This document shows, piece after piece, positions 1-64,000 of a stretch of 64,000 nt of DNA. Below the pieces are notes generated by a model. That model did no database searches. It saw only the letters and a program-made list of their open reading frames with translations, and was not told the DNA's origin. Source of the DNA: Argopecten irradians (Eukaryota; Mollusca; Bivalvia; Pectinida; Pectinidae); the NCBI RefSeq assembly GCF_041381155.1, contig NC_091137.1:10039765-10103764 (forward strand). Direction: 5' to 3'. The translations under genes and the position numbers were made by a program. How positions within the stretch are numbered: the first letter of the stretch is position 1; each line of letters begins with the position of its first letter.

Positions 1-225
1 ATGGGTCATTATGGCTCATACAGTCTTTGTCACTCATCTGATGGAATAAGTCTGTTTGGCTTGTACAGTCTCTGTCACTCAGCTAAAGGAATGGGTCTGT
101 ATGGCTTGTACAGTCTCAGTCACTCAGCTAAAGGAATGGGTCTGTATGGCTTTACAGTCTCTGTCACTCAGCTCAAGGAATGGGTCTATATGGCTAGTAC
201 AGTCTCTTCCACTCAGCTAATGAAA
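1..225. repeat. 45-bp tandem repeat, about 5 copies, open at window edge
   Basis: About five units of roughly 45 bp, each containing TACAGTCTCTGTCACTCAGC or a variant and a GGAATGGGTCTGTATGGC segment. One unit has lost a base, which shifts the frame. It encodes a 15-residue repeat in one frame only because 45 is divisible by three. The array runs off the left edge. I see no gene signal; it is probably a minisatellite. Confidence 0.8.
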
Positions 226-419
226 TAAATCTATATAGCTTATGGCAGTAAATAGTTATATCTTTTAATTTCGTTGTCACACTGATTTTTGCCATGCAAC
301 TCACTGAACTCAGGTCCTTTGACCGGCAACCTTCCATTAAACAAGAGCTGTTGGAGAACATCAAAGCTCGCCTCGCCTATTCAGAAGAAGTTGATGTTCA
401 AGTATTTACTATTTAAACA

Positions 420-680
420 TGGAAATATGTCAAATTAACAGACTCAAAAACCCCCTAAAGGGCCCCAAATTGGTTGTATTATCACGTTCAGCATCCATAC
501 ACATTAGGAAAATAAAATCATAAACATATATGATGACTTAAGCTTAAACAATTGACGAAACAGAAACTTGCTCAAAAACTTAAACATGAAATGGGACGCC
601 AACGCTGACGCCGACGCCGGGGTGACAATTAACATTAATTAGCTCCCCCTATTCTTCGAATAGGCAAGCTAATAAAATTA
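420..680 (+). mobile_element. Tail of a Helitron-like non-autonomous repeat
   Basis: The stretch holds GACGCC-type short repeats (about 596-620), then a terminal hairpin in which CCCCTATTCTTCGAATAGG folds on itself (about 645-664), then AGCTAATAAAA. I recognise this arrangement of a GACGCC run followed by a hairpin as a common element tail in bivalve DNA. The 5' end is unclear and may reach back to about 330. Assignment to Helitrons is inference from the hairpin-ended tail; no RepHel gene is present. Confidence 0.5.
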
Positions 681-1175
681 AAATAGCATTGTAGAAAGGT
701 TGAAGATCAAACTGTACAAAACCAGTTTTTGTAATATTCTGGTTTTCAATCAACTTTGTTGAGAGTGCACTATACTAAAATAGATACCGTATTTTCCCTA
801 ATGAGAGCACCGGGCCCGGGTAAATGGCCAAGGGGGCGCCGTTATTTGAGACCATTTTTAGATGTTTTTTTCTGAAACAGACTATAGTCATCTTGCTTTT
901 AGTTTCGTAATTTTCTGAAACTTACTATCACCAACTGATGTTTTGAAGTCAAGTAAGTATTGAAATTACATAATTATGAAGAAATGTGTGCACCAGAAGT
1001 ATTAAACATTGGTTAAATATGTCTGTTTTACAGAATTTTGGCATTTCATGCAAGCCTGTTTGTTTACCATGCATACACAAAATAGCGGACGGTGCTTTCG
1101 ATCGCTACTTTCGTTTTGTGGCAGATGGGAATTACCGACAAGAGCACACAATAAAATGCTTAGAAATTATAACAT

Positions 1176-1455
1176 ATGTATAAACAAATATACAATATAC
1201 CCTTCATGTCTACTAATAATACTAAACTTCAATGGCTTCAGTTAAGAATTTCCCATCATATTCTAACAACTAATACATATCTTTGTAAAATTAGTCTTTC
1301 AAATAATCCTCACTGTATATGCTATGTGCATTATAAAGGGAGACAATCACACATCTTTTTTGGGAATGCTCTAAAGTTCAGAACTTTTTAGCCAATTTTG
1401 AAAACCTTTTGGATATTCTTTTTATTCCTTTTGCTATTAATAAAGAAACTATGCT
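1176..1455 (+). mobile_element. LINE reverse-transcriptase ORF, 3' fragment (copy A)
   Basis: The translated segment around 1206-1391 contains KLQWLQLRISHHILTTNTY, which matches in order the KLQWLQFRINHRIL segment at about 1840-1887 of copy B just downstream. It belongs to the C-terminal part of a LINE ORF2-like protein, past the RT domain. The frame carries stops and shifts, so it is dead. The 3' limit is set near 1452-1456, where the protein order jumps back to an earlier part of the same protein. Confidence 0.5.
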
Positions 1456-2699
1456 AAGAAGTTATGGTATGAAAAGGGTGTTATATTTATCTATAACATT
1501 TTGAAAACAGACAAATCCATTTGTAGTCTAGAAGAATTTCGTGAAACGTATAACATTCAGACCAATTTTCTAGAATATCAGGGTATGAAACATGCCATTA
1601 ATCATGTCATCAGAAACAATCAACAAAGTTTTGACTCTGAAAAAAATATAACTCTTCCTAACATACCAATAAACCTCAAATTGATTTTAAGTTGTAAAAA
1701 AGGTGTTCAAAATATATATAATGTTTTAATTAAAAATGAAGTTATACCTACTGCTCAAAATAAATGGAATCAAAATTTTGAAATTGATTGTGATGAATGG
1801 GGAAATATTTATAAACAACCTTTTAATGGTACTACTAGCTCAAAGCTTCAATGGTTACAATTCCGAATAAATCACAGAATACTATAACTACAAAAACATT
1901 TCTTTTAAGAATTGGTAAATCAAACAACAATCTATGTACATTTTGTAAAACACATCCAGAAACAATCACTCATATATTTTGGGACTGTGAAAATGTATCA
2001 AATTTGATTGAACAATTAAGAATTTCTATAATTACTAATAATTTAAGTCTTAGATTTGAAAAACAGGATTTTATCTTCGGCAAACAAGATAGTACAAATA
2101 CTAATTTCCATATTGAAAATTTGATACTGCTTCTAGTAAAACAATACATTTACAACTGCAAATGTCTAGAAAAAGAACTCAATTTCAACAGTCTAAAAAA
2201 TCATATTAAATTTGAACTAAAAGCTCACTGGATTATAATATCCAACAGTAATTTAAAGCGGAAACCACAAGCACTTGCAGAATTACAAAATTGGTTAAAT
2301 GTATAAACAGTAATATTTTAAAAAATTTTGAAAGATCTGTGACCTAGGTTTACTCCCCCCCCCCTTTTTTTAATCTTTTTTTTTCTTTTTTCTTCTTTTT
2401 CTGTCCTGTCTTTGGTGTAATTTTTTATCAAGAGTTGTCTCCCCTAGTTCAATTTCTCATTACATCTGTAGGAAGGGAAATAACTCTTGATAGATCTTTT
2501 ATGTGAATGTGTGTGTGTGTATTTGTTACGTTAATAAGTTACTTGTAAATATATGTATGTACATACGTTAAAATATGCAATCTGAAATAACTCTACAAAT
2601 GTAACTTTTATTGTACTCGTCTTTCATGTATCTTCTGTATATGTTGTGATGTGTATATTTTTTGAAAAAAATGAATAAAAAATAAATTTAAAAAAAAAT
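1456..2699 (+). mobile_element. LINE 3' end (copy B) with 3' UTR and A-rich tail
   Basis: Open codons run from about 1456 to about 1887 and, after a frameshift near 1885, from about 1890 to 2306 (TAA). They include KLQWLQFRINHRIL, a zinc-knuckle-like CTFCKTHPETITHIFWDCE segment (C-x2-C-x7-H-x4-C) and a C-terminal NWLNV ending. This is the C-terminal region of a LINE ORF2-like protein, 5'-truncated. A pyrimidine- and T-rich 3' UTR follows, then a terminal ATAAAAAATAAATTTAAAAAAAAA tract split over 2670-2698, the expected LINE 3' end. The copy abuts a minus-strand LINE remnant at 2700. Non-functional because of truncation and frameshift. Confidence 0.7.
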
Positions 2700-3277
2700 C
2701 AAAGTACTGAAAGTACTAAATGGCTCGGTCTCGATGATTGGAGGAATATATTTCTAAAGTCAAAATTTTTCTTTTTGGACAATAAGAAATAAATTTTGCT
2801 AGTGTTCCTTCCAATTTGGACTTTTGAGGATTCCTTGGACACAAAGGTATTAAATAAGAAACACATACTAAACTCTTGGGAGCCCATTCCAATATTTCCT
2901 ATGATGTTATATGCCAAATGATTTTATAGCATCTTTAAACTTTTCCTTGTTAATTTGATGTCAATTAAAATATCCATTCGGAATTGCTATTCTCATCAAG
3001 TTCCTGGGACCACAGTATCAGTTAACATGTATTGTTTTACAGCAGAGACAGACAAGAGGCATATTTTTCTATGCCAAAATGTCTTAAATATAGAATATGT
3101 CAGTCCTCTAGAAGACTTATCAATACAGTCATACCATTTCTGAATAAAATGGTCAATTGGTCTACTTTTAACAAGTTTTTGTAATTATTCTTTCGTAAAA
3201 CATCAAGATGATTGATATATCTAAGCATGAATTAAACTAGCTCTGGATAAAATATCTTAAACATCTTACAGCCATTT

Positions 3278-4723
3278 AAACAAGAGGCCCAGAGGGCCTG
3301 TATCGCTCACCTGGTTTGTAATGCCTAGTAAGGTTCATTGTTTCTTTTCTGAAGGAATTTGAATATTTACCTCTAATTCCCCTATTGGGCCCCACTCTTT
3401 CTGCTCAAGGGGGTGAAAGCCAAAAATTATAGGAATTCTGTTAACCCCAAGGATGTTTCTGGGCCAAATTTGGTTAAAATCCAAGCAGAACTCTAAGACT
3501 AGTAGCGATTTATAGGATTTACCTAAATTTCCCTATTGGGCCCCGCCCCTCCTGCCCCCAGGGGGTCAGATCCAAAATTTATACAAGTTCTATTCCCCTT
3601 CCCCCAAGGATGTTTCTGGCCAAATTTGGTTTCAATCCATGCAGAACTCTAGGACAAGTAGCGATTTATAGGATTTACCTCTATTTCCCCTATTGGGCCC
3701 GCCCCTCCTGCCCCCCGTGGTCAGAGCCAAAATTTATATAAGTTCTGTTCCTATTCCCCTAAGAATGTTTCTGGCTAAATTTGGTTACAATCCATGCAAA
3801 ATTCTAGGACAAGTAGCGATTTATAGGATTTACCTCTATTTCCCCTATTGGGCCCCACCCCTCCTGTCCCCAGGGGGTCAGAGCAAAAATTTATACAAGT
3901 TCTGTTCCCCTTCCCCCTAGGATGTTCCTGGCCAAATTTGGTTACAATCCATGCAGAACTCTAGAACAAGTAGCAATTTATAGGATTTACCTAAATTTCC
4001 ACTATTGGGCCCCACCCCTCCTGTCCCCGGGGGGTCAGAGCCAAAATTTATACAAGTTCTGTTCCCATTCCCCCAAGGATGTTTCTGGCCAAATTTGGTT
4101 ACAATCCATGCAGAACTCTAGGACAAGTAGCGATTTATAGGATTTACCTCAATTTCCCCTATTGGGCCCCGCCCCTCCTGTCCCCGGGGGGTCAGAGCCA
4201 AAATTTATACAAGTTCTGTTCCCCTTCCCCCAAGGATGTTTCTGGCCAAATTTGGTTACAATCCATGCAGAACACTAGGACAAGTAGAGATTTATAGGAT
4301 TTACCTCAATTTCCCCTATTGGGCCCCGCCCCTCCTGTCCCTGGGGGGTCAGAGCCAAAATTTATACAAGTTCTATTCCCCTTCCCCCAAGGATGTTTCT
4401 GGCCAAATTTGGTTTCAATCCATGCAGAACTCTAGGACAAGTAGCGATTTATAGGATTTACCTCAATTTCCCCTATTGGGCCCCGCCCCTCTTGTCCCCG
4501 GGGGGTCAGAGCCAAAATTTATACAAGTTCTGTTCCCCTCCCCCCAAGGATGTTTCTGGCCAAATTTGGTTAAAATCCATGCAGAACTCTATGACTAGTA
4601 GCGATTTAAAGGAAATGTTGACGGACAGACGGACGACGGACGACGGACGACGGACGGACGACAGACGACGGACGCCGCGCCATGACATAAGCTCACCGGC
4701 CCTTCGGGCCAGGTGAGCTAAAA
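3278..4723 (+). mobile_element. Tandem-repeat-cored non-autonomous element (pearl / Helitron-like)
   Basis: Begins near AACAAGAGGCCCAGAGGGCC (hairpin GGCCC/GGGCC) followed by GTATCGCTCACCTGG. It then has about eight tandem units, a GACGGACGACGG-type run at 4621-4675, and ends with GCTCACCGGCCCTTCGGGCC followed by AGGTGAGCTAAAA, again a hairpin. The plan of a tandem core between hairpin-bearing ends matches what is known of bivalve pearl elements and non-autonomous Helitron/Helentron derivatives. No coding capacity; the short open frames in the core are repeat artefacts. It interrupts a minus-strand LINE. Confidence 0.65.
3360..4612 (+). repeat. 157-bp tandem repeat core, about 8 copies
   Basis: The segment GATGTTTCTGGCCAAATTTGG recurs at 157-bp spacing (4079, 4236, 4393, 4550, and earlier with small indels). 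Units contain CCCCTATTGGGCCCC and a C-rich, G-rich stretch. The outermost units are more diverged than the central ones, as expected for an array that expands in its middle. Confidence 0.85.
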
Positions 4724-5123
4724 ATGTCTGGTCCATTTTCATGTAAAGAATACATTAATTCATAAATATTACTTGATAATTTATTTGATGTTATGTAGTT
4801 TATGCCAAAAAGTAATTATTCTACATTTTATTCCAATATCAATTGGGTATCTTGTTAGCTCGCCATAGACCATGAATTGTTTTATACACTTTCTTAACTT
4901 GAGGAAATTACAAATGAATTTTTCTACAATATTTGTATTTTCAAATCCCCATACTTCTGATGAGTATAATAAAACTGTTATTACAAGTGACTAAAATATT
5001 TTCAGTTTAAAATCAACAGGAAGAGATACATTCCTTAGTTTCTTAAAAATAGCAAACACTGATTTAATTGTTTGTTCAGCAGTTTTTTCCTTTTTAAAAA
5101 AAACCCGCTACCATTAATGTTAA

Positions 5124-5496
5124 AAAGATGCTCCACCGCCGACAGATCATAAATGATATTCATCATTTGAACAATAATTTGTGTTTAATCATGTATATAT
5201 ATGTCTAATTAACACAAAAAATAATATATAAAATAATATATTTTGCCTTTGGTGCATGGGCAGTCAGTACTTCATTCCATATAGGATACAGTATAGTGCC
5301 ACAGATTTTTTCAGGATGCAATTAATTATATTTTTAATTTTCTAATTTAAAATGAAATTAGAAGCTCAAACATTTCAATAGTGGTAATGGTGTAAAATTT
5401 GTTAATTTTGTAACTAAAGAAAAATACTAAATCGTCCTGTCCTGCTCCTGTTTTTGATAGTGAAAAAATACCATTTGTCAGCGGTGGAGCATCTTT
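5124..5496. mobile_element. MITE, copy 1 (terminal inverted repeat AAAGATGCTCCACC)
   Basis: Ends are AAAGATGCTCCACCGCCGAC on the left and GTCAGCGGTGGAGCATCTTT on the right, an inverted pair of about 20 bp with one mismatch. A second copy lies at 55990-56353. It is non-coding. It lies between codons of the minus-strand LINE remnant, so it inserted after the LINE. Flanking duplications are obscured by A/T runs, so I do not assign a superfamily. Confidence 0.75.
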
Positions 5497-5850
5497 AAAA
5501 AATATACCTAGATATGTATACCCTTCTTATCAAAATAATTTTATATCCCATAACGTAAACTGGTGTTGTTGGGCCAATTTACGTTTTGAGAATATTACAA
5601 CGTTTATCTTTCTGATATTAGGTTATAATTTCCATGTAATGCAATATTGTTCAAATCCGTTTAACATTTTTGTTGTATAACAGCGTCATCGGCATATAAA
5701 ATGATAAAAAGTTTGGGATACATGTCAATATTATCTATAAATAATTTGTCAATAGTTAATTGTCAGACAATTAACATTGTTTTTAAGATAAGATAAGATT
5801 CCACGTCATCAAGGTAGATTGAAAACAGGAAAGGAGATATAAATAAGGTA

Positions 5851-7000
5851 CCATACTGTGCATGTACATGTATATGTTCAAGGTAAATAAACAATGCAAG
5901 TTGATCTTGCAGAATTGCCTTACAGCGTTATAATAGATGCAGTATGTATCATTGCATTGGATGTAATTGATTTAAGGGCAGTTCATGTGGTGACCGAAAA
6001 AAGGTAAAATCACCACTTTCAGAGTGATCAGAGAAGATTGATAGTCAAGGAGGGAAAACATAAGACAACCTGTGTTATGCAAATTAATATTTAATTTATC
6101 TTAAATAAATTGTGCTGAAGATGATGATTAGTGTATTATTAACGATATAAATCTAAATATGTTTTCTAAAAATATTAACAACTAATGCCATTATAAATTT
6201 AATGTTTTATTTATTCTTTTTATTTCAAGCATGTACATGTCATAGAAAATAAACAAATACCAAGTATATGCTTAAATCATATATAAGTAAAATTCACAAA
6301 TCACAACACTAATGTGTATTGTATATATGGAATGAAGATGATGATGGTAATTATTTGGATTAAAAATGTTTACAACATTAAAGCGAATAGTCGGGCAAGT
6401 GACTGTAAAATCGGTAAAAATGGTATTAATATATCCGGGTATAATTTCTTATGAATTAGAAAAATAAAACTTTCCGTCAAAATCGCTGTACATGCGAAGA
6501 AAATAATAATATCTATGGGAATCCTAAAAGTCCTCCCGACCGGCTATGAGTGCAGTTCAACCTTAACGCATGCGCAACACCCACCACTCTCCGTAGTAAA
6601 CAAAACATGGCTACCGTAGTCTTTAACCAAAAGGTTTCCGCCAAAACAACCAACTGACTCACCTAAAATGCGAAAGGAAAGGCAATGGAGCAGCGACAAT
6701 CCCAACAACTGACTCGGTAAACATTACGACGCATGGAGAGTGTTAATACAACTTGTTATAGTGAAGAGAACAGTTCAAACGAGCACGCGGCTCCGGACCG
6801 CTACTGAACGTACCTTAGGCCTACTACCCGGTACTCCCTGCTCAGCTGATAGTGAGTGAGTCTTCGTATTTTGATCATTATGTAAATAGTCCCTAGCAGT
6901 ATTTTTTCATAAATGAGTGGTCACATAGGGTCACATGTTTCATACCTGTTCCCCAATCGCGTAAAACGTAACCCTGGGGTAAATAGCGGTTCTTTCGTGG
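5851..7000. other. Non-coding, no gene seen; promoter-like stretch at 6540-6860
   Basis: No open frame of note. The stretch 6540-6860 is richer in G+C and CpG than its surroundings and contains AACATGGCTACCG, but it leads to no sustained open frame. A candidate transposon end lies at 6382 (see separate entry). Confidence 0.4.
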
Positions 7001-8544
7001 GGCCTCTTTAGGGGTAATGAATGCCCTGTATATTTATAAAATGTACCGTTGTAATGCATGTACAGCTAGAATGTAACCGCTAGTGCATTATCAAGCTAAG
7101 ATTTGTTTCAATTAATCCATAATATTATGCTACCGGTCAATTCATACAGTTCTGATGTATATATTTATAGATTTTTAATTTGTAAATTTTTGTTCTGTAC
7201 ATGTTCTGGTAGTGTTATACACATACATTGTATATAGGATTTACATTGTAGGTTAATTGGTAAAATTGTATTGTATATGTTCTGATATACACATATACAT
7301 ATGTACCGGTACATGTAGGTTTTTAGCTTGTTCTTTAGATATATTTGGAGGACACATACAATATTATTTCTGGTCATAATAATAAATAGTGTTTGTATAT
7401 TTATTACAACTGTACCTGGTTCATGTGTATATGACAAACTTTACAGAGTTGAAATGTACTGCAGCCATGTATCATTTATAATTATTCTGAATTTTTGTTG
7501 GAACTATAGATAATGAATTTTGTATCTTTTTTGAAACAATATTTGATTCTATCAAATGCATCAGTGACACATTCACAACTTATAAAATGTTTTCTCTAAA
7601 ATAAAAAAAAACCCTGTAGAATGAACCTACATTTATTCATTTATATATATTTGAAATTGATCATTTCAATTTTTGTCATATTCAACAGATATAAATCAAA
7701 GTACTGAAAGTACTGAGAGCTTAAGGCAAGTGAAGAAATTTAATTTGCAGGTATTCAGATGAGTAGACATAAAAAAACAAGTGTTAGCTACCCAAAAAGC
7801 TAAGAAGGCTACCATACAGCAGTTACCTAGGGTAGCTGCCATAGTTCTTATTCTCGCTTTTGAATAATGATAATTCAAATGCTTTCACATTCAATGTAAA
7901 AGATTATCAACTTCATGATATTCATGAAAGGGCCACTAGGCTACCTTTCCGAAACAAAAAATTAAAAATCTTTTTATAGCAATTATAATATAATAAATTG
8001 AAGTTTTGCCTTGTGGCGCAGAAATGGTCAACTAACCCATTGTAATTATGACGACGCCAGGAACATAATACAACCTGCGATATGAAACTTAACCTTTTAT
8101 TTATTTCAATAAAGTTGTTCATAATGTGAAGAGGGCCTTTTCCTTATGCTTACAAGTTTTCCGTCAAATATACACTATACTGATATACATTTACATGTAC
8201 TTGGACAAGTTGGTGAAATACATAGTATACAAGCATAACTTTTCAGTTAAAAGCCTAACTTTGTTTCAGCATCTCCCATGTACCGACAGTTTTTACAAGT
8301 AGGTCATGGCCATCTAGCGTACAGTACCAGTTAGGCTATATCTAGATGCTCCACGTGCTCCCGGCAATGTTTCTATTCAGTACGTGTAGCGACGCCTTAT
8401 GTGATTTCTGAGAATAATGTCCAACAACCAGAAAAAACATTCAGACTTCTTTGGGTTTATCTAATGATAATTTGTTTGCAATGATTTCCCCACTGGTACC
8501 CCTTACACACATGAAATCTTCAACAACAAGTAACCAATTTTTTG
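7000..8544. other. AT-rich non-coding stretch, nothing recognised
   Basis: Only short, stop-rich frames. TACATGT/ACATGTA-like words are common at 7190-7320. The 20-mer ATCAAAGTACTGAAAGTACT at about 7695 also occurs at about 2698, at the join between two LINE remnants, so this point may be an element edge. Confidence 0.4.
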
Positions 8545-9062
8545 TTGGCCCTGCAGGTAGGGCGTTAGAATTGTACCTGCTGCACCTATTGCATGATCGT
8601 AAAAGGTGACTAAATTTAGGATCTTATCTTTTCTATTCTTCCTAACTTACTTTATCTTTCCCAATGCCTCCATTGGCACCGCCTCACTTTTGGCCTTGAG
8701 ATGAGCGTTTGCCCCTGTAAGGAAGGCTCTGGGTTCTGTCCCCTGGCCGAGACAGACCAAAGTCTATAAAAGTTGTAGTTTCCGCTCCTGCTTAGCGTTC
8801 AGCATAAGGGGAGTGGGACGACTGGTTTGCCCGTTGTCAGTATAATGTGACCGGGTGGGGAGTGTTGTTTGGTGTCTTCAGTTGCATGCTTCAGTGATAT
8901 AGCACTATAAAAAGGGCAACAGTTCCACTATACAAGAAGACACAACATGAATTTACTGCAGTCTCCCAAAACACGCACCTCGCACAACATTCACGCAACA
9001 CACTGCATACATAGGAGGCCATAGCTGTTAATAGGACGTTAATTAATCAAACAAACAACACA
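8545..9062 (+). mobile_element. SINE-like dispersed repeat with AAACAAACAA tail
   Basis: A moderately G+C-rich block of about 520 bp that stands out from the AT-rich surroundings. It starts near GGCCCTGCAGGTAGGGCG and ends with GGACGTTAATTAATCAAACA and a CAAACAACA tail. It contains TATAAAAGTTG and ACTATAAAAAGGGC words. I recognise the body (for example CCTCCATTGGCACCGCCTC) as a widespread molluscan repeat, by memory only. No open frame. The tail suggests spread by retroposition; the internal promoter type was not established. Confidence 0.5.
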
Positions 9063-9093
9063 CGTAAATCATTTGGGAAAGCCAATCAAAGTG

Positions 9094-10230
9094 CAGTGAT
9101 AGGGAAGGCCACGCGCCCTGCGCCATACGCGCATTTGTTGGATAAATGACGCATCAAAAAACATACTTAGACATTTTGATTGATCATCGGTAAGATATTA
9201 TGGTTTTTGAGACGGACCCCGGTTTCTAAACACGATGACGTAAGATCTTTTTTTATTGGTTCCCCACCCGCTGATTTGTCAAATGTATACAGAGGTTATA
9301 TGACATGTATTACAAACCACTAATGTATTGAAATATCGAGTTTTGTTTTATCGTTTTTTAAGAAAATGTAACTATTTATCGTGTTCTGCCTTTGAGTGTA
9401 AGCGTTTTTCATCTAAATAAGCGACTTGTCACGTGACACTCAGCAATGGTATAAGCGGTCCGATGTAAACAAAGATGTCATAACGCAAAATCTGATACTG
9501 TTCAGGGAGTTCCCTGCGTTAGAACCTAGATGTAAATCTGATACTGTACTTGCTGGTCGAAATCATCTATGAGAGATAATTTCCATTCTTTTCACTCAAC
9601 AGCTTGAAAGCGACAGAGACAATTTCTTTAGCATCCCCCCGATGTGGTCGATCACATTCACGTAACTTTATCTGAAGAACACCTGAACAACGCAACCACG
9701 TGCATTACGCTAGTAATCTTCAACATCCCTTCCGTATTTGGAGACAGAAACAGTAAAATTCGTAAGCGTTCATTTCGTTTTGTTTCTACATTAAATAAAT
9801 TGGTCTTTGGGTCGGTATATGAACTACATACCACTTATGTTTCTGATTTTGTATTTGACAAACAATGACGCATGAAGTGAACTAGGTAACATGTCTGTGT
9901 ATTTCTGCTAACATACATATAATCAATGTTTTGTTTTACAACAAGAAAAAAAAAGTTTAATATTACTTCTAATTTTGAAGCAGTTTCTGGTTAAATGATC
10001 AGTTAACAAATTCATCTGCTAGCATTTTTTACTTATTTGCTGAATCAACAGTACACTGACTAATGAGTGACTAATAAAACATTGATGATACATGCTGATG
10101 TTAATTTTTGTTTTCGCCTCAATGTCCCTAGAAAATGTAGTTTTGGCGCATTGTCTGATCAAATGTCCCATCAAAATTTTATTTCAAGGGGACATAGTCG
10201 CATAGTAACAAATCTCCTTCCCTATCACTG
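9094..10230. mobile_element. Non-autonomous DNA transposon, 15-bp inverted ends, 5-bp target duplication
   Basis: Ends are CAGTGATAGGGAAGG at 9094 and CCTTCCCTATCACTG ending at 10230, a perfect 15-bp inverted repeat, flanked on both sides by AAGTG (9089-9093 and 10231-10235). CAG-starting ends with a 5-bp duplication suit the hAT5-type group of hAT elements. A 74-codon open frame at 9644-9868 resembles no transposase I know. A piece related to about 9710-9930 occurs inverted at 11685-11835. Confidence 0.7.
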
Positions 10231-10951
10231 AAGTGAACTGTGTTTAATTATGTTTATTCAAAAATACTTGAATAAAATAACATAGCATAACATAACAAAA
10301 CATTATTTTTATTTTACTCTTTAGTGATACATGTCCATCTGAACGTATGCTTTTTGATATGTTTTTACATACCGTAAATCTGTTCAATTGCAAATTTACT
10401 TGAAACCTGCAGTCCGCTAATTATGTCATGTTCATCATTAGATGTTTTGCAACACTACGGTCAATTAGACAGAATTGTAACCCTAGATCTGACAACAAAG
10501 TTGTCTAGAGCTTTATATATCTGCCATTGCAGCTAGTTAATATATGCCCAGTATTATTTCACTGCTTCTTGATAATCTCAATTCTTCAACATTTTGAGTC
10601 TGCTGTGGATGACTAGCAAATATTGGGTCCTGTTATTTTAGAATTTAACAAAATATGCAATAATTTCAATAAAAAGTTATAGAGTCCTCTAACATAAACT
10701 TAAAGAATTTTGTTAAGTTCAAGTCAGTTGTGGAGTCTTGTTTACAAGTAATTTGAGTTAATATATTAGTATCATTTTTAATCTTTTTATTTTTAATTTT
10801 TATCAATATTTTAAGCTCATGTTTCCAGTTTTTAAATCAGAGATAATAATTGTCTTAATAAAATCTAGCCTTATTAGTGATTACACTTGTCTCTTAAACT
10901 TCATATACACACATGTATATTATGTACAAATGTATTGTGTATACATGATTG

Positions 10952-11081
10952 TGTAACAGGAGAGGAGAAAATGTAGCGGCCAGACCGGGATTCAAACCCG
11001 GGACCCTCAGAACACTAGCTGAGTGCTCTACCGACTCAGCTACCTGGTCTCCGATGATTGACCCAGTCCAATCCTGCTACA
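10952..11081 (-). repeat. TRIM 3' LTR (130 bp) containing a tRNA-like sequence
   Basis: Left-hand LTR. The tRNA-like part is 10978-11049 on the minus strand. Its D-stem is disrupted here (GCTG in place of GCTC), so it is more decayed than the right-hand copy. The polypurine tract lies just outside it at 11082-11098. Confidence 0.85.
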
Positions 11082-11175
11082 CTCCTCCCTCCTTTCTCAA
11101 AGTCTTCACCCTCGAAGACATACGAGAATCTTCCAAATACCACCAACGTGGGTTATGTAGTTGGGGCGCCAATTT

Positions 11176-11305
11176 TGTAACAGGAGAGGAGAAAATGTAG
11201 CGGCCAGACCGGGATTCAAATCCGGGACCCTCAGAACACTAGCCGAGTGCTCTACCGACTGAGCTACCTGGTCACCGATGATCGACCCAGTCCAATCCCG
11301 CTACA
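11176..11305 (-). repeat. TRIM 5' LTR (130 bp) containing a tRNA-like sequence
   Basis: Right-hand LTR. The minus-strand tRNA-like part is 11202-11273. The primer-binding site lies just inside it at about 11162-11171. Confidence 0.85.
11202..11273 (-). other. tRNA-like sequence inside the LTR (pseudo-tRNA)
   Basis: 72 nt on the minus strand: GACCAGG, then TAGCTCAGTCGG (matches the A-box consensus TRGYNNARNNGG), GAGC closing the D-stem, anticodon stem CTCGG/CTGAG around an eight-base loop, T-arm CCGGA-TTTGAAT-CCCGG, and TCTGGCC as 3' acceptor strand. The acceptor has an A-C mismatch at pair 2 and the anticodon loop has one base too many, so it is unlikely to be a working tRNA. It could serve as a pol III promoter for the TRIM. 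Confidence 0.75.
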
Positions 11306-11325
11306 ATTGTATCTCTATATTGATT

Positions 11326-11384
11326 AGCTACTGTTGTAGCAGAGTCAGTCAGAAGGTGATATCTTTTCCTCTACAACAGTAGCT
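11326..11384. mobile_element. Foldback element, short copy (AGCTACTGTTGTAG ends)
   Basis: AGCTACTGTTGTAG at 11326 pairs with CTACAACAGTAGCT ending at 11384. The inside contains CAGTCAGAAGGTGATATCTT, which is also in the longer copy at 22615-22744. Non-coding. Confidence 0.7.
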
Positions 11385-11684
11385 ATATATTTATTGATTA
11401 CATAAATATGCTTATTCATTGTCATGTATGTTACACACTATACAAAATCCTACATACTGTTATGTTTTGTGATGTGGACACTCCATTAACACGGTATCAA
11501 TATGGACAATTTGGCAAATTAAATCTGTTACACCTACTGAATTAAATGCATTAAATTGTATGTCATAAAATTAGAAAATAATGCTAGCAGTTAATTTTTG
11601 TCAACTTCGAATTTGAAAAGGAAACTGCTCCAAAATATAAAGTAATGTTCTTGTTCTTGTAATAAAATAAAACATCTATATCAC

Positions 11685-11835
11685 ATACGTTAGCAGAAAT
11701 ACACAGAGACACGTAAGTTCACTTCATGTGTAATTTATTTACTGTAGACAGGTATAAGCAAAACGAAATGAACACTTACGATTTTTGCTGTTTCTGTGTC
11801 CAAATACGAATGGAATGTTGTAGGCCTTGATTATT
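11685..11835 (-). repeat. Inverted partial copy of the 9094-10230 element
   Basis: Its reverse complement matches about 9720-9930: GTATTTGG(A/G)(C/G)ACAGAAACAG..., then AATCGTAAGTGTTCATTTCG, then ATGAAGTGAACT and TGTGTATTTCTGCTAAC. Internal deletions are present. No terminal CAGTGATAGGG is seen, so it is a fragment. Confidence 0.6.
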
Positions 11836-11839
11836 GCCA

Positions 11840-13640
11840 CACGGGTCGTGTTGGGGAAGTACCCGGGTACCCGTCAAAATACACGTAGGAACCATGTGTA
11901 GGCTTCCCGGCCGGGCATCCGTCAAAATACTTACGAAACATACTGATACTGAGTGTTAGATGTCTGTGTAAACGTAAAATTCAGTAACAAGAAGTACAAA
12001 ATAGCACTCTTTTGTTCTATTTTACTCACAAAGGATGACACTTCATCTGCTAACGACATGTTCACAAGCAACATTGTTGCAATTCTTATTTCCCATGATC
12101 GGAGAAGTGATCATGAATGGCGCACATGTTTACTTTCACTATCGGTATGCTGTATATCACAACACCAGAGGCTATCCGAATGAAGACTACGTCACTCTTT
12201 TGTACTTCCTGTTGCGCATGTGCGGTAAACAACATCTGTCACGGACATTCTGGGCTCTGTCAGCTTGTTACATTACGATTGTATGATGTTACCGATTGAT
12301 ATTAAATTGATATACCAATGCCATTTGCAGTATTGGAGAATAAATCTCTCACATTTCATTATGATTACATTGAAATTTGCTCCATCTGCAGATCGCCCCA
12401 AACAACATCGGTAAATTGTACCACTAAGCTAACTCACGAAGTTGATACGTTCACATAGGAATACGTTCACATACTGTAGGAATACAGGTCGAGTATCTAG
12501 GTACGGATCGGATACTTCAATTCGGGTACACGAGGACAAAATTTAGTACTCATACCAACCCTACTTATACATACTTAAATCCTGTCAATTCCATTATTTA
12601 GTGTTATCTAAACTAGAAGTTCATCCTATATGCAAATGATTGGCGAGAATTTAGGTCATCGATCGCTATCATTCATGCAAATTATTCTCACTATTTTCCA
12701 TTAATAGACAATGATATTATAGCTTTGGACACATTTTTGAAACTATAACACTTAAGGAAATACTACAGATTTTTTTCATGCAATCATAATTACACCATGA
12801 CAGCATATTTGCTTTAGAAAGCGGATTTTTTGGACCTGAGGTGTAGTACTTTTTCACGCTAGGTGGTGTCGTAGTCGAAAAGGCATTTCCAGTATTTCCG
12901 GTATCGCAGGCAATGACAATACGCTGTAAGGCTATATAGCCTTAAGCGTAAAAATTGCTGGTTCTTTTTTTCAGGCACCATGCATGCATAGTGACATGAA
13001 TACAGAAAGTTCATCCCTTGGACCTGTATACAAGTGTATGTATACATATACATACAATTAGCATCATATGAAGACTGAAGAATGTTGATTTGAGTGCTCT
13101 TGAAAGTAAACTTTTCCAATATGGACCTAGAAGATCATGAACAGAACATTTAAACAGTATTAATTTATTAAATGTTCCTTTCAACTGTAATCATTAAATA
13201 AAATTATGATGCAATACTTTTTCATTGTTTAACTTTGTAGAAATATTTGTTTATATTAGTCCTCTAGATCCAGTGATTATAATTCTTGCATCCATATGCC
13301 TGCCCATTTGTTTGTCAGGGCTTGTGAGATAGCTTTTCAATTACTTTTAAAATATAAGGATTTTTTTTTTACATATAGCAATATAGATAACATTGTCTTA
13401 GGATTTCTAAATTCTACTTTACAAGAGAGTAGACTCAACATATAAATAAAACCATAAAACTAGCAAGTTATCTGAAATGTTAAAAATCTTTTTGTCTGAA
13501 CCAAATTTCACATTTATTGTCTATGTGTAACTTGTACATAGACCATTTATGTATTAATACTGTAGTAACAGTGATTACAAACACATAGACTAAAATGTAG
13601 TATGTAGTACTATGTACATCTGTCTTTGATTTGAGTTCTA
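11840..13640. other. Non-coding stretch, nothing recognised
   Basis: Only short frames. The part 11840-12560 has partly repeated, G+C-richer words (ACCCGGGTACCCG at 11861). I could not connect this to a known element. Confidence 0.35.
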
Positions 13641-13660
13641 AACAAAAAAGTGGTACCTAT

Positions 13661-13911
13661 TGGGAAGTTGTGACTTGGGCGGAGGGTGAAATACAGAAGA
13701 AATAGCTACACATGGAAAAAAGAAAGATATACAGTACCATATGGATTCAAAGTTGCTCCAAAATCAATGAGACTAAATAACCAAAAAAAAAAAAGCCATG
13801 TAAACCCCAAATATGCAATGACCAGATCAATGATAAAGCACCCTTCCACTTCCAGTTATCTGTAGCTATTTCTTCTATATTTCAACCCCCCACTCAAGTT
13901 ACAACTTCCCA
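13661..13911. mobile_element. Foldback element, arms about 52 bp
   Basis: 13661-13712 (TGGGAAGTTGTGACTTGGGC then GAAATACAGAAGAAATAGCTAC) is repeated inverted at 13859-13911 with a handful of mismatches. About 145 bp separate the arms. Non-coding MITE-like structure; no clear target duplication. Confidence 0.65.
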
Positions 13912-14146
13912 ACCTCATGATTCTTCTGTCTTTTAGCCCCCCCACCCCCACCCCCCAACACACACATACCTGATTGATTGTCATGTTATTTCAGGTTCCT
14001 ATTCAGGTATTATTCCTAAAAACCTAAAAGGGTAATACACACTGTGTACTCTCAAAGGAGGGGAACCACTTCATTCAAAAATGGAATTTACAATTTCATC
14101 TTAATTTTGAAATTTTCAATTTAATTATTAATTACTGGACTATTAA

Positions 14147-15592
14147 CCCTTAGGCTGCTGCAATGGTTTGTATAGTAATGGCTCTCAGTGCTGCATTAAT
14201 TTTGTAAAATCCAGGGAAATGATAACCTAATTATAAATGATTATATCTTGAAAACTATTTGCATTATGTGAATAAAAGTTATATGAAAATTGTTTGTTAT
14301 TGCCTGTAGCTTATATTGATGTTGTTTATTCCGCAAATATACTTCTCGTTAAGCATACAGGTAACAATACAGGTGACTAAAGGTAAAAATATTAGGTTGT
14401 ATCAAATAATAACAAGAAAACTCAATTAAAATTATGAAATAAAACCAATTTAATAGAGTAACCTTAGTATTAAGAAGCATATGACTTCATTTGGTTATTA
14501 AGTCTTTGAAAAAATCCAGGTAAAAAATTCTAAAACTAATTAATATTCACAAACAAAATCTTGATAATTGTTCATGAAAGAAAGAAGCTAGTTTCCTGTT
14601 TAATTTCTGGTCTATCATCACATAGTGTATGCATTTGCATTATGCACCACATATTATCTCTATCTTAGACCAAGTTACCCTTAAAAGTATTGTTATAGCT
14701 CAGGTGAGTCCAGGTAAGTCATTTTCAGTCAGGTGAAAGTTAATTAGACAATATAACTAGAAAACGATCCTAAACAATTTCTGAAAAATTGTTTTTCAAA
14801 TGCATCATGACTTGACCAACAGTGGTGTAAATCACTTAATCTGGATAAAACCCATAGCCGTTATCAACGTAAAAGAAACACCTGCATCTCATAAAACGTA
14901 ATCCCAGTGTCATTTTTCGTTCATGTTTTCTTTGAACATGCCGGTCGGTCATTGACGGTAAACTTCGTGAAGATAATATAAACAAATTTGTGTGAACAAC
15001 TATATTTTCTATATTGTAATCATCCAAAAATGCTTTTAAAAGCAACTAGCTTACATTTATTCATGTTATGCATTAATTTCAACTCGCCTGTGAAAGTCAA
15101 TCTTGTCGTCTGTCAACACGGCAGCCGGCCGTGTGGGGGGCTGCCTCATGTTCTGTGTTGGCATCGGGCACACACTAATTTATAGGAGAAATTAAAATAA
15201 TTTTGCCTTCTATTGGATCCCAATCTAAAGTATCTGACCCTTCAAATTTACTTTCAACTTCTGACACATCGCTAGCAAAGAACTGTTGTACACGTTCTTC
15301 ATCACTTCGATCTATCGGAGCGGCCATTTTGACGAGTCAGTATACCATTCGAATTCCTCCACACCTGTGCTTATTTTTAGTGTATAATCCCGAGAATATC
15401 GAATGTAATTACACTAGAACCAATCGGAAGCATTCTACTTTCGTTTTCAGACATAATTTTAGCAACAGGAGGGAGATTTGACGATCGGACCGCCGGTTGA
15501 AAACTCGCAGTCAAAAAACGTCTTTTTTACGCGTGTAGCACTGAGGGCCATTTAAACCAACGCGTATATAGTCGCGTGTAGCAGTCTAAGGG
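14147..15592 (-). mobile_element. Decayed piggyBac-type element with TTAA duplication
   Basis: TTAA (14143-14146) precedes CCCTTAGGCTGCTGCA and TGTAGCAGTCTAAGGG precedes TTAA (15593-15596). These are inverted ends starting CCC next to TTAA, the hallmark of piggyBac transposons. It also has an acidic 5' ORF at the expected place on the minus strand (see next entry). At 1446 bp it is too short for an intact transposase; the 3' part of the gene is missing. Confidence 0.72.
15175..15327 (-). pseudogene. N-terminal remnant of a piggyBac-like transposase ORF
   Basis: Minus-strand frame of 50 codons starting MAAPIDRSDEERVQQFF and rich in Asp, Glu and Ser (about residues 8-40), ending in TAG. An acidic, serine-rich N-terminus is usual for piggyBac-derived transposases, but the diagnostic DDD catalytic core is absent. 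The call rests mainly on the TTAA/CCC element ends around it. It lies about 265 bp inside the right end, a plausible 5' UTR. Confidence 0.45.
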
Positions 15593-15599
15593 TTAAAAC

Positions 15600-17000
15600 A
15601 GTATAGAACCCCTCGGCTACAGACAAAGTACTGTGGTACACATTTCTCTTAATTAATTACTTTTCTTCAACTCAATCATCTTTTTCTCCAGAGCACAAAA
15701 AAGAACAGGAAACAACAGAAAAGGAAAGTAACATACATGTAGGCCTATATGTTTTCTGGAAATATATATGATGTGTTAATTCTCACAGCATAGGCCTACA
15801 TGAATGTGAAGAATTAAATATTATCAATGTTTGAGAGAATTTCCTAGTTGTAATTCTATAGCAGCTACATGGAATGTACGTTTACATATATACATTGTAC
15901 GATACATATACATCATAAAAGTTTCTTTCCTTCCAGCTGGACATTCATGTCATCTCTCTCCAGAACTCAAATATTGTTTACAAAAAAAAACCAACCAGAG
16001 ACATAGATAATTTAATTAAATCTCTGCAAAAAACTACACGAATAATTGAACACGTATATTGTACTTGTAAAATATCTATGTATGAGCTAATTTATTTTCA
16101 CATCTTTGACAGCTACATGCATGGACGTTCTATGGAACGTTTTCGTGTGGTTTTAAATGGGAAATTATGTTACGATTATTTGTATTTAACCTTCATGATT
16201 CGGTTGATGTAAAATACGACGAATGCTATGCTGCAATAATTGCCCCTTGCCGGGGCCCCATCTCTGCATCGGCCGAATATTTGTGTCGATTTCCATGTAC
16301 AAGATGCTTTTATCGAAAAATGATTACAAAGCATTGTCATTAATGTAAGAATACTTCATTTGCATCAAATGTATCATCTCAAAACAACAATTTGCATACC
16401 GCATTAGTGGTTTATCACACGAAACGAAACCGACACGACTGAGAAACACATGTCCATGTTGACATTTCCACGCAGCCTCGTTTTCAAAGAGTTTGGAGAA
16501 TTTATATTTAGAACTGTGCTAAATTTACACGGGGCTTCCCCAAAATTTCAATGGTCAAAACTGGACACCGTAAGCAGAACTTGACCATCATTATGGTATA
16601 CAATGACTTTTGGAAGGCCAAAGAACGCATTTAGACTGGTTTCCGTTGCCCGACTATTCACTTTAAATGTATTATATATATGGAATTTGAATATAATGAT
16701 AGTAATTATTTTCAGATCAAAAAATATTACAGTATTAAGCTACCAAAGTTGAAAATTATTTCTTTCATTTTGTTCACACAATTTTTCTCCTGGACTGGTT
16801 CCAATTGAAATGATACTTGCATGTAGACATTCTGTAAAACATAAGGAAACAATAAATGTATTAACAGAGTAATTACTGAAAAGGCTAATATCATATAATT
16901 AAACATTTTTTTTTATAAATAGCAATACCAGTTTAGAGTACATTTTATTGAAATTTGTTTCCTGTTTTTCTTTATAGTCCTCCTGTTTTTTTTAGAGTTT
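15600..17000. other. Non-coding stretch, nothing recognised apart from a candidate element end
   Basis: AT-rich, no sustained frame. The segment 16100-16660 is less AT-rich and ends at the TTAA-flanked inverted end at 16662. A roughly 60-bp stretch at 16674-16740 resembles 6325-6385 in the same orientation. Confidence 0.35.
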
Positions 17001-17094
17001 TGTCCTTCATAAATTGATTGTAATATAGCATTTGTCATATAATGTATCTGATAATGTGCACAAGGAAGTATAAGTATACGCATGTGTGCATGGG

Positions 17095-17290
17095 TACGGT
17101 GATAAGTTATTAAAAAACTGGCGGATGCTGAATATGAAAGTCGTAAAGTCTATTTTGCCGAGTAAAAAGTTCAAAGAATTAATATTGTTCATACCCAAAG
17201 ATATAATCGCACTAAAAACAGTGATCGTGTAGGCTTTTGTGTGATTGCATTTGTAAGAATGTGCCAGGTGGTAGAGATTAGTTCTGCTCG
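17095..17290 (-). repeat. Dispersed repeat, inverted relative of 24436-24600
   Basis: The reverse complement contains CACCTGGCAC..TTACAAATGCAATCA, TACACGATCA.TGTTTTTA and GGCAAAATAGACTTTACG, in the same order as 24436-24575 inside the pogo-like element. Probably a fragment of the same family. A minus-strand frame of 98 codons (17007-17303) covers it but has no recognisable domain. Confidence 0.55.
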
Positions 17291-17454
17291 AGTGATCACA
17301 CAATGCAAGTGAGAGTGGGGAGTATGTTTATGCAAGTTTTAATTGCTAATCTCTGATGATTGTTGACAAAATATAACTCAGGATAATTGCTAAACATTTA
17401 ACAGTTTTCTCCACGTTTGTTGTAGATTGAAACAGCTTTTTGAGTGCCATTCTA

Positions 17455-17564
17455 CCACAGGGCCATGTATAGTTACTATATGAAAAAATAGCCAGAAATA
17501 CATATAAAATGACACATGTATTTTTGGCTATTTTTTCATATAGAAACTATACATGGCCCTGTGG
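17455..17564. repeat. Near-perfect 49-bp hairpin
   Basis: Arm 17455-17503 (starts CCACAGGGCCATGTATAG) and arm 17516-17564 are inverted copies with two mismatches by eye and a 12-base loop. It could be a very short foldback transposon or, if transcribed, a small-RNA precursor. Neither is shown. Confidence 0.85.
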
Positions 17565-17569
17565 TTCTA

Positions 17570-18600
17570 CGGTAGAATTATGAAAAAGAAATCGGCATTT
17601 TCATCGATCTACAAATGAAGTAGTCCAAAAAAATCTCACTTCGAGTTATACGAACATTTTATGTATTTTTTTTTTCATTCGGACCAAAAATTTACTTCGT
17701 TACTTACGTAGTTTACTGAATATGCTATATATTATCAGAAGGTCAAGCTCCTGTAGGCCTACATGTGATCAGAAACATATATGTATATATGTTTCTGATG
17801 TGATGAAAGAGGCTAAAATGTTTCTAAAGTATGATTTAGTGACAACCTCTAAACGTGCTTTAATATGTATATATAATCTGATAATGTATACATGTGCGTA
17901 TAAAATTATCGATAATTATAGATGTGGTAAATATTCATACCTTATTAACTGCCGTAAGTTGGAAGATTACGCCACCTTGGACATTTAGAAAATGTCCATC
18001 GTCTGTCACGCGCTATTTGTATCCGAAGACAAAGTTTATCCTAAATTTTGTTAGAGTTGTCTTTCTTCCATTGTGGATTTACACGTACATGTGGCATAAC
18101 GCAGCCGTAATAAACAAGTCTCCATTTCGTCCTGAAATTTATTTGCTCCCGAACTGATTTGATTCAAAGTACAAAAATCAGTATTGTAACAATTTTGATG
18201 TTTGAGGTGAAATATTGATTCATTTTTTCCGTTGCGGGATAATTGTCACTAGTAGGGACTAAACGCGTGGGGCGAAAAGAAGCATTTTCGGGACGAAACG
18301 TCTTCATGCATTGTAAACAACATTTTCGGGACGAAAAGTCTAAATACATTGTAAACAATTCAAGTGAAAATTTTCCAACCTAAGATCATTTGGATAATGT
18401 ATATGGTAAGGATATGAAAGCAGTAATCTACTATTCCTGTTTCAACATTACAGATACGCTTATTTCAGTAACTTTCATATTCAAAATTTATTATTTAAAA
18501 TTCCCGGTAAAATCAAAGTTGTTGAATACACTGCCGTTAGGAGCGCTAGTATCTGCGAGCAAGTTTTTAGCCAATCCTATATTGAGGAAATTGACTGAAA
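17570..18600. other. Non-coding stretch, nothing recognised
   Basis: Short frames only. Two roughly 30-bp direct repeats with CATTTTCGGGACGAAA at 18282 and 18321 form a two-copy local duplication. Confidence 0.35.
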
Positions 18601-18639
18601 GAGAATTTTGCAACCACGATCACAAAGGCGAGGTGATTA

Positions 18640-19190
18640 CCTCGCCAAAAAAAGAAAATATGCTCTTTGGGAAACTAGATCAAAATTGTATATACCATAG
18701 GATTGATAATGAAATTGTTCTTTATATTAAACATTATATTTACAAAACTAGATGCTTACATGGTTCATTAAATGTGACAGCCTTTTTGAACTCTATTAAA
18801 GAGTATTACTATGTTCAAAAGTATATAGCTTTTGGTAAAGGAGAAAAAAATTTAATAGATTCAATAAAGATTGGCAAAAATGGTTAAAACTAGTGGAACT
18901 TGCAAACCCCTGACAGTTTGTCCATATTTTAAATTGAAATGAAATAGCTATTTATACATGTTTTTCCATGTGTCATGCTTGCACTATGTATACATTTGTA
19001 TAGATCTGTGAAGTGATATCCATTTTCTGTCCTTTTTTTCCCTTTTCTATCCCTTATGTTAATTGTTTTTTATTAGTTTATATACCATTCCTCTTCATAC
19101 CCTTATCACCCTTTACCTCCTTCCTCCCTCCACATCTGATTTTTTTTTCTTACCCCCTGCCCCCTTTTCATAAATAATAATAAAAAACAT
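18640..19190 (+). mobile_element. LINE 3' end, C-terminal ORF fragment and 3' UTR
   Basis: A frame ending at 18887 encodes LYIKHYIYKTRCLHGSLNV, which parallels LLLVKQYIYNCKCLEKELN of the LINE copy at 1456-2699, i.e. the C-terminus of an ORF2-like protein. Near 18846 the frame shifts, and the alternative frame gives DWQKWLK, a typical end. A T/C-rich 3' UTR with ATAATAATAAAAAACA near 19175 follows. 5'-truncated and inactive. The open frame continues upstream to 18390, but I cannot recognise that part. Confidence 0.62.
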
Positions 19191-19529
19191 TGAAATTTCT
19201 AGTGTATGAGAGGAAAATGCCAGAATGGAAGGATATTGGAGTAATGTGCATGTAGATGTGGCAAATGTAGTCTTTGTTAAAACATTGTTTGGAAAATGAT
19301 AAAAAAAAAATAGAAATGATAACATTCCTGTTATTTAGGAACCTTTATCATAGATATACAGTAAGTATTCATAAAACCTGTATAGACGCTAAAATATTGC
19401 TGCTAGTTAGTCTTCAAGTTAGGCATTCAAGTGACACATTTTATTTTGAACATGGCGTTCTTGCTGTTTCTTTGTGTAAACACTTGGCAAAGATGTCCTA
19501 AGTTTTCCAATGCAATAAATTTAGTGCTT

Positions 19530-19705
19530 ATACAAGCTGCTTGGATATCTGTTAAGCATTAGATTGATGTGAAACAGTATTTTTTTAGCATCTGCAAAGA
19601 CAAATCGTTACAATCTGGCACACAAATTGTATGAAATTAGTTTAATTTTCTCAGCAAAAAAGGTGGGGGCGCATTTATTAGAGGAGGCACTCTTAATAGG
19701 GAAAA
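19530..19705 (-). repeat. Dispersed repeat, inverted relative of 22455-22603
   Basis: The reverse complement begins GTATTTTCCCTATTAAGAG and includes GCGCCCCCAC, TTTCATACAATTT, ACGATTTGTCTTTGCAG and ATACTGTTTCACATCA, colinear with 22470-22603. A related GTATTTTCCCTAATGAG start is at 788. Confidence 0.65.
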
Positions 19706-19709
19706 TATG

Positions 19710-20870
19710 GTATGTGGATATTTTTGTTAATAAAACTATTACTTTGCTAGTACATAAACTACAAGGATGAATTGTTACTATGTACTATAAGGACCCGTAA
19801 CTTTTAGGGTCAACCGGTGCTCGATACCAGGTATAAAGGTCATATCAAGATACTAATTAACTGGTTCACACAGGTAAATCGGACATGGGATGCATGGCTG
19901 GAACATTTTATGTTATTGAGCTAATGCAATGGCTCAAACAAAACTACATATAAATTAATATATATATCCTATAGAATTTTTTAAATTTCTACTTCAACTA
20001 AAATAACCTTGCCCATAAGCTCATTCATACAGTAATTAGTGACGTCACAATAACTGCTTATCAGATGATTATCGCAAGCAATTTGGCTTAATTGATAAAT
20101 AATTTAAGCATGAATTTCATTCAGACATTTGGATTTGAATTATGTCAATGTCTTATGACATATTCTTCAAATAAGCAATATGCACTGGGTTATAAAATGT
20201 TATATCTGTTTAAAGGAGGTCATGAGGTTGTGAGTCCATTACATTTCAGTGTGTCCTAAGATTGCATGCTTAGATAAAATGGTAATTTATTTATAGGTAG
20301 TGTATTCCAAATTATATAACCAGCCATACTCTATTGAAATTACAATGTACAACAGGTGACAACTGGTCTTAGGTGGGCTTGGTGACTTCACGTATCATTG
20401 ACTGTGAACAATCTAAAAGCAACGTGCCCAGAATTGATAGGACCCAGTTTTTTCCTTGTGCGTATTTCTTGGAAAGAGATAGGAACACATGAAAAAATGG
20501 ACTCCAATTTCACATTAAAGAAACTTTCCTTAAAATATGTTATCAACATACGCCAACTAGGCATACGCAAGAGAAACTGATGACAGTCGTCTGCAACCAT
20601 ACACCTGATATAACTAGTAACTAAAACTGTCACACGCGAGTCGAAACGCTTCCTCAAAACGAAATGTAAAGTAATAGAACTTTGAGATTAAATGTGATTT
20701 CTGAATAATGACGTGCTTTGTTTTATAAATATGATCTATATGAAACATTTTCAACACTCACCTTTCCTATGGGACCGTGCAGTTTTGATTTTCGTGTGGT
20801 TGTCTACTTTCTTATCTCAGTCTCTGAATAGAGGAATAAGGTGAAGCATTTACTTCCGGGTTGTGTAAAT
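19710..20870. other. Region upstream of SH3BP5-like gene, no confident gene
   Basis: A minus-strand frame of 89 codons (20388-20657, start MRKRFDSRV) and an overlapping plus-strand frame are open, but neither shows a domain or signal I recognise. The minus frame would be divergent to the gene at 21167. Probably chance. Confidence 0.3.
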
Positions 20871-21166
20871 CAAACCTAAAACTATTTACGCACTTTACTT
20901 TCGTGGCTACACGTGCACGTTAGATGTTTTCAGTGACAACTGAATTACGCAGGTTACACAGCAAACTCTCTAACAAATCATGATTGGCAATTAAACAATA
21001 TTTAGAATAATAAAATACACAGTTGATCGATTATATATCAAATATATACAATTTATGATAATAGTTCTTCTAATGGTAAGCAAGATAACCAATTATTTAT
21101 AGTTTAGACTGAGCGTGATGTTGGATCTAGATTAATGCAATCATCAACGAAAACTTTCAGGCAAAG

Positions 21167-21244
21167 ATGGCCGACTATGAAGGTCGGTTGTCTCCTGCCT
21201 GTATTGACGATCTAGAAGATGAAACTCTCGATCCTAGAATACAG
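21167..21244 (+). CDS. SH3BP5: SH3BP5-like exon 1 (start codon)
   Basis: 26 codons starting MADYEGRLSPACIDDLEDE. The ATG sits in GCAAAGATGG, a good animal start context. The preceding ACTTTCAG could be a splice acceptor of a 5' UTR intron. Donor CAG|GTATAT, phase 0. Confidence 0.88.
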
Positions 21245-24200
21245 GTATATCCGCTTATATGCAGAGTGTTATTTTCTGTGTATAATCCATCAGTATTTTA
21301 CGATGAATTAGCTTTAAGATAGCCATAGACACAACTATCCATCTCAATAGTCGTGTTGTTTATTGATTTATGTTTCACAAGTTCTTTTTCATTGTCGACT
21401 TAAATCATAGCAATGGATGTGCGATGCTTTAAAAGACTAATACCCATTTGAACCTTTTATAATTGATATCAGGAAAGCCTATTTTGTTGAATGTAAAATC
21501 GAACTCGACAGTGGCCGCCCACTGTCTATTTATCAGTCTGCAACTAGCCCGAGATACCCTGGCCCTGACACCAGACTTGGACATTATGACAGATAGATGT
21601 CTGGTTTAGGGCCAGAGCGCACTGCTACATCAAAACGTGGAATATGCTGACATGGACACCTACACGGTGTTAGGGCAACAGTATCTCGGGCTAGGGCACA
21701 ACCAACTCCACCAATGTTAGAAGCATAGCACAACGATACGCTTTGACTATTGAAACATTACATCGTGTCAAACCTCTAACTTTCGACAGCCCAAGGGTTA
21801 TATATATATTTGTAAAAGGAGGGGAACAGTGTGGTTTGTACATAGTGTTAAATAAGGTCTTTGTCACTTGGATCAGCTGACGGAGCATGCTTTTTTTGGC
21901 TCAGTTGGTATATATAGAGCTATAGATTTCTACGCCGGAGACCCGGCTTCGATTCCTGGGCACTCGACAGGAATGTGTATTTTCCCTGTTTTTCTTCATT
22001 GGCCCCATACTAAATAACCCGTGGAAGGTGGTTAAAGAGTCTCCGGTTGAGATTTAGGAAATCACAAGAATACAAGGGGAGTAGTGTAAAAGGAGAGGGC
22101 CAGTGTGGTTTGTACATAGTGTTAAATACGGTCTCTGTCGCTCAGCTGAAGGAGCATGCTATGCTTCTTTGGCTCAGTCAGAAGAGCAGTATATATTTTC
22201 ACGCCTGAGACCCAAGTTAGATTCCTGGTCGGTTCATGCGCACTCGACAGGAATGTGTATTTTCCCTGTTCTTCTACATTTTCAAAGTTGGGCGTTTAAA
22301 TTACATTTAAATGGTCATCAATGGTAAATGCCTACCTCTTTTTTCAGAATATAATAAACAAATATTTTGACAAAATAAGCCGTAAATCCATCTAAAACAA
22401 ATCACTGAAATGCTTGATCTGCCATTACTTTTACTTGTGTTCTAGTTGCAGAATAAATATAATAACTGTATTTTCCCAAATAAGGGCGCCCCCACGTTTT
22501 TGCTGGGGAAAACCCCAACCAATTTCATACAATTTTTCTGGCAGACTGTGACGATTTGTCTTTGCAGCTGCTAATAAAATACTGTTTCACATCAGTTTGA
22601 TGCTTAACATATCTTAGCTACTGTTGTAGCGGAAAAGATATCACCTTCTGACTGACTTTTCAAGTTGTAGCGGAAAAGATATCACCTTCTGACTGACTTT
22701 TCAAGTCAGTCAGAAGGTGATATCTTTTTCGCTACAACAGCATTTTAACATATCTATATCATCTTGTATATAGGACATTTTTGCCGAGTGTTCACGCATA
22801 GAATTTGAAAAGTGACATCACCATATATGTTCAAAACAAAACGTGTCACTTGAATGTCCCACACACGTGTGATGAAGGCTAACTGGCAGCAACATAAGGT
22901 TCCTTGATAATTAACAGTTATGTTATAATTTCTAAGCGTTGTATTGTGTACTCTTGTCAGTATTTCTTATCTGTCACAATATGAAAGTAGCGATCAGAAG
23001 CACAGTCGGCCATTTTGTGTATGCATGCTTTTTTTGAGACTCATGTTAAATGTTTTTTGTGATCATAATCAGTATTAGAATTATATCTCATTCTGTCTTT
23101 TACAGGTGGAACTTGAGAAACTGAACAAGGCATCAGAGGAAATCAACAAGTTGGAGTTGGAACTGGACGTAAGGCTATTTGGCTATTTATATTATTATTA
23201 ACCCCCCTCAGGGTTTGTGTCATGGCTTTTCATCCTTCCTTGCTGTCTTTCAGTATCTGGTCTGTGGGTTCTCCTATACTATATAAGGCTATGGAATTTC
23301 ATACTTAGTGAGTCCATCTTTTCTGATGAACTGTAAGGTTCAAGGAAATATTGAACTGAATTGGATTGTTAAACTGCATTCATAAACCAGGTCACTCACA
23401 TGTATTTTAATTGACTTTTAACCTAGATTTAATTTAAAACCTTGTTAGGACAATATTTCCTGTATCATAATGTACTGAAACTGGTCCATCTAGGTGAATA
23501 AACTAGAGCATTTTGTCACAACCAGTAGAGTTTGTTTCTACATAGAAGGTGTTTACATAGAGTAAAAGTGGCTATAATAAAGACTGAATTATAGTGTAAT
23601 CATAAATCTTTTTTGCTCTGTAGGATGGACGAGCAGGCTTTCGTCAGGCTTTGTCAGAGTCTACACAGAAACTTAACACACTTGCCAAAAAACTTGGAGC
23701 TTGTGTGGAGAAGGCCAGACCCTATTATGATGCAAGGGTGAAAGTGAAAGAAGTAAGATCTACAGCATCAATAGCTCTATGGCATGTCATGGGCGAATCA
23801 AAGAATGATTAATTTGTTTTAACAGCTGTATCAGGATATCAAAAACTTTTTCTTTTGAGAGATAAGATACCTGATTGATCAATTTAGATCCTTTTACTAA
23901 AAGCATAGGTGTAATGGAAGAAAACATCTTCTATTTTCTTTAGTTTAGATTTGATAAAAACAGTAAGTTACAAACATCGCATAAACCTATATAATTAACA
24001 GTTATAGTTTCAGAGTAATATATATAGAGTGGAACTTTGTTGATACAAACTCAGATAATTTGACAACTCGGCTTAATATGACATACTTTTGCGGTCCTGG
24101 CCGAAATCCCTCTTTATCTTTGTTTAAAAAACTTGGAAAATATGAATTTGTAACACTGAAAAACTCTGTTATTACAAAATAAATTTTTTGTCCAAATGAC

Positions 24201-27200
24201 TTTAATCATATATAAAATGTTCATATAACTTGAAATGAGATTTCTTGGACAACAAAACTGCTAAAATGCCTATTTCTTTTTCATAAATGTGCCGTAAAGC
24301 TGTGGTATATGTACATTACATACATAAAAATTATTCTGACTAAAATGGCGACATGATACAAAACAGGTGCTCTCGCGACATGATACAAAACAGGTGCTCT
24401 CGACCGCCTGTCACTTGCTGATTGTGTGTGAACTAATCTCTAGCCACCTGGCACTCTGTTACAAATGCAATCATAACTTCCAGCAGTACACGATCATTGT
24501 TTTTATAGAGCGATTACAATGGGTGTGAACAATGTTAGTGCTTTGGACTATTTACTTGGCAAAATAGACTTTACGTCGTTCACCAGCCACCAGTGATAAA
24601 ACACTATCATTTGAATTGATATGCATAGAATTACTCTCTGGATAACTTCCTATGAATACATGTGTCTCGGTTACGCTAGTTATATCTGTTATTTATATGT
24701 GCGTGAAAAATTGATTGTGACTGCAGTTGATGAGTCAATATTATGGATATATTTCGGTTTTATTGTGACAATTTTGCAACCACCATCAACAATTTTGACA
24801 TCTTTCATGCTTGTAAACATCGTTTTATGACACCGAAATAGTAGATCTATACTAAGTAAAGAGATCATCAGTAGACTTGAGAACTCCCTTAATTCGATCA
24901 CTCAGATAACACAAAGATTTATCTCCGTCCCTTCGAGCTTGTATTAACCGAGTTCCACTGTATATATATGGAGACCTAGAAAAAAGTGCTGGCCCTATGA
25001 TTGGAGACAAGCTATGTTTATGTAATGGCCATTTTGATTCCAGGCTCATATTGAGGCCCAGAAAACCGCCCTAAGATTTGAACGGGCCTGTAGTATGCAT
25101 GAGGCAGCTAAGGAAATGGTACAGCTGGCAGAGCAAGGCTACATGTGTCGTGAGGAGCCGTCGGACCCAGCCTGGCAGGAGATGCTCAATCACGCCACCA
25201 TGAAGGTTACTAAACCACAGACAATATCTGTGCTGAACAGGGGATAATGCCATTTTTGCTGGTTACAGGCAAGTGTTACCTGTCTTTGTAGGTAGGTATT
25301 GATTGTGACATCATTATTATTTTGTGAGCGAAAGTTGTTTTTTTCTAAAAAAATATGACATTATGCTTGCAAAACATGACGTCAACAATCAATACCTACT
25401 CTTAGGCAGATAACACTGATATGCAATGTGCAGAATAGAGTTATCATTCCGCAGACAGCTGTACATTGTATACCATTAATGTTCGAGTTCACAAATACTC
25501 AGCTTAGTTATAATGTCAACCATTACCTGTACAATATTCATGTTATCTTTGGTTTTTAACAGGTAAATGAAGCAGAGAAGGAGAGAAATGAGAGTGAGCA
25601 GGAACATATGAAAACAACTGTTCTTTTTAACGAGGCTGACACAAAAGTGCAATATCTCCAGAAGGATTTGAAACGTGCTATCAACAAATCCAAGTAAGTT
25701 GGAGAAAGATGAACAGTTATCTGTCTTGTGTGGACTGTTAAGATGTTTCTTATCTAACTAAACTAGGTCATTTACGTGATAAAACAACAATATATTATGA
25801 TAACTAACAACACACTCATTCACAACTTCTATTTAGTCTTGGGCTTATTGCACTAAAAATGTAGAATGTCTTTCATTATTGTTTAATTTTCTTATATTTA
25901 AAAACTGACATCAGAATCATTATAAAATTCTGTACACAGAGAAGCACTAACTATTGTATGGAGACCTATTTTCATTGTTTTCATCATTGCATTGTCCATA
26001 TTTATCTCCCTTTTCCATTGTTTTGCCCCAGTATGTCCATTCGCAGGAGTTTCTTACAAATGGGCGACATTGTCAACAGATATGAGTTGTGTTTATTGTA
26101 AGTAAGACAGTGACTTTTATCCTTAGCATGCCATCTCAATACTACCATCTACACCCTTACTGGCCACATACAAACCAGGTCAGCGTTTCGTTATACCATC
26201 TAGATCCTTACTGGCCACATACAAACCAGGTCAGCGTTTCGTTATACCATCTAGATCCTTACTGGCCACATACAAACCAGGTCAGCGTTTCGTTATACCA
26301 TCTAGATCCTTACTGGCCACATACAAACCAGGTCAGCGTTTCGTTATACCATTTAGATCCTTACTGGCCACATACAAACCAGGTCAGCGTTTCGTTATAC
26401 CATCTAGATCCTTACTGGCCACATACAAACCAGGTCAGCGTTTCGTTATACCATCTAGATCCTCAAGGCCCACATACCGACCTGGTCAGGGTTTCATTTT
26501 ACCGTCTTTATTGGTATCCTCAGGGGCCAAATATGGACCTAATTTCTTTCATTAACTATTAGTCATAGGGATACAAGTAAAATGTGATATATATTTCATA
26601 CTTCATAATACATAATATTCAATTTAAAACTATTTTTCTAATTTCTGCAACTCCATTTTGAATACACTGTGAATCAGTTGCAGTGTTTTGGATGCATGTC
26701 AACAGGGCTCAAAGTGGCGACCATTTTAGTCGCCATGGCGACTTAAATTAACCATTGGCGACCAAATACTGCTCCATAAGGCGCCTGAATGGCGACTAGA
26801 ATTTTCCTAAAAAAAATCGGCCATTCCCGAAAAAAATCCGGAAATATAGCCCGCCTTTGATTTTTATATATAGTGACTATAGTCACCAAAACGCTTGAGT
26901 GAGTCTGACAAAAGCTACAACACAGTCAAACACTTTTATGATCACGATCTATTAGACAAAAATGGCTGAACCCAAGCGCGGGATACTGGCCTTCTTTTCA
27001 TCTACTATAGCTAGTCGATCTACTACCAACTCGGCAAAAAGCAATGAACCTGGACTCTCAGATGAAGCAGAGTTAAATTCATCATCAACAGTAGTTGCGA
27101 AAAGGGCACAGAAACGACTGTTTCAGGAAAGCTGGAAAGAGAGTTTTTCGTGGTTGTTATATGACAACGATGCCAACGTTATGAAATGTAAATATTGTTC

Positions 27201-30200
27201 CGCTGATGACGGTGCAGCTAAGTCGGGAAGTAGTTTTATTCATGGATGCTTTCAGTTCAAAAAAGAATCATTAAGGAAACACAATGATAGTAATGCCCAT
27301 AAAATCGCTATGGAACACTGTCTTAGCAAGCGAAAACCAAAACAAATAGTGTCATCTTTTCAAAAACAAAGCCAGAAATCCGACGAAAAAACTATCAACG
27401 AACTTAAAATCAAGTTCAATACTGCTTACGCCATCGCAAAAGAGGAGTTGCCATTCACTAAATTCCGCGCATTGTTACAAATCCAAAGGAAAAACGGTCT
27501 TGAAATGAACGAAATGTACGAGAATGATGTAAAATGTGCAGAGATTATACACTGCATCAGCTCCACGTTGAAAGATGAACTTGTCAATCATTTAAGAGAC
27601 AGCGAATATTTCAGTGTCCTTATTCACTGGTAGCACTGTTCTGTTAATTTTCGTTCTTAAACTGTTATTTTAACCATATTCGTGAGTTTTTAAATATTTA
27701 TGTTGGTTATATCTGTTTTACTGTTATTATCAAAATTTTAGTTATCTTTAACTAAAAGCATGTTATTATGTTCTAGCACACGTTATATTTTTGCTGCTGT
27801 GTTATCTCTATCTTTGCATGCGTTTGTCTTTTTTAAATGATGTTAGATTTAGTGGCTGATGTTATTATTTATTTTGCATTGTTATTCATTTCGTTTCACG
27901 TGTTAGTGTCAGCAATGATTGTTAATGATTTTGTTTCCCATGTTATTGTCAGAATGTTACTTGATTTTTATGTGAAACTTTGTTAGCATCAACAGAACTT
28001 GTGATTATTTACGTGACCACGTTACGAGTATCGTTGGAAACGTTATTTTTTTTTGAAAGCGTTATTTTTTTCGTGGAAATACCACTGCCTATTGTTCTCA
28101 TTGACCCCCTACGGCGACAGCGCAGTGAGCCGGCGTGCGAGCTTTGCTAGTGTGTTGACCACTCACCCATAACGAGAGCACGGCTCCCAATTATATAGTC
28201 GACTGGCGGTATCGCTGTCACTGTATCGCTACCGTATCGCAAGTGCTGTGCAACTGAGCATGGAATATATATAGTTTTCAGTTACTATATTTACAGTTCT
28301 TTTTCTCCAAAGTTTGCATTCACTGTATAAACTTATTGAAAATTCCTGACATATTAGGGTGCGTGACGTAATCGACCCTTTGCGAGGCAGAGCAGCTCAT
28401 CACTATCAATGCTTGCATACGGCGCTCGACACACCTACCTGTGATTTTCAAAAACGTCTTTTCAGCGATTGGGGATTGTTGCTACGTTTCTCTGATTTTT
28501 TTTATTATTAAATAGCATTGTCATGAACTTTCGTTTTCTTATAAAATGTTAAGCAATGCGGGACGAAAGCGTAATTGTGAGAACCGCGATGAACAACGTA
28601 ACCCTGTACAATTTCACCTGGATGCGAAGGCTGGTGGATAATTATGTATATTTAATGAGGGTAAAACTTTCGTGTAGATTTCTTACTTTTTTCAATGATT
28701 TATGCATTCTTTCTAAAGACTGTAGTAAAAAGTAACACATACTTGTATTCATCTTAGCGATTAACATTTTTCTACATATTTAATTCTCCCTCTCTCTTTC
28801 TTTCTTTCTCTGCCTCCCTCTCTGAGTGACAGGTCACAGCACTTATAGGTTCTCGCCATGTCTGCTAGTGTGATTATCCTGTTTAGACAGGAATTCACAC
28901 TAGACCTATACACGATGGAGAAGGTTAACGGAATCGTGATGCGCCCTGACTAACGAGGCTCGACTTACGGGGCGCTTTGAATATTAAGGCGGCACTAGTA
29001 GGAGCACGAAGCGAGAAAATGGCCGACAATAATTGTATACACTTTATAGACAAAGATATTGAAAGGGAACATTAACATTGAAAGTTGCTAGTAGACGTAA
29101 AAATTTCTCTTTATGAGTTGCAAATTGGTTGAAATCTTAGCGAAGTACGGGATAAGCTGGGCGGATGGTTACGTTATGTATAGTAATCTTCAGAATGTGC
29201 ACAGAAGTCATCTACAAGTATTTAAACCAGAGACTTAATAGTTTTACTGTAATTTAGTAGACATGTAATACTCTATCATTAATTTTGATTCATATATTGT
29301 ATATGGGGGTGGGGGTTTATACGTATCGAAATTAGATCTACATTGAAATCACGCAAAAACTGCATATAATTATAACATTTAAATTTTGTGGAACTACACG
29401 TGTCAAAATTCATGTTGTCAGAAACATTTTAATTGTCAATCTGTTTTAGTGCATTACAAACACAACAATTACTTCTTATTTATTTATTTTGAATTCCAGA
29501 ACGGTTTAAGAAACACAACTATGTACATGAATTATAGGAATGAATAAAAATCACGATTTTGATCAGATATTAATATTTCCATTCCAGGTTCTGCATCCCA
29601 TTGAGAACATCTTGGGAAATTTCTGTAATCGTTGAATCCATTTGTATGTGTATGCTTATAAGAAGTTTACTTGAGTAAAAAGTATTGTTTAAACTTATAA
29701 ATAAACAGGCCGCGATATTTCCCGGGAGACATTGGGATGATCTTTCCTCGTGAGCTTTGAATCGATCCAAACTTCAAGTGGAACCTTAAGTACTAATTGC
29801 CATCATTTACAAGTATGACATCGAACAAGTTTTATGTTGTACTTTGTAGGACGTAAGACATTCGCTTCCTTTTGTTGATAAATACAGTTTTATACGGATC
29901 CAACAGAGGGCCCTAAGACCAATTTTAGAGGTTTCTGATTTTTTATCTAAACCTCTTAAACGTCTATAAATGGTCTCTGGTGTGTCCATAAATAAAATAT
30001 ATCAAATGTAGCTAATTTTCGGATCCCTGTGATATTACCATATATACATGAAAACAAGTCGATGCTTTATTTATGTATGTATGACAACAGAAACATGTAC
30101 AAATGTATTGGTTTATGATAAATTGACATTTTTATCCGATTATGTTTCAAAGAAAGATTTGTTTTCCAGCACTAATATTCAGAATTTGTTAGAATAACGG

Positions 30201-33200
30201 CAGAATACTTAAATTTTTAACAAGTTTCGGCAGGATTTAGCTTATGTGCTTTTTTATTCAGTGTTAACCCTTAATATTAGGACTTTTCCTTAGAATTCCA
30301 ATTCGATCAGAAAAATTAAGTATTCTGCCGTAAAATTAAGTATTTTTCTGTCCGCTGTCGCCGCCGTGACGGCCGACTAACAAACCATCAGAGGCTATCA
30401 GTTACAAGTACCCACCTTTGTTTACATGCACGGCTATCTATTGCTACATAGTCGTGGTCAAATTTTTCCGATGCAACAGTGAAATTAACACATTCGGCGA
30501 TAGAATTAAATATGTCGTCGGTTATATTAATACTTTCTGCGCGAAGATTAACAGATTTTCTGACTGACGTTGGTAATTATCGAGCGGACGCGCCGAGCCG
30601 TGACGGCCGAGTACACACGGCTTGCACAGGTAAACATTAGGTTTGTGGAACGGGCCAAGCTATCTGATTGTAGACTACCCGTGTGATATTTATGTTTACG
30701 TCATGCATGCACTAATACAGTTACTTGTTTTGCTCTCGTCATTCTTGCTACCTGGCGAAACATGCATTTTCAACCTTTTTTCGGGAGAGTTCCGATACGA
30801 GCGGTAAAATATGAATTACTGTTTGTACTGATGTGAATTGTGTTGATACTAAATGCTGTTCGAGGTTCTCGTTTCAGATATCGTAAGACCAGAGAAGAAG
30901 ATCGAAGAAAATACCAGGCTGACGTTGTGATGCAAAACTTATCAGCTGAAGAGGATTAATCTTGAAATAAATGAAATTATACGACATAAGTTCACGTGTT
31001 AATTTTTACCAATTTCCAATTTGTAAAGCTTGTCTACACACCTTGTATACATGGCTTTGATCTGCGATTGAAGACGTTTCTGTAGTTCTAGATCATTGAT
31101 ATTCAATTAATATAGTATACAAATGTACCTGAGGTTCTCGTTTCAGATATCATAGTGTAGGACAAGAGAAGATCGAAGGAAATACCAAACTGACGTCATC
31201 ACTTGTGTTAACTGTTGAAAAGCTGAAGAGGACAATAAAATTGATCGTGTTGATTTTTTTTACATCCCTGAAAAACTTTGATATATATTACCTATAAATG
31301 GCGTTTTGTAACACCAATCACAAAGTTCCTTTGATGTGGTCACAGGTAACTTTCAACCCCTCACCGATCTGTCGACACCCGAATGCCAATCCCACTCGAA
31401 ACTTCCAACGATTAACAATGGATTTCATCAGACCCATATCTGATCATCAAATCCATTACAACATCTGTCAGTCTGGTTTAGACTATGTTCCTAATTTGAT
31501 CAGTAATTAAAATAGTGATACCTCTGCAAACTTTGCATTTTATTACTGCTTATCCATACATCAAATTACAGATAACATATATACAAGTATTATGTATAAG
31601 TATCATATTTTAATATTAATGAATTAAGTGTATATCTTAATCAGTGCCGTCTATGAACAATACCTTTTAGAAAACAATAAGGGGCGTAATTAAATGCTCG
31701 ACATATCATTGAGTAATAATACAAAGATTTTTTTTTTACTACATACAGTTGAGTTCTGGTGATTTTTATGAACGTATTAATCAGTATCAATTTCTAAAAA
31801 TATCGAAGAAATGTCTGCATCGACTCACTCATGTCACACAAACGCCACCGCCCCATGTATACAGACCGCACACCCCTCCCCGTCATGAAATAATTATAAC
31901 TATCCACCCAGCGTGAACCATGACGACCTTTCTGTTCCTGTCAAATTTATCAGTACCTGGTCATCACGTGTTCAGCCACGCGTAAACTGTAATATGGTGT
32001 GTTTTATTTCAGTGACTGCGGACCAAATCGAGTTACCAACAGAATTTAACAACTTTTCATTTCAAAATACAAGTCAACGTATTATGAGATATTTTATATA
32101 AAGACTATATGGTAATATTTCAAAATAAAAAAAAAAGTTTCACGTTCTAATATACGACTTTTCAGGACACGCACGTCTTTGTTTACTACACTAAACCCAG
32201 ATATACGAACGATTTTAACAGATTAAAAAGAAACTTTCTATCTAGTTACAGTTTTTGGTTTTGGAGTCCTTGACTATTCATTTAGGTACGACGATGTGTT
32301 CCGATAAGAATTAGATAAAATAAAGTGTACACGGAATGGTTTGGTGTATAAGGCTTGATAAAAGCGTCATTGGATAAAATTTTGAATGCCGAAAGTACGA
32401 GTTTCATAGCGATTACGGTATTAGAGATAATGCGCCGTTTCTCTAGAACACACCTGAAGCCCCAAGCCACTGACCCCGATTCAGGACCCCTGACCTGTGA
32501 CGTCACGAGGACAACGGGATCGACTCTACTCGCATAAGTTAGAGTGGCGATATTCGGTGTCTACCATCTAATGTGAACAATCCGTTTGTAAAAATCGATT
32601 TTGAAGACACAAATACTTGTGTACATGTCCGATACCTATTTAATATTATCCTCAATCACAGATATGAGTTTGGAATATGCATGGAAATAGGGATTTATAC
32701 CATACATATATTGATGTACCTGTCGTAGATAAATGAACATCTCTGCGCGATTACTGTATAATTATACACAATAAAATGTACATAATAATCCATGTACGTT
32801 GTATATCCGCGGTGTTTGGGACCACATATACACGAATATTATATCAAGAACGTATATGTTCTTGATTATGTTACCCAAAACCCAACTCGGGTCGTCTAAT
32901 GTCAACTGGTCAAATAAATCCTTGAACCCACTTTACAAAATTCCGACTTTTTCATAAAACCTGCCCATACGACTTAAGGTATGATTCTAAACATATTTTT
33001 TGCATATGTGCAAATGCATCTACTAATTGTGTTTTGTCTGAAATCGATCGTGTGACTTAATACACATTTAATACCATTGTCTAATTGCCAGTAAATATGT
33101 TTGTCATTTAATTCTACTGTGAGTTGGTGGATTTCATTCTATATACTAAGTTTTGAGAACCGTAACACATATTTAGAATTTAGACGGAGTGATATTTTCC

Positions 33201-36200
33201 GATCTAATTGTTTTTTTGACGAAATACATTTAACTTTCATATACACGTAATACGGAACAATCCGACGACTTGTTGATATTTCGCTCAAATTCATTCATTA
33301 GTGTCTTTACTAGAACAATAAATCATGCACGGGTCAGACGAACTGAAGATGTCTATGTCTTTTCCAAATATCAGATATCAAGTTTCAAAATCAAAATATT
33401 TTCAATGTCGTGCCGCGTTAATCTCTTTACCTGTATACTGCAGTAACGAAAGCGCGTGATCAACCCTGGCTATCGAGGGGATTACGTAAGTAAGGTGTTA
33501 GTGACCTGCCACGCTTAGTTGATTAGCACACGTCACGTGTCAAAATATCAGTTCACAGGTAAGTTAGCGATAGGCCATCATGTTATTGTTGTATAATGTC
33601 ATATTTGTAAACACTTATAAATTTTTGGTTTAAAAATAAAAGTAATATATACCGTTTGTACGTAACATATAACCAGTGTGTCAAGCACTACATGTATATA
33701 CTTCAGAAACACCCATGCATACATTTGTACATAATAAATGTTTCTGGTTACATGTATATGTATTTTTATAACAAAAACTGCAAAATTATTTACAAATGAC
33801 ATATAGAGAAAGATTAATGCAAATGTAATGCACAATGTCAGAATTTTGATACATCTGATAGTTACTAGATTTCAGATGTCCAATTCTTTGTGAATTTTGG
33901 TCAATATCGATCATTATTATGATACCAAAAATAATAATCTATATGATCAATAAATGTACTGTTGAAGATTGTTTAAATAACACATGTCGACATAGATTAA
34001 AAGAGAAGAGAAACAGGTTATAGCTATAAATGAATTTTATATTATAAATTCAAACTCTCAAGTTTTGTTTTATTGTTTACCCCCAATTTATGTCTATGAT
34101 GGCTACGTGTATTGAACTATAAAATACATTCAACACATTTTCTTTTTTGTTATGTTGGTTCTTGAAATTAATAGCAGTGAATTTTTATTTATACCGAAAC
34201 ATATTCAAATGGATAATTATATGACCATCATTTTCCGAATTTGTCTCTTTTAAGATTACATAGTGAAAATTGAATATTCCCGAAGTTTGATAATTTAGTG
34301 ATTTGTTGATACAGAGATTAGATCTCTAGTAAAAATTTACCGAGGCGTGCACGTATAAAAGTTTACACAAGGTACACAAAGTGATGCTTTTAGACTGATT
34401 ATAAATATGTATTTTAGCCTTATTTCAGTTGCAATATTTCCTAATATAATATGATCAAATCGTCATCATAACTGTATATATATTTGTCAAATTATCGTAA
34501 CCCCATTTCAGGAATATATATATATGTCCACCTTTGTTCTATAACCCCGCTACCAAACATATACAGCTCACACTGCCGTTGTCCTCGTGACGTCACATCC
34601 TGTTATTTCCCAAATCAGGGTGAGCGGCCGATACCCTGATTAGCAGTCGTTATACAGGTAAAAATCGAGCACTTCGGAGGGCGGTATCTCGGTACTGAAG
34701 CGGCCGATTTTGATGCGGTTTTCAACATTCTTGTCAGGAGATCAGACAGAATAACATATCAAAATATAATTTTCCGTTCCGTGTACAGTTGTGTGGTCGT
34801 ACTTATGGTACATGTTCTTCGACTACTATTTTATGGTGTATGAGAAACTGGGAAGATTCCCACTCGAAGTAAATATCAAACTGAGAATGCTGTGTTTTTG
34901 GAATAGACTTATACAAAATGAAAATAAATTAAGTAGCATACTTTATAAACTAATCTCGAAGTTACATTTCGAAGGAATATACACATTTTAATGGATATCT
35001 TTCATTAAAAATATTTTTGACGAATCTGGTCAGTCAAATATCTTCCTCAATGAAATACAAATGATTAACAGTTTTTATAAAAGTTTTATGAAACAGCGCC
35101 TTCAAGATCAGTTTATACAAAAATGGTTCTCAGGTGTGGAAAACTCCTCAAGAGACAGACTTATCTAATATATAAAAAAAGAATTTGGATTTGAAAATTA
35201 TCTTATAAAATTATAGGAAATGAATAGAGTATACATAACTAAATTCCGTACATCAAATTTAAAAATTCCAATTGAGACTGGAAGATGGCGTAATGTTGAG
35301 AAACGTGAAAGAATATGCCATTTATGCAATGAAAATATCGGGGATGAATTTCACTATCTTTTTGTATGTAAACACGAAGAAATAAAAAAAATATACGTAT
35401 TAAATATATCCCACAGTATTATTATAGTAATCCCAGTCTTCATAAGATGGGTGGCTTTATAGGTATTTGTAATATACAATTATTGAAGAAGGTGTCTCTA
35501 TTCATTAGAAAAATGATGGTATTTTTGTAGATGTGAATAAAAGCTATGATAGTAGTACGGTATAAGTATTGTTCATTTTCAAATTAATATTCCATATTTT
35601 AGTAATTGGTAATGATATATATTGTTGTCCATCCTGCCACGTGCAGTTAAAAATGTAACTTGTATAATCCATGTAACACATTTTAATGTGTCTGGGAGAC
35701 TATAATGAAATCTTTGAAACTATTTTCTGAGTTGCAGTGACATGGATTAATTACATATTAGAGTACCCGTACACTGGTTAGGCAAGTCTGTGAATCAAAA
35801 GCACGACAGGTGGGCTTTCAACGTGTTTTCGTGAGGTATGACCCCGTTGTCTTGGTCACGCTAGAACCCCGCGGCGATTTACATGCCAAGCCACGCAACC
35901 GTATTAGTTCTCAGGTAACTTTCTGGGTACGACTTCGCCAATTTTCGTTATGGGTTCGTTGGAATGGCCACGCGTGTGATTTAGAGAGTTGCCGCTGGCG
36001 GTTAATCGCCAATCTTTGTCCATGGTCCGTAAACATGAGGTTAAAAGAGAAATGTTAGTGAAAGATTGGATTAAAAATCCCTCTTGCTAAATAACATTTT
36101 TGTGAGAAATCGATTTTTATTTTTTATATCATATATATATATATATAATTAACCAGGCAATTCACGCTAAAAATATGTATATAACCAGAAATATAGTTCC

Positions 36201-39200
36201 ATAAATGCACACGAAACAATAGATTTTATGAATAGTAAAGAATTTTGTAAAGTAATGAGTTTGACCAAAAGACATAACGGCCGAGTATAAAATAATATAT
36301 ATCATTACTGGGTTTGCGCTGGTGTTCCATAACTGAGGTCCTCAGATTGAATGGGGTCCTTTTAATACATTCTTGATATACAAAGTTCATTTGTTCATTT
36401 TTTTTATTTCAAGTTTAATACGATCTTTGATTCAACCTGCGGGCCGATTATAAACAATCAGGTAAAAAGTGGTTTCAAAAGCATTTAGTGTTTCATGTAC
36501 ATCGACAAAATAAAAACACATCAAATTAATGAGAATAATTAAAACAGATGACATGGGTCGTTTAGCCGTACTTTTTTTTGTAGATCAATCGATACAATCC
36601 ATAAATATCTGCATGCGTGCTAAAATTCCTTTCACGGTAAAAAAAATTGTGTGAGTCCATATTCGTCATATTTTCTAGGTCCAAAATCTGCTGCATAAAG
36701 TCCATGAAACATTATTGTTTTTGTCAAAACTGCATACTACTTTTAAAACCACTGCTCCGTTAAATCAGTATCACTTAGTACAGTAGTTGAGTGATGACAT
36801 GCTGTGAGAACACGTGGACGACATCACATCTTTTGCTTATCCGTACAGTTAATTGAAAGAAGTCTACAAATAGTCAATTAAAGAAGTCGTATCACCTGAC
36901 TGGCTATAATGTTTAAAATTGTCTGAAAAATGAACATTATTCTTTATGAAAAATGTCACCGTGCCTCATGGGCTCTGTCATGAATACTATTACCCAATCA
37001 CATAAGAAGCGTACCTTGAAAGGTATTGATTGACTCCGCCCCTTGTCATCACTTCTCTCGCTGAATCTTGAATTGACAATTTTTTCAATTCATTTTATTC
37101 CGACCCGACTTCAGTAACAAGCGGCCCTTTAATGACCTGGGGGTTGTTTTTTCTGTGGGCTTAGTCGTCTATCTTCATAATTTTGAAGGGGGACTTCTAA
37201 CACGACCAAGAAGATTTGTCTCATACTGTTTAAGAGCTGATATTTCGCGATGACATAGTGACCTTGATGATGCAACATATCGATTTGATATGGTCCAAAG
37301 CTAGCTCATGGAGTGACCGCATTTGTGTTAGGTACTTGAACACAACTAGAAGTGACTGGTTAGCTTGACAAATTTGGACGTTTACTAACCTAAGAATTAG
37401 GAAATTTACTAACCTAAGAATACGGATGTAACATATAGTAAGTAGTACTAAGGGTCTATTTATACAGGAATATTTTCGCAGAGACTTAGCTAGAACTGTA
37501 AATATAGTAACTGAAAACTATATATATTCCATGCTAAGTTGCACAGCACATGCGAATACGGTAGCGACACAGTGACAGCGATACCGCCAGTCGACTATAT
37601 AATTGGGAGCCGTGCTTTCGTTATGGGTGAGTGGTCAACACACTAGCGAAGCTCGCACGCCGGCTCACTGCGCTGTCGTCGTAGGGGGTCAATGAGAACA
37701 ATAGGCAGTGGTATTTCCACGAAAAAAATAACGCTTTCAAAAAAAAATAACATTTCCAACGATACTCGTAACGTGGTCACGTAAATAATCACAAGTTCTG
37801 TTGATGCTAACAAAGTTTCACATAAAAATCACGTAACATTCTGGCAATAACATGGGAAACAAAATCATTAACAATCATTGCTGACACTAACACGTGAAAT
37901 GAAATGAATAACAATGCAAAATAAATAATAACATCAGCCACTAAATCTAACATCATTTAAAAAAGACAAACGCATGCAAAGATAGAGATAACACAGCAGC
38001 AAAAATATAACGTGTGCTAGAACAAAATAACATGCTTTTAGTTAAAGATAACTAAAATTTTGATAATAACAGTAAAACAGATATAACCAACATAAATATT
38101 TAAAAACTCACGAATATGGTTAAAATAACAGTTTAAGAACGAAAATTAACAGAACAGGGCTACCAGTGATTGATGCTGCTACCGACTCATCCAATAAAGA
38201 AAATGAGGCTGTAGTTGTCAGATACGTGTCAGAAGGAATCCCAGAAACAAAAGTCCTTGGATTAATCGAACTTCAACATGCTGATGCTGAAGGTTGGTAT
38301 AATAACATACCAGAACATGTACATAATTATAAAAAAATATATAAATGCATGTGTGGCATTACAGACTTTAATTATTAATTAATAAGTATATGAACATTGT
38401 ATTTTCACTTACAATTAAATATTTCAATTGTACTTTTATTTATACTTAGGAACACTGGAAGCAATCAAGAAAGCATTTCTATCTGCAGATGACGAAATGT
38501 TGTTTAGGAATCACCTTGTTGGTTTCTGCTCTGATGGAGCTTCTGTTAATTTTGGAATGAAGAGTGGTGTGGCGAAAAGACTAACTGATGATTGCCCTTG
38601 GCTAATACCAATTTGGTGTCTTCCACACAGGTACTAGGCTATATTTAATTATTGTAGAAACGTCATGTACCCATTATTTAATTTATATGAGATATTACTT
38701 CCAATGAAAACTTGTCTTAGTAGTATTTGATTTTAAGAAAGGTTTACTTGCTGTTAATGAATGCTATCAATTATAAACAACTTCATAAAAATTACTACTA
38801 TCTATAAGTTACAAAAAAAAACTTTATTGGATAATATATTAACTGAAAAAGAACTTTCTGAGTCATAAAAACTGTTACATTGATTCAATGACAGATTAGA
38901 GCTTGCAGTGATGGACATGCTGAAAAAGTCAGATATGGGGGCCAAAGTCATTGATGTACTGCATCTGATTTACAAGACGTACCACTATAGTCCTAAGTCT
39001 AAACGAGAACTTCAAACCTTAGCTGACAACCTCCAAGTCAGAATCAAGACTCCATCCAGAGTAAAAGGAACCCGTTGGTCTCCACATACAGAAAAAGCTT
39101 TGAAGAACCTTCTGCTTCCACCACAAGGAAAAACCAACCAGGATGTCGGACAATATTGTATTGTGCATCAGCATATGGAGCATTTAGCGGAGTCTTCAGC

Positions 39201-42200
39201 AAATGCAGAAATCAAAGGTAGAGCAAAGCACTTGACAAAGATAATGAAGTCCTTCAATTTCTTGGCTTATTGCCATCTCTTGTTGGACATTTTGAAAATT
39301 ATCAGTAGTCTGAGTTTTTCATTACAAACCAACAAGACCATTCTGACAACAGCAACAAGTGCTATCAGGTCATGTATGACTGACCTAACAACGATGAAGA
39401 CATTACCTTTGCCCGATGGGGCTTTGGTTGATCTGATAGGGTTCCTCAAATCTCAGAATGCAGATCAGCACACATTTCAGACAGTTGTCTTGGGAGGTGT
39501 ACCTGAAATAGCTGCTGATGATGATGCTAGTACTTATGACAATTTTTCCTTTGGCTTTAGAAGAAACTGTGTCACTGAACCACTTTCTCTTGTGATAGAT
39601 GGAATGAAAAAGAGATATAAGAGTATAGTTGGGGAAGATGATCATGATGAACCTTCCAAGATAGTCAAGGCACTGAAGGTCTTCCATCACGACAGTTGGC
39701 CAGAGAATGACTTAGATCTGGCTCTGTATGGTAATGAGGCAGTAACTAGCCTTGTTGCTTGGTTTGAGGACATTTTGCTTAGGTAAAACTTTGTTCATGT
39801 TAACTGGTTGGTTTAGTTGTTTGCACAGTTTGCATATTTGCATGACAAGTTTGTTTGTATTTATTTTGAAATTACATTAGTGTTAATGTGCATGAGTTTA
39901 TTTGTCTGTTAAATACATTAATTCTACAGTGTTTGATATTTTATTTTTCTGTTAAACAGGAATGGATGTAAAACTCCAGCTGTGCTTCCTGAGTGGAAGC
40001 TAATGAAAGTGCTTGTGAAGGGGGAATTTTCCGACAAGACCTTCACCTCATTATGGAGGTTGTTCCTGACAAAGGAGCCATACTCTGACACATATCAAGT
40101 AAATAATTTCCAAAAAGACTTTGGTTAAATAATATTGCAACTAAACTTACTTTGAAACAATTTTCATAATATTTATATATTTTAATAATGTTAAGATTAA
40201 TTTGCTTCTTTGATTTGATCTTTTTGTTAGAATGTCTTGATGTTGGTGAAGATAATGCTGTGTCTTCCTGTATCATCTGCCCAATGTGAAAGGACATTCT
40301 CTACCATGAACCGGATCAAGACTGATGTTAGGAGCTCTCTGAATATCACAACACTTGAGGACTTGATCCGTATTAGTGGAGAGGGTCCAGACATCCTGGA
40401 TTTTGACCCAAAATCTGCAGTCCAGAAGTGGCTGTCCACTTCCAGGAAGGTGAAATTAAATTATGTAGGCTGGCCAGAGAACTGTGAGGATGATGATTAA
40501 CCACACAAACCTGAAGATTGAGGACTAAATAAAGACATTTAAACAATTTATAGTTTATTTTCATTGTATTTTATTCAAGCACTCAACAATTAGGATATAA
40601 AAACACATGCAGACATAATTAGCTCAGCTAGGCTGATTCAAAATATGCATCATCACTCAGGCTACCAAGTTTTTCAATTGGCGCCTAGATTTTATAACCT
40701 GGTAGCCTAACAGGCCACCTGAAAAAAAAATCCACTTTGAGCCCTGGTCAAAGATTTCCCGCCTGGAACTTTGACTTAAACATAAAATGTCATTATTTGT
40801 CATTGCTGATGACAGGATGTGAAATGGAATTATCAGTCATAAAAAACCCACCAAGGATATTGTTAAATCTATTTCCTCTACAAGTCGAAAAAAGCTAATG
40901 GGAAGAGGTGGGGGCAGATAATACTATATAGCTACAGAGTTTACAAAGCATGCTTTGATGTCAAGATGGACATCAATTAGTTTAACTTTAATTTTGCTCA
41001 GTATTAACCGCTACTTTTGGAATGCTTATCCCTGTCATAACATCCAGATATGAAATTATCTAGCAATTATTAGTCTTTTGAAATATGGAATGTTGTATAT
41101 ACCATTGGAAATTGTAAAAAACATATCCCTTTATGTATGATAATGGAAAAAATGACAAAAATATAAAAACGAAAATATACAAACATTTTAAAGATAACAT
41201 TTTATTTGTCCTGGTGTTAACTGTCAAATATATGCTAATACAGTATATGGATGAGAAAAATTATTTAAAGACTGTCATTCAAATAATGATTAAAAGAGTT
41301 TAATTTAAATGAAGGTTTTTCTGTTACATATAGTGGTAATATCTTTAAAGATACCAGTGAATACCTGGTATTATGAGAACATGCAGATGAATTGTCTCCC
41401 TTCTTTGTCACTAGATGACTGGTGTTCCATTTAAATTAAAAGATAATGTTTTGAAAAGTGTTTAGTAATCTCCTAGCTGTACAATACACACCTCAGATAT
41501 TCAAACAGTAAAGAAAAGGTCTCAGTCTGCTACATACATGTTTAAAAGGAAACAGAAAATCTGAGACATATATATTAACTTGGATTTAGATAAAGAACTA
41601 TAAAAATCTGAAGCTTATACTCTTAATCTTTTCTTTGAAAACTACCTGTATTGACAATTTTACCCACTATTTCAATACAGAAAGTACTCTGATAAACATA
41701 ATCTCATACTGCTAATAAGAGACATTTCTCCAACAAACCATCTTACTTTTCTCCTGCTTTGGGTTAGAGGTTTTCAGGCCTTTTTTTAATTATACATATA
41801 AAGATGTAAATTTAGTAATTACTTTGGTGAGTACAGATAATAGTTGACACTCATTGAAGGTTCTGGTCTATTCATATGTGTTGTTTTTTCAGCTTTGATT
41901 TTTACATCAACTTTACTTCAGACTTGTGTTTTTTATGGCATTACTTGTTAATTTCACTCAATAAGATACTCAACAGCCAAATGTTTGATCTTTTGTCTAG
42001 GAGGAATTACTGAGCATATATAGTGCTTACTGTTGACTATGCATTGACAATATGACACTATTTTAAGTTTGACATGCTTTCTATAAATATCAGAGTGTAT
42101 GAGTATTTAAAAATATCATGAGGATATCAATTTGTTTTGTTCTTCAGATTTAATTTTTGATTGAAAATGTGAGCTAAATTTTACTGAAAGCATTGTAATT

Positions 42201-45200
42201 CTTAATGGAAAAAAAACTAAAAATTGGGTGCAATGGAGGAAACTGATAGGAGAAAAAGGCTAAAGGCTATTCTGATTAGAGTATTTACATAACTAGCAAA
42301 GCATAGGAGGAAAAGGGATAAAGGCTATTCTGATTAGAGTATTTACATAACTAGCAAAGCATAGGAGGAAAAGGATAAAGGCTATTCTGATTAGAGTATT
42401 TACATAACTAGCAAAGCATAGGAGGAAAAGGGATAAAGGCTATTCTGATTAGAGTATTTACATAACTAGCAAAGCATAGGAGGAAAAGGGATAAAGGCTA
42501 TTCTGATTAGAGTATTTACATAACTCAAGCAAGCATAGAGAGGAAAAGGGATAAAGGCTATTCTGATTAGAGTATTTACATAACTAGCAAAGCATAGGAG
42601 GAAAAGGGATAAAGGCTATTCTGATTAGAGTATTTACATAACTAGCAAAGCATAGGAGGAAAAGGGATAAAGGCTATTCTGATTAGAGTATTTTACATAA
42701 AAGCAAAGCATAGGAGGAAAAGGGATAAAGGCTATTCTGATTAGAGTATTTACATAACTAGCAAAGCATAGGAGGAAAAGAGGATAAAGGCTATTCTGAT
42801 TAGAGTATTTACATAACTAGCAAAGCATAGGAGGAAAAGGGATAAAGGCTATTCTGATTAGAGTATTTACATAACTAGCAAAGCATAGGAGGAAAAAGGA
42901 TAAAGGCTATTCTGATTAGAGTATTTACATAACTAGCAAAGCATAGGAGGAAAAGGGATAAAGGCTATTCTGATTAGAGTATTTACATAACTAGCAAAGC
43001 ATAGGAGGAAAAGGGATAAAGGCTATTCTGATTAGAGTATTTACATAACTAGCAAAGCATAGGAGGAAAAGGGATAAAGGCTATTCTGATTAGAGTATTT
43101 ACATAACTAGCAAAGCATAGGAGGAAAAGGGATAAAGGCTATTCTGATTAGAGTATTTACATAACTAGCAAAGCATAGGAGGAAAAGGGATAAAGGCTAT
43201 TCTGATTAGAGTATTTACATAACTAGCAAAGCATAGGAGGAAAAGGGATAAAGGCTATTCTGATTAGAGTATTTACATAACTAGCAAAGCATAGGAGGAA
43301 AAGGGATAAAGGCTATTCTGATTAGAGTATTTACATAACTAGCAAAGCATAGGAGGAAAAGGGATAAAGGCTATTCTGATTAGAGTATTTACATAACTAG
43401 CAAAGCATAGGAGGAAAAGGGATAAAGGCTATTCTGATTAGAGTATTTACATAACTAGCAAAGCATAGGAGGAAAAGGGATAAAGGCTATTCTGATTAGA
43501 GTATTTACATAACTAGCAAAGCATAGGAGGAAAAGGGATAAAGGCTATTCTGATTAGAGTATTTACATAACTAGCAAAGCATAGGAGGAAAAGGGATAAA
43601 GGCTATTCTGATTAGAGTATTTACATAACTAGCAAAGCATAGGAGGAAAAGGGATAAAGGCTATTCTGATTAGAGTATTTACATAACTAGCAAAGCATAG
43701 GAGGAAAAGGGATAAAGGCTATTCTGATTAGAGTATTTACATAACTAGCAAAGCATAGGAGGAAAAGGATAAAGGCTATTCTGATTAGAGTAGAGTATTT
43801 ACATAACTAGCAAAGCATAGGAGGAAAAGGGATAAAGGCTATTCTGATTAGAGTATTTACATAACTAGCAAAGCATAGGAGGAAAAGGGATAAAGGCTAT
43901 TCTGATTAGAGTATTTACATAACTAGCAAAGCATAGGAGGAAAAAGGATAAAGGCTATTCTGATTAGAGTATTTACATAACTAGCAAAGCATAGGAGGAA
44001 AAGGGATAAAGGCTATTCTGATTAGAGTATTTACATAACTAGCAAAGCATAGGAGGAAAAGGGATAAAGGCTATTCTGATTAGAGTATTTACATAACTAG
44101 CAAAGCATAGAGGAAAAGGGATAAAGGCTATTCTGATTAGAGTATTTACATAACTAGCAAAGCATAGGAGGAAAAGGGATAAAGGCTATTCTGATTAGAG
44201 TATTTACATAACTAGCAAAGAATAGGAGGAAAAGGGATAAAGGCTATTCTGATTAGAGTATTTACATAACTAGCAAAGCATAGGAGGAAAAGGGATAAAG
44301 GCTATTCTGATTAGAGTATTTACATAACTAGCAAAGAATAGGAGGAAAAGGGATAAAGGCTATTCTGATTAGAGTATTTACATAACTAGCAAAGCATAGG
44401 AGGAAAAGGGATAAAGGCTATTCTGATTAGAGTATTTACATAACTAGCAAAGCATAGGAGGAAAAGGGATAAAGGCTATTCTGATTAGAGTATTTACATA
44501 ACTAGCAAAGCATAGGAGAAAAGGGATAAAGGCTATTTCTGATTAGAGTATTTACATAACTAGCAAAGCATAGGAGGAAAAGGAATAAAGGCTATTCTGA
44601 TTAGAGTATTTACATAACTAGCAAAGCATAGGAGGAAAAGGGATAAAGGCTATTCTGATTAGAGTATTTACATAACTAGCAAAGCATAGGAGGAAAAGGG
44701 ATAAAGGCTATTCTGATTAGAGTATTTACATAACTAGCAAAGCATAGGAGGAAAAGGGATAAAGGCTATTCTGATTAGAGTATTTACATAACTAGCAAAG
44801 CATAGGAGGAAAAGGGATAAAGGCTATTCTGATTAGAGTATTTACATAACTAGCAAAGCATAGGAGGAAAAGGGATAAAGGCTATTCTGATTAGAGTATT
44901 TACATAACTAGCAAAGAATAGGAGGAAAAGGGATAAAGGCTATTCTGATTAGAGTATTTACATAACTAGCAAAGCATAGGAGGAAAAGGGATAAAGGCTA
45001 TTCTGATTAGAGTATTTACATAACTAGCAAAGCATAGGAGGAAAAGGGAAAAAGGCTATTCTGATTAGAGTATTTACATAACTAGCAAAGCATAGGAGGA
45101 AAAGGGATAAAGGCTATTCTGATTAGAGTATTTACATAACTAGCAAAGCATAGGAGGAAAAGGGATAAAGGCTATTCTGATTAGAGTATTTACATAACTA

Positions 45201-48106
45201 GCAAAGCATAGGAGGAAAAGGGATAAAGGCTATTCTGATTAGAGTATTTTACATAACTAGCAAAGAATAGGAGGAAAAGGGATAAAGGCTATTCTGATTA
45301 GAGTATTTACATAACTAGCAAATAGCATAGAGAAAAGGATAAAGGCTATTCTGATTAGAGTATTTACATAACTAGCAAAGCATAGGAGGAAAAGGGTAAA
45401 GGCTATTCTGATTAGAGTATTTACATTACTAGCAAAGAATAGGAGGAAAAGGGATAAAGGCTATTCTGATTAGAGTATTTACATAACTAGCAAAGCATAG
45501 GAGGAAAAGGGATAAAGGCTATTCTGATTAGAGTATTTACATAACTAGCAAAGCATAGGAGGAAAAGGGAAAAGGCTATTCTGATTAGAGTATTACATAA
45601 CTAAATTCTGCTATTCTGTTAGTATTTACATAACTAGCAAAGCATAGGAGGAAAAGGGATAAAGGCTATTCTGATTAGAGTATTTACATAACTAGCAAAG
45701 CATAGGAGGAAAAGGGATAAAGGCTATTCTGGTTAGAGTATTTACATAACTAGTTCAGAGATAGAAGGAAAAATAAAGAGGCTATTCTGATTAGAGTATT
45801 TACAGAACTAGTTAAGGGATAGGAGAAAAAGGATAAGAGTCTGATTAGAGTATTTACATAACTAGCCAAGGGATAGGGATTATTCCAAATTAAATAGAAT
45901 GACACTGACCGATGGTGAACTTGAAATTATGGCAAAAAGGGGAAATATTGTTATATCACTCTATAACAGATAGTAACTCATATTCCACTGGTCATATGAC
46001 TAGATAGGGGATCTGTATACCTTTTTAGACTGAATTGACAACCAGTTGTGATAATATAATTATGTATACCCCCGGTACATGTATTCCTTCTTTGCATATA
46101 TATTACAGAGTTACTTCCCTTCCTGGTAGGTATCCATTGTGAATTTGTGATATCATTATTTTGTGAGCAAAATTCACATCACTTTCTCTGAAAAGCATAA
46201 CGTTACGCTCTCAAACATATTACAACTTGCATTCAATACCTACTCGCAAGGGCAGATATCTCTTAAATATGTAGATATAGAATATGTATAAACTCTGCTT
46301 ATTTGTTTCTCATTTTGTTTGTTTCAGACCTTACTTTGAAATGAAGGCAAAATTCAACCAATCTATGGAGGTAAGGAAATTCATAGTAAACATTTTTAGC
46401 AGAGTTTTAACTGTTCGTGAAAATGAGGACAGTATGAGCTTTGTCAGACTAAATGGAGTCCAGTGTATTTAAGATATAACTTGTTTTGGAAAGGATCAAA
46501 TATCTGGCCACATTTCAGAGATATTTTTGGTTCTTTATGTAGTATAAACTTTATACATGTATATTCTAAGAGATGGAATTTGAACGACCTAGCATCCAGA
46601 AATCAAATCTACCAATTGTATAGATATTCTTACAGAGGCTTTTACATTCTTACATACGAATTTGTCTTGGTCATTTACCTCTGTAATTTTACAAAGAAAC
46701 AAAACAGTTGTAAACTTAACAGGATATTTTTTTAAGAGTACATGCTAACTAGTTTCTGCTGAATATTTTCTCTACATTTTGTAAAATGTGATGTTTTTAT
46801 CTGATTTAAGGATCAGAAGAGAAGTATCCATATCCTTGAGGAGGATGTTTCTATGGCTAAATCATCCTACTCTGACGCATTAAAAAACCTGGAGCTTATC
46901 AGTGATGAGATTCACCAGCAGAGACAGGAAAAACGGAAACAGCAGGAGCTCGGTGTCCGTGAGGCAGGGGTAGGCTCAGAGTCGCCGTCACCTCCACCCA
47001 ACAGAGACAAGGGTATGGCCTCTGTGGAAGGTCAGGGGTCAAGCCATATAAGTAGCTGTCAGGGGTCATCCCAGTCTACTAACACATCTAGTCATGCCAA
47101 ACATTTTAAGTCACCGGAGGACATCAATTACAGTCTCCCATCCGTCATTCATCAAAGTTTAGATAAGTCACGTAACCCAAGTTATCGAGAGGCAGTAGAT
47201 AGACGCCTAAGTCAAACAGAGGGAAATGAGGATGATTTCCCTGCCCCTACATTTGATGAAGAATATAAAGCATTGCCAAATAGTCGACACAGTGCCCTGC
47301 GGCGTAGTTTATCTCGAGAATCCAGTATACCTAAGGACTTCACTAGTGTTCTGTTGTCATCTTCCCCCAGTGGTAGTGACTACTCAGACAGACCTGATCT
47401 GTCACAACGTGCACGATCTCAGTCATCTCCTACTGGCAGGCGACGTAAACTCCAGGGAGGATTAATACTGAAGATTGACGCGGCCATGGACCCTTTAACT
47501 CAACGATATCAGGCGACGGAAATCCAACCCACCAGGAAAGGTCAACGAAGACGTTTGTCAAAGGACCAGTCAAAAGTTCAAAGGAATATGGAATTTCCGA
47601 AATTTAATCCTTTTGGAAGTCCAACAGAGAAAACATTCAGGGAGAATTCTATGTCAAACTCCCCAAGTCGACAGGGCTCTTTCTTGACCCCTGGGGGTCA
47701 GGAAGGAGAAGATGGGTCAGACACGGAGAGCATTGCAAGTACTGGACCAATGCTGGACGATGACCAGGTGGAACTCTTGACCCTGGAATTTTCTGACCAG
47801 GCTTCCACTGATGATAATAGTCCAACGTTTAAAAGACAGGACTGGAACAGAATGAGTCTGCCACCCAAACTTAGTCACCTGGAGCAATACATTCACCACC
47901 CTAATGAGAAAGGGGAGACAACTGTCACAGAATCTGTAGTTAATGGTGATGTTTCACTGTCGAACACTCTAACAAACGAGGACGACCCGGCGAGTCAGTC
48001 CAATAGAACTCTACCCTTATCTAGTCCAGAAACTGACATGCAGATAGATGATACTCAACTAGGTAGCCCGGTAGTAGTTACAGAGGAACACATAGACACA
48101 GCCTAA
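21167..48106 (+). CDS. SH3BP5: SH3BP5/SH3BP5L homologue (Rab11 GEF-type coiled-coil protein), 7 coding exons
   Basis: Joining 21167-21244, 23106-23168, 23624-23752, 25044-25205, 25563-25693, 46328-46370 and 46811-48106 gives 633 residues without a stop, every intron starting GT and ending AG. Residues about 20-246 are the charged coiled-coil core of the SH3BP5 family (landmarks VELEKLNKASEEINKLE, GFRQALSESTQKL, KARPYYDARVK, QKTALRFERA, KSKPYFEMKAKFNQ). In animals the family acts as a guanine-nucleotide exchange factor for Rab11 and, for human SH3BP5 (Sab), as a mitochondrial JNK-binding protein. Residues about 250-633 are Ser/Pro-rich and probably disordered, with a Ser-then-acidic patch (TESIAS, LDDDQVELLTLEF, about 508-529). 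Length exceeds human SH3BP5 (455) because of this tail. An in-frame TAG at 21128 fixes the first ATG. Whether it is SH3BP5 or SH3BP5L is not resolvable; invertebrates usually have one. Confidence 0.93.
21544..21694. mobile_element. Foldback element in intron 1 (CTAGCCCGAGATAC ends)
   Basis: CTAGCCCGAGATAC (21544-21557) pairs with GTATCTCGGGCTAG (21681-21694). Inside, CTGGCCCTGACACCAGACTT faces GTCTGGTTTAGGGCCAG, so the whole 151 bp folds on itself. Non-coding. Confidence 0.7.
21815..21998 (+). mobile_element. tRNA-related SINE-like repeat, unit 1 (intron 1)
   Basis: TGGCTCAGTTGG (about 21898) matches the pol III A-box consensus and GGCTTCGATTCC (about 21946) is close to the B box, at tRNA-like spacing. 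Preceded by GTGTGGTTTGTACATAGTGT and followed by CTCGACAGGAATGTGTATTT, both shared with unit 2. A tRNA-derived SINE is the likely reading; no poly-A tail is evident. Confidence 0.55.
22088..22276 (+). mobile_element. tRNA-related SINE-like repeat, unit 2 (intron 1)
   Basis: Diverged direct copy of the preceding unit, sharing the head GTGTGGTTTGTACATAGTGT, the TTGGCTCAGTCAGAAGAGCA A-box region, the TTAGATTCCTGG B-box region and the tail CTCGACAGGAATGTGTATTT. About 90 bp separate the units. Confidence 0.55.
22455..22603 (+). repeat. Dispersed repeat in intron 1 (copy of 19530-19705)
   Basis: Starts near CTGTATTTTCCCAAATAAGG and is colinear with the reverse complement of 19530-19705. A foldback element is inserted at its right end. 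Confidence 0.65.
22615..22744. mobile_element. Foldback element, long copy, with 11-bp flanking duplication
   Basis: AGCTACTGTTGTAGCGGAAA at 22616 pairs with TTCGCTACAACAGC near 22742. The direct sequence TTAACATATCT flanks it at 22604-22614 and 22745-22755. An internal piece containing GTTGTAGCGGAAAAGATATC and CTTCTGACTGACTTTTCAAG is duplicated in tandem. Same family as 11326-11384. Confidence 0.7.
23106..23168 (+). CDS. SH3BP5: SH3BP5-like exon 2
   Basis: 21 codons, VELEKLNKASEEINKLELEL D; strongly heptad-like. Acceptor TTTTACAG, donor GAC|GTAAGG, phase 0 at both ends. Confidence 0.92.
23624..23752 (+). CDS. SH3BP5: SH3BP5-like exon 3
   Basis: 43 codons beginning DGRAGFRQALSESTQKL and including KARPYYDARVKVKE, a family signature. 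Acceptor CTCTGTAG, donor GAA|GTAAGA, phase 0. Confidence 0.93.
24027..24960. mobile_element. pogo/Tigger-like non-autonomous element in intron 3
   Basis: GAGTGGAACTTTGTTGATAC at the left and GTATTAACCGAGTTCCACTG at the right form imperfect inverted ends of about 26 bp flanked by TA (in TATATA). CAGTGGAAC-type ends with a TA duplication are usual for pogo/Tigger members of Tc1/mariner. At 934 bp with no DDE ORF it is non-autonomous. A two-copy 26-bp tandem (CGACATGATACAAAACAGGT) lies at 24352-24403. Confidence 0.6.
25044..25205 (+). CDS. SH3BP5: SH3BP5-like exon 4
   Basis: 54 codons, AHIEAQKTALRFERACSMHE through MLNHATMK. Acceptor GATTCCAG, donor AAG|GTTACT (weaker than the others but the frame fits exactly), phase 0. 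Confidence 0.92.
25273..25416. mobile_element. MITE in intron 4 (family copy 1)
   Basis: GTGTTACCTGTCTTTG...GTAGGTATTGATTG pairs with CAATCAATACCTACTCTTAG...CAGATAACAC. About 144 bp. A related copy lies in intron 5 at 46108-46264. Confidence 0.65.
25563..25693 (+). CDS. SH3BP5: SH3BP5-like exon 5
   Basis: 131 bp starting VNEAEKERNESEQEHMK and ending in KRAINKSK, the last codon split (phase 2). Donor AA|GTAAGT. The next coding exon is 20.6 kb away. Confidence 0.92.
26143..26545 (+). repeat. 51-bp tandem repeat in intron 5, about 8 copies
   Basis: Units of 51 bp (ACCATCTAGATCCTTACTGG ... CAGGTCAGCGTTTCGTT). The middle copies are nearly identical, the last two diverged. Because 51 is a multiple of three the plus strand stays open and repeats YHLDPYWPHTNQVSVSL, but it lies between exons and is best read as a minisatellite. 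Confidence 0.85.
26962..27624 (+). CDS. hAT transposase exon 1, 5' part (zinc finger)
   Basis: 221 codons from MAEPKRGILAFFSST to the ATT (Ile) that is the insertion duplication. Contains the zinc finger, which in hAT proteins binds the element's ends. In the present genome the frame continues only four codons into the insert (27636), giving a 223-residue truncated zinc-finger protein that could act as a competitor of active transposase. That effect is inference. Confidence 0.8.
27625..28300 (+). repeat. Left terminal inverted repeat of nested element (676 bp)
   Basis: Matches the reverse complement of 37492-38168 with roughly 15 differences by eye (about 98% identical). The outer 430 bp carry about 19 GTTA words in one orientation; the inner 250 bp are G+C-richer with GACAGCGCAGTGAGCCGGCG. 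Confidence 0.9.
28301..30840. other. Nested element interior, left part; no gene recognised
   Basis: Stop-rich. Contains a promoter-like G+C-richer patch at 28930-29020, a small hairpin (TAGTGTGATTATCCTGT against ACAGGAATTCACACTA, about 28867-28903), two short minus-strand frames (29570-29770 and 29807-29989) without known domains, and CGTGACGGCCGA at about 30364 and 30598. Confidence 0.35.
30864..30960 (+). other. Possible last exon of an unknown gene, copy 1
   Basis: GAGGTTCTCGTTTCAG acts as a plausible acceptor, followed by a frame of about 27 codons reading YRKTREEDRRKYQADVV to a TAA at 30957, then AAATAAATGAAA. Charged and helix-prone. A degenerate copy follows at 31132. No upstream exon was identified, so this may be a captured gene tail or part of a diverged transposase. 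Confidence 0.35.
31132..31250 (+). other. Degenerate second copy of the exon-like segment
   Basis: Shares GAGGTTCTCGTTTCAGATAT, GAAGATCGAAG.AAATACCA and GCTGAAGAGGA with 30864-30960 but has indels that break the frame. It keeps the acceptor-like pyrimidine-CAG. Confidence 0.5.
31260..34770. other. Nested element interior, middle; no gene recognised
   Basis: Short frames only, for example 70 codons at 31298-31510, without a known domain. A 22-bp inverted pair holding TGACGTCA occurs at 32496-32517 and 34576-34597. Otherwise AT-rich. Confidence 0.35.
34780..35465 (+). mobile_element. LINE C-terminal remnant inside the nested element
   Basis: Plus-strand codons in shifting frames read YEKLGRFPLEVNIKLRMLCF, then FIKNIFDESGQSNIF, QDQFIQKWFSGVENSSRDR, ITKFRTSNLKIPIETGRWRN and ICHLCNENIGDEFHYLFVC (a Cys/His knuckle). 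The order is that of a LINE ORF2 region after RT. Several stops (such as TAA at 34989) and no 5' part; inactive. Confidence 0.72.
35470..37491. other. Nested element interior, right part; no gene recognised
   Basis: A G+C-richer stretch at 35800-36058 is open for 82 codons but matches nothing known to me. The remainder is AT-rich and stop-rich. Confidence 0.35.
37492..38168 (-). repeat. Right terminal inverted repeat of nested element (677 bp)
   Basis: Inverted partner of 27625-28300. On the plus strand the motif appears as TAAC words, the reverse complement of GTTA. Confidence 0.9.
38172..38292 (+). CDS. hAT transposase exon 1, 3' part
   Basis: Resumes with DAATDSSNKENEAVVVRYV and runs to HADAE plus one base, donor G|GTTGGT (phase 1). 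Holds the first presumed catalytic aspartate. Confidence 0.8.
38450..38630 (+). CDS. hAT transposase exon 2
   Basis: TLEAIKKAFLSADDEMLF through FCSDGASVNFGMKSGVAKR to WCLPH. Acceptor ATACTTAG, donor AG|GTACTA. Carries the second presumed catalytic Asp and the start of the Cys...His motif. Confidence 0.8.
38895..39782 (+). CDS. hAT transposase exon 3
   Basis: 888 bp, RLELAVMDMLKKSDMGAK through the central helical insertion domain to WFEDILLR. Includes TRWSPHTEKAL, a W-containing motif that often follows the HRLNL box in hAT proteins. Acceptor CAATGACAG, donor AG|GTAAAA. Confidence 0.8.
39960..40098 (+). CDS. hAT transposase exon 4
   Basis: Completes Arg and continues NGCKTPAVLPEWKLMKVLVK to DTYQ. 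Acceptor GTTAAACAG, donor CAA|GTAAAT, phase 0 out. Confidence 0.78.
40231..40500 (+). CDS. hAT transposase exon 5 (dimerisation domain)
   Basis: 90 codons, NVLMLVKIMLCLPVSSAQCE then RTFSTMNRIKTDVRSSL, the conserved hAT C-terminal dimerisation segment, ending NCEDDD and TAA. An AATAAA for the transposon's own mRNA is at about 40528. Confidence 0.85.
   Translation, partial: NVLMLVKIMLCLPVSSAQCERTFSTMNRIKTDVRSSLNITTLEDLIRISGEGPDILDFDPKSAVQKWLSTSRKVKLNYVGWPENCEDDD
40752..42240. other. Intron 5 sequence, nothing recognised
   Basis: AT-rich, short frames only, no repeat structure that I could see. Probably original intron sequence between the hAT target site and the 58-bp array. Confidence 0.45.
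42245..45870. repeat. 58-bp minisatellite in intron 5, about 62 copies
   Basis: Unit ATAAAGGCTATTCTGATTAG then AGTATTTACATAACTAGCAA then AGCATAGGAGGAAAAGGG, period 58. Central units are almost identical; units near both ends (42245-42300 and 45580-45870) are degenerate. Variants such as AGAATAGG recur in several non-adjacent units. It contains stops in all frames. Confidence 0.95.
46108..46264. mobile_element. MITE in intron 5 (family copy 2)
   Basis: AGAGTTACTTCCCTTCCTGG then TAGGTAT pairs with ATACCTACTCGCAAGGGCAG then ATATCTCT. The middle (ATCATTATTTTGTGAGC) matches the copy at 25273-25416. It lies about 60 bp before exon 6. Confidence 0.6.
46328..46370 (+). CDS. SH3BP5: SH3BP5-like exon 6
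   Basis: 43 bp; the first base completes the split Lys codon, then PYFEMKAKFNQSME. Acceptor TTTGTTTCAG, donor GAG|GTAAGG. Continues exactly from exon 5, which shows the gene spans the 20.6-kb intron. Confidence 0.92.
46811..48106 (+). CDS. SH3BP5: SH3BP5-like exon 7 (end of coiled coil, disordered tail, stop)
   Basis: 431 codons plus TAA. Starts DQKRSIHILEEDVSMAKSSY and NLELISDEIHQQRQ (end of the coiled-coil core), then a Ser/Thr/Pro-rich tail with basic Ser clusters (RRSLSRESS, GRRRKLQG, RRRLSKDQS) that look like kinase targets. Acceptor TGATTTAAG. The tail contains no recognisable folded domain. Confidence 0.93.
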   Translation, partial: DQKRSIHILEEDVSMAKSSYSDALKNLELISDEIHQQRQEKRKQQELGVREAGVGSESPSPPPNRDKGMASVEGQGSSHISSCQGSSQSTNTSSHAKHFKSPEDINYSLPSVIHQSLDKSRNPSYREAVDRRLSQTEGNEDDFPAPTFDEEYKALPNSRHSALRRSLSRESSIPKDFTSVLLSSSPSGSDYSDRPDLSQRARSQSSPTGRRRKLQGGLILKIDAAMDPLTQRYQATEIQPTRKGQRRRLSKDQSKVQRNMEFPKFNPFGSPTEKTFRENSMSNSPSRQGSFLTPGGQEGEDGSDTESIASTGPMLDDDQVELLTLEFSDQASTDDNSPTFKRQDWNRMSLPPKLSHLEQYIHHPNEKGETTVTESVVNGDVSLSNTLTNEDDPASQSNRTLPLSSPETDMQIDDTQLGSPVVVTEEHIDTA

Positions 48107-50092
48107 TTTATTATGCTCTTGTTTGATATATATAAATTAATGTTAACCAACTGATTTTGGTGTGAAATTACTGATAAAGTTTGTGTACAGTGTATTTCCA
48201 TTGAATATATTAATCTTGAAAATTTTAAATCAATCGCTGCAGAAATAGCTTACACACATGTACAAGTACCAAAGAGGTATCGATTGAGAAATTAGATTGC
48301 CTTGAAATACCATAAGGCATGGAAAGGCAACTTAAGTTACTGACAAAATAAGTTGGTTTATAGTGCAGAAGTTCAATTAATTGAGAAAAGTATGTGCCTG
48401 CATAATACTTCTTGATCAGGAGCCATGTAAGCATTCTAGGAACTTCTCATGTAAAGAGACCCTAATTTGTTATAAACTAGAGAAACGAATGATATATGTT
48501 GGATTAGGTACGGCTCAAATTTCAAAAGCTAACAGGAATGTGCGGGTTAGACATTAGTGCTACTTCCACCAAAGTTGTTGTTTTACAGAAAACTTTTTTA
48601 TCTACTGCCACCTTTAGTGCTGATATCCAGGGCAATAGATTTCAATATTGATACTTAATGAAGCATCTTGATAATGTTTTTTTGTAGTAATGATATCATA
48701 AATTCTTTTGAAGACATCTGTTTAAAGTGCCACTTCTTCTGTTAAGCATTTTTATTTCAATATTGTTTGACATTTATGTTATTTCATTAAAATTTTTTAC
48801 AAGTATTGAAATTACAATATATCGAAATTTGGCTGAATTTAAACAAAATCAGAAGAGTTGAGTTACCATAATGCTAATTAACCTTTTGGATTGCTGTTTT
48901 AGATTTATTTTAGATTAATCAAAATTAATCTCTGATCTATCTCAATGATTTTAGTATATCCAAGTGTTGATAGAAATACTATGTTATTTCTGTACAATAA
49001 TTATATAATTAAGGGCTAATTGTGTTGTAAAAGATGTACTTGCATATATGCTGTCTAAATTAATGGCACTCTGCAGCTGCAGATGATGTCTTTGATAATT
49101 CTAATTAGTTGGATTAATTATAATGGATCAGTATTAGCGAGAGAATACAGGGTGATGGCTATGATATACACACAAGGTACATACAGGGTATTAAGATTTC
49201 AGGCCAGCAATGGACAATAGTCTCAACTGAATATGTACGTGGGCATTTCCTTAAGCTTGTAATACATGTGTTGTAAAGAATGTTATTTAATCAACATGTA
49301 CAATTTGATCTTGAAAGCCTGCTCATTAAATGCACTTTTTATTCTGTTAACATATATCTACATATACATATGTATGAATGTGAGCCGTCAGTCTGTGTTT
49401 CAGATCTCATGTATTTGTTAAGCCTATCTTGTTTTCTGGTTTTCTCTTTGGTATTATTATTTAATTTATCAATAACAATGTACTTTGCAATAAGAAAAAG
49501 AGTTGTGATCATATTAAACTGAAATTTAAAAAAAATGTGATATTATTCTCTGTGAACAGTTTCAAGATATTAAACAATATCTGTTTCTAATGTTTCATCA
49601 ATAAGCAATTGATACATGTAAAAAATTCTCTCGATAAAATTTGTTTCCGTGTAATGTGCAATATGTAGAGATTACATATATAGTTAAAGTTGATCTGAAT
49701 AAACAGTATTTAATCATTTAAAATCTCAATCACTATGTCTACTATTTAATGTACAATTATGTTTGTCAATTTTGTGCTAATTAATAAAAATTGTCATGTA
49801 TTAAAGATTCTAGAAGAATTGGAATTAAAAATATATATATAAAATGATAGCTTCACATATCAAAAATTTTGACTGTGTATACTTGGATAGAATAATTTCC
49901 TTTCCTGTATAGTAAATTACAGCTATGATGTTAGTATGTCTGCCTGTCTGATTTGACTATCGGTAAGCCAGTCGTAGTTAGCTATGGTTTTGTTTATTTT
50001 GTCTCTACATGTGACACAGTTATCTTCCCTTTTGTGTCGGTACCAATCTTAGTTACCAATATATGATTTACTTGTATCTGTGTATTTTGACA
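48107..50092 (+). other. Probable 3' UTR and downstream non-coding DNA
   Basis: AT-rich sequence with no other gene. AATAAA at 49698-49703 and at about 49782 are candidate polyadenylation signals, which would give a 3' UTR of about 1.6 kb; the true site cannot be fixed from sequence. Confidence 0.45.
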
Positions 50093-50101
50093 CCCTGTCT
50101 A

Positions 50102-50490
50102 CAATCTGATTAAAACACAGATCCTTATAACCACTCCGTTCAATAGAGGATCTGACAATATCCCATAAGGGGTCACGTTCAGATGACCTTTATACCACGT
50201 GTACTTCAGAGCAAATGCAGTTTCTACACCTTACAACATCAATTGAAATCGTCTTTTCGCCCCAGTATACATATGCAATTAGCTTTGTTGTGCATTTTGG
50301 GCGAGATGACTACATACATGAAAATAATTTGGATAGCTTTTTCAAACTCTTTCGTACCCAGTCAAGATTCTGGTAGTGCCAATTTGATTGGCCATTTCAA
50401 AAGGTCATCTTGACGTGACCCCTAATGGGATGTTCTCAGATCCTCTTATCCAACATAGTGATAATAAGGATCTGTATTTTAATCAGATTG
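50102..50490. mobile_element. Mutator-like MITE with about 90-bp inverted ends and 9-bp duplication
   Basis: Starts CAATCTGATTAAAACACAGA and ends TCTGTATTTTAATCAGATTG. The inverted arms run 50102-50191 and 50401-50490 with scattered mismatches (shared inner part GGGGTCACGT and AGATGACCTT). CCCTGTCTA flanks both sides (50093-50101, 50491-50499). Long inverted ends plus a 9-bp duplication are the usual signs of Mutator-like elements. No coding capacity at 389 bp. Confidence 0.82.
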
Positions 50491-50499
50491 CCCTGTCTA

Positions 50500-51160
50500 A
50501 TTCTGACCATGTGATTTGGATTTGCTCGTTGAACAGTATGACAGGTATTTGTGCTAATGTTTTGATGTATATTTTATGAGGGTGTATCATCTACACTTGT
50601 GTAAAACCTTATTTCAATACTGTATATTTTGCATAGAACTTTAGCTAGTGCTATTATAAATGTCATGATATTTTGATTCATTCATACATTAAAAAAAAAC
50701 CTAACAAATGAGGACTTCTAGATTTTTACAAGAAAAAAATGGCTTTATCTATCCAGTTGGAGTATGGCAATTGGTGCATTTATTTTTACTTTTTGGCTTG
50801 AAATCCCCTTTCAGTCGTTTTTGAGATCAAAGTTGAATTCCATAATAATATAAAAGAAAATTCAATAATAATATAAAAAGAGTCTTGTTTTAAAATAAAT
50901 GATAAGAATATATGCATTATTTGTAAAGAAGACTTAAAACATTTTATATTTGAATTTAAATACATCAGATGGAAACAACTACTGTAGTTGAATTCAAGAT
51001 TCCAAGATCACATTGGTAAAGCATAATTCGATAAATCCCACATTCCGCCGATGCCACTGAAGGTGGAACTAAATGATGGCAAATTGTATTTATACCTACA
51101 TTGTTTTGGTATCTTAAAACTGAGATATTGTCATTTACAATTTCATTTTATTCTTTATTA
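50500..51160. other. Non-coding stretch, nothing recognised
   Basis: AT-rich, with a local direct duplication of CAATAATAATATAAAA-like sequence near 50842-50880. No gene or element seen. Confidence 0.4.
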
Positions 51161-51164
51161 ACTA

Positions 51165-51535
51165 CTAAGATCTGAGATTGATGACTGATTTTTTTATAGT
51201 GTGTACTCAGATCTGAGATTGACAAGGATTTTTTTTCTGTATTAAGATCTGAAATTGATGATGGTAATTTGGATATGTATTTAGATATGAAATTGATGAT
51301 GGTGATTTTGAAATGTACTTCGATTTGAAATTGATGATGGTGATTTTGAAATGTACTTTGATCCGAGATTGATGATGGTGAATTTGAAATGTACTTCTAT
51401 CTGAAATTGATGATGATGATTTTGAAATGTACTTCGATCTGAAATTGATGATGGTGAATTTGAAATGTACTTTGATCTGAGTTAAATTGATGATGGTGAA
51501 TTTGAAATGTACTTTAATCTGATATTAATGGTGGT
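51165..51535. repeat. Degenerate 38-bp tandem repeat, about 10 copies
   Basis: Units of about 38 bp, GAAATTGATGATGGTGATTT then TGAAATGTACTTCGATCT. The first three units are most diverged. An old array. Confidence 0.8.
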
Positions 51536-51777
51536 ATGAAATTGTGTGATGAACAGAAATAATTATCACCTATTTTTGACCTTCACTAAAAATTATGATA
51601 TGGGAAGTAGTTTGGACAAGATAAAAGGTGGATACTTGATTGGTTTTGACAAAATTTTGAGAAGATCTAGAAATAACCTTTGGAATGAAGGCTTTTGACC
51701 TTATATGGTGATATAGAATTACATTCTACTATAATGTGCAATGATATCAGGACAATGTCACAAGCATTTTGGAATAG

Positions 51778-51828
51778 GGTAATTCAGGTAGGATAATCCA
51801 GGTAGGTTAATCCAGGTAGGATAAATAA
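51778..51828. repeat. Short 16-17-bp tandem repeat, 3 copies
   Basis: Three copies of AATCCAGGTAGGATA-like sequence. It shares the AGGTAGGATA/AGGTATAAC flavour and period with the large 17-bp array that begins about 385 bp downstream, so it may be a remote outlier of it. Confidence 0.55.
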
Positions 51829-52211
51829 TATTCATAATTTCATAATTGATAACATATCAACAAAAAGATGTATTCATCTAGCACCCTTTTCTATGGTTTA
51901 TTAATCAATTTAATAAAAATGTTTACCAACTAAATAGTTTTGAAAATGTGAATTTATTCTTTAGGTTATGATTTCACACTGGTTGGAGTCCGAAACTTAT
52001 TTAGGTTTTTATTGGTAGTCTATTTCAAAAGAATACCTTAAACATTTCGTTCTTATGCCTTTTTTTTATTTCCTTTCATATTTGGTGCATAATGTGATAT
52101 GTGTCTTATTGTTTGCTATTAACAATCAAAGCTTTGATCCAATGATGCTAGTTATGTGTTCATATTGTTGCCTTAGCCAAACAGAGCCACATTTATTAGT
52201 CAAAATAGAAA

Positions 52212-55200
52212 GGTACAACCATGTAGGTATAACAACCACGTAGGTATAACAACCACGTAGGTATAACAACCACGTAGGTATAACAACCACGTAGGTATAA
52301 CAACCACGTAGGTATAACAACCACGTAGGTATAACAACCACGTAGGTATAACAACCATGTAGGTATAACAACCACGTAGGTATACCAACCACGTAGGTAT
52401 AACAACCACGTAGGTATAACAACCACGTAGGTATAACAACCACGTAGGTATAAACAACCACGTAGGTAAAACAACCACGTAGGTATATAACGTAGGTATA
52501 ACAACCCGTAGGTATAAGTAGGTATAACAACCATGTAGGTATAACAACCATATAACAACCACGTAGGTATAACAACCACGTAGGTATAACAACCACGTAG
52601 GTATAACAACCACGTAGGTATAACAACCACGTAGGTATAACAACCACGTAGGTATAACAACCACGTAGGTATATAACAACCACGTAGGTATAACAACCAC
52701 GTAGGTATAAAACCACGTAGGTATAACAACCACGTAGGTATAACAACCACGTAGGTATAACAACCAAGTAGGTATAACAACCACGTAGGTATAACAACCA
52801 CGTAGGTATAACAACCACGTAGGTTATAACAACCTGTAGGTATAACAACCAAGTAGGTATAACAACCAAATAGTATATAACAACCACGTAGGTATAACAA
52901 CCAAGTAGGTATAAACAACCACGTAGGTATAACAACCACGTAGGTATAACAACCAGCGTAGGTATAACAACCACGTAGGTATAACAACCAAGTAGGTATA
53001 ACAAAACCAAGTAGGTATAACAACCACGCATAGGTATAACAACCACGTAGGTATAACAACCACGTAGGTATAACAACCACGTAGGTATAAACAACCACGT
53101 AGGTATAAACAACCACGTAGGTATAACAACCACGCAGGTATAACAACCACGTAGGTATAACAACCACGCAGGTATAACAACCACGTAGGTATAACAACCA
53201 CGTAGGTATAAACAACCACGTAGGTAATAACAACCACGTAGGTATAACAACCACGTAGGTATAACAACCACGTAGGTATAACAACCACGTAGGTATAACA
53301 ACCACGTAGGTATAACAACCACGTAGGTATAACAACCACGTAGGTATAACAACCACGTAGGTATAACAACCACGTAGGTATAACAACCACGTAGGTATAA
53401 CAACCACGCAGGTATAACAACCACGTAGGTATAACAACCACGTAGGTATAACAACCACGTAGGTATAACAACCACGTAGGTATATAACAACCACGTAGGT
53501 ATAACAACCACGTAGGTATAACAACCACGTAGGTATAACAACCACGTAGGTTATAAACAACCACGTAGGTATAACAACCACGTAGGTATAACAACCACGT
53601 AGGTATAACAACCACGTAGGTATAACAACCACGTAGGTATAACAACCACGTAGGTATAACAACCACGTAGGTATAACAACCACGTAGGTATAACAACCAC
53701 GTAGGTATAACAACCACGTAGGTATAAGACAACCACGTAGGTATAACAACCACACATAGGTAGGTTTAACAACCACGTAGGTATAACAACCACGTAGGTA
53801 TAACAACCACGTAGGTATAACAACCACGTAGGTATAACAACCACGTAGGTATAACAACCACGTAGGTATAACAACCACGTAGGTATAACAACCACGTAGG
53901 TATAACAACCACGCAGGTATAACAACCACGTAGGTATAACAACCACGTAGGTATAACAACCACGTAGGTATAACAACCACGTAGGTATAACAACCACGTA
54001 GGTATAACAACCACGCAGGTATAACAACCACGTAGGTATAACAAACCACGTAGGTATAACAACCACGTAGGTATAACAACCATGTAGGTATATAACAACC
54101 ATGTAGGTATAACAACCACGTAGGTATACCAACCACGTTAGGTATAACAACCACGTAGGTATAAACAACCACGTAGGTAAAACAACCACGTAGGTATAAC
54201 AACCACGTAGGTAAAACAACCACGTAGGTTAATAACGTAGGTATAACAAACCACGTAGGTATACCGTAGGTTCTAACAAACGTAGGTATAACAACCACGT
54301 AGGTATATAACAACCACGTAGGTATAACAACCACGTAGGTATAACAACCACGTAGGTATAACAACCACGTAGGTATAACAACCACGTAGGTATAACAACC
54401 ACGTAGGTATAACAACCACGTAGGTATAACAACCACGTAGGTATAACAACCACGTAGGTATAACAACCACGTAGGTATAACAACCACGTAGGTATAACAA
54501 CCACGTAGGTAATAAACAACCAGTAGTATATAACAACCACGTAGGTATAACCACGTAGGTTATAACAACCACGTTAGGTATAACAACCACGTAGGTATAA
54601 CAACCACGTAGGTATAACAACCACGTAGGTATAACAACCACGTAGGTATAACAACCACGTAGGTATAACAACCACGTAGGTATAACAACCACGTAGGTAT
54701 AACAACCACGTAGGTATAACAACCACGTAGGTATAACAACCACGTAGGTATAACAACCACGTAGGTATAACAACCAAGTAGGTATAACAACCAAGTAGGT
54801 ATAACAACCACGTAGGTATATAACAACCACGTAGGTATAACAAACACCAGTAGGTATAACAACCACGTAGGTATAACAACCACGTAGGTATAACAACCAC
54901 GTAGGTATAACAACCACGTAGGTATAACAACCATTGCAGGTATAACAACCACGTAGGTATAACAACCACGTAGGTATAACAAACCATAACAACCACGTAG
55001 TATAACACGCATGAGGTAATAACAACCACGTAGGTTATATAACAACCACGTAAGGTATAAACACCACGCAGGTATAACAACCACGTAGGTATAACAACCA
55101 CGTAGGTATAACAACCACGTAGGTATAACAACCATGTAGGTATAACAACCACGTAGGTATAACAACCACGTAGGTATAACAACCACGTAGGTATAACAAC

Positions 55201-55576
55201 CACGCAGGTTATAACAACCACGTAGGTATAACAACCCATGCAGGTATAACAACCACGTAGGTATAACAACCACGTAGGTATAACAACCACGTAGGTATAA
55301 CAACCACGTAGGTATAACAACCACGTAGGTATAACAACCACATAGGTATAACAACAACCATGTAGGTATAACAACCACGTAGGTATAACAACCACGTAGG
55401 TATAACAACCACGTAGGTATAACAACCACGTAGGTATAACAACCACGTAGGTATAACAACCACGCAGGTATAACAACCACGTAGGTATAACAACCACATG
55501 CAGGTATAACAACCACGTAGGTATAACAACCACGTAGGTATAACAACCACGTAGGTATAACAACCACGTAGGTATA
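52212..55576. repeat. 17-bp satellite-like array, about 198 copies
   Basis: Unit GTAGGTATAACAACCAC. Variants include CATGTAGG, CACGCAGG and CAAGTAGG units and many one- or two-base indels, some of which recur in blocks (for example at 52441-52560 and 54160-54310), showing segmental duplication inside the array. Since 17 is not a multiple of three and the unit has no stop on the minus strand, very long minus-strand frames arise by chance. Confidence 0.97.
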
Positions 55577-55989
55577 GCATAATGACCATATACACTGTAA
55601 ACACCTTAGTACTACCTATACCAGATGCTTTAGAAGGAATGAGCAGTATTCTTCCAAAATACACCTAATACCTGGTGTCTGTATTTATAGGTGTTAAAAT
55701 ATTATACAGTAAAACTTAGTGACCACCTCTATACACAGTATTAGGACCACCTGATTTAGACCACTCTTACGCTTCTAAATAGCCAATATCTAAATAATTT
55801 GACTTTTTTATAATAAACAACATGTTAGCCCTTGGGTAGTATTTATGGACAGCTAGGTATTCTTGTATATGTTTAGTTTTCAAAGTGCTTTCACAGTACT
55901 ATACACAGGATTAGCGATAGAATTCTATGGATTACACATTTAGTAAAATTATCTTGCATTTAAAACAACTAATTCACATTGCATAACTT
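55577..55989. other. Spacer between arrays, nothing recognised
   Basis: About 410 bp of AT-rich sequence without gene or repeat signal, apart from GTATTAGGACCACCTGATTT-like words. Confidence 0.4.
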
Positions 55990-56353
55990 AAAGATGCTCC
56001 ACCACCGACAGAGCATAAATGATATTTATCATTTGAACAATAATTAGTGTTTAATTGTGTTTACATAAGTCTAATTAACACAAAAAATGATATAAAATAA
56101 GTTATTTTGCCTATTTGGGTCATGCGCAATCAGTACTTCATTCCATATAGGATATAGTGCCACGAAATTTTTTCGGGATGCAAATAATTATTTTTTTTAT
56201 ATTTTTAACTTGAAGTAAAATTAGAAGCTCAAACTTTTAAACGGCGGTAATGGTGTAAAGTAAGTAACTTTTGTAACTGAAGAAAAATACTGAAAGGTCT
56301 GCTGCTGTTTTTGATAGTGAAAAAATACTATTTGTCAGCGGTGGAACATCTTT
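55990..56353. mobile_element. MITE, copy 2 (same family as 5124-5496)
   Basis: Ends AAAGATGCTCCACCACCGAC and GTCAGCGGTGGAACATCTTT. Colinear with copy 1 across its length (shared GTACTTCATTCCATATAGGA, AGAAGCTCAAAC, TTTTTGATAGTGAAAAAATA). Flanked by TAAAG/TTTAA, so the duplication may be TA or TTAA. The 24/33-bp array starts 8 bp after it. Confidence 0.75.
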
Positions 56354-56360
56354 AAATGTT

Positions 56361-57182
56361 ATACCATGAACTTATTTCCATTTAGTACCATAAACTTATT
56401 TACATTTAGTATAATGAACTAATTTACATTTAGTACCATAACCTTATTTACATTTTAGTACCATGAACCTAGTTTCATAAAGTACCATGAACTCCATTAA
56501 GTACCATGAACTTTGTTCCATTTAGTACCATGAACTTTGTTCCATTTAGTACCATGAACTTTGTTCTGTTTAGCACCATGAACTTTGTTCCATTTAGTAC
56601 CATGAACTTTGTTCCGTTTAGTACCATGAACTTTGTTCCATTTAGTACCATGAACTTTGTTCCATTTAGTACCATGGACTTTGTTCCATTTTAGTACCAT
56701 GAACTTTGTTCCATTTAGTACCATGAACTTTGTTCCATTTAGTACCATGAACTTTGTTCCATTATTTCCATTTAGTACCATGAACTTTGTTCCATTATTT
56801 CCATTTAGTACCATGAACTTTGTTCCATTATTTCCATTTAGTACCATGAACTTTGTTCCATTATTTCCATTTAGTACCATGAACTTTGTTCCATTATTTC
56901 CATTTAGTACCATGAACTTTGTTCCATTTAGTACCATGAACTTTGTTCCATTTAGTACCATGAACTTTGTTCCATTTAGTACCATGAACTTTGTTCCATT
57001 ATTTCCATTTAGTACCATGAACTTTGTTCCATTATTTCCATTTAGTACCATGAACTTTGTTCCATTATTTCCATTTAGTACCATGAACTTTGTTCCATTA
57101 TTTCCATTTAGTACCATGAACTTTGTTCCATTATTTCCATTTAGTACCATGAACTTTGTTCCATTTTAGTACCATGAACTTA
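56361..57182. repeat. 24-bp / 33-bp composite tandem array
   Basis: Basic unit ACCATGAACTTTGTTCCATTTAGT of 24 bp (written across two 20-base limits: ACCATGAACTTTGTTCC + ATTTAGT). A longer 33-bp form has an extra 9 bp (ATTATTTCC). The order is several 24s, then five 33s, several 24s, then five 33s, so a block of the array was itself duplicated. Both lengths are multiples of three, which keeps frames open on both strands. Confidence 0.95.
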
Positions 57183-57189
57183 CATATTG

Positions 57190-58225
57190 TTTTTAGCTCA
57201 TCAGCATGGTTGAGGTATTCAGGTAATATAAGATTTATGATGCAGAATTATTTAACTGGCTATAACTGTCACCCACCATTTTATTAGAAAACAAATTATC
57301 AGCCGTACTTTAAGTAAATCTTTTTGCATAAAGGACTTAAACTGTTAATTCAAGTTCAAGATGTTTTACATCAGTCCATTTAGAATGAAGAGTTTGTTTT
57401 GGGGGGATCAAGTGCTTCACAATTGATTAAAGTGAATAAAATGATATTGTTATGTATTTTCTTGTGCTTGAATCCATTGCTACCATGCCTGTTCTACACA
57501 TGAAATCAATACCAAACGTTAGTGATATATACTAGTTTTAGTTTGATGCCTTTTCAATTTATGATATAAGTAGACAAACAGTGTCTTGTACAAGTTGTTA
57601 TGCATGTTTTATTTGTAACATGCCATTGGGTTCACCACAAGTGTAAGTACAAAGATTCTCTTGCTATATCTAGTGTGTTTGAGTATGCAAACAAAACATT
57701 AAAATTTGCTTTATACAAGGCCATGGAACTCGGTTAGGATTATATAAATGTGCTTTACATGTAAACTATATTCATTATGATGTACAATTGTATTAAGTAA
57801 CTGACAATGTCATGTCACAAAAATCATGTTGCTTGTAATTATCTATGTCCATGTGACATTATTGTAAAGGCCAGTGATGTGTTAAAAAAAGAATATTTTT
57901 AGTATTAGAAAATCCGATGGTATTTAGAAAATGAACATAATTATTGTGCTAATTATTTATTACTTGCTTATTACGATTTAAAATTTATTTAAAAAATTTC
58001 ACTGAATTATTTTATTTTCTGGTAAGGGTTTTCATTTTACTTGAATATTGATATTCCATCTCCAAAGCATTCATGGTCTAGATGTTTGACATGAGAATGT
58101 AACACTTGAAGGTATTAAGTAATCCAATGTTGGTTATTGTTTTAACTTCCTCTGCCTACAGCGATGTACACGATTGTAGTTACTGCATCTTTGGTGACAT
58201 CTGTCGGGATAACATGTCAGTGTTC
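57190..58225. other. Spacer before the 44-bp array, nothing recognised
   Basis: About 1 kb of AT-rich DNA without gene or element signal. It ends with CTTCCTCTGCCTACAG, a good splice-acceptor-like sequence, followed by ATGTACACGATTGTAG; no conserved protein follows. Confidence 0.4.
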
Positions 58226-58230
58226 AGCTT

Positions 58231-61200
58231 GTCAAACATGGCAATACAACCTTACAATACCATTGTTACAGGTCACCCAAACATGGCAATACAACCTACA
58301 ATATCATTGGTTACAGGTCACCCAAACATGGCAATACACCCTACAATATCATTGTTACAGATCCCCCAAACATGGCAAATACACCCTATAATATCACTGT
58401 TACAGGTCACCCAAACATGGCAATACACCCTACAATATCACTGTTACAGATCCCCCAAACATGGCAATACACACCTTGCAATATCATTGTTACAGGTCAC
58501 CCAAACATGGCAATACAACCTACAATATCATTGTTTACAGGTCACCCAAACATGGCAATACACCCTACAATATCACTGTTACAGGTCACCCAAACATGGC
58601 AATACACCCTACAATATCACTGTTACAGATCCCCCAAACATGGCAATACACCTTGCAATATCATTGTTACAGGTCACCCAAACATGGCAATACACCCTAC
58701 AATATCACTGTTACAGGTCACCCAAACATGGCAATACAACCTACAATATCACTGTTACAGGTCAGCCAAACATGGCAATACACCCTACAATATCATTGCT
58801 ACAGGTCAGCCAAACATGGCAATACAACCTACAATATCACTGTTTACAGTACATGGTACCAAACATGGCAATACACCTTGCAATTTCATTGTTACAGGTC
58901 AGCCAAACATGGCAATTGCAACCTACAATATCATTGTACAGGTCACCCAAACATGGCAAATACAACCTACAATATCACTGTTACAGGTCACCCAAACATG
59001 GCAATACAACCTACAATATCACTGTTACAGGTCAGCCAAACATGGCAATACAACCTACAATATCACTGTTACAGGTCACCCAAACATGGCAATACACCTA
59101 CAATATCATTGTTACAGGTCAGCCAAACATGGCAATACACCTTGCAATATCATTGTTACAGGTCACCCAAACATGGCAATACAACCTACAATATCACTGT
59201 TACAGGTCACCCAAACATGGCAATACAACCCTACAATATCATTGTTACAGGTCAGCCAAAACATGGCAATACAACCTACAATATCACTGTTACAGGTCAG
59301 CCAAACATGGCAAATACAACCTACAATATCACTGTTACAGGTCACCCAAACATGGCAATACAACCTACAATATCACTGTTACAGGTCACCCAAACATGGC
59401 AATACACCTTACAATATCATTGTTACAGGTCACCCAAACATGGCAATACACCTTGCAATATCATTGTTACAGGTCAGCCAAACATATGGCAATACACCTT
59501 ACAATATCACTGTTACAGGTCAGCCAAACATGGCAATACACCATTGCAATATCATTGTTACAGGTCAGCCAAACATGGCAATACACCCTACAATATCATT
59601 GTTACAGGTCACCCAAACATGGCAATACACCCTACAATATCACTGTTACAGGTCAGCCCAAACATGGCAATACAACCTACAATATCATTGTTACAGGTCA
59701 CCCAAACATGGCAATACACCTTACCTACAATATCACTGTTACAGGTCCCCAAACATGGCAATACACCTTGCAATATCATTGTTACAGGTCCCCAAACATG
59801 GCAATACAACCCTACAATATCACTGTTACAGGTCAGCCAAAACATGGCAATACACCTTACAATATCATTGTTACAGGTCAGCCAAACATGGCAATACAAT
59901 ATCATTGTTACAGGTCACCCAAACATGGCAATACACCTTCAATATCATTGTTACAGGTCAGCCAAACATGGCAATACAACCTACAATATCATTGTTACAG
60001 GTCACCCAAACATGGCAATACAACCTACAATATCACTGTTACAGGTCCCCAAACATGGCAATACACCCTACAATATCATTGTTACAGATCCCCCAAACAT
60101 GGCAAATACAACCTACAATATCATTGTTACAGGTCAGCCAAACATGGGCAATACACCCTACAATATCATTGTTACAGGTCAGCCAAACATGGCAATACAA
60201 CCTACAATATCATTTGTTACAGGTCACCCAAACATGCAATACACCCACAAACATGGCCAAACATGGCAATACACCCTACAATATCATGTGTTACAGGTCA
60301 GCCAAACATGGCAATACACCTACAATATCATTGTTACAGGTCAGCCCAAACATGGCAATACAAACCTACAATATCATTGTTACAGGTCAGCCAAACATGG
60401 CAATACACCCTACAATATCATTGTTACAGGTCAGCCAAACATGGCAATACACCTTACAATATCATTGTTACAGGTCAGCCAAACATGGCAATACACCCTA
60501 CAATATCATTGTTACAGGTCAGCCAAACATGGCAATACACCCTACAATATCACTGTTACAGGTCAGCCAAACATGGCAATACACCCTACAATATCATTGT
60601 TACAGGTCAGCCAAACATGGCAATACACCCTACAATATCATTGTTACAGATCCCCCAAACATGGCAATACACCTACAATATCATTGTTACAGGTCAGCCA
60701 AACATGGCAATACACCCTGCAATATCATTGTTACAGGTCAGACCCAAACATGGCAATACACCCTACAATATCATTGTTACAGGTCAGCCAAACATGGCAA
60801 TACACCCTACAATATCATTGTTACAGGTCAGCCAAACATGGCAATACACCTTACAATATCATTGTTACAGGTCACCCCAAACATGGCAATACACCCTACA
60901 ATATCATTGTTACAGGTCACCCAAACATGGCAATACACCTACAATATCATTGTTACAGGTCACCCAAACATGGCAATACACCCTACAATATCATTGTTAC
61001 AGGTCCCCAAACATGGCAATACACCTACAATATCATTGTTACAGGTCAGCCAAACATGGCAATACACCCTACAATATCATTGTTACAGGTCCCCAAACAT
61101 GGCAATACACCTACAAGTATCATTGTTACAGGTCAGCCAAACATGGCAATACACCCTACAATATCATTGTTACAGGTCAGCCAAACATGGCAATACACCT

Positions 61201-64000
61201 TACAATATCATTGTTACAGGTCCCCCAAACATGGCAATACACCCTACAATATCATTGTTACAGTCAGCCAAACATGGCAATACACCCCTACAATATCATT
61301 GTTACAGGTCAGCCAAACATGGCAATACACCCTACAATATCATTGTTTACAGGTCAGCCAAACATGGCAATACACCCTACAATATCATTGTTACAGGTCA
61401 GCCAAACATGGCAATACACCTACAAATATCACTGTTACAGGTCACCCAAACATGGCAATACACCTACAATATCATTGTTACAGGTCCCCCAAACATGGCA
61501 ATACACCTACAATATCATTGTTACAGATCCCCCAAACATGGCAATACACCCTACAATATCATTGTTACAGGTCAGCCAAACATGGCAATACACCCTACAA
61601 TATCACTGTTACAGGTCCCCAAACATGGCAATACACCCAAACATTGGCAATGGCAATACACCTTACAATATCATTGTTACAGTCAGCCAAACATGGCAAT
61701 ACAACCTTACAATATCATTGTTACAGGTCAGCCAAACATGGCAATACACCCTACAATATCATTGTTACAGGTCACCCAAACATGGCAATACACCCTACAA
61801 TATCATTGTTACAGGTCCCCCAAACATGGCAATACACCCTACAATATCATTGTTACAGGTCAGCCAAACATGGCAAATACACCCTACAATATCATTGTTA
61901 CAGATCCCCCAAACATGGCAATACAACCTACAATATCATCTGTTACAGGTCAGCCAAACATGGCAATACAACCTACAATATACATTGTTACAGGTCACCC
62001 AAACATGGCAATACAACCTACAATATCACTGTTTACAGGTCACCTACAAACATTGTTTACAGGTCCCCAAACATGGCAATACACCCTACAATATCATTGT
62101 TACAGGTCAGCCAAACCCAAACATGGCAATACAACCTACAATATCATTGTTACAGGTCAGCCAAACATGGCAATACAACCCTACAATATCATTGTTACAG
62201 GTCCACCCAAACATGGCAATACACCCTACAATATCACTGTTACAGGTCAGCCAAACATGGCAATACAACCTACAATATCACTGTTACAGGTCCCCCAAAC
62301 ATGGCAATACACCCTACAATATCATTGTTACAGATCCCCCAAACATGGCAATACACCCTACAATATCATTGTTACAGGTCAGCCAAACATGGCAATACAC
62401 CCTACAATATCATTGTTACAGGTCAGCCACATGGCAATACACCCTACAATATCATTGTTACAGGTCAGCCAAACATGGCAATACACCCTACAATATCACT
62501 GTTACAGGTCAGCCAAACATGGCAATACACCCTACAATATCATTGTTACAGATCCCCCAAACATGGCAATACACCCTACAATATCATTGTTACAGGTCAG
62601 CCAAACATGGCAATACACCCTACAATATCATTGTTACAGGTCACCCAAACATGGCAATACACCCTACAATATCACTGTTACAGATCCCCCAAACATGGCA
62701 ATACACCCTACAATATCACTGTTACAGGTCAGCCAAACATGGCAATACACCCTACAATATCATTGTTACAGGTCACCCAAACATGGCAATACACCCTACA
62801 ATATCATTGTTACAGATCCCCAAACATGGCAATACACCCTACAATATCATTGTTACAGATCCCCCAAACATGGCAATACAACCTACAATATCACTGTTAC
62901 AGGTCAGCCAAACATGGCAATACACCCTACAATATCACTGTTACAGGTCAGCCAAACATGGCAATACACCCTACAATATCATTGTTACAGGTCCCCCAAA
63001 CATGGCAATACACCCTACAATATCATTGTTACAGATCCCCCAAACATGGCAATACACCCTACAATATCATTGTTACAGATCCCCCAAACATGGCAATACA
63101 CCCTACAATATCATTGTTACAGGTCAGCCAAACATGGCAATACACCCTACAATATCACTGTTACAGATCCCCCAAATATGCAATACACCCTACAATATCA
63201 CTGTTACAGGTCAGCCAAACATGGCAATACACCCTACAATATCATTGTTACAGGTCAGCCAAACATGGCAATACACCCTACAATATCATTGTTACAGGTC
63301 AGCCAAACATGGCAATACACCCTACAATATCATTGTTACAGGTCACCCAAACATGGCAATACACCCTACAATATCATTGTTACAGGTCACCCAAACATGG
63401 CAATACACCCTACAATATCATTGTTACAGGTCAGCCAAACATGGCAATACACCCTACAATATCATTGTTACAGGTCAGCCAAACATGGCATGGCAATACA
63501 CCCTACAATATCATTGTTACAGGTCAGCCAAACATGGCAATACACCCTACAATATCACTGTTACAGGTCCAGCCAAACATGGCAATACACCCTACAATAT
63601 CATTTGTTACAGGTCAGCCAACATGGCAATACACCCTACAATATCACTGTTACAGGTCAGCCAAACATGGCAATACACCCTACAATATCACTGTTACAGG
63701 TCAGCCAAACATGGCAATACACCCTACAATATCATTGTTACAGGTCCCCCAAACATGGCAATACACCCTACAATATCACTGTTACAGGTCAGCCAAACAT
63801 GGCAATACACCCTACAATATCATTGTTACAGGTCAGCCAAACATGGCAATACACCCTACAATATCATTGTTACAGGTCAGCCAAACATGGCAATACACCC
63901 TACAATATCACTGTTACAGGTCAGCCAAACATGGCAATACACCCTACAATATCACTGTTACAGGTCAGCCAAACATGGCAATACACCTTACAATATCATT
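58231..64000. repeat. 44-bp tandem array, about 131 copies, open at window end
   Basis: Unit TTACAGGTCAGCCAAACATG then GCAATACACCCTACAATATC then ATTG, 44 bp. Three linker variants alternate (GGTCAGCC, GGTCACCC, GATCCCCC), together with ACACC/ACAACC and ATTG/ACTG variants and CTTGCAAT units. The left third is more varied than the right third. The array continues past the window edge. Confidence 0.97.

Follow-up and report, generated by a model that had tools for sequence, protein, structure and literature searches.

A TRIM retrotransposon, very probably of the Helenus kind, with tRNA-like sequence in both LTRs and nested in a multiplied repeat of Argopecten irradians

Structure of the TRIM at the Locus

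The stretch of Argopecten irradians DNA analyzed here (the window, 64 kb) carries on its minus strand a TRIM of 354 bp at 10952–11305, the parts of which are collected in Table 1. Read in the sense of the element, ATTG is followed by an LTR running from 11305 to 11176, the 94-bp interior, a second LTR running from 11081 to 10952 and ATTG again. The two LTRs, each 130 bp long, agree at 124 of 130 positions and differ at six, and comparison of the window with itself returned a direct repeat of 134 bp over the LTR pair (E 1.8e-55). The interior opens with four bases and then the PBS-like motif TGGCGCCCC, which begins 4 nt past the upstream LTR and occurs only once in the 64-kb window when both strands are searched; it closes with a 17-nt purine tract, GAGAAAGGAGGGAGGAG, directly adjoining the downstream LTR. 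The TRIM has no coding capacity and its interior is non-coding. The initial annotation had described a complete TRIM at 10948..11309 from its LTRs, ATTG duplication, PBS-like motif, purine tract and interior, all of which were recovered at the same positions; the strand, which it left unstated, is minus.

Table 1. Features of the TRIM and of the repeat that carries it (positions in the window; LTRs named in the sense of the element).
Feature	Position	Strand	Basis or remark
Carrier repeat, TRIM nested inside	7694..12954	.	5261 bp, non-coding, probably Helentron-like
TSD ATTG, left copy	10948..10951	.	sequence; empty carrier sites with single ATTG
TSD ATTG, right copy	11306..11309	.	sequence; empty carrier sites with single ATTG
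5' LTR	11176..11305	-	130 bp, TG...CA
3' LTR	10952..11081	-	130 bp, TG...CA
Interior, non-coding	11082..11175	-	94 bp
PBS-like TGGCGCCCC	11163..11171	-	4 nt after 5' LTR
Polypurine tract GAGAAAGGAGGGAGGAG	11082..11098	-	touches 3' LTR
tRNA-like sequence, 5' LTR	11201..11273	-	RF00005 39.4 bits; ARAGORN; LTR positions 33-105
tRNA-like sequence, 3' LTR	10977..11049	-	RF00005 41.7 bits; ARAGORN; LTR positions 33-105
Box A-like TAGCTCAGTCGG, 5' LTR	11255..11266	-	motif match, putative function
Box B-like GATTTGAATCC, 5' LTR	11212..11222	-	motif match, putative function
Box A-like TAGCTGAGTCGG, 3' LTR	11031..11042	-	motif match
Box B-like GGTTTGAATCC, 3' LTR	10988..10998	-	motif match
Candidate pol III terminator TTTT, 5' LTR	11192..11195	-	LTR positions 111-114
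Candidate pol III terminator TTTT, 3' LTR	10968..10971	-	LTR positions 111-114

Passenger History of the Window Copy

Searches of the genome with the whole element (best 40 of 2628 candidates scored) and with the interior (best 40 of 518) returned mainly copies that share one history. The best 40 of the 2628, window copy included, are 95–100% identical, and 39 of them, again including the window copy, have common flanks; the only independent insertion among the 40 is L039, which has its own ATTA duplication and beside which a 41st match is partial (72%). In two of the shared-flank copies (L034 and L035) ATTT stands in place of the right ATTG. The bounds of the surrounding repeat, set by alignment of the flanks, are 7694–12954 in the window, and the longest open frame in this carrier is 93 aa. 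A pattern across the filled right junction gave 47 matches in the genome, 46 with the TRIM end and one doubtful, which show the last LTR bases only and may include solo LTRs. A pattern for the empty site, in which both flanks are joined over one ATTG, gave 22 matches, and its reversed control gave none. Three empty sites were read and aligned (L131–L133); they are 89.5–92.2% like the window over spans from 11306 to about 12811–12871 and from 10231 or 10345 to 10952. Since carrier copies that lack the TRIM have a single ATTG, the two ATTGs at the locus are a real target duplication (TSD). The shared flanks, the 46 filled junctions and the single-ATTG empty sites together indicate that a single insertion into a single copy of the carrier, with duplication of ATTG, was then multiplied by the carrier. 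That the copy travelled inside a larger repeat could not be seen by the initial annotation. It is suggested that passengers of this sort can inflate both the copy counts of such elements and predictions of tRNA genes in scallops.

The carrier was examined at its ends in 13 copies. The left end was present in 11, each reading AATCAAAGTACTG, and the right end also in 11, in 10 of which a palindrome precedes AAGCGTAAAAA, the other showing a variant; the palindrome was seen directly in the sequence rather than by folding. No TSD was found when flanks were compared by eye in the nine copies with both ends, and no TIR was seen, no inverted match between the end regions being better than E 0.13. Internal inverted repeats lie at 9718–9801/11732–11823 and 9864–10038/11568–11735. 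Helentron-like elements are characterized by the absence of TSD and TIR and by a 3' hairpin. By these features the carrier is probably a non-autonomous, rolling-circle (Helentron-like) repeat, sharing with Helentrons and non-autonomous Helitron-like elements the lack of TSD and TIR, the palindrome by the right end, the non-coding sequence and the many copies. Helentron elements with satellite-like repeats are reported in oyster (PMC7492417). Within the carrier, a 43-nt motif beside the TRIM (11325–11385) forms part of a hairpin with TAGCTACTGTTGTAG and CTACAACAGTAGCTA arms, and three recurrences of it lie near 22.6 kb (22615–22740).

Independent Insertions in the Genome

A pattern of 26 nt that spans the junction between LTR end and PBS has 970 matches in the A. 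irradians genome at up to three mismatches, a number that includes tandem units and passengers; the reversed pattern has none. From the 100 exact junctions listed (contigs C1–C12), 60 copies were read, the first in the order of the list, after exclusion of copies already returned by the whole-element search and of later units of tandem arrays. One of these (L091) is a passenger, leaving 59 non-nested copies, and L097, which shares its flanks with L084, was counted once. Exact duplications of 4 or 5 bp flank 32 of the 59 and represent 31 distinct insertion sites (30 of 4 bp and one of 5 bp), comprising 24 different 4-mers. By comparison, 4-mers matched in 59 of 3540 swapped-partner controls and in 21 of 2100 slid controls (1–1.7%). 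The 27 copies of the 60 without an exact TSD comprise seven with one mismatch, seven beside a TRIM-like PPT, one that continues into another unit and 12 others. The initial annotation had proposed a test for LTR pairs with duplications of 4–5 bp elsewhere in the genome, and such pairs are present at these 31 sites.

LTR–LTR identity over the 31 insertions ranges from 0.835 to 1.0, with a median of 0.962 and three identical pairs, so that some copies of the family look young. The 17-nt PPT of the window copy was found in at least 20 of 32 TSD-bearing copies. In addition, tandem TRIM units spaced 223 bp apart occur at three places among the 100 junctions listed, with units starting at C3:40647950/40648173, C6:2699392/2699615 and C10:39930425/648/871 and arrays extending over C3:40647950-40648198, C6:2699392-2699640 and C10:39930425-39930896. 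These arrays, and the fact that each repeat is itself a tRNA-like unit, could be taken to mean that the family consists of tRNA-derived SINEs or tandem tRNA pseudogene units merely resembling an LTR element. Such an origin is extremely improbable, given the TG...CA LTR pair, the PBS-like site, the PPT and the flanking TSD at 31 independent sites, together with the empty site carrying a single ATTG; moreover, tandem arrays are reported for the Helenus family LTR-11_DR in the main text of PMC10886601 and for biv-TRIM (PMC6934838). For the family as a whole, SINEs and tandem tRNA pseudogenes are ruled out by TSD-bearing LTR pairs at independent sites, and the copies are not confined to tandem tRNA-like units lacking such pairs. 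Real retrotransposition of LTR elements that bear tRNA sequence is supported by the empty sites in the carrier together with the 31 independent target duplications, all from one genome.

The tRNA-Like Sequence in the LTRs

The Rfam tRNA model RF00005 fits both LTRs over its full length, with 41.7 and 39.4 bits (gathering score 29), and these two parts are the only Rfam matches at gathering score in the 64-kb window. ARAGORN calls the same two places, and the tRNA-like sequence that the initial annotation saw in each LTR is thereby borne out. The ARAGORN calls have no isotype and an irregular 4-base anticodon, and the anticodon loop is one base above the usual length; the LTR sequence of the window copy is therefore tRNA-like, and a tRNA gene is not plausible here. 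In neither LTR copy does the cloverleaf come out as the fold of minimum energy (z -1.96 and +0.44), so the resemblance to tRNA rests on sequence and model and not on fold energy.

Among relatives, 20 of the 33 TSD-bearing copies were given to the model, and the tRNA-like part reached the gathering score in 35 of their 40 LTRs (34 of 38 without the passenger L091), with scores of up to 55 bits. The tRNA-like part is thus present in most of the relatives checked; one copy (L079) has a TSD with neither LTR matching the model at gathering score. An alignment was made of 30 LTR parts, comprising 28 of the 35 matches in relatives (those of 73 nt) and the two from the window. In a test of covariation, one pair in the T stem has changes on both sides in three cells, a value as high as which was reached in none of 500 shuffles. 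This is the only one of the 21 pairs with double-sided changes, a number that 212 of 500 shuffles also reach, and the signal is weak. Because only one pair in 21 behaves in this way and shuffling matches that count so often, the aligned sequences give little sign that the whole cloverleaf is being maintained. The passenger L091 is included in the tallies of 35/40 LTRs, of 20/32 copies with the PPT and of 26/32 copies with the PBS (below), as well as in the 30-part alignment and the T-stem test.

Relation to Known TRIM Families

Recently, TRIMs with tRNA-derived sequence in their LTRs were named Helenus (Kojima, 2024; PMC10886601). According to the main text of that paper, animal Helenus elements have a 4-bp TSD and lengths of 311–1263 bp, 51 families occur in pteriomorph bivalves, and A. 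irradians is listed in the host table (Table 1 of PMC10886601). The kind to which our element belongs is thus already known, and the statement in the initial annotation that no well-described animal family of this type was known does not hold. The tRNA-derived sequence in both LTRs, a PBS-like site, the PPT and the lack of coding capacity are common to Helenus, as there described, and to the element here; its 354 bp fall inside the published range, its TSD has 4 bp and its host is listed. The Helenus boxes are given as TRGCY...YGG for A and GGTTC for B (PMC10886601), and the majority of the 30 aligned LTR parts agree with them. No structural difference from the description of the kind was found. 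The element at 10952–11305 is almost certainly a full-length TRIM of the Helenus kind, with tRNA-derived sequence and boxes A and B in its LTRs, and it is probably identical with a listed Helenus family. Among the 15 papers listed of 2,756 in a broader literature search, the names Helenus and TRIMp3 occur only in Kojima (2024). The main text of PMC10886601 has no word beginning with "nested", "helitron" or "TTTT", so that carriage by another repeat and termination are absent from it under those words. Added here are a comparison with empty sites, a collection of independent insertions, the history of this copy as a passenger and the question of termination.

Other TRIMs carry small-RNA sequence in their LTRs as well. 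Plant Cassandra is likewise a TRIM in which both LTRs hold a small-RNA gene with a pol III promoter, and its RNA is said to span from the 5' LTR to the 3' LTR (PMC10886601, main text); it differs in bearing 5S rRNA and in its plant hosts, whereas the sequence here is tRNA-like. The parallel that the initial annotation drew, a tRNA in the place of 5S, is supported as a structural reading. Its interpretation as a whole therefore stands for the structure, the tRNA-bearing LTRs and the likeness to Cassandra, and falls for the absence of a described animal family. Ajax of nemerteans is also an animal TRIM with small-RNA sequence in its LTRs, namely a 5S rRNA fragment, and has a 5-bp TSD (PMC10886601, main text). 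A 5S-type TRIM such as Cassandra or Ajax was rejected for this locus, where no 5S match was found and only tRNA reached gathering score in the window. In bivalves, biv-TRIM has repeats of 202–218 bp, an interior of 77–80 bp, the PPT GGGGAGA and tandem arrays; the abstract and early Results of PMC6934838 do not mention tRNA-derived sequence in its LTRs. Both are bivalve TRIMs with tandem arrays, but identity with biv-TRIM was rejected on size, as the element here has a 130-bp LTR and a 94-bp interior.

PBS and a Possible Mobilizing Partner

The core TGGCGCC starts at interior position 5, and the PBS reads TGGCGCCCAACTAAAT in 26 of 32 TSD-bearing copies, all of them selected for exact TGGCGCC. 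Eight nucleotides of the PBS-like site presumably fit metazoan tRNA-Lys. The PBS pattern TGGCGCCCAACGTGGGG, searched as ATTGGCGCCCAACGTGGGG with at most one mismatch, has 56 matches in the genome that share TGGCGCCCAAC, some of them regularly spaced at about 5.5 kb (C18 and C9). One place in the C18 array (L164) encodes an integrase core domain (rve, 6.6e-14) together with a zinc-binding domain of the H2C2 type, the latter a borderline match, and at another (L165) the PBS follows sequence common to two other places, much as it would follow the end of an LTR. Among the five PBS-pattern places read in part, no Pfam domain was found at L161 and L163; L159 is without a long frame and L166 without a frame of 150 aa. 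A pattern for an autonomous partner sharing the 5' interior behind a non-TRIM LTR end had no exact match in the genome, and with one mismatch allowed it had 135, two of them with another LTR end among the 100 listed. This pattern search, with its zero exact matches, thus gave no autonomous element with sequence in common with the TRIM beyond the PBS core. Animal Helenus is viewed as dependent on the Gypsy superfamily in the main text of PMC10886601, and the integrase-bearing array in the host would fit that dependence without proving it. At a further place (L160), the PBS-like GGCGCCCAACGTGGGG runs straight into an apparent inverted TRIM-like LTR end, an arrangement that suggests nested or rearranged copies.

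Pol III Signals and Proposed Transcription

Both LTRs have box A at LTR positions 40–51, box B at 84–94 and TTTT at 111–114. Across the 30 aligned LTR parts the majority forms are TAGCTCAGTCGG for box A and GGTTCGAATCC for box B; in the window copy, box B reads GGTTT and GATTT, having lost the CG of the majority form. From boxes A and B together we infer a putative pol III promoter in the LTR, and pol III transcription of Helenus is expected, not demonstrated, in the main text of PMC10886601. Among 31 independent copies, which were selected by an exact junction spanning LTR bases 116–130, 60 of the 62 LTRs retain the TTTT (5' LTR 31/31, 3' LTR 29/31), and 14 others of the 127 LTR 4-mers are retained as well or better.

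Transcription by pol III from one LTR to the other is the simplest reading of these signals, and we give it an even chance. Pol III would start shortly before the tRNA-like part of the 5' LTR (at about LTR position 23–33, judging from tRNA genes in general), would sometimes pass the TTTT of the 5' LTR (111–114), cross the interior and stop at the TTTT of the 3' LTR. The resulting RNA, with an R repeat of about 80–90 nt, would be the template for a Ty3/Gypsy-type element supplying reverse transcriptase and integrase, with a tRNA as primer at the PBS and with priming from the PPT. Apart from this, the ancestor of the window copy inserted a single time into a member of the 5.3-kb carrier repeat, whose multiplication took it along as a passenger. 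The first TTTT is placed such that it would by itself halt pol III after about 85 nt, and its retention in the 5' LTR means that a full-length pol III template needs read-through of it. Retroviral poly(A) sites pose the same problem of a signal that is first bypassed and then obeyed. The retained TTTT raises a testable question, namely by what route an LTR element driven by pol III would obtain its full-length template. The fuller proposal, in which pol III alone defines the R region by starting ahead of the tRNA-like part, passing over the TTTT of the 5' LTR and stopping at that of the 3' LTR, and rolling-circle cargo spread has taken the element to at least about 46 places, is possible but on balance doubtful.

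Alternatively, the tRNA-like part could be a functionless SINE fossil in the LTR of an element transcribed by pol II. In favor of this, mean pairwise identity is 0.893 for box A and 0.909 for box B against 0.913 for the whole LTR, and in the 3' LTRs alone 0.881 and 0.946 against 0.914, so that the conservation of the boxes does not exceed that of the LTR as a whole, except for box B in the 3' LTRs alone; the window copy has box B without its CG, and the TTTT of the 5' LTR would block a pol III template. Nevertheless, AATAAA/ATTAAA and TATA(A/T)A are each found in only 1 of 31 copies, neither a poly(A)-signal nor a TATA(A/T)A motif is present in the window copy, tRNA model scores are as high as those given above for relatives, and the compensatory cells of the T stem, though weak, also count against it. 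A pol II-transcribed element with a fossil tRNA is accordingly held to be unlikely. Another explanation would limit the pol III product to an RNA of about 85 nt ending at the TTTT of the 5' LTR, acting as a tRNA-like decoy or regulator, while the full-length template would come from transcription started outside. The near-complete retention of TTTT in both LTRs agrees with such a short RNA, but it can be simple inheritance from a tRNA gene, and by analogy the RNA of Cassandra, reported in the main text of PMC10886601 to begin in the 5S sequence of one LTR (5') and reach that of the other (3'), would argue for a longer product. We therefore regard this explanation as quite improbable and keep LTR-to-LTR transcription by pol III as the preferred reading.

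Other Features of the Window

Besides the TRIM and its carrier, the window contains part of an SH3BP5-like gene, the ORF at 46853–48106; as a query it matched a protein of Argopecten irradians with 100% identity over its whole length, and the next three relatives are from other scallops. About 10.5 kb at 27624–38169 lie between inverted repeats of about 680 bp that are 97–98% complementary, and no ORF of 90 aa was found between them. An ORF with a C17orf113-type zinc finger (26962–27633) ends at the left side of this region, and an ORF without a Pfam match (38908–39786) lies to its right; as a guess, the two may be one split gene. Large minisatellite arrays start at 42248, 52122 and 58211, with units of about 58, 17 and 44 bp, and the 17-bp array, which can be read through in several frames, gives rise to long spurious ORFs. 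A repeat-coding stretch is present at 56497–57169.
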